Made by a program: the position numbers and the translations under genes
The notes under the pieces: generated by a model
Told to the model about the DNA's origin: nothing
Databases searched by the model: none
Seen by the model: the letters and a program-made list of their open reading frames with translations, nothing else
Shown: in pieces, positions 1-20,593 of the stretch
Position numbering within the stretch: position 1 is the first letter of the stretch
Layout: each line of letters opens with the position of its first letter
Virus record (IMG/VR): IMGVR_UViG_3300042197_004108
Location: 1 to 20,593 of that record
Reading direction: 5' to 3' (one strand)
Source of the DNA: a virus
Length of the DNA: 20,593 nucleotides

Positions 1-655
1 CGACGTTGTACATGAAGCAATGATCTTGACGTATACGTTCTAAGTGATATTTATCCGTTAACATAGCAGTTATTTCGTCGCGCGTAAAGGCTTCGGCATA
101 GGGACAATCTGCCTGTGCCTCAAACTGGTCAAGACCTTTTTGTATCATGGCATACTTCCAGCTGTTGCGAGCATACACCATGAAGCGCAACTCACCTTCG
201 GGCAGCAGCAGTTGGGCTATGTTGTTGATGTTTTGTTGTATGTTGGGAAAATGATGCAGAACCCCATAACTGTAGACCAAATCAAAAGGCTCCAATGCCA
301 GCAGCGCATCGATGTCGGTCACAGACCTTTGAAAAAACATTCCCGGCAAGTCCAAGCACTTAAACCTTGTGCGGCAGAGATCGATGCTGGCCTGGCTAAT
401 GTCTATGCCGGTGTAATGTGCGCCGTGGCGGGCAAACTGCTCTGCGTCGGTGCCAATGCCGCAGCCAATCTCCAGCACTCTTTTGCCACGCCAAAGATGA
501 AAACCAGCAAAGTCCAAGATGTGTGGTTCGGCACGATACCGCTTGGCTGTGACCTCTTCGAAGTAGGCTGCGGTACCTATCTCTGAGCTGCCATGATTAA
601 TATTACAAGGCTGGCGGTTCCAATAATCAATTATCTGCTGTTTGATATCAAGCAT
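1..655 (-). CDS. Class I SAM-dependent methyltransferase, 3' end missing
   Basis: The reading frame starts at the ATG at 653-655 and runs off the left edge without a stop, giving 218 complete codons. Residues 60-70 (VLEIGCGIGTD) are motif I of the Rossmann-fold methyltransferases, which binds S-adenosylmethionine. An acidic residue follows the second strand (YTGIDIS, about 81-87), and FDLVYSYGVLHHF (124-136) matches the family's motif IV region. The start overlaps the stop of the upstream glycosyltransferase by 8 bases, which indicates translational coupling. No target-recognition domain is visible. The profile resembles small-molecule, lipid or sugar O-methyltransferases rather than DNA methyltransferases, since no DPPY or NPPY motif is present. 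With the adjacent glycosyltransferase, methylation of a sugar is a reasonable guess. Fold assignment is firm; substrate is unknown. Confidence 0.85.
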   Translation of the reverse strand, partial: MLDIKQQIIDYWNRQPCNINHGSSEIGTAAYFEEVTAKRYRAEPHILDFAGFHLWRGKRVLEIGCGIGTDAEQFARHGAHYTGIDISQASIDLCRTRFKCLDLPGMFFQRSVTDIDALLALEPFDLVYSYGVLHHFPNIQQNINNIAQLLLPEGELRFMVYARNSWKYAMIQKGLDQFEAQADCPYAEAFTRDEITAMLTDKYHLERIRQDHCFMYNV

Positions 656-1514
656 CTTTGAATTGCGACAGTTGACGATTTGGGTCCTGCTCCGGGCTGC
701 ACATCCATGCCCACGGATCTTGTTGACCGGCCATGACATTCTGAAACCATGATACGTCTTGACCACGTTGTTGTATATACCAAGCCAGCTTTATTGTGTC
801 ACTGACTCTCCTGATGCGCCAGTCGATGTGGTTGAAATCCCGGGGGTCATTAGGACGTCCTTCAAACATGATTCTTTCTTGATAAGTGGTGTCGTGATTG
901 TTTCCGGTGAGATCGTGTCTGTCGTGCAGCACAGACACATCGATGTTGCGCATGATACCCAGCATATAGGCAGTCTGGCTGATCCATGCATCAGATATTT
1001 GGTGTGGACTTAGGTATCCCATGAGTCTGTACCACTCTATGGGCACAATAGGAAAGATCGCATAGGGGTGATTATTGTGAGTGGGCATGCGCAACACAGC
1101 AAACTCTCCGTCGTGCTCAGTGATGCGTTGATCCCAGCCTGGTGTTTGCATGATAGCATCGTCGTTCCAAAACATCAACCAGCGACCCGCGGAATGTTTG
1201 GCCAATTGATTGACATATTGGTTGAGGTTAGCATAGCCCATGCGTTCTGATACCAGAATCTTGTTGTTATGATCTTGATCTCGCAGTAAGGGTGCAATGG
1301 TGCTCTGAATGTATTCTAGTGCGGTTTTGTCATCATCGTCTAGGCCATACAGGATTTCAATGCTCATGGGGTCATGAGCTGTGTCTAGCAGGCTCTGGAC
1401 GCTGCGAAGCAGGGCATCAGTGCGTCCTCGTGTGGGCAGCAGCACTGATACTGAGAAAGGCAATGGTGTGGTCCAGTTTATGAAGCGACCTAGGTTGAGC
1501 GGTTGAGATGCCAT
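648..1514 (-). CDS. GT-A (GT2-like) glycosyltransferase
   Basis: This 288-aa protein begins with a typical GT2 opening (SVSVLLPTRGR, then ALLRSVQSLL) for binding a nucleotide sugar. RWLMFWNDDAIMQ follows, whose NDD is the likely metal-binding DXD-type motif. The C-terminal half is rich in Trp, His and Asp and shows no membrane segment, so a soluble enzyme is expected. The frame is open to an ATG at 1589 (313 aa) and another at 1553. I prefer the ATG at 1514 because it lies 10 bases past the queD stop and directly precedes the conserved domain; the longer starts would overlap queD by 29-65 bases. None of the starts has a strong ribosome binding site, so the start is uncertain. It is downstream of the queD promoter and overlaps the methyltransferase. 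The acceptor could be modified DNA, a virion protein or a host glycan. Confidence 0.75.
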   Translation of the reverse strand: MASQPLNLGRFINWTTPLPFSVSVLLPTRGRTDALLRSVQSLLDTAHDPMSIEILYGLDDDDKTALEYIQSTIAPLLRDQDHNNKILVSERMGYANLNQYVNQLAKHSAGRWLMFWNDDAIMQTPGWDQRITEHDGEFAVLRMPTHNNHPYAIFPIVPIEWYRLMGYLSPHQISDAWISQTAYMLGIMRNIDVSVLHDRHDLTGNNHDTTYQERIMFEGRPNDPRDFNHIDWRIRRVSDTIKLAWYIQQRGQDVSWFQNVMAGQQDPWAWMCSPEQDPNRQLSQFKDA

Positions 1515-1524
1515 GACGTCGGCG

Positions 1525-2016
1525 TTAACCTTTGTAAATGGCGCTGTTGGCATTGTGTTCGAAGACTTCCACGCTGCGCAAACGCACATTTTTGTTTATC
1601 ACCGCACCGGGCGTGGATTTCAATTCTTCCAGGATAGAGGCCATTTTTTCATAGGCCAGTTCAGCAAACTTTTCACAGCCCACTGCTGGAACAATGCGCA
1701 AATCAACGATGCCTAGATTGTTATATCCACCCTTGATATCCAGCATCTGTTTGAAAAATTCCAGTTGCGGATCATCTTCTGCCACCAATAGAGTGTGATC
1801 AAACATGTATTCAGCCCACTTCTTGAAGCGATCCAGGCCACCAAAGTCCATGACCCAGTTGCGCTCGTCCAGGATGTCGCTCTCGAATATTAACTTGATT
1901 CCAATGCTGTAGCCATGCAGCAGGCTGCAGTGGCTGTGAGTGCTGCGCCACTGGCGGAAGCAGCAGCTGAGTCCACGGTCATTGCCGTAAGTTTTAGTTG
2001 ATAGATATTTGGCCAT
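1525..2016 (-). CDS. queD: 6-carboxy-tetrahydropterin synthase family protein (QueD-like)
   Basis: QueD converts dihydroneopterin triphosphate, the product of FolE, into 6-carboxy-tetrahydropterin in the preQ0/queuosine pathway. In this 163-aa protein the catalytic Cys is in HSHCSLLHGY (C30, with H34 as a metal ligand). MDFGGL (56-61) and FDHTLLVAEDDP (72-83) supply the Asp-His pair. CEKFAEL (114-120) corresponds to the family's PTSENLA motif, and VEVFEHNANSAIY (149-161) holds the conserved Glu that binds the pterin. The usual LHGH reads LHGY and the first zinc His is not obvious, a variant I associate with phage and marine members. A good ribosome binding site (GGAG) sits 8 bases before the ATG, and a near-consensus promoter lies about 80 bases upstream. 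The folE partner is at 5526-6206. QueD and pyruvoyl-tetrahydropterin synthase share this fold, so the exact product is inferred. Confidence 0.85.
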   Translation of the reverse strand: MAKYLSTKTYGNDRGLSCCFRQWRSTHSHCSLLHGYSIGIKLIFESDILDERNWVMDFGGLDRFKKWAEYMFDHTLLVAEDDPQLEFFKQMLDIKGGYNNLGIVDLRIVPAVGCEKFAELAYEKMASILEELKSTPGAVINKNVRLRSVEVFEHNANSAIYKG

Positions 2017-2061
2017 CTTGTGTCTCCTTTATGACATTGCGATGACTTGCAGAATATTTAG

Positions 2062-2087
2062 AGTGGGATGAAAGTCCTGAGTCCACT
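2062..2087 (-). promoter_or_regulatory. Predicted 5'-terminal stem-loop in queD leader
   Basis: On the minus strand AGTGG (2087-2083) can pair with CCACT (2066-2062) around a 16-base loop. The stem begins where transcription from the 2094-2122 promoter should start (about 2087). A hairpin at the extreme 5' end is a known way to protect an mRNA from RNase E. The stem is only 5 pairs, so this is weak evidence. Confidence 0.3.
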
Positions 2088-2093
2088 AACGGG

Positions 2094-2122
2094 ATTGTAC
2101 AGTGAAAATATTTATGTGTCAA
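2094..2122 (-). promoter_or_regulatory. Sigma-70 promoter for the queD operon
   Basis: On the minus strand TTGACA (2122-2117) is a perfect -35 box. It is followed by exactly 17 bases and TACAAT (2099-2094), a five-of-six match to the -10 consensus. It lies in the 111-base gap between the HIT gene stop and the queD start and leaves a leader of about 70 bases. It is the best promoter match in the window. Such host-type promoters in T4-like phages normally drive early genes, so queD, the glycosyltransferase and the methyltransferase are probably expressed early. Confidence 0.85.
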
Positions 2123-2127
2123 CAGGA

Positions 2128-2520
2128 TCAGCGTGGAATCTTGTAAGTGTCGGTGTGATAGTTGCCCTGTCCTGACACCACATGACGTACCCCGCCCACG
2201 GGGTCAGGGGTATCCCCATAGCGCCGGGGTATGAGATGCACATGCGGATATCGAACAGTTTGGCCTGCGGCCTTGCCTTGATTGATGCCCACGTTGTAGG
2301 CTTCGCACAACTGATTCCGAACCATGCCATCGCCGTGATCCACTGCGACCTCAAAGCACTTCATGAGGCAATCGCGATCTAGACGCTTGGGCACAAACAG
2401 CAGGTGTCCCAGTGTTACTGGAAATCCGTCCCTGAACACCAGCACGTCCGGGGTTTCCCAAGCCAAATCACTCCAAGGTACGATGCCTTGATCCTGGGCC
2501 TGCTCGTAATCATTGCTCAT
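2128..2520 (-). CDS. HIT-family (Fhit-like) nucleotide hydrolase
   Basis: HIT proteins hydrolyse or transfer nucleotidyl groups, for example splitting dinucleoside polyphosphates or AMP conjugates through a histidine-AMP intermediate. In this 130-aa protein the core motif is YPHVHLIPRRYGD (91-103), preceded by the conserved GQTV (86-89) and followed by DPVGGVR. The normal triad is His-x-His-x-His. Here the first His is replaced by Tyr91, while the central nucleophile (H93) and the last His (H95) remain. FPVTLGHLLFVPKR (33-46) is the other conserved block. The gene overlaps the NAD synthetase stop by 11 bases and has no clear ribosome binding site, so it is probably translated by coupling. A role in clearing adenylated intermediates of NAD synthesis or nucleotide alarmones is inference from position. 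Confidence 0.85.
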   Translation of the reverse strand: MSNDYEQAQDQGIVPWSDLAWETPDVLVFRDGFPVTLGHLLFVPKRLDRDCLMKCFEVAVDHGDGMVRNQLCEAYNVGINQGKAAGQTVRYPHVHLIPRRYGDTPDPVGGVRHVVSGQGNYHTDTYKIPR

Positions 2521-3289
2521 AATGGTACACCGGTATTGCTGTCATTTTGTGTAGATTCCTTGCGCGTATCTTTCTGTAGGCCTGGAGACACAGTTGTTGC
2601 TTAGGATCCATGGGCCAGACATTGTCTTGATCCTGCTGCATGGCCAATTCAAGTTCAGCATAGGTCATGCCCAGTTGATCCTGGTCAGTGCGCCCATCAT
2701 CCCATAGGCCATCTGTGGGCGGTGCGGAGATGATGGCATCAAGTATGCCCAGCTCACGCCCCAGCTGCCAAACCTGTGTTTTCATCAGGTCGCCTATGGG
2801 ACTGATGTCTACTCCACCATCGCCATACTTGGTGAAAAATCCCACACCGAAATCTTCCACGCGATTGCCAGTGCCCACCACTATGCCATCAGTGCTTTGA
2901 GCGGCTTGGTACAGCATGGTCATTCTTAATCTGCTGCGACTGTTGGCCAAGGCCAGATCACTGTAGAGGTTGTTGGCGAGGGCCACGTGTTCCAGTGAGG
3001 CAAACACACCACCCAAGTCAAGGTTTTGATGCCGCACATTGATGAAGTTTTTGGTCAACCAAGCAGCGTGGGCCAAGCTCAGATTGTGCGTGTGTTGGCT
3101 CTGGCGTATGGGCAAGGTCAAGACCAGAACCGGCATGCCAGTGCGAGCACATAGAGTGCTGACCACGGCGCTGTCAATGCCACCCGACACACCCACCACC
3201 AGAGTCTTGATGGCATGGGCTTGTGCGTAGTCCAGGATCCAGTTGCTGATGTCGTGAGCCAGCAGTTGTGAGCCCGATTCCTCTAGCAT
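2510..3289 (-). CDS. nadE: NH3-dependent NAD synthetase
   Basis: NadE makes NAD from nicotinate adenine dinucleotide, ATP and ammonia, the last step of NAD synthesis. This 259-aa protein has the PP-loop motif VGVSGGIDSAVVS (32-44) that binds ATP pyrophosphate. It also has IVVGTGNRVEDFGVGFFTKYGDGGVDISPIGDLMKT, the second half of the active site (about 136-171), and PTDGLWDDGRTDQDQLGMTY (191-210). It has no glutaminase domain, so it is the ammonia-using form, and its length is normal for that class. The ATG is 1 base after the upstream stop (TGACATG), with AGGA 5 bases before it. It is followed by the HIT gene. Phages that boost NAD supply are known; here the gene may restore NAD consumed in infection or by NAD-depleting defences. 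Confidence 0.92.
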   Translation of the reverse strand: MLEESGSQLLAHDISNWILDYAQAHAIKTLVVGVSGGIDSAVVSTLCARTGMPVLVLTLPIRQSQHTHNLSLAHAAWLTKNFINVRHQNLDLGGVFASLEHVALANNLYSDLALANSRSRLRMTMLYQAAQSTDGIVVGTGNRVEDFGVGFFTKYGDGGVDISPIGDLMKTQVWQLGRELGILDAIISAPPTDGLWDDGRTDQDQLGMTYAELELAMQQDQDNVWPMDPKQQLCLQAYRKIRARNLHKMTAIPVYHYEQ

Positions 3290-3290
3290 G

Positions 3291-4253
3291 TCATTCCTGT
3301 TCTTCTAAATCTTCCCAACCATATCGGAGTAGTTCTTCGTAGTTCCATTCAGTGTCGCCCTTGGGCATATAACCTACACTGACGTGAAAGCCTTTACCCC
3401 AAGTACTAAGATAATCCATATCTACAGATAATGGCTTCTTGTCATAGAAATATTGATTAATATGTGTAGTCATAGTATTCTCACAAACCCCAAACACTAA
3501 CTTATTGACATCAAAATCATCACCATAAGTTTCTACGACTACACGAAGGAAACTACCTTTTTGTGCATCATAGCACATCAATACTGGTACAGGATCAACC
3601 AGTCCTTTCTTGGTATCGTGTACGAACATTTCTGTGCTGTAAACGTGTTTACGACCTTCAGTATAGTAATCCTTGCCTACACCCTTTTCCGTGTACTTTT
3701 TTTGGCTCCAATCAAAATTGCGCTTCTTGGTTTCCTTGTCGTCCCAATCCACAGCACCATCCACATACACAGCCTTGGGATGAAGTACGATCTCAGTAAC
3801 AGTAAATGAACTGGATTCGCTGCTGACAACAGTATCATGTTCGATACCATCTAGTTCCCAATACTCTATGTACTTGCGACCAGGACTTACTTCGGGACTA
3901 TTGCTATCAAAGCCGCCCTCTTCTTCGTCTGACTCACTATCCTCGTCATCGGTATCTTCATCAAAATCTTCACCGTATGCAGCCTTTTCGTGCATGGCTA
4001 AAATATGATCTGCTAGTAGATGCTTGCGATCTTCATCAAGCCAATACTCAACAAATTCTTCTGGTACAGTATCTACCATGAGTTCACCACCATAGCCACC
4101 AAAGTCAAGCATAAAGTAACGCTTGCCTGCGTGTGGGTTGGCAACAGCCTTGATTACCTTTTTTTTGGCAGGTGCTTTAAGTTTCTTTGCTGTAGCCTTT
4201 TTGCTAGATTTAGTAGAAGGCTTCGTAGTCTTGGTTTTTTTCTTTGCGGCCAT
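3291..4253 (-). CDS. Uncharacterised protein with lysine-rich tail and acidic segment
   Basis: I do not recognise the family of this 320-aa protein. Residues 4-35 form a basic tail (15 Lys in the first 35 residues, with Ala, Thr, Ser and Pro) that resembles histone H1 or bacterial histone-like tails. It is followed by a globular start (KRYFMLDFGGYGGELMVD, 44-61) and an acidic run (EDFDEDTDDEDSESDEEE, 95-112). The C-terminal 200 residues are rich in aromatic and beta-branched residues and end in an acidic stretch. No catalytic motif stands out. A clear ribosome binding site (AAGGAG) lies 8 bases before the ATG at 4251-4253, and a weak promoter candidate lies just upstream. The region looks more A/T-rich than its neighbours. 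The tail suggests binding to DNA or RNA; this is inference from composition. Confidence 0.75.
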   Translation of the reverse strand: MAAKKKTKTTKPSTKSSKKATAKKLKAPAKKKVIKAVANPHAGKRYFMLDFGGYGGELMVDTVPEEFVEYWLDEDRKHLLADHILAMHEKAAYGEDFDEDTDDEDSESDEEEGGFDSNSPEVSPGRKYIEYWELDGIEHDTVVSSESSSFTVTEIVLHPKAVYVDGAVDWDDKETKKRNFDWSQKKYTEKGVGKDYYTEGRKHVYSTEMFVHDTKKGLVDPVPVLMCYDAQKGSFLRVVVETYGDDFDVNKLVFGVCENTMTTHINQYFYDKKPLSVDMDYLSTWGKGFHVSVGYMPKGDTEWNYEELLRYGWEDLEEQE

Positions 4254-4284
4254 GATTGATTCTCCTTGCTATTGATTGTGGTGT

Positions 4285-5043
4285 CTATGATTGTAATAGG
4301 TTGGACAGACTGGGTTTCAACATAGCAGCAATTTGCTGATGGCCCAATGCAGTTGGATGATAGCTGATGGGATTCAATATACCTTTGCGAGTCAAAAACG
4401 GAATCTTATTACTATCATGATTCCACTTTGACAAGTGATAATTGGTATCCATATCAGTCATGCCATTGGTCAATGCCAGTTGCGACAGCATGTCGCGATT
4501 GGCCGTGTTGTTGCCCACTAGGTTAGGAATCGACACTGGATAATCGTGATGATTAAAAGTATCAAGCCAAAGGTTTTTTATGTTTTTGGACACAAAGTAG
4601 TCGTTCCAGAAAAGCATGTCTGTAGACAGTTGAGCAACTTCGTGTGTGTGATCAAATGACCACCGCACCAATGCTCTAGCAAGCTTCAAGTCCTCGTGGT
4701 AAGAAAAGTTTACTAATCTATTTCGTTCCAGTGAGTATAACTCATTGCGAGCAGTTGATGTGATTGCCCATAGTACAACAACATTGGAGTATTCTGCGAA
4801 ATCCCGATCAGTGAAAAAAGTCTTGGCCAGTCTAAACTGTTTTTGGTTGCTGGATCCACCAACGGCAAAAGATATGTTATCTAAATCAAACTCTTGGGCT
4901 AACACTCCACGATAACTTAACTTATCATTTATTTCTTTATTCCATGCTATATTGCCCCACTCATTGTCAGTCATGTTGTGTTGGTATCCTGCGCCAACGC
5001 CAAATGTCCAACTGCATCCAAACGTGATTAACAATGATTTCAT
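4285..5043 (-). CDS. SGNH/GDSL-type hydrolase-like protein
   Basis: This 252-aa protein opens with MKSLLITFGCSWTFGVG, the block I pattern of SGNH hydrolases with Ser11 as the likely nucleophile. GGSSNQ (62-67) offers the block III Asn, and YHPTALGHQQIA (228-239) holds a block V His (H229). The Asp normally three residues before that His is not present, which also occurs in active members. The family contains esterases, acetyl-xylan and polysaccharide deacetylases and lipases. The N-terminus has no convincing signal peptide, so the protein is probably cytoplasmic. The ATG is 6 bases after the small membrane-protein gene and lacks a ribosome binding site, so coupling is likely. Phage SGNH proteins of this type are common but mostly unassigned. 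Removal of acetyl groups from a glycan is one possibility. Confidence 0.65.
   Translation of the reverse strand: MKSLLITFGCSWTFGVGAGYQHNMTDNEWGNIAWNKEINDKLSYRGVLAQEFDLDNISFAVGGSSNQKQFRLAKTFFTDRDFAEYSNVVVLWAITSTARNELYSLERNRLVNFSYHEDLKLARALVRWSFDHTHEVAQLSTDMLFWNDYFVSKNIKNLWLDTFNHHDYPVSIPNLVGNNTANRDMLSQLALTNGMTDMDTNYHLSKWNHDSNKIPFLTRKGILNPISYHPTALGHQQIAAMLKPSLSNLLQS
4290..4320 (-). promoter_or_regulatory. Weak sigma-70 promoter candidate for the lysine-rich-tail gene
   Basis: On the minus strand TTGAAA (4320-4315) is separated by 19 bases from TACAAT (4295-4290). Both boxes match five of six consensus bases but the spacing is long. It lies over the end of the SGNH gene and would give a leader of about 30 bases carrying the AAGGAG site. 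Confidence 0.35.
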
Positions 5044-5049
5044 CGCGAT

Positions 5050-5175
5050 TTATTTGCTACGAATGAGTCTAAACTGAGGCAGTAGCAAGAATGCCACTAG
5101 CAATATAGTGCCAAGCACTGCCAGGATGGGCAAAAATACCAACTTGATTGCAAAGTTTTTTAGATAGTCAACCAT
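5050..5175 (-). CDS. Small single-pass membrane protein (41 aa)
   Basis: The protein begins MVDYLKNFAIKL and continues with one strongly hydrophobic stretch, VFLPILAVLGTILLVAFLLL (about 13-32), ending QFRLIRSK. The basic C-terminus suggests that end faces the cytoplasm. The frame is open to 5256, but the segment before the ATG at 5173-5175 overlaps the neighbouring 59-aa gene almost fully and looks like antisense noise. The short start overlaps that gene by 16 bases and has a weak GGGG upstream. Function is unknown. Tiny membrane proteins of this kind in phages include lysis inhibitors and host-takeover proteins. Confidence 0.55.
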   Translation of the reverse strand: MVDYLKNFAIKLVFLPILAVLGTILLVAFLLLPQFRLIRSK

Positions 5176-5339
5176 ATCACTAACCCCAGCATCACAAACA
5201 TCATCACAAGAGTCAAAGCGCCCACTAGGTCTAGCTTGTGTTTTTGCATGGGGCATCTGCCCTGCTGCCAGTCACAGTATTCCTGGGGTCTGCCATCATC
5301 ACCCAGCACCTGCCGACACCCATGCACCGGACACTGCAT
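5160..5339 (-). CDS. Small cysteine-rich membrane protein (59 aa)
   Basis: The N-terminal half carries four Cys and two His (MQCPVHGCRQVLG, then YCDWQQGRCP), a spacing that could bind a metal ion. The C-terminal half is one hydrophobic helix (LVGALTLVMMFVMLGLVIWL). The frame can be extended two codons to a TTG at 5345, but the ATG at 5337-5339 is more likely; it lies 2 bases past the stop of the 54-aa gene. With its neighbour at 5050-5175 it makes a pair of short membrane proteins. I do not recognise the family. Confidence 0.55.
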   Translation of the reverse strand: MQCPVHGCRQVLGDDGRPQEYCDWQQGRCPMQKHKLDLVGALTLVMMFVMLGLVIWLTI

Positions 5340-5341
5340 GA

Positions 5342-5506
5342 TCAAGCCACTATGTTATACTGCTCGCGCAGTATCTTTTTGTAGGGCTTGCCTTCTTCCA
5401 TGAGTCGGCAAACCAACTTGAGACGCTCGGCCAGCTCAATTTCATTGGCCATTTCTAGTTTGACAACAATGGTGCGCAGTTCATCCAGTGTGATGGGAAG
5501 ATCCAT
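5342..5506 (-). CDS. Small helical protein (54 aa), uncharacterised
   Basis: Read directly from the minus strand, the ATG at 5504-5506 opens a 54-codon frame that begins MDLPITLDELRTIVVKLEM, continues as a charged helix (LAERLKLVCRLMEEG) and ends with YKKILREQYNIVA and TGA at 5342-5344. A clear ribosome binding site (CAGGAAA) precedes the ATG by 6 bases. It fills the space between folE and the membrane-protein pair, leaving only 19 bases after the folE stop. The amphipathic pattern suggests a small helical binding protein. It has no motif that I recognise. Confidence 0.7.
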   Translation of the reverse strand: MDLPITLDELRTIVVKLEMANEIELAERLKLVCRLMEEGKPYKKILREQYNIVA

Positions 5507-5525
5507 GTGTGTTTCCTGTGTGTAT

Positions 5526-6206
5526 TTACGAATGCCCCTTCATGCTCAAGCAGATATCGTAAAACTCCTGCTTGAGTGCGGGATCTGTGGAAAAAGCACC
5601 CAGCATGATGGCAGTGGTCATGTCAGACTCATGCTCGCGCACGCCGCGCTGCGTCATGCAGTGATGCTCGGCCTTGACCAGCACAGCAATATGCTGCGTC
5701 TTGGCATACTTCTTGAGCGCTTCTGCGATCTGCGTGGTCATTTCTTCCTGGATCTGTGGGCGTTCACAGATATGGTGCACCAAGCGATTGAACTTGCTGA
5801 GTCCGATCACTTCGTTTTCTGGCACGATGCCTACCCAACAGCGCCCAACGATGTTCTGGAAGTGGTGCGCACAAGTGCTGCGTATGCTGATAGGGCCTGT
5901 GGTGTAAAGGCTTTGATAGCCCATGTTGGGAAACGCGGTGACCTTGGGCACAGGACGATAGCGTCCAGAAAACGTTTCCTTGACAAACATCTTGGCCACG
6001 CGCCGAGCAGTGTCCTGTGTGTTGTGGTCATGGTCAGTATCAATCACCAAGCTTTCAAGAACGGTCTGGAAGTTGGCAGCTACTTCATCCACAAGTTGCT
6101 CAAGCTCGTTGTCATATACAAACTCTGCAATGTTGTCGTTGCTGTGGTATCTTGCACCAGCTGCTTCGATGCGTTGTCTAATGGTATTGCTGATTTTTTC
6201 TGTCAT
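5526..6206 (-). CDS. folE: GTP cyclohydrolase I
   Basis: FolE converts GTP to 7,8-dihydroneopterin triphosphate, the first step of both folate and 7-deazaguanine (queuosine, preQ0) synthesis. The 226-aa length matches the family. Zinc ligands are visible in STCAHHFQNIVGR (C112 and H115) and EHHCMTQRGVRE (C183). The usual CEHH reads CAHH. VIGLSKFNRLV (133-143) is the conserved substrate-binding block, and the TARRVAKM segment (66-73) matches the family's N-terminal helix. A promoter-like TATAAT sits 22 bases upstream, and AGAG serves as a modest ribosome binding site. With queD at 1525-2016 and the transglycosylase-fold gene at 10931-12472, deazaguanine synthesis is the likely role; folate supply for nucleotide synthesis is the alternative. 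Confidence 0.93.
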   Translation of the reverse strand: MTEKISNTIRQRIEAAGARYHSNDNIAEFVYDNELEQLVDEVAANFQTVLESLVIDTDHDHNTQDTARRVAKMFVKETFSGRYRPVPKVTAFPNMGYQSLYTTGPISIRSTCAHHFQNIVGRCWVGIVPENEVIGLSKFNRLVHHICERPQIQEEMTTQIAEALKKYAKTQHIAVLVKAEHHCMTQRGVREHESDMTTAIMLGAFSTDPALKQEFYDICLSMKGHS

Positions 6207-6227
6207 GATGATCTCTCTATGTGATGC

Positions 6228-6256
6228 ATTATATAGATTTGTAGGCGCAAGAGCAA
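6228..6256 (-). promoter_or_regulatory. Possible promoter for folE
   Basis: On the minus strand TATAAT (6233-6228) is a perfect -10 box in the 60-base gap between the epimerase stop and folE. The -35 position at 17 bases reads TTGCTC, with only three matches. It would give a leader of about 15 bases. The support is mainly the -10 box. Confidence 0.4.
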
Positions 6257-6266
6257 GAATTTTGGT

Positions 6267-7223
6267 TCAGCTTTGTGCCTGGGTCCATGTCCAGGCATGA
6301 TCAATCATGTCCGAAATGGTGTATTTTAATTCACTCCCAGATACCTTGTGCCATTTCGCAGCATCGGCAGTCAAGACCACGCTGTCTCCGGCGCGCCGTG
6401 CATGATCCTGGATGGACAGAGTCTTGCCCGTGATCTCTTGTGACTGCTGTATCACTGACCTATTGCTGGTGCCCACACTGGTACCGAGATTGAATATGCC
6501 TGTGTAGGCATGCTCGCAGGCCATGACATGGGCCTGGGCAATGTCCCAAACATGCACATAGTCTCTCACACAGGTACCATCCGCGGTATCATAATCTGTG
6601 CCATAGAGATGGAAGATGTCACTGTTTTTGAGGCATTGCAGAACCCGGGATATAAGATGCTTGGCGTCGCTGGCCTGACCATGCCGACCACGAGGATCAG
6701 CTCCACAGGCATTGAAATAACGAAACACTGTATATTCCATGCCATAGGCTCTGTAATAACTTTCCAACAACCACTCGGTCATGAGCTTGCTTTCCCCATA
6801 GGGCGAAATGGGCAAGGCAGGATCTATTTCCTGACAGGGAATCATGAGTGGGTCACCGTAACAGGCAGCGGTGCTGCTGAAAACAATGCGTGTTTGGAGC
6901 TGGTTGACTCTCAGATATTCCACCAGCCGCTGGGTTTTGACAAAGTTGTTGTCGTAGTACAGCGCAGGATCGCTCATGCTTTCTTCCACACTGACACTGG
7001 CAGCACAGTGTACAATGACATCAGGCTCATGATGCTGGATCCAATGCAAGGCATCGTCGCTGGCAAAGTCGCCCACGAACATGCGATTGTTGGCAGAGAG
7101 CTCGTTGAGCCGGCTGGGCGGCATCTTGATATCCAGCATGAGAACCTCATGTCCTGCGTCCATGAGATTCAGCACAGTCTGTCCGCCAATATAGCCGCTG
7201 GATCCGGTCACTAGTATCTTCAT
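6267..7223 (-). CDS. galE: UDP-glucose 4-epimerase-like SDR enzyme
   Basis: This 318-aa protein is an extended short-chain dehydrogenase/reductase. It has the NAD-binding GSSGYIG (7-13) and Asp31 after the second strand. FSSTAACYG (115-123) and SPYGESK (140-146) supply the catalytic Ser/Thr, Tyr142 and Lys146. RYFNACGADP and CVRDYVHVWDIAQAH are hallmark GalE sequences. GalE interconverts UDP-glucose and UDP-galactose using bound NAD. E. coli GalE has 338 residues, so this one is slightly short, and related epimerases acting on other UDP-sugars cannot be excluded. GGAG lies 9 bases before the ATG. It lies 36 bases downstream of the GT-B gene, so it most likely supplies the sugar donor for that transferase. 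Confidence 0.88.
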   Translation of the reverse strand: MKILVTGSSGYIGGQTVLNLMDAGHEVLMLDIKMPPSRLNELSANNRMFVGDFASDDALHWIQHHEPDVIVHCAASVSVEESMSDPALYYDNNFVKTQRLVEYLRVNQLQTRIVFSSTAACYGDPLMIPCQEIDPALPISPYGESKLMTEWLLESYYRAYGMEYTVFRYFNACGADPRGRHGQASDAKHLISRVLQCLKNSDIFHLYGTDYDTADGTCVRDYVHVWDIAQAHVMACEHAYTGIFNLGTSVGTSNRSVIQQSQEITGKTLSIQDHARRAGDSVVLTADAAKWHKVSGSELKYTISDMIDHAWTWTQAQS

Positions 7224-7259
7224 AGCCGATGCTCCATGATCGCTGTTGGTATCTTAGGT

Positions 7260-8483
7260 TTACAGATCTTGATATTCACAGAACTGCGGAGCCAGTTTGA
7301 GTTTGTACTTGGCCTCAGGCACATGATCGCGATAGCGATTACCATTGCGATTCCACTGCTCGCCCTGGCCCGTGATGATGTCCACGATGCGATCCACAGT
7401 GCCGTTGGTCCAGTCCGAAATCACGCCCATGTTGTGATGTGGTTGGTTAAGCAGATTGGTAAGCTTGCCCACGGCATCGTCTTCGCTCCAGGGCACGTAC
7501 ATGCGCTCGGGATCGTTGGCAAAAGTTTCAGGGAAGCTGCGATAGGCTGGATACAATACGTTACATCCCAGGGCATCTGCTTCACTCACAGTGTTGCTGA
7601 CCCAGTCCTGCAAGGCACAGTTGAACAGCACTCTAGTATCGTTCAGGAGCTCATAGTATTGATTCTTGCTGAGATTTTCATAGATTTCCAGCTTGCCCTG
7701 GGCTGCCATGCTCCGCGCACGTTGCACATATTCAGGATTGTTGCTGCGCAACGGACCGCCTGAGAATACTGCGAACCGGGTGTCAGGCGCTACTTGCTCC
7801 TGATATCGTTCCGCGAGATCCATGAAGAAGCCAGGTTGCTTTTCTTGATCAAATCTTGCAGCAAAGGCCACTCTGCGAGTGCGCTGGCTGAAGTTGCGGA
7901 TTTGGTCTGCGCCCCCGATGCGCTCCTGTACTTCCTCCTTGCCAAAGGCTAGACCGGAAATATTATAGATAGGAGCACGCCAACCAGCAATGCGCATATG
8001 AGCAACCATTTCCTCGTTTGACGCCAGGACCGCGGTTGCAAAACAATTGACCATTTTTTCATATAAATCCATCCAGGGCTGCATGCCCCATACATGTACA
8101 AAATCATCGGGATCGATGCTCTGGGCCAGGCATCGAACAAAGATACGAGGGCGCTGGGACTCAGGAACTTGATCCAGGATATACGGGAGACTTTCCATCC
8201 CAGGTTGGAACATGTCTTCGAAATAGACGACATCTTCACTGGTGACATCGCCCTGCTGCATGAGCCGCACAAGATTCATCATCTGGCTCATGGCAAAATA
8301 ACTGCGACCGTGTGCGTCCAAGACCTGGCCCACAGAGATTTTTTTACTGTGGTCTAAGTTCAATCCAGGCACATAAACAACGTCTAGTCCGCGGCGTTCA
8401 AAAACTCTGCGATTCCATTCGGTCAACTGGAGAGTGTATCGAGCTTCGTAGGACTCTAGACCCATGTAAAATAATTTACGCAT
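7260..8483 (-). CDS. GT-B fold glycosyltransferase
   Basis: The 407-aa protein has the two-domain layout of GT-B glycosyltransferases. The C-terminal domain starts around VAFAARFDQEKQP (205-217), the usual donor-domain opening. A glycine-rich turn follows (AVFSGGPLRSNNP, 238-250). LFNCALQDWVSNTVSEADAL (286-305) contains the conserved Glu that binds the nucleotide sugar, and GCNVLYPAYRSFPE completes the GT4-type signature. No membrane segment is present. AGGA is placed 4 bases before the ATG. It sits between a 72-aa gene and galE. T4-like phages use GT-B enzymes (alpha- and beta-glucosyltransferases) to decorate modified DNA bases, and this gene is in the same gene block as the DpdA-like gene. 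Glycosylation of DNA is therefore possible but not shown; virion or host-surface glycans are alternatives. Confidence 0.75.
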   Translation of the reverse strand: MRKLFYMGLESYEARYTLQLTEWNRRVFERRGLDVVYVPGLNLDHSKKISVGQVLDAHGRSYFAMSQMMNLVRLMQQGDVTSEDVVYFEDMFQPGMESLPYILDQVPESQRPRIFVRCLAQSIDPDDFVHVWGMQPWMDLYEKMVNCFATAVLASNEEMVAHMRIAGWRAPIYNISGLAFGKEEVQERIGGADQIRNFSQRTRRVAFAARFDQEKQPGFFMDLAERYQEQVAPDTRFAVFSGGPLRSNNPEYVQRARSMAAQGKLEIYENLSKNQYYELLNDTRVLFNCALQDWVSNTVSEADALGCNVLYPAYRSFPETFANDPERMYVPWSEDDAVGKLTNLLNQPHHNMGVISDWTNGTVDRIVDIITGQGEQWNRNGNRYRDHVPEAKYKLKLAPQFCEYQDL

Positions 8484-8497
8484 GATAGTCCTCTAAA

Positions 8498-8716
8498 TTA
8501 CAAGCCGCGTTTGGCATCCAAAGACCACATGTCTTTGGCAGGTTTGCCTTGGCAGTACTTGTTGAACTGCTGGAAAGCATAGCTCTTCCAATTGTAGAGA
8601 TCTGACTCATCGTAGCGATATCCAAAGTCTCGACAGAAACCTAGATAGTGCTCAAGGTCATCAAAAATAGCCACCACGCGCGGGTTTACACGGGATACAT
8701 TCTTTCGGTCTTTCAT
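8498..8716 (-). CDS. Small conserved-looking phage protein (72 aa)
   Basis: The sequence begins MKDRKNVSRVNPRVVAIFDD and has an aromatic, charged centre (YLGFCRDFGYRYDESDLYNW) before ending KDMWSLDAKRGL. The pattern recalls short hypothetical proteins of T4-like marine phages, but I cannot name a family. A strong ribosome binding site (AAGGAA, 6 bases before the ATG) and a 40-base A/T-rich gap upstream make it a secure gene. It lies 14 bases before the GT-B gene and should be co-transcribed with it. Confidence 0.7.
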   Translation of the reverse strand: MKDRKNVSRVNPRVVAIFDDLEHYLGFCRDFGYRYDESDLYNWKSYAFQQFNKYCQGKPAKDMWSLDAKRGL

Positions 8717-8756
8717 TTTATTTCCTTCAATTATTACTATTAATCAACAACAAAAA

Positions 8757-9194
8757 TCATCCTGACTTGACATATCTGATGTAACTGCCGTTTTCGCCGT
8801 CTTCAGACACTTCAATCCACATGTCTCGACCGGGGTAACGTACGGCTATCGCAGTATACAAATCATCGCTGATCATTTCACAGCTTTTGTGATCTAAAGA
8901 CAACACATTGTCTTGATAGAGACTTTCGCACCAGCGTTTGAGCTGTATGAATTCTATGTCACGGTCATTGTGGAACACCTCAACCCAAACACGAAAATGA
9001 AATATATGTCTGTGTGGGTGACTCAGGAATGATACATCATCTGGGCCACCAGTGGCCAATCGTGGATCAGTGGCTGCAGCAGGATAACAGTGAATGCCCT
9101 CTTTTTGGAAGGTGATCCATATCATGCGTCGGGACGCTTCGCGTCGCGCATCTCTGGCGTCTTTGAGAGCTGCCTGTCTTTGGGCATCAATCAT
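8757..9194 (-). CDS. Uncharacterised 145-aa protein, possible tunnelling-fold (PTPS-like) member
   Basis: The frame is open from a TTG at 9227, but the ATG at 9192-9194 overlaps the upstream TGA as ATGA, so I use that start. The sequence shows HPHRHIFHFRVWVEV, then DIEFIQLKRWCESLY, then LDHKSCEMISDDLYTAI and MWIEVSEDGENGSYI. This order (His pair entering a beta strand, Asp/Glu-Phe before a helix, a Cys-Glu at the start of a second helix, and a closing strand with Glu) resembles 6-pyruvoyl-tetrahydropterin synthase and QueD. No catalytic Cys in the usual place is visible. The likeness is by eye only, and the protein may be unrelated. It lies in the block with the DpdA-like and radical SAM genes. 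Confidence 0.65.
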   Translation of the reverse strand: MIDAQRQAALKDARDARREASRRMIWITFQKEGIHCYPAAATDPRLATGGPDDVSFLSHPHRHIFHFRVWVEVFHNDRDIEFIQLKRWCESLYQDNVLSLDHKSCEMISDDLYTAIAVRYPGRDMWIEVSEDGENGSYIRYVKSG

Positions 9195-9715
9195 GGGATG
9201 GGTTTGTCCTTTTGGTAATGTTGCCAAGGGGTAAAATTTTCGGTGCTCATGAGATCATGTAGTCTGTGGCACCAAACCCCGGGATTGGTGCTGTCAAAGT
9301 CACGATCATCCAGTTTGATCATAGTGTTGTAGTTCCATAGGCGCACATAAGGCACCGATACTCGTATTTGGGGGATAAAGTTATTGTATTCGCACAGACC
9401 GCCTTCGTTGAAATCTTCCGCAGCATCAATGGGAATATCAAGGCTACACAAATAATTTCTTTTAAGGAAGAACATAATCATTTCTTCCCAGGCATGCCAA
9501 TCACCGTTTCTAGCAGGATTATAGGAATGGTTTGCACCAAAGAAAATATGCTTCACAGGATCTCCTATGCTCATAAAGGGGTCTGCCAATATCTTTTCTA
9601 TGGAATCTGTGGTGTGTAATCCCACAACAAACAGAGTTTTCATTCCAAAGGCAGGGGTGCGTTCCACTTCCTGGCCCAAGAAAAAGCCTACATTGTCGTG
9701 TCCGGGCCTATTCAT
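9191..9715 (-). CDS. Uncharacterised 174-aa protein
   Basis: The ATG at 9713-9715 overlaps the stop of the radical SAM gene by 8 bases; a TTG at 9727 would add four residues and is less likely. Notable segments are MKTLFVVGLHTTDSIEKIL, HIFFGANHSYNP, CSLDIPIDAAEDFNEGGLCE and MIKLDDRDFDSTNPGVWCH. The beta-rich opening and the conserved-looking Asn-Pro-Gly-Val-Trp end suggest a folded enzyme-like domain. I cannot assign it to a family. Its stop overlaps the next gene as ATGA. Tight coupling between the radical SAM gene and the possible T-fold gene suggests that the three act in one pathway. Confidence 0.7.
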   Translation of the reverse strand: MNRPGHDNVGFFLGQEVERTPAFGMKTLFVVGLHTTDSIEKILADPFMSIGDPVKHIFFGANHSYNPARNGDWHAWEEMIMFFLKRNYLCSLDIPIDAAEDFNEGGLCEYNNFIPQIRVSVPYVRLWNYNTMIKLDDRDFDSTNPGVWCHRLHDLMSTENFTPWQHYQKDKPIP

Positions 9716-10778
9716 AAAGTTCTCCAAAAATTTCTTGATGACGTATGCCGCGCTGACTATCTATCTTTTCAATACCAGGCATGTGTGTGATGTCACGGTC
9801 TGAATACATGTTCTGGGCAAATTCCAGCAGTTGATCTTGTAACACAGGCAATAGCATTTCACTGTATTGTACAAGATCCTGGCGTAGAAAGTCAATACGT
9901 GATTTAGCCAAATCGCTCCAACTCACAGCACTACCATAGTATGGATTGATGAATATGCGATCCTGGGAGATATGGCACGAGGCAAAATATATGGCTTCTT
10001 GTATGGCCCAGGCCGTGAGCGGGAATAGGATCATGCTGGCTTCCACACGCTCAAAATCCCGCGTGACCTGACGCCAGTTAGATTCAAACACCGACCACTG
10101 CGCAGGATATCTGATGTACTCAAATCTCTGTCCCCTTGATTCAAAGCTCACTATGACCTTGACATTGGGAAATTGCTTCAAAAGTTCCCAAAATGGATTA
10201 TTTTGATAAGTTGTAAGATTGGTATTGACTACGATCTCGCAACCTTGATTCATGATTAACATGCGTTTCAGCAGCAACACATTGCTCTTGATTAGGCTGG
10301 GCTCACCACCCGCCAGGGTCAACATCTCTAACTTCATGAGATCCGAGTCCGCCAACACTGGCACATTACGTTTGCTGGATCCATGCAAGAGTATTTGTTC
10401 CCATCGGCTGCTATACTCGGGGCCACAGTACACGCACGATAGATTGCAGGTGTTCTCAGCCTGTAATTGCAGCGTCCTTAGCCCCACTTCATCATTATTG
10501 AGATGGGGATACATGTTGATATAATCCAATCTATAACTGCGACCAGTGTGTTGTTCTTCTTGCCAACAACGACCGCAATCCCGTGGTTGGGATCCGGATT
10601 CTATGTCGTGACGTATGCGCGTTGCTTCGGATCCTTGCAAGGCGCTGCCCAAATCGCCGTGGTCCAGGTACGTGGCGTTGTTGCAACATATACGCACTTG
10701 GCCATTTGTGTCCACCAGGAGATTATGGCGTACGGCAGCACAATCATTCATCATCAAAGCCATGTCGGTCATAGTCAT
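9708..10778 (-). CDS. Radical SAM protein with N-terminal cysteine cluster
   Basis: Radical SAM enzymes cleave S-adenosylmethionine with a 4Fe-4S cluster to start radical chemistry. The cluster motif is CNLSCVYC (C111, C115, C118), followed by LAGGEPSLI (155-163), the SAM-binding GGE motif, and IVVNTNLTTY. Before the core lies a second Cys group (C31, C32, C68, C71, with CGRCW), resembling a SPASM or twitch-type auxiliary cluster placed at the N-terminus. Such domains are common in enzymes that modify peptides. At 356 aa it is too long, and its motif too far in, to be QueE. The start is uncertain: ATGs at 10778, 10772, 10763, 10754 and 10751 are all possible, and the last two just overlap the DUF465 stop. 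Substrate unknown. Confidence 0.85.
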   Translation of the reverse strand: MTMTDMALMMNDCAAVRHNLLVDTNGQVRICCNNATYLDHGDLGSALQGSEATRIRHDIESGSQPRDCGRCWQEEQHTGRSYRLDYINMYPHLNNDEVGLRTLQLQAENTCNLSCVYCGPEYSSRWEQILLHGSSKRNVPVLADSDLMKLEMLTLAGGEPSLIKSNVLLLKRMLIMNQGCEIVVNTNLTTYQNNPFWELLKQFPNVKVIVSFESRGQRFEYIRYPAQWSVFESNWRQVTRDFERVEASMILFPLTAWAIQEAIYFASCHISQDRIFINPYYGSAVSWSDLAKSRIDFLRQDLVQYSEMLLPVLQDQLLEFAQNMYSDRDITHMPGIEKIDSQRGIRHQEIFGELYE

Positions 10779-10950
10779 GTTCCCACTGGTTCTTTTGCAG
10801 TCGGAACAGTTGATCCTTTAGCAACAATCGTTGTTTTTTGAGATCAGACAGTTGCACATCGTTGTAGCATCCAGTTTTTTCAAGTGCATCGATGCGACGA
10901 TCCAGTTCGGCATGCAATCTCTGTAGTTTTTCAATCTGCTGCTGATACAT
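10744..10950 (-). CDS. DUF465/YdcH-like small coiled-coil protein
   Basis: The 68-aa protein is a helical hairpin with the family pattern LHAELDRRIDALEK, a short loop, then LSDLKKQRLLLKDQLFRLQ. DUF465 (YdcH) proteins are widespread in Proteobacteria and of unknown function. The ATG at 10948-10950 is preceded by GGAG at 10 bases. An ATG at 10971 would add seven residues but has no ribosome binding site. The gene starts inside the end of the transglycosylase-fold gene (20-base overlap) and ends inside the start of the radical SAM gene. This suggests an accessory or assembly role for one of them, or simple gene packing. Confidence 0.7.
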   Translation of the reverse strand: MYQQQIEKLQRLHAELDRRIDALEKTGCYNDVQLSDLKKQRLLLKDQLFRLQKNQWEHDYDRHGFDDE

Positions 10951-12472
10951 CTTGCTGCTGCTCCAAAACATTCAAACTATTGGCGTCAAGCTCATCGCTA
11001 TCGCTGGGCGAGATGTCTTGCTCAAATAAATTATTGAACATGGTATGAGCGTTGACTGCTCGCTTTCCAGTAAATCCTCTCGTGCCCACAACACGTTCCC
11101 ATACTTTAGCATGATCATCAATGATGCGCAGACTCTTATGGCGATCCCGCGCAGCAAAAACACGGTCAATGACTCGGCGCACGTCATAATTGCTGTCAGT
11201 GGGGTGCACCATCATGTCAGGTGAGATGCCTTGATCATAAAGACGGTTGGCTCGCTGCACTGCCTCGATGTGCATCCAAACATTGTGGCCCATGAGCAAA
11301 GCGTAACTGAAACTGTCCCAAGACGTCTTGCCCTCTTTGCCGATCTTGTTGAGATCACCGGGCCGATACACGCAGACATCGGAGATCCGGAGTCGACTGC
11401 TGATGGGGCTGTCTTCGAACGTGGCATGGACGCCATCTTGTGTGACTGCGTCGCAGAAGGATCTGGTGTCGGTGGCATACTTTTTGTCGTCCACAGTGGG
11501 CGACATCTTGTAGCTCCATTTGCCACGATTGTCAGTGGCAATGGTGTGATACAACTGTCCGTTGGCAATGGCCAGGAACGGTGATGCGCAGTCAAACGAA
11601 ATGGTGAAATCAGGGTTATGATATTTTCTTACCGCGCGTTGGATATCGGTAAGCAGCACAGCCCACTCCAGTTTACTGGTGCCCAGGAAGTGCATCCAAT
11701 CATGAAGACCTTGCTGTAGCAAGCCATCGTGTATGAGATGCACCAGGCGTTTCAATACCAGATGCACATCGCACATGTTCTGACCACCCATGGCCCAACC
11801 TTCAAATGGTCGCTGATGTCGGGCAGGATCTGAATAGTCTTTCATGAGACTGTACCAGTGATCCGCTTCGGCGTGATTACCGCCCTGCAGCACGTTCAAG
11901 GTCTTGGTCGTGCCGTAACGGTTGGCCATCCAAAAATCATTGTTGAACTTGGTGGCCGTGACCGCATCTTCATAGCTGGAGATACCGGCCAAGGCCGCCC
12001 ACTCGGGATTGCGATATGTCCAAGTGGGTATGTCCATGGTCATACCGTATGTGGCTATGCCCATTTGCCATTTCAGCACTTCTTCACGTTTGAGCTGTGC
12101 TGCTCGATCTCGGGGATCAGCCCAGCGTCCCGGCCACACGCCCTTGGCGATCTGGAATCCGCCTGAGTCTGCCAGCATGATGGTGCCGGGATCTCGATTT
12201 CGGATCATGTCCTCTTTAGGATAATGCTTGGTGAGATCAAGATTGGCATGTCCCGCTGAGTAAAGACTCCAGCGATATGGGAACAATGCCTTGTGTGGAT
12301 TCAGCCAGTTCATCTGTTCCATGTCTTGTATGCCCGCAGGCATGCGTGACTGGGGCACATATGCATCGGATCTCTGCTTGCCTACGTAGGTAGCATAGAA
12401 GCCAGATATAGCCGGCAGGAACACAGCATAGTCATGCTGCGCAGCAGTTAAGTCGTGTTTTTCAATGGTCAT
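10931..12472 (-). CDS. dpdA: Transglycosylase of the TGT superfamily, DpdA-like
   Basis: TGT enzymes swap guanine for a 7-deazaguanine base; the DpdA branch does so in DNA. The 513-aa protein shows the TGT order: MLADSGGFQ (99-107, catalytic Asp102), MTMDIPTW (144-151), LNVLQGG (192-198), GWAMGG (225-230), HFLGTSKLEW (261-270) and ISFDCASPF (291-299). In the last, Asp294 matches the nucleophile of the bacterial FDCVMPTR motif. The zinc-binding CxCxxC with distal His found near the end of tRNA enzymes is missing, and the C-terminal part has a different, His- and Arg-rich sequence. Length exceeds bacterial TGT (about 375). These points favour DNA over tRNA as substrate, but this is not proven. 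folE and queD in the window could feed it. The start overlaps the sulfotransferase stop by 11 bases. Confidence 0.75.
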   Translation of the reverse strand: MTIEKHDLTAAQHDYAVFLPAISGFYATYVGKQRSDAYVPQSRMPAGIQDMEQMNWLNPHKALFPYRWSLYSAGHANLDLTKHYPKEDMIRNRDPGTIMLADSGGFQIAKGVWPGRWADPRDRAAQLKREEVLKWQMGIATYGMTMDIPTWTYRNPEWAALAGISSYEDAVTATKFNNDFWMANRYGTTKTLNVLQGGNHAEADHWYSLMKDYSDPARHQRPFEGWAMGGQNMCDVHLVLKRLVHLIHDGLLQQGLHDWMHFLGTSKLEWAVLLTDIQRAVRKYHNPDFTISFDCASPFLAIANGQLYHTIATDNRGKWSYKMSPTVDDKKYATDTRSFCDAVTQDGVHATFEDSPISSRLRISDVCVYRPGDLNKIGKEGKTSWDSFSYALLMGHNVWMHIEAVQRANRLYDQGISPDMMVHPTDSNYDVRRVIDRVFAARDRHKSLRIIDDHAKVWERVVGTRGFTGKRAVNAHTMFNNLFEQDISPSDSDELDANSLNVLEQQQDVSAAD

Positions 12473-13112
12473 GGGCTTGCTTGATTAGATCGTAATCTCG
12501 TTGGTAGCGTTCACGTATACGTTGTTCGAGTTCAGGTCTAAACGACAAACGTTTTTGGAACCACTGTTGGAGTTTTAATAAATGCCAATTTTCACTGTTG
12601 TTATTTAGATGCTGCAGATTGATTTGCAAGATATCATTTGTTTTCTGCGCAAAAAATTGATCCATAATGATATAACGACACTGGGCAGTGACTAAGTCGG
12701 GTATGAAATCACTTTGTGGCCACACATGGTCATCAAATCGATCACATTGATCGAATATGATCCTTTCAACAAGATCAGTGTATTGCTCACGAAACTGAAG
12801 TATTTCCATATGATAATCATGCGAGGTGGCCATGCTTTGCGCGAACACTGGTCCATTGGGACCTACCGGACTCAAAATAGAGGTGCGGATATATTGTGCT
12901 ATACCACTTATCCAACGCTGTATGGGATCTCTCAACACCACAATTATTTCTTTAACATCAAAAACGGGATCAGGCAGTTGCGTGTGACGCCAACCGCGAT
13001 TTCGGAGAGATTCAACAATGCTGGTACTGGCGTTTTTGGGTATGGGAATATAGGCACGCAGCCCACTTGGATCAACCATGGGCAGTCCACGTATCACCAA
13101 CGGCCTAGTCAT
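12462..13112 (-). CDS. Sulfotransferase-family protein
   Basis: Sulfotransferases move a sulfuryl group from PAPS to a hydroxyl or amine. The 216-aa protein has YIPIPKNASTSIVESLRNRG (21-40), the 5'-phosphosulfate loop with Lys26. It also has IIVVLRDPIQRWISG (56-70), the 3'-phosphate site with Arg61 and Ser69. Both motifs are in the correct order and spacing for the Sulfotransfer_2 type that acts on carbohydrates. HVWPQSDFI (128-136) is also typical of that type. No signal or membrane anchor is present, unlike Golgi enzymes, so it is cytoplasmic. It starts by ATGA overlap with the 93-aa gene. Sulfotransferases occur in several marine phages with unknown acceptors. Here the neighbouring genes hint at a modified base, sugar or peptide. 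Confidence 0.82.
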   Translation of the reverse strand: MTRPLVIRGLPMVDPSGLRAYIPIPKNASTSIVESLRNRGWRHTQLPDPVFDVKEIIVVLRDPIQRWISGIAQYIRTSILSPVGPNGPVFAQSMATSHDYHMEILQFREQYTDLVERIIFDQCDRFDDHVWPQSDFIPDLVTAQCRYIIMDQFFAQKTNDILQINLQHLNNNSENWHLLKLQQWFQKRLSFRPELEQRIRERYQRDYDLIKQAHDH

Positions 13113-13390
13113 GATTTCATGCTGGCCAACATTAGGATCTTGCCTAGTTCCTGGCCCAGGTCCTGATCTTCTGTAATGATATGAAGGCTACTGATGTTGC
13201 GATCAGTTTTCCGTTCGTACATACGTTGTTCTATCACCCAACCACCACTGGCTCTTGTGACAGAAAAGTTCATGGTCCTGTCACTTTCTATTGACCGTAT
13301 TGGTTGCAGTGGTGCCTCTTTCATAACCTCAATATCACCGTGTGATGCTTGTTTCAACTTTTTAGCCAACTGTTTATAGAACCATTTCAT
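13109..13390 (-). CDS. Uncharacterised 93-aa phage protein
   Basis: The protein begins MKWFYKQLAKKLKQA, a basic helix, and has a beta-rich second half (MNFSVTRASGGWVIEQRMYE, then ISSLHIITEDQDLGQELGKI). I cannot name a family, though it looks like hypothetical proteins in T4-like marine phages. The frame is open to 13507, but that extension is antisense-like, lies inside the clamp gene and is rich in Ser and Arg. The ATG at 13388-13390 is 10 bases past the clamp stop, with a weak AGGT upstream. Position after the clamp could mean a replication accessory role; this is a guess. Confidence 0.7.
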   Translation of the reverse strand: MKWFYKQLAKKLKQASHGDIEVMKEAPLQPIRSIESDRTMNFSVTRASGGWVIEQRMYERKTDRNISSLHIITEDQDLGQELGKILMLASMKS

Positions 13391-13400
13391 TGTGAACCTA

Positions 13401-14132
13401 TTATTTGGATTGTGCTGGTAGGATGTAGTTGTAGACAGCGATGCCTGAATCCACAGTGACCTGCATGGCGCCCTCGTCTGAGATCTTGATGACCTTGTCG
13501 CCCACAAGATCCAGGATGCTGATCAACTGTGATTTAGGCCATGACCATGAGTGCTTGAGATTGCCAGTGATATCGGGTTGGAACACAAATTCGCCGGCAT
13601 GTGTGCTGTGATCACCAAAGTAAAACTTTAAGTTTCGATTTTCAGTTCGTACACGAAAATTGCTTTCTTCAGCATTGGCCTGGCTCTGCATCTTGAGTCG
13701 CTGGATACCAGCCACGGTGGGTTCAAACTCCACGTTCCAGGTCACATTTTTCATCTTGGCTGTGCGCAGCTTTTCTGCCACGATCTCTGACGTCATAAAT
13801 CTGTAGTCGTTCTTGAAGTCCCCGGTGGCATTTTCAAAGTGCAGGCCCACTGGTACATCTTCGCCGTTGCGATTCTGTTGGGTCACTGTGATACGGGCAT
13901 CTTCTTTGTATTCAGCCAAGCCCAGGATGATCTTGAGTTTGGCCAGGTTGGGCATGCCAAACGTGCCAATGAACTCGGCCACGGGCGCGTGATATCGTGC
14001 CTGGATCACCACGCTGCGATCTTCTGCCAGCCCGTCGATCACGGTTTCTTGGTCGGTACCCGTGATTTTGATCAGCTCGATGCAGCCTAGATCAAAAGTG
14101 TGTGCTACAAGGTCAAGTAAATGGTCTTTCAT
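13401..14132 (-). CDS. Sliding clamp, T4 gp45-like
   Basis: The sliding clamp is a ring (a trimer in T4) that holds the DNA polymerase on the template and, in T4, also activates late transcription. This 243-aa protein, a little longer than T4 gp45 (228 aa), has the clamp layout of repeated beta-alpha-beta units. Its end (SWSWPKSQLISILDL, then KIKISDEGAMQVT, then VDSGIAVYNYILPA) matches the C-terminal pattern of gp45-type clamps. The ATG overlaps the stop of the methyltransferase-like gene as ATGA. The clamp-loader genes that accompany gp45 in T4 are not next to it. The polymerase two genes upstream has a C-terminal clamp-binding peptide, which supports the assignment. Confidence 0.8.
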   Translation of the reverse strand: MKDHLLDLVAHTFDLGCIELIKITGTDQETVIDGLAEDRSVVIQARYHAPVAEFIGTFGMPNLAKLKIILGLAEYKEDARITVTQQNRNGEDVPVGLHFENATGDFKNDYRFMTSEIVAEKLRTAKMKNVTWNVEFEPTVAGIQRLKMQSQANAEESNFRVRTENRNLKFYFGDHSTHAGEFVFQPDITGNLKHSWSWPKSQLISILDLVGDKVIKISDEGAMQVTVDSGIAVYNYILPAQSK

Positions 14133-15274
14133 GATTGTTTCATCCTACGTTTAATTAATTTTGATAACTGCTGTGGAGTATAGTTATTTCTACAATTGTC
14201 GACAGTGTCTATATTTAGATTGACAGCAGTCATGATAAGGTTTTCTACCTCTGATGCAGTATACAACCTTGCGCTGTCATTGTCAAGGATTTTGTCTATC
14301 TGATCAGGCGATTTATTGTATACTCTGGCCAACGTCTGGCCGGCTTTCCAAGGATCAGTGAAGCCCGGCTTTGTAAGTTCTATCCAGGTGGTGCTGGCCG
14401 AAAGATGATAATGTAAATAGAAATCAAACCCCTGCTCCGTACTTGATTCTATGAACCATGACAGTGGTGAAAATGTTTGTGTGCCTTGTTCGGCGTTGAT
14501 GGCTCCGGCCCATCTGTCGCAGTCATTTATGGTACACAACAATCTACCGCCGGGTGCTAATATTTTGAAGATTGATTTCAAGTACAGTTGGATAGTGCTG
14601 GGCCTTTTGTAATTAAAAAAATTATAAACTAAACAACTGTCAAATTGTTGCGATGGAAGATTACCCAACAATAGTGCTGTATCGCCCGCGGGCAAGGTCA
14701 GGGGATCTGTGATAGTTTGGGGATAATCTCCTGGTTCTTTTATCACATATTTACGCAGTCTTCCTTGATACAGCGGCGGGAATTGCAACACACAGGCCTT
14801 CATGAGATCATCATGGGTATCAGCTAGATACAAGGGATCAAAACCAACCCAATGAGGGATCAAGTTTGCAGAGCCAGGACGTATGATAATACCAGGTTTT
14901 CTCCAATCGCCCAAAAGGCGCACACGATTCTGCACATATTCAACAGCATTTTGATCAAGATCAAGTTCTATCAATTTATCATATCCGGCCGCAAAGTTTG
15001 ATTCGCTTCTGCTGAACAAATCGGGCCAATGTGATTTAATAAGATTATCGAGTTCCCTGACTATCTGCCGTATCATGCCATGGTAAGAGTCTAGGCTGCG
15101 GTCCCAGTGCTGCCTAGTTTCTTCTAGAGTTGGGTACAGGTTGGTGTAAAATGCCGCGTTTGAAATCAATGAATAAACTGGCATCAATATATTTTCAATC
15201 AATTGTCGATCGTGGTGAGGCTGCCATACCTCATCAATGGCATTTTTCAATTTAAGTAGGTCCGCCAACTTCAT
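14129..15274 (-). CDS. Methyltransferase-like protein, degenerate SAM site
   Basis: In this 381-aa protein the stretch YLKSIFKILAPGGRLLCTIND (about residues 230-250) is typical of the motif VI region of class I methyltransferases. Upstream HWVGFDPLYLADTHDDLM may be the strand II and Asp region. FDSCLVYNFFNY just before the motif VI region fits motif IV. The glycine-rich motif I is not visible in its usual form; the corresponding place reads KPGIIIRPGSANLI. The first 130 residues are helical and have no known domain. The gene lies between polymerase and clamp, with 4-base ATGA overlaps on both sides, so it is translated with them. It may be a SAM-binding enzyme, or a fold that has lost catalysis and serves as a replication accessory. 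No family recognised. Confidence 0.6.
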   Translation of the reverse strand: MKLADLLKLKNAIDEVWQPHHDRQLIENILMPVYSLISNAAFYTNLYPTLEETRQHWDRSLDSYHGMIRQIVRELDNLIKSHWPDLFSRSESNFAAGYDKLIELDLDQNAVEYVQNRVRLLGDWRKPGIIIRPGSANLIPHWVGFDPLYLADTHDDLMKACVLQFPPLYQGRLRKYVIKEPGDYPQTITDPLTLPAGDTALLLGNLPSQQFDSCLVYNFFNYKRPSTIQLYLKSIFKILAPGGRLLCTINDCDRWAGAINAEQGTQTFSPLSWFIESSTEQGFDFYLHYHLSASTTWIELTKPGFTDPWKAGQTLARVYNKSPDQIDKILDNDSARLYTASEVENLIMTAVNLNIDTVDNCRNNYTPQQLSKLIKRRMKQS

Positions 15275-17931
15275 GAAAAGTCAAACAATGATTGAAAAGT
15301 GTTGGCTGTGTTTGTGGCTGATTCTAGGTCCCACTGCAACACACCCAAGAGATTGGTAATTTTTGAGTCAATGACGGTGGTTTCCATAAGGGCATCATCA
15401 AACGGCAACTCCTTGAACCACTGCGGTAGATGTAGTTCGTCTGTGGGATAAGCGATGCTGGTCCAGTTCAAGGGATTGTCCTTGAGCTTGCACACAATGA
15501 CTTTCATGCCATCCATGATGGTCATGCTGTAGTTGTCGCTGTTCATGCGCTTGAGTTCATTCCAGTTCATGGCCGCACGAACATGTCCTGGCATGTTGGT
15601 TTTGCCCTCGGCAGTTTCGCGCCTGGTATAGGTAGTTAGGTTATTAACTCGTTTGGGTGTGCCTTTTTCCCAGCCCGGGCGGTCGCGGAATCCAAGTTTG
15701 AAGTCACGTATTTTTTCAACTACCTGTTCTCGCAGTTCGCCCTGCAACACATTGTTCAGCACATCACTGAGAAATTCTTGAATGACTTTGGGAGTATCTG
15801 ATCTTTTGAGATCAAGCCCCATGGCCTTGACCTTGCCTGCGCGACCATTGACGTCGAGGCGCTTGCCTTCCTTGTCGATGATCATGACAGCGTAGCGTTT
15901 CTTGGTGATAAACAACCCTTTGCTGGCCACCAGCTCACGACCCCCGCGTATCACAGAGCCTAGTTCACGCGGCACATGAAAGGCCCGTTCCATGAAGCCT
16001 GGAAAACTCTGATTGACTTGTTCAGCGACTCCGTCATACAACTGTATGCAAGTTTCTGCGTTCCAAGACATACGACCCGATTCAACCTCGCTGCGCAGTG
16101 CGGGCCAAGCCGAAAAGTAGCATGAATCAGTGTCCCCATAAATGATGGCATCGCCCACATGATCGTAGCGTCCTGTGATACACTCGTTGACGTATGCGTC
16201 CATGTGTCGTGCAATAGCCCGTCCAGTCAGCGTGGTGCTTTGGCCGATGCGTTTATCAAAAAACCTACAGCCGGGATTGAGAATCGCTCCATACAGGCTG
16301 TTCAAGTTAATCTTTTTGACCAGCTGTCGTTTGTCCCAATATTCCTCTTGTTCTTTGTTGTCTGCCTGTTTTAGTTTGGCCTGCATCTCTTTTCGTTCTG
16401 CGTACCAGCGTTTCAGCAGTCCCGGAATCACGGCTTCTGTCTCAAACGTGAATATGGTTCCGTTGGCACTGAGGATCCATGGGCGATTGCTGTCAAAAAT
16501 CATGTGCCAAATTTCTGCAGCACTGTGGATGCTTTCTTCACCATTTTGCCAGTCTATAGTTATCTCAGTGCCTCGCTGCTGTTCCATGACAGCGGTGTAT
16601 TCCAGCGTGCCAAACAAGCCTTCCCAAGCCGCTGCAAAGCTGGCACCACCTGCTTGCTTTTCCGCGATGTAGCGGTCGGTCATGATGGGTCGCAGTTGAC
16701 CCACAATGGTTTCTGGTCCCATATTGAGGGCTCGGATGGTGCTGGGGTACAGACTATTGATGTCAATGCTGCCCACCCAATCATGCATGCCTTTTTTGGG
16801 AGTGGCCACATATGCACCCGCGGCCTGCGTTTCTTCGTCAGTGAGTTGCTCGCGCCGGTTGGGTACCACCATGCCACGCTCGTGCGCTTCGTTGATAATG
16901 GCCTGTTCTGTCACAGCCACAGCGCCCATGGTGGTGGGCAGCAGCACTGTGTTTTCATGCGCCAGTGTGTTGGCTAGGTCCAGGAAACGTAGTTTGCGAT
17001 CAATATTGGCCAGTAGTGTCACGTCCTGGCGGTTGTATTCTATGAATGTTTTCCAGTTCTGGTTGTAGAGCTGGTCCAATGTGCCTTCGAACGCTGTTTT
17101 GCTGCCCAGTTCTTCGTATTCACCAATGGCATCCAGGCTGTAACTGTGACGTTCCTCATAGGTGTACTTGCGGTACAGTTGCATGTAGTCTAGGTGTACG
17201 CGACCAACAAGATCAAACGTGATGTTTTCTGCACCAAATCTCTCAAAGGTGCGCTGCTTGGGCAACTGATTCCAAAGACAAAAGCGCCTCGTGTCGTCCT
17301 TGCTCAGCACTCTAGTCACGCGCTGCACCACGTAAGGTATGTCGTATCCCTCAGAGTTCCAACCACTCACAATGTCTGCGTCACCGATAAGATTTAGAAA
17401 AGTGTCCAATAACTCGCTTTCCTCGCGGAACACAAAGGTATTGGGAAATTCTCGCGCCACTTCGTGCGCTGTTTCATCACTCATGTGACGCGGTGGTACC
17501 ACCAAGGTGACCAGTTGGTCCAACCAGTCCAAGTACACTGATATGGCAGTGATTGGATTGAATGGATCTTCAGGGCGGCTAAATCCGCGTTCGGGATCAA
17601 AGTCTACTTCAATGTCAAAGAATGCTGTGTGCAGTCGCGGGGCGTCTTGACCCTTGTAGTTCTCTTCCAGGCAGCGGAATATGGGATTGATGTCTGCTTC
17701 ATACAAGGTCTTGCCCCGCTGCATGGCCAGTTCCTTGCGGAATTCTTTTTTATGGCGAGTAGAGAATCGAGCCACCGGTGATCCAAAAATCGATCGGAAC
17801 TTGCCGCGAGGATCATCATAATAGAAGATGTAGTTTGCAGGGTGTTCTTCATAGTATCGTTCACCGTTGCGTCGGCCTACTATGTGTATGCGATCTTTTT
17901 CGCGATCAAAAAGTGCATCAATGTAACTCAT
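15271..17931 (-). CDS. Family B DNA polymerase, T4 gp43-like
   Basis: This is the replicative polymerase with 3'-5' proofreading exonuclease. Exonuclease motifs are FFDIEVD (104-110; Asp106, Glu108), GWNSEGYDIPY (190-200; Asp197) and EYNRQDVT (298-305; Asp303). Polymerase motif A is SIDINSLYPS (388-397; Asp390), motif B is KKINLNSLYGAILNPG (539-554) and motif C is IIYGDTDSCYF (596-606; Asp600 and Asp602). KKRYAVMI follows. The 886 residues match T4 gp43 (898). The last residues, TFQSLFDFS, resemble the clamp-binding tail of T4-type polymerases. All catalytic residues are present and there is no intein or split. GGAG lies 7 bases before the ATG, and a good sigma-70 promoter lies 61-89 bases upstream. 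The gene starts a run continuing through the clamp. Confidence 0.97.
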   Translation of the reverse strand: MSYIDALFDREKDRIHIVGRRNGERYYEEHPANYIFYYDDPRGKFRSIFGSPVARFSTRHKKEFRKELAMQRGKTLYEADINPIFRCLEENYKGQDAPRLHTAFFDIEVDFDPERGFSRPEDPFNPITAISVYLDWLDQLVTLVVPPRHMSDETAHEVAREFPNTFVFREESELLDTFLNLIGDADIVSGWNSEGYDIPYVVQRVTRVLSKDDTRRFCLWNQLPKQRTFERFGAENITFDLVGRVHLDYMQLYRKYTYEERHSYSLDAIGEYEELGSKTAFEGTLDQLYNQNWKTFIEYNRQDVTLLANIDRKLRFLDLANTLAHENTVLLPTTMGAVAVTEQAIINEAHERGMVVPNRREQLTDEETQAAGAYVATPKKGMHDWVGSIDINSLYPSTIRALNMGPETIVGQLRPIMTDRYIAEKQAGGASFAAAWEGLFGTLEYTAVMEQQRGTEITIDWQNGEESIHSAAEIWHMIFDSNRPWILSANGTIFTFETEAVIPGLLKRWYAERKEMQAKLKQADNKEQEEYWDKRQLVKKINLNSLYGAILNPGCRFFDKRIGQSTTLTGRAIARHMDAYVNECITGRYDHVGDAIIYGDTDSCYFSAWPALRSEVESGRMSWNAETCIQLYDGVAEQVNQSFPGFMERAFHVPRELGSVIRGGRELVASKGLFITKKRYAVMIIDKEGKRLDVNGRAGKVKAMGLDLKRSDTPKVIQEFLSDVLNNVLQGELREQVVEKIRDFKLGFRDRPGWEKGTPKRVNNLTTYTRRETAEGKTNMPGHVRAAMNWNELKRMNSDNYSMTIMDGMKVIVCKLKDNPLNWTSIAYPTDELHLPQWFKELPFDDALMETTVIDSKITNLLGVLQWDLESATNTANTFQSLFDFS

Positions 17932-17991
17932 TTGTCTCCATTATGGCCGGGGTGCCTTGTTGCATGCTCGTAAGGTGCGCGACTCGGCTGT

Positions 17992-18020
17992 ATTATAGCG
18001 CGTCACCACGATGAAGTCTA
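17992..18020 (-). promoter_or_regulatory. Sigma-70 promoter for the DNA polymerase operon
   Basis: On the minus strand TAGACT (18020-18015; four of six matches to the -35 consensus) is separated by 17 bases from a perfect TATAAT (17997-17992). Transcription would begin near 17985 and leave a leader of about 54 bases ending in the GGAG site of the polymerase gene. No clear translational operator like that of T4 gene 43 is visible in the leader. Confidence 0.75.
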
Positions 18021-18046
18021 GCTCATGCTGCTAATAATTCGGTGTC

Positions 18047-18075
18047 TTGAGAAGTTTTTTCTGGCTAAATATTTT
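18047..18075 (+). promoter_or_regulatory. Promoter for the plus-strand DUF6356 gene
   Basis: TTGAGA (18047-18052; five of six) is followed by 17 bases and TATTTT (18070-18075; four of six). The start would be near 18082, which places the in-frame ATGs at 18076 and 18079 outside the message and supports translation from 18106. It faces away from the polymerase promoter. The overlapping CTAAATA also resembles the T4 late promoter core (six of eight to TATAAATA), so late expression is an alternative. Confidence 0.55.
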
Positions 18076-18105
18076 ATGATGTGGAGTCGGCAAAACTTTA
18101 CGATC

Positions 18106-18384
18106 ATGAATAGCAAAACGCCCAAAAACAATAAAAGCCATAGAGCAAGGTTATTTAATCCTGACCACTTGCATGAGGTCGAGGAGTCCTACTTCATACA
18201 TCTACAGTTTGGTATCTGGGCGGGAGCCTGGCTGATGATGACGGGCGTGGTAAGCATAGTGCATGCTGTGATACCAGTCTTTATGGCCAGAGTGCCCGAC
18301 CGCATGTTCCGTTATTTTGTAGCAAAGTCTTCGACCCGTATCAAAAGGATCGAGACCCTGCTTCGTAAGAAAAACCTCGGTTAA
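18106..18384 (+). CDS. DUF6356-like small membrane protein
   Basis: This 92-aa protein is the only plus-strand gene. NPDHLHEVEESYFIHLQFG (about 18-36) and the hydrophobic run WAGAWLMMTGVVSIVHAVIP (38-57) match the pattern of the DUF6356 family, which has a His-Leu/Glu-Ser-Tyr-Phe-His-Leu signature, one membrane helix and a HAxxP motif. Its basic tail (RIKRIETLLRKKNLG) probably faces the cytoplasm. Family function is unknown. The frame is open to 18025, but the promoter at 18047-18075 argues for the ATG at 18106. The ribosome binding site is poor. Its stop overlaps the stop of the DsbA-like gene in a convergent arrangement (18381-18384). The isolated, inverted gene with its own promoter looks like a later insertion. 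Confidence 0.75.
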   Translation: MNSKTPKNNKSHRARLFNPDHLHEVEESYFIHLQFGIWAGAWLMMTGVVSIVHAVIPVFMARVPDRMFRYFVAKSSTRIKRIETLLRKKNLG

Positions 18385-18662
18385 ACCTTGCCAATTTTGC
18401 CTGTACTCGACAATATAGTTTCCAGTAACTCTTGTTCTTGCTGAGTTTTATCAAACTCCATCTTGTGCGCGACTCGAATGGCCTTTTTCAAGATACTGGG
18501 TTTGATTTCAAGCTCTTCAGCTACGGCCTTGATTGTGTCTGACAGAGCGCCATTTAATGTTTCGACCTCGTACATGACCTTAATGCCTTCATTAATAATT
18601 TGCGTGAGCTTGGCTCGCTCTTCGGCATTGAACGTTTTGTCAGATAAATTGATGTCATTCAT
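18381..18662 (-). CDS. DsbA-like small dsDNA-binding protein
   Basis: T4 DsbA is a small double-stranded-DNA-binding protein reported to act at late promoters. This 93-aa protein has the same size and helical build. LTQIINEGIKVMYEVETLNG (about 19-38) is followed by DTIKAVAEELEIKPSILKKAIRVAHKMEF (42-70), whose second part resembles the T4 protein's ending of a helix-turn-helix type. Similar proteins are common beside replication genes in marine T4-like phages. It has its own promoter and the ribosome binding site AAGGAG 8 bases before the ATG. It should not be confused with the cellular disulfide oxidoreductase of the same name, since it has no Cys pair. Assignment is by pattern and context. 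Confidence 0.7.
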   Translation of the reverse strand: MNDINLSDKTFNAEERAKLTQIINEGIKVMYEVETLNGALSDTIKAVAEELEIKPSILKKAIRVAHKMEFDKTQQEQELLETILSSTGKIGKV

Positions 18663-18682
18663 AATTAAACTCCTTGTTGTAC

Positions 18683-18711
18683 ATTATACTGTATCTTGTG
18701 TGCTATTGCAA
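18683..18711 (-). promoter_or_regulatory. Sigma-70 promoter for the DsbA-like gene
   Basis: On the minus strand TTGCAA (18711-18706; four of six) lies 17 bases from a perfect TATAAT (18688-18683). The -35 box overlaps the last codons of the radical SAM gene. The message would begin near 18676, a leader of only about 14 bases carrying the AAGGAG site. Confidence 0.65.
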
Positions 18712-19785
18712 GCCACCAAACCGATAAACATTGTCAAAATGATTTACTTTGGCTAACTCGTTCATAGCATTTCTATATTCGGGATGCCGATGATCAAATA
18801 CATCATGATCAAAAAACCTGCCATTAAATGTTCCCCAATCTAGAATACGACTGTACTCTACTATGTCAGCGTTATGACTCATGCTCCAATTATAAAATTC
18901 TTCAATTTCTAGATAATTTGATTGTTGTGCTATCATGCGAGTGTGTACTTTGATGCCAGACGTTTGTTTCTTTTTGGCCAGCCATGACATGGCATTTACG
19001 ATTTGATGCCACTGAGCGCCGCGTCTCAATCGTTCGTAGGTATCGGGTCGGGCAGCGTCGATGGTCACAGTAACAGACTCTACCCGATCTTGCATGCGTT
19101 CAAGCCTGTGCCATCGGGAAGGCATCAAAACTCCATTGGTTTGGATCTTGAGTCGAAGATTGGGCAACTGGACCGGATCCAGATTTGAAACCAATGTCAT
19201 GAGTGTGCGACTGGCAAACAATTCTCCAGATGTACTAAGGAAAAGTCTCAGCTCTTGATCGGTGGGCTCGCTGAATAGGTTGGTAGCTATGGTGTGTGCC
19301 ACTTCATTGTCTCGCGCTGCAGTGTCATGATTTTTCTTTATAATTTCGGTACGACAGCTGGGACAACTAAGATTGCACACTATGTCACCGGCCAGTATTA
19401 TTTCCCGGGGCAGCAGGAATTGTCTGGGATCATCTATGATTTTAGACACAGCAGGAGGTATATTATCCCGTGTATTCAGCAGGTCATTGGCCATGATGCC
19501 GCATCGCTGTTCGTTACAGAACTGATATTTTCCATCTCTGATGCTGGCTCTTATTTCTTGGCTCAGTGGCTTGGATAAAATTTCAGTCAAGGATTCTTCC
19601 ATGATGTTGCCCACTACAGTGGGCATCCATTCTGCGCAGCCACACAAACGCACATTTCCTTCTAGGCCAATTTCCGCAGACACATAAGGACTAAGGCATA
19701 TTTTGCCTTGCAGTTGCTTTACTGCAAAAATTTTGGGGTCAGGCCGGAATTGACGATCTTGTATGATGGGTATCTTGCGCAGCAT
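18703..19785 (-). CDS. Radical SAM protein with N-terminal SPASM-like cysteines
   Basis: The cluster motif is CNLSCPSC (C137, C141, C144), followed by LRLKIQTNGVLMPSRWHRLE and VTVTIDAARPDTYERLRRG, hallmarks of the radical SAM fold. Before the core lies CLSPYVSAEIGLEGNVRLCG with C30, C48, C50 and later C90 and C95, like a SPASM auxiliary-cluster domain moved to the N-terminus. The 360-aa length and layout resemble those of the protein at 9708-10778, but the two sequences differ clearly. SPASM enzymes usually modify peptides, and no small precursor-peptide gene is visible beside it. The start overlaps the stop of the SAH hydrolase gene by 1 base (TGATG), so translation is coupled. Substrate unknown. 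Confidence 0.85.
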   Translation of the reverse strand: MLRKIPIIQDRQFRPDPKIFAVKQLQGKICLSPYVSAEIGLEGNVRLCGCAEWMPTVVGNIMEESLTEILSKPLSQEIRASIRDGKYQFCNEQRCGIMANDLLNTRDNIPPAVSKIIDDPRQFLLPREIILAGDIVCNLSCPSCRTEIIKKNHDTAARDNEVAHTIATNLFSEPTDQELRLFLSTSGELFASRTLMTLVSNLDPVQLPNLRLKIQTNGVLMPSRWHRLERMQDRVESVTVTIDAARPDTYERLRRGAQWHQIVNAMSWLAKKKQTSGIKVHTRMIAQQSNYLEIEEFYNWSMSHNADIVEYSRILDWGTFNGRFFDHDVFDHRHPEYRNAMNELAKVNHFDNVYRFGGLQ

Positions 19786-20593
19786 CAGTATCGATAGCTG
19801 TCGGGCTTGTAGGGCCCGTTGACATCAACATCGATGTAGGCAGCCTGATCCTGCGTCAAGCGTGTGAGTTCTGCACCTATGGCCGACAGGTGCAGTTTGG
19901 CCACGGATTCATCTATGTGCTTGGGCAGCAAATAGATCTGGCCAGGTGCGTACTGTCCCTTGTTTTGCCAGAGCTCCACCTGGGCCAGCACCTGGTTACT
20001 AAAGCTGGTGCTCATTACAAAGCTGGGATGGCCAGTGGCACAGCCCAGGTTCACAAGTCGTCCGCGTGCCAACAAGATGATTCTCTTGTCATCAGGCCAA
20101 ATCACGTGATCCACTTGAGGTTTGATTTCTTCCCACTCAAGATCGTTTAGTGAGGCAACATCAATTTCATTGTCAAAGTGACCGATGTTGCACACAATGG
20201 ATTGATGACGCATGCGATCCATGTGCTCGCGTGTAATGACATTGGTGTTACCTGTGGCGGTTACGAAAATGTCGGCTTTGTCGGCGGCATATTCCATGGT
20301 GACCACTCGATAGCCTTCCATCGCCGCCTGGAGTGCGCAGATGGGATCAATCTCTGTGACCCATACTTGTGCATTGAGCGCCCTCAATGCCGCAGCGGAT
20401 CCCTTGCCCACATCGCCATAGCCACAGACCACGGCGACTTTGCCGGCGATCATGACGTCGGTGGCGCGCTTGATGGCATCCACCAGTGACTCGCGGCAAC
20501 CGTAGAGGTTGTCGAACTTCGACTTGGTGACGGCATCGTTGACATTGATAGCAGGGAAAGGCAGGAGATTGTGGTAAACCAAGTTGTTGAGTC
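19785..20593 (-). CDS. ahcY: S-adenosylhomocysteine hydrolase, N-terminus outside window
   Basis: The enzyme splits S-adenosylhomocysteine, the inhibitory by-product of methyl transfer, to homocysteine and adenosine with bound NAD. The 269 codons present are the C-terminal part. [20 protein letters not shown] holds the catalytic Lys and Asp segment. [20 protein letters not shown] is the NAD-binding loop. [12 protein letters not shown] and [18 protein letters not shown] are hallmark sequences, and the end PYKPDSYRY is the conserved cap over NAD of the neighbouring subunit (usually PYKPDHYRY). No frameshift is visible. The frame continues past the right edge, so the TTG at 20580-20582 is an internal codon. 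It is followed by a radical SAM gene in coupled translation, and two methyltransferase-like genes are in the window. This suggests heavy SAM use during infection. Confidence 0.95.

Follow-up and report, generated by a model that had tools for sequence, protein, structure and literature searches.

QueC, the preQ0 synthase, is usual but not universal in DpdA-type 7-deazaguanine DNA modification. In some phage systems the route terminates at 7-carboxy-7-deazaguanine (CDG), as it normally does in the cassette described here. Cui reportedly found in 2023 that such systems yield dCDG or dDG, and DpdL is said to be a predicted CDG decarboxylase; to our knowledge, they include no glycosyltransferase. 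T4-type DNA glucosyltransferases are GT-B enzymes that place a sugar on a phage DNA base after replication. Our glycosyltransferase (GT) resembles them in being GT-B-like, but the T4 acceptor is hydroxymethylcytosine and the hydroxymethylase family was present in 8 of the 30 records considered here.

In the sections of Hutinet 2019 (PMC6884629) used here, DpdA modification in phages 9g, nt-1 and CAjan shares with the cassette the FolE-QueD-QueE supply and a TGT-family transglycosylase. Unlike the phages in those sections, the cassette nearly always lacks QueC, has a DpdA too divergent for the Pfam TGT model, and carries in addition a T-fold protein, an orphan and a glycosyltransferase. The glycosylated queuosines made with QTMAN and QTGAL are, in the excerpts of PMC12518689 drawn on, TGT-placed 7-deazaguanines bearing a sugar, as proposed here; however, they reside in tRNA and their sugar is on the cyclopentene ring, which the cassette route does not have. 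CmoX/CmoY hypermodification of 5-carboxymethylcytosine, according to parts of PMC12783734, also uses a carboxyl on a phage DNA base as a handle, but the base is cytosine, the enzyme an amide ligase, and there is no sugar. An earlier note on this DNA knew of no described phage pathway with this combination of genes. The deazaguanine part is known (PMC6884629 and PMC7824862, in the portions used), and a glycosyltransferase coupled to DpdA was not found in the literature searched, as far as the excerpts of it extend.

Gene layout of the window

The window, the whole stretch of 20,593 nucleotides that was analysed, includes the following features (distinct blocks are defined in the next section).

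12462..13112, minus strand: sulfotransferase-like, accessory, slot-specific; in 14/133 distinct blocks
10931..12472, minus strand: DpdA-like guanine transglycosylase, divergent TGT, 513 aa; TGT fold by model, kept Asp
10744..10950, minus strand: DUF465 protein, frequent, not core; PF04325 5.5e-12
9708..10778, minus strand: twitch-type radical SAM protein, 356 aa, passenger; NCBIfam 'twitch domain' 4.1e-45
9191..9715, minus strand: 174-aa orphan (g178), core member; in 126/133 distinct complete blocks
8757..9194, minus strand: T-fold protein, QueD-like without QueD's Cys; hhalign to phage QueD
8498..8716, minus strand: 72-aa conserved small protein (g72); in 105/133 distinct complete blocks
7260..8483, minus strand: GT-B (GT4-like) glycosyltransferase, with the inserted base as its presumed substrate; PF13524 25.6 bits
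6267..7223, minus strand: galE-like epimerase, sugar-donor supply in some relatives; PF01370 3.9e-50
5526..6206, minus strand: FolE, GTP cyclohydrolase I; PF01227 2.3e-46
1525..2016, minus strand: QueD, outside the block of the earlier note and not named there; PF01242 4.4e-15, phrog_2389 1.5e-35
648..1589, minus strand: GT2-type glycosyltransferase, often after QueD; phrog_14945 3e-17
13401..14132, minus strand: clamp-like gene, fixed upstream neighbour; phrog_12062, unknown function in PHROG
15271..17931, minus strand: family B DNA polymerase, replication neighbourhood; PF00136 2.4e-37

The ten genes from the sulfotransferase to folE are open minus-strand frames at the positions first reported, and the likely starts agree with the chaining by overlaps of 4 to 20 bases that had been described. 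The overlaps are 11 bases for sulfotransferase/DpdA, 20 for DpdA/DUF465 with start 10950 (41 using the longest frame), 8 to 35 for DUF465/radical SAM, where five ATGs are possible, 8 for radical SAM/orphan (start 9715) and 4 for orphan/T-fold (start 9194). Gaps of at most 60 bases were also borne out: 40 between the T-fold and 72-aa genes, 14 before the GT, 36 from GT to galE and 60 from galE to folE. We read the clamp-like gene as a sliding clamp; in relatives it lies upstream of DpdA or of DpdA's accessory gene. The GT2-type enzyme, present in 40 of 80 GT-centred loci among the matches listed, is a possible second sugar step. A gene with a weak GDSL-lipase-like match lies near the block. The DpdA-like, orphan, T-fold and 72-aa proteins had no Pfam match at E 0.1, and the 72-aa protein had neither a Pfam nor a PHROG match.

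Conservation and distribution of the cassette

A core of DpdA-like, orphan, T-fold, 72-aa and GT-B genes recurs in uncultured phages, often followed by galE, FolE and QueD. Four locus scans kept the best 80 loci each and so favour close relatives; among the matches listed, DpdA, orphan and T-fold genes accompanied the GT in 60/60 GT-centred loci whose upstream flank extended over 5 kb, 58 of which had galE. In T-fold-centred loci, again among the matches listed, GT and DpdA were each found in 76/79 and galE in 37/79; these and the orphan-centred counts omit 1 and 6 loci respectively, which are already included elsewhere. Independent scatter of homologues, which the earlier note had named as a refutation, was not seen for DpdA, orphan, T-fold and GT. 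As a single replication neighbourhood is common to most of the viral loci, part of this co-occurrence reflects common descent, which counts against our best explanation.

Contigs recur between scans, and removal of identical DpdA DNA reduced 155 complete blocks to 133; these were selected for the clamp-like gene, DpdA, T-fold and GT, so that these four are present by construction. Among the matches listed, DUF465 occurred in 39 of the 133, the sulfotransferase in 14, making it a minority gene, and the radical SAM gene in 7. About 17 radical SAM genes were expected from genome density (8 of 155 against 19 before duplicate removal, among the matches listed), an approximate comparison, as the expectation comes from the NCBIfam model and the block count from our own profiles. 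This family has 131 matches across 25 related genomes, the best match of the gene in the window (4.1e-45) is under the model's cut-off, and a single-protein scan of viral contigs, which reaches close relatives only, returned no close relative. Being rarer in blocks than expected, the gene was rejected as a pathway member and is considered a passenger.

The sulfotransferase matches are weak (Pfam 0.027, under the cut-off; PHROG 3.6e-4). In 19 aligned sequences P25 and K26 are nearly and R61 and R66 fully conserved, as candidate residues of a PAPS-binding motif. The clamp-like gene precedes the sulfotransferase gene in 29/29 relatives' loci (25 distinct sequences). DpdA directly follows in 23 of 26 loci, one has a second sulfotransferase first and two are without DpdA; the three loci left out have fewer than 300 bases behind the gene, and in one of them, L346, DpdA still begins. 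L370, from a 194-kb contig, and L372 have the sulfotransferase, the 72-aa gene and galE, with DpdA, orphan, T-fold and GT absent within 7 kb, which counts against our best explanation.

In named phages the distribution is nested: the 13 records with the orphan lie within the 16 with the GT, and these within the 27 with the T-fold protein. Five lineages (BUCT-ZZ01, the Paride/PA5oct group, ACP17, X1 and Phosso) keep the GT beside the T-fold protein or TGT, using two distinct TGT families; a short third TGT-like family was assigned by eye. The orphan is found in the PA5oct group and ACP17, and Paride retains it 26 kb away from the block. A weak orphan match in RHph_I1_18 (E 0.02) contains a stop and was excluded from counts. 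The T-fold protein is carried also by Cellulophaga phage phiST. Of 11 named phages that have it, 6 lack this GT, which counts against our best explanation. A tie of the GT to certain TGT families was ruled out: the ACP17-type TGT occurs in 70 records, among which, matched by organism, the GT listing has only the two ACP17 records, BUCT-ZZ01 and X1. Therefore, the GT follows the T-fold protein. Vibrio phage 2.275.O has the same DpdA family (4e-64), QueC (1.6e-50) and an annotated QueF; tblastn over 19.7 kb of its incompletely sequenced genome detected no T-fold, orphan or GT gene. Searching a genome collection for the host yielded 3 MAG contigs, which are probably phage sequence assigned to the wrong bin.

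Enzyme families and deazaguanine supply

In Foldseek searches with the AF2 model of the DpdA-like protein (pLDDT 82.8), ranks 1-13 were all TGT (best E 7.2e-7, TM 0.40 of query), and comparison with TGT gave a VIA Z of 18.1. Judged from the model, the protein is a TGT in fold, in agreement with the base insertion first suggested. D102 (193/193) and D294 (194/194), which we take to be the catalytic aspartates, are kept in all family members aligned, and CxCxxC, the zinc site motif of tRNA-TGTs, occurs in 0/194 (repeat sequences included throughout). Scanning 6 records with the Pfam TGT model gave no match, although the model matched 14/14 control genomes; in PDB sequence searches neither the T-fold nor the DpdA profile had a match below E 0.03. 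The DpdA sequences (n=161) form 55 clusters at 80% identity but 7 at 60%, in keeping with partial common descent.

The T-fold protein aligned to phage QueD by hhalign with E 3.2e-5 and to eight other families at 0.07 or worse. H46, H72 and H74, numbered from the longer TTG frame (9227), are kept in 221/221 sequences (repeats included). A conserved Cys in the loop is absent from the 221 aligned, and QueD's Cys and Asp-His are lost; these are invariant in 15 aligned members of the phage QueD family (1525..2016). We assume that they are the catalytic residues of QueD (PTPS) and that the His are its zinc ligands. The T-fold protein was ruled out as the pathway's own QueD because a separate QueD is present and the catalytic residues are lost. 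Faecalibacterium phage Roos has a weak T-fold match.

The orphan model resembles QueE weakly (VIA Z 6.4-6.7 over 126-135 residues), compared with STAS domains, which reach Z 7.1 over some 90 residues. QueE's cluster motif CxxxCxxC occurs in 0/214 orphans (repeat sequences included), and we do not propose it as a QueE: sequence comparison lends no support, the profile comparison (E 0.056) being no better than the clamp-like (0.044) and QueD (0.014) controls. In the viral structure library only the ACP17 homologue fell below 1e-3. The best PDB sequence match (E 1.3e-5), a designed repeat protein, was discarded; single repeats score 1.5 bits. The GT scored 25.6 bits (1.4e-5) with PF13524 against a cut-off of 25 and matched PDB 6eji (E 4.3e-4); R210, E214, K215 and E301 are kept in 123/123 sequences, repeats included.

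FolE and QueD are present in the window, and QueE is absent from the fragment. The nearest relative has an intact QueE about 13 kb past DpdA, a short way outside the range that this fragment covers, and the QueE of this phage presumably lies there too. Of 30 records with the block or parts of it, all had QueE, 25 QueD and one a QueC-family protein. Five weak QueC matches were found: three NAD synthases (G006 among them), G003 and X1, the last of which reads like an NAD synthase from its sequence. G003 and G006 exceed the curated cut-off; the G003 match is QueC-family, although weak (6.2e-7, 29.6 bits), and that record has the block, which counts against our best explanation. The window has no QueC, its sole related match being an NAD synthase. 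As QueE and QueD are common and QueC nearly absent, the route normally stops at CDG. The eight records with PF00303 (thymidylate synthase/hydroxymethylase family) include possible plain thymidylate synthases, and many of the 30 are fragments.

Proposed pathway and competing readings

Computation showed which enzyme families are present, the TGT fold, the retention of key residues, the content of the pathway, the conservation of the cassette and the nesting of its distribution. From these results we infer DNA as the target, the acceptor, glycosylation of the inserted base, the order of steps, the sugar, sulfation and the purpose. The core is probably a DNA hypermodification cassette that puts a CDG-derived base into phage DNA and then glycosylates it. 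FolE, QueD and QueE would convert GTP to CDG, which the QueD-like T-fold protein, replacing QueC, would either decarboxylate or present to the next enzyme. Guanine in phage DNA would be exchanged for the CDG-derived base by the DpdA-like transglycosylase, whose gene lies beside replication genes, and the GT-B enzyme would add a sugar; the likely donor in this branch is UDP-galactose or UDP-glucose supplied by galE. The orphan and 72-aa protein may assist, and the modification would shield the DNA from nucleases. CDG and 7-deazaguanine have no hydroxyl for a GT, which counts against glycosylation; a 7-deazaguanine glycosylated via the C7 carboxylate or at C7, with O-sulfation of the sugar in a minority branch, is a tentative and rather unlikely product. 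If true, the DNA of that minority branch, to which this window belongs, would contain a base whose sugar is sulfated and anionic.

The idea that the block builds and decorates a modified base is supported in part, for the insertion and glycosylation genes. The GT travels with DpdA, galE does so in part of the relatives, and sulfation is possible for the minority branch only. Radical chemistry by the 356-aa gene was not supported: most blocks lack that gene, and the radical SAM step needed by the route is QueE. If our reading is right, phages have a kind of DNA modification, sugar on 7-deazaguanine, that was not found described in the literature searched. The reading gives testable roles to families of unknown function in PHROGs (phrog_17812, phrog_10773) and might explain why CDG is the end point of some pathways. 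Predicted carriers include numerous contigs of uncultured phages as well as the isolated BUCT-ZZ01, Phosso and Paride, which makes the prediction directly testable.

The missing hydroxyl acceptor on CDG also favours a different role for the GT, in which the deazaguanine part modifies DNA and the GT glycosylates a virion protein, a host surface glycan or another base, e.g., hydroxymethylpyrimidine. The second GT (648-1589) and the weak GDSL-lipase-like gene nearby point the same way, as do the polysaccharide GT clusters that jumbo phages carry (PMC7824862, in the part used). We hold this to be doubtful, since the close GT relatives listed had DpdA, orphan and T-fold in every flanked locus, five named lineages place the GT next to the TGT or the T-fold protein, and the thymidylate synthase/hydroxymethylase family is limited to the 8 records, fragments included.

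tRNA is the classical substrate of TGTs, and the fold of the DpdA-like protein matches tRNA-TGTs. Sugar-bearing queuosine is found in animal tRNA (PMC12518689, in the excerpts drawn on). A cassette that targets tRNA or other RNA and alters translation, not DNA, is nevertheless improbable: DpdA is located with the DNA polymerase and clamp-like genes, and in 2.275.O the same TGT family is accompanied by a gene set that includes QueC, like those of known DNA-modifying phages. The absence of the tRNA-TGT zinc motif from the family also speaks against RNA. An equally small probability is given to the block genes lying side by side through shared ancestry within a single phage lineage, with no shared pathway, as the likewise conserved polymerase and clamp-like neighbours and the radical SAM passenger might suggest. 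Against it, the block is arranged differently in phages that infect Pseudomonas, Acidovorax, Xanthomonas, Sinorhizobium and Synechococcus, yet these retain TGT, T-fold and GT, the orphan, GT and T-fold distributions nest, and QueC/QueF replace the T-fold protein and GT in 2.275.O.

Recurrence and composition of the gene block

The likely genes of the 20,593-base virus record are on the minus strand, and the ten genes described in the earlier note, with the coupling claimed for them, were all found in the window. The window thus holds two enzymes of the 7-deazaguanine route, FolE and, on the same fragment as the block, QueD:

1525-2016, minus strand, QueD

In a DpdA-centred scan of relatives, maps were drawn for the best 80 loci among the matches listed. 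The main gene order was polymerase, 381-aa gene, clamp-like gene, DpdA, (DUF465), the 174-aa orphan, the T-fold protein, 72-aa gene, GT-B glycosyltransferase (GT), galE, folE, (HIT), QueD, GT2, PRTase and QueE, broken off at contig ends; one locus, L057, was rearranged. Among the matches listed, the 79 T-fold-centred loci included GT (76), DpdA (76), the 72-aa gene (74), the orphan (71), folE (54) and galE (37). The corresponding numbers were T-fold 73, DpdA 72 and GT 64 for 74 orphan-centred loci, and T-fold 78, orphan 74 and DpdA 70 for 80 GT-centred loci; all 60 of the latter with an upstream flank of 5 kb or more had DpdA, orphan and T-fold. For DpdA, orphan, T-fold and GT, the scattering of homologues that would have refuted the earlier note's proposal was not seen in these listed loci. 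Clustering the 161 DpdA sequences at 80%, 70% and 60% identity gave 55, 19 and 7 groups, respectively. Three MAG contigs binned as Neomarinimicrobiota, Pacearchaeota and Euryarchaeota (L259, L260, L261; one of 335 kb) also carry the cassette and are probably misbinned phages.

Core membership was counted in 133 distinct loci, each complete from the clamp-like gene to GT, among the matches listed. The orphan was present in 126, the 72-aa gene in 105, DUF465 in 39, a sulfotransferase between the clamp-like gene and DpdA in 14, and radical SAM in 7 (148, 123, 44, 16 and 8 of 155 loci with repeats included). Radical SAM chemistry had been proposed as part of the pathway. However, twitch-type radical SAM proteins gave 131 matches across 25 related IMG/VR genomes (4.25 Mb), so that about 17 of the 133 blocks would be expected to include one by chance versus the 7 observed, and no close relatives of the window's protein were found in viral contigs. 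The window's radical SAM gene is a passenger. These related genomes encode up to 16 twitch-domain proteins each, often in clusters.

The sulfotransferase is another case. Its position is specific: the clamp-like gene precedes it in 29/29 loci found (25 distinct sequences), and DpdA directly follows, mostly with overlap, in 23 of the 26 with enough flank. On the other side, it belongs to a minority of blocks, and L370 (6962-8842) and L372 keep sulfotransferase, 72-aa gene and galE with DpdA, orphan, T-fold and GT absent within 7 kb, which weakens a strict link to DpdA. These two loci are a natural variant useful for sorting which parts act jointly. Any sulfotransferase was present in 5/25 related genomes, and none was matched in named phage records at E 0.01. 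Vibrio phage Bakedbeans has a sulfotransferase-like gene just ahead of FolE and T-fold (L255 5382-6053; PF03567 0.0014, under the cut-off), with no blastp match to the window's.

Elsewhere in the window, an S-adenosylhomocysteine hydrolase (19785-20582; PF00670 2.6e-81), which 7 relatives in the first locus set also carry close to their polymerase, may serve SAM-dependent modification. A NAD synthase (2510-3289; PF02540 3.6e-48) adjoins a HIT-domain gene (2128-2520); the pair could be a NAD-related counter-defence. Three related genomes (G006, G015, G017) have close NAD synthases at other sites.

Predicted functions of the core proteins

The DpdA-like protein had no match in Pfam, NCBIfam or PHROGs, and the Pfam tRNA-guanine transglycosylase (TGT) model had zero matches in the window record and five phages, with 14/14 control genomes positive. 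In a Foldseek search, its AlphaFold model (19-row alignment; pLDDT 82.8, pTM 0.84) retrieved TGTs as the first 13 matches (E 7.2e-7 to 2e-4; TM 0.34-0.42 of query) before a xylanase at rank 14 (3.8e-4). TGTs were all 50 entries listed by VIA (top Z 18.1, 295 residues, 4.1 A); Z 8 was reached by 747/998 of the chains compared, a share in keeping with so common a barrel. The family retains DSGG(F/Y)Q and a later (F/Y)D, which we take to be the TGT catalytic sites (D102 193/193, D294 194/194), and CxCxxC was found in 0/194. Fold and motifs place the enzyme in the TGT family, distant from known members.

The T-fold profile matched phage QueD in the C-terminal half (E 3.2e-5, 64 columns); eight other families compared with it all gave 0.07 or worse. 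Three histidines, R89, E92 and E117 are kept in 221/221 sequences; the histidines, outside the part aligned to QueD, are presumably spaced like the QueD zinc ligands. A conserved Cys is missing from that loop, whereas phage QueD retains Cys and Asp-His. In our reading, these sequence features point to a QueD-like protein that has been repurposed. Because the T-fold protein is present both with and without GT, its probable substrate is the base and not the sugar. DpdL in Cui 2023 is reportedly a predicted CDG (7-carboxy-7-deazaguanine) decarboxylase.

The orphan model (pLDDT 81.9) had no Foldseek match in the PDB below 1e-3. VIA returned STAS domains, over about 90 residues at Z 7.1 or lower, and three QueE structures, whose alignments (Z 6.4-6.7, 126-135 residues) were the longest in the top 20 rows; all were at Z under 8, where matches perhaps reflect mere common arrangement. 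Sequence-profile comparison with QueE gave no support, and CxxxCxxC was found in 0/214. We regard a dead QueE-like CDG binder as a lead from the model, not as a finding.

Base supply and proposed route

Thirty records with the block or parts of it (25 contigs and 5 named phages) were surveyed. QueE was present in 30/30 and QueD in 25/30; QueC gave weak matches in 5/30, three of them NAD synthases, and the X1 match also reads like one. The fifth, a QueC-family protein in G003, is divergent and Cys-rich at one end (L241 1489-2184; 6.2e-7, 29.6 bits, versus 1.6e-50 for QueC of Vibrio phage 2.275.O). With QueE universal and QueC nearly absent in these records, CDG is normally the end point of the supply. 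The nearest relative, whose DpdA is 88% identical, has an intact QueE about 13 kb past DpdA, beyond the window's end. Besides its QueC-family protein, the G003 genome carries the block and gave 16 matches to twitch radical SAM.

Most likely, GTP would be converted to CDG, which the T-fold protein would process; DpdA would place the processed base into DNA and GT would glycosylate it, with galE as donor supply in the window's branch. PRTase, a neighbour of QueE in several of the listed loci, could recycle the guanine freed by DpdA. The acceptor atom is the mechanism's weak point; candidates are the CDG carboxylate and the nucleophilic C7 of 7-deazaguanine. A precedent for a carboxyl serving as handle on a phage DNA base is 5-carboxymethylcytosine (PMC12783734). 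A hydroxymethylpyrimidine is probably not a general acceptor, as the thymidylate synthase family was present in 8/30 records, fragments included.

Deazaguanine insertion into phage DNA is established (passages of PMC6884629), and a synthesis and incorporation system is on record for PA5oct in PMC7824862, whose glycosyltransferase passages are about polysaccharides. No glycosyltransferase-DpdA coupling was found in the literature covered, outside which were Cui 2023, Iyer 2013 and a 2024 review; it may already be published there or elsewhere.

Distribution among named phages

T-fold matched 27 named phage records, GT 16 (15 by tblastn, and Phosso by profile) and the orphan 13, the orphan records all nested inside those of GT and these inside those of T-fold. 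Eleven phages were compared as representatives. FolE was in the stretch shown for 10/11 (exception Paride), and QueE was seen in 9/11, being absent from the stretches of Bakedbeans and D479. GT was present in five: Paride and Phosso, with the window's DpdA family, and ACP17, X1 and BUCT-ZZ01, with a second TGT family. The six GT-less phages have a short protein of a third family that is, on our reading only, TGT-like. Vibrio phage nt-1 has a gene matched by the ACP17-type TGT, presumably its DpdA2; nt-1 is listed with DpdA2 and QueC in Hutinet 2019 (PMC6884629).

Vibrio phage 2.275.O carries the window's DpdA family (4e-64), near what looks to us like the clamp-like gene. Its cluster includes annotated QueF, a COG1738 transporter (which we take to be the YhhQ family), QueC and an amidotransferase-like gene; T-fold, orphan and GT were not found in the stretch read. 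The same insertion enzyme thus has two outfits, QueC/QueF or T-fold and GT without QueC. This swap is our best argument that T-fold and GT would process the CDG branch.

Right after DpdA, 2.275.O has an amidoligase-like gene (L374 10723-11835; PF12224 1.8e-4, 21.9 bits against a cut-off of 22), whose product may attach an amide to the base that DpdA inserts. In Synechococcus phage BUCT-ZZ01 (L082 12010-16167), TGT and T-fold are flanked by two different glycosyltransferases, suggesting a disaccharide or two sugars.

Follow-up and report, generated by a model that had tools for sequence, protein, structure and literature searches.

The question raised by the open reading frame at positions 10931 to 12472 (minus strand) of an IMG/VR virus fragment of 20,593 bases, hereafter called the window, is whether its product exchanges guanine in phage DNA and, if so, which base it installs. 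A first-pass annotation had read it as an enzyme with the fold of tRNA-guanine transglycosylases (TGT) and as a likely DNA guanine transglycosylase (DpdA). We consider it likely that the frame encodes a DpdA-type transglycosylase of a subfamily related to DpdA2, which would insert a 7-deazaguanine derived from 7-carboxy-7-deazaguanine (CDG), operate together with a QueC-less gene module, and protect the DNA against restriction.

The open reading frame is intact from ATG to stop and encodes 513 amino acids. Compared with a relative of 88% identity, the mismatches at first, second, and third codon positions number 64, 39, and 195, i.e. they lie mostly at third positions; by this measure, the frame appears to be under purifying selection. 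The TGT motifs quoted in the first-pass annotation, including both catalytic Asp regions, were all located in the protein, i.e. DSGGFQ (starting at D102), QGG (Q196), AMGG (A227), FLGT (F262), and FDCASPF (F293). All 72 non-redundant homologues keep D102, S103, G104, G105, Q107, D147, Q196, G197, G264, and D294, so the motifs are not due to chance. By equivalence with TGT, D102 and D294 are the catalytic aspartates, and D147 and Q196 serve base recognition. This invariance of the catalytic and base-recognition residues argues against a TGT-fold protein that has lost its activity or taken on another role, e.g. a DNA-binding replication accessory, and so does the co-occurrence of the precursor pathway in essentially every large record (see below). 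The large insertions, the altered zinc site, and the conserved synteny with replication genes would suit such a protein, which we nevertheless regard as extremely improbable.

Searches of Pfam, PHROGs, and NCBIfam gave no meaningful match at the thresholds used, the protein did not rise above the cut-off for the Pfam TGT family (PF01702), and sequence searches of the PDB gave no match. The relationship observed in the first-pass annotation therefore escapes the family libraries. An AlphaFold (AF2) model built from 72 sequences had a mean pLDDT of 89.5 and a pTM of 0.90. When it was compared with the PDB using Foldseek, 12 of the 12 matches at E<1e-3 were tRNA-guanine transglycosylases (E values from 2e-6 to 4.5e-5, probability 1.00), and the proposed TGT fold was thus borne out. 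The TM-scores to TGT are modest (0.32–0.40 by query length) because of the large insertions. The matches in BFVD, a library of viral structures, include DpdA2 of Vibrio phage nt-1, a transglycosylase of phage Motura, and a protein of phage phiST, as well as a queuine tRNA-ribosyltransferase of mycobacteriophage Bella96.

To place the protein among the DpdA families, profiles were aligned with hhalign. The family profile matched a profile of seven DpdA2 members with a probability of 93% (P 3.1e-7), and the DSGG, QG, GG, LG, and ISxD motifs were in register. The value for nt-1 DpdA2 alone was P 3.6e-5, and a single-sequence comparison with E. coli TGT was weak (P 1.5e-3). No direct sequence or profile match between DpdA2 and the transglycosylase family was found in either direction tested. 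As the simpler searches miss DpdA2, we treat the transglycosylases as a large unnamed subfamily that is related to, but apparently separate from, DpdA2. At E<=1, the family profile matched nothing in Campylobacter phage CP220 and Halovirus HVTV-1, taken here to stand for the DpdA3 and DpdA4 types. A scan for distant relatives with the protein of Vibrio phage 2.275.O as query also found nothing.

The zinc site had been described as missing. This holds for the CxCxxC motif, which occurs nowhere in the 513 amino acids, but not for the site as a whole, which is, judging from the alignment, altered rather than absent. D365-x-C367 ... H396 aligns with C302-x-C304 ... H333 of E. coli TGT, and the spacing from Cys to His is 29 residues in both proteins (C367/H396 and C304/H333). 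The first Cys is replaced by D365, the position of the third (C307 in E. coli TGT) is variable among the 72 homologues (K/A/R/Q), and two of the four ligand positions are retained. C367 and H396 are present in all 72 homologues and D365 in 71. The CxCxxC motif was also missing from the eight known phage DpdAs checked, i.e. 9g DpdA and the DpdA2 proteins of nt-1, KVP40, pf16, ACP17, BUCT-ZZ01, X1, and Moby, so its absence agrees with a DpdA assignment and does not single out the window protein. If the protein were instead a tRNA-guanine transglycosylase, raising the level of queuosine or a related base in the tRNA of the host or the phage while infection proceeds, its fold and catalytic motifs would be the same, and the two remaining ligands could be accounted for. 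We judge this to be very improbable, given that CxCxxC and a Pfam TGT match are both absent and that its closest kin, DpdA2, comes from a phage with modified DNA (PMC6884629).

The gene neighbourhood also argues for DNA as the substrate. A family B DNA polymerase is encoded at 15271..17931 (minus strand; Pfam DNA_pol_B 2.4e-37, phrog_262), and in 117 of the 120 loci with enough upstream DNA it lies upstream of the transglycosylase gene on the same strand. Between them, at 13401..14132 (minus strand), lies the gene for a phrog_12062 protein of the replication module, which in 132 of the 134 loci with enough DNA lies no more than 2.5 kb upstream from the transglycosylase gene. The order and strand of the three genes are conserved (137 loci). 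This position beside the polymerase, as in the DNA-modifying phage 9g, is a further argument against a tRNA enzyme. A sliding clamp is suspected for the phrog_12062 protein from synteny alone; it matched no PDB profile and not the 9g clamp. On the other side, the gene at 9191..9727 (minus strand) codes for a conserved protein that accompanies the transglycosylase in 119 of 137 loci. Its homologue in Acidovorax phage ACP17, gp122, is encoded directly upstream of DpdA2 (hmmsearch E=1.6e-18). Among the 72 loci whose downstream DNA spans 7 kb or more, homologues of the small protein at 8757..9227 are present in 69, of the glycosyltransferase in 62, of the GalE-like epimerase in 54, and of folE in 62. 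The window also contains two radical SAM proteins of the twitch/SPASM type within one 20 kb fragment (9708–10778 and 18703–19785) and, at the contig edge (19785–20582), an S-adenosylhomocysteine hydrolase, an enzyme uncommon in phages.

The first-pass annotation had proposed that folE and queD supply the precursor. Both genes are indeed present on the minus strand: FolE, GTP cyclohydrolase I and the first step of the pathway, at 5526..6206 (Pfam 2.3e-46), and a QueD-type 6-carboxytetrahydropterin synthase, the second step, at 1525..2016 (Pfam PTPS 4.4e-15, phrog_2389 1.5e-35). QueE is also needed, and queE is not found within the 20.6 kb window. The closest relative (L001, 88% identity) has queE some 12.7 kb downstream from its transglycosylase gene. 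The window ends after 10.9 kb on that side, and its queE is therefore probably located just off the contig. Reading the radical SAM protein at 9708–10778 as QueE was not supported: it matches twitch-domain radical SAM proteins, is present in 13 of 137 loci, and relatives have a separate QueE-like gene.

We searched the whole records of 22 carriers of the transglycosylase, i.e. 19 large IMG/VR contigs, PA5oct, Phosso, and Vibrio phage 2.275.O; IMG/VR records are fragments, most of them incomplete, and the 19 contigs largely represent one lineage, so the counts are not independent. FolE and a QueE-like radical SAM protein (E<1e-38) are present in all 22 records and QueD in 21. In contrast, QueC was above the cut-off in a single record, that of Vibrio phage 2.275.O, which is also the only one with QueF; the canonical set of FolE, QueD, QueE, and QueC was thus not found together in 21 of the 22 carriers. 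QueC was detected in all three control records (nt-1, HVTV-1, and 9g), and genomes submitted as complete (PA5oct, Phosso, ACP17, BUCT-ZZ01, and X1) gave the same picture as the contigs. Three weak QueC matches in relatives stay under the cut-off and span only some 60 positions. The NadE-like NAD synthetase at 2510–3289, which adjoins a HIT-family protein and queD, was dismissed as a QueC substitute, since none of the 137 related loci has a homologue of it. From this gene content, the pathway in the QueC-less carriers seems to stop at CDG, unless a host QueC finishes it. With QueC missing from the lineage, the simple preQ0 picture is probably not valid. The scarcity of QueF (none in 21 of 22 carriers) and of QueC (1 of 22) weighs further against an enzyme acting on tRNA. 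Together with the fold, the 93% DpdA2 profile match, and the polymerase neighbourhood, the pathway genes support the call of a DNA guanine transglycosylase. The transglycosylase homologue of 2.275.O is accompanied by QueC, QueF, and a preQ0-type transporter, and the glycosyltransferase is absent; phages may therefore not all carry the same base.

Two further genes accompany the QueC-less module. The first, at 8757..9227 (minus strand; the start is probably the ATG near 9194), codes for a small phrog_17812 protein with an invariant triad of H46, H72, and H74 that resembles the zinc triad of QueD. It was not accepted as a clear QueD homologue, as hhalign gave only P 0.006; the triad is a resemblance. 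Of the DpdA records tested, all 25 without QueC contain a homologue (ACP17, X1, BUCT-ZZ01, and phiST among them), and none of the nine with QueC does; for these counts, Moby was scored as QueC-holding on a partial match plus annotation, and three contigs and X1 with QueC matches below the cut-off were scored as QueC-less. In four further phages, the gene lies beside folE or one to two genes away from it; QueC is absent in three of them, and the fourth has a partial match. In Vibrio phage Bakedbeans (gp176; L191:6212-7363), the phrog_17812 domain is C-terminal in a protein of 383 aa, where it seems to be joined to a larger N-terminal portion. We propose that the phrog_17812 protein acts on CDG. 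It could be DpdL, a CDG decarboxylase. Cui et al. in 2023 reportedly described dCDG, dDG, DpdA3/4, and DpdL.

The second gene, at 7260..8483 (minus strand), encodes a glycosyltransferase of 407 aa with a GT-B fold (GT4-like). Its AlphaFold model had a pLDDT of 80.5, and the PDB fold matches are glycosyltransferases, e.g. BshA, MshA, and glycogen synthase. It is present in 21 of the 22 carrier records, the exception being Vibrio phage 2.275.O, and is absent from eight records with QueC (2.275.O, nt-1, HVTV-1, 9g, CP220, pf16, KVP40, and Moby). In a tblastn search, it matched 15 of 50,697 phage records, i.e. those of eleven PA5oct-like phages, two of ACP17, and one each of BUCT-ZZ01 (66% identity) and X1. 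Each of the 15 also has a DpdA, listed independently, that belongs either to the transglycosylase family or to DpdA2; they represent four lineages. The glycosyltransferase gene adjoins the transglycosylase gene or is one gene away in PA5oct, ACP17, BUCT-ZZ01, and X1. In Phosso, the transglycosylase gene is far away, and the glycosyltransferase gene remains with folE, queE, and the phrog_17812 gene. The pair of glycosyltransferase and phrog_17812 protein also accompanies DpdA2 in three other QueC-less phages, ACP17, X1, and BUCT-ZZ01. By these distributions, the glycosyltransferase appears to be specifically associated with QueC-less DpdA phages. We propose that it may decorate the 7-deazaguanine; the GalE-like NDP-sugar epimerase encoded after it (6267..7223, minus strand; Pfam Epimerase 3.9e-50) is a candidate supplier of the sugar donor.

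Distant homologues of the glycosyltransferase occur in Xanthomonas PhiXhv phages. PhiXhv-12 holds QueC as well, and its glycosyltransferase gene is two genes away from a gene of the Gat-QueC type and adjoins a deacetylase gene. The Gat-QueC-type gene, a gene for a GlcNAc-malate deacetylase-like protein, and the glycosyltransferase gene are consecutive there (L185:5735-8969), a hint at decoration with an amino sugar. Taking 2.275.O, phiST, and PhiXhv-12 together, the base and the partner genes appear to vary across the superfamily.

Two readings of the base thus have to be weighed. The base could be a known one, i.e. CDG, 7-deazaguanine, or preQ0 made via a host QueC, while the glycosyltransferase and GalE have other roles, e.g. 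at the cell surface or in glycosylating a pterin that FolE/QueD produce. Hosts with a queuosine pathway possess QueC and could supply preQ0, and phiST has a DpdA-like protein, FolE, QueD, QueE, and the phrog_17812 protein without QueC or a glycosyltransferase. In addition, a tetrahydrobiopterin glucosyltransferase is among the fold matches, and the window contains another glycosyltransferase gene (648–1589). We give a known base close to an even chance. Its weakness is that every phage record matching the window glycosyltransferase has a DpdA, in four lineages, and that the glycosyltransferase gene of Phosso is kept with folE, queE, and the phrog_17812 gene despite the distant transglycosylase gene. 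Alternatively, the base could be an undescribed hypermodified one, a sugar-decorated 7-deazaguanine that is made from CDG without QueC, processed by the phrog_17812 protein, and inserted by DpdA2 or the new DpdA subfamily. We hold this reading tentatively, at somewhat less than an even chance.

The proposed series of reactions would be as follows. FolE and QueD, together with QueE, whose gene in relatives lies just past the part matching the contig, would convert GTP to CDG, which in most phages of the family, lacking QueC, is probably not converted to preQ0. The QueD-like small protein and the glycosyltransferase, with the GalE-like epimerase, may use CDG as their substrate, or else the base once it is in the DNA. 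If the mechanism follows that of TGT, D294 would be the nucleophile that attacks C1' of deoxyguanosine, upon which guanine leaves, and D102 the acid/base; the 7-deazaguanine base would be installed by covalent double displacement. The exchange of guanine in the phage DNA would follow replication, and the modified DNA would be expected to resist host restriction nucleases.

The family is large. A scan of IMG/VR yielded at least 600 matching stretches, all of which encode a transglycosylase relative; viral metagenomes contain several hundred members at the least. A member is also encoded in 13 of 50,697 phage records, those of eleven PA5oct-like jumbo phages of Pseudomonas, Sinorhizobium phage Phosso, and Vibrio phage 2.275.O. 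The closest member in a cultured phage is that of PA5oct (36.5% identity over 79%). More distant homologues, with 27–30% identity (plus one short segment of 35%), are found in contigs from alpha- and betaproteobacterial genomes (loci L161, L163, and L165 to L176), with no que genes detectable within 10 kb of them. In L161, L163, L166, and L169, the homologue adjoins a protein of 550–640 aa without a Pfam or PADLOC family, and the Rhodobacteraceae homologues adjoin a glycosyltransferase-like protein and a protein of 585 aa. In an Azospirillum picis contig (L172:9962-13493), downstream of the homologue lies a reverse transcriptase that matches the PADLOC family RT_UG9_small (E 1.5e-238), a defence-associated family. 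Three MAG contigs (L178, L179, and L181) encode weakly similar TGT-like proteins (21–25% identity) together with queE and queC, two of them also with folE and queD; CxCxxC is intact in the L178 protein.

For PA5oct, a system for the synthesis and incorporation of deazaguanine, with a transglycosylase, was already predicted, and the passage on it does not describe the loss of QueC, the glycosyltransferase, or the phrog_17812 protein (PMC7824862). The genome paper of MIJ3 reports no DNA modification (PMC6892783). In the literature searched, no description of the QueC-less module or its glycosyltransferase was found. The family assignment would identify the guanine-modifying enzyme of the jumbo phages PA5oct, Paride, Callisto, and MIJ3, which are studied for therapy. 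The QueC-less module with its own glycosyltransferase predicts a sugar-bearing 7-deazaguanine in the DNA, which is testable in cultured phages. If true, this would be a new branch of phage DNA hypermodification, with two enzymes named for it.

Bacterial TGT, represented by the E. coli and Zymomonas enzymes, shares with the window protein the fold, the catalytic residues (D89 and D264 correspond to D102 and D294), and equivalents of D143, Q187, and H333 (H396). It differs in that the window protein has DxCxx(K/A/R) in place of CxCxxC, insertions, a larger size, and another gene context. Phage 9g, which uses Gat-QueC and makes dG+ (PMC6884629), has the same order of polymerase, clamp, dpdA, folE, and queD, and its DpdA also lacks CxCxxC; however, 9g DpdA (DpdA1) is a protein of 317 aa without detectable sequence similarity. 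The closest known system is that of DpdA2, which was described together with its phages and the FolE-QueD-QueE-QueC pathway (PMC6884629) and for which the DNA of Vibrio phage nt-1 is known to be modified (PMC6884629). Both proteins have the TGT fold, the order DSGG[FL]Q ... GG ... LG ... ISxD, and no CxCxxC, and both have folE, queD, and queE nearby. The C-terminal half of the window transglycosylase differs and retains D-x-C ... H-N. The DpdA2 phages ACP17, X1, and BUCT-ZZ01 also share the glycosyltransferase and the phrog_17812 protein with the window, whereas in nt-1, KVP40, and pf16 QueC is present and the glycosyltransferase missing. By this comparison, the QueC-less module is the new element, and it points to a CDG-derived base that is possibly glycosylated.
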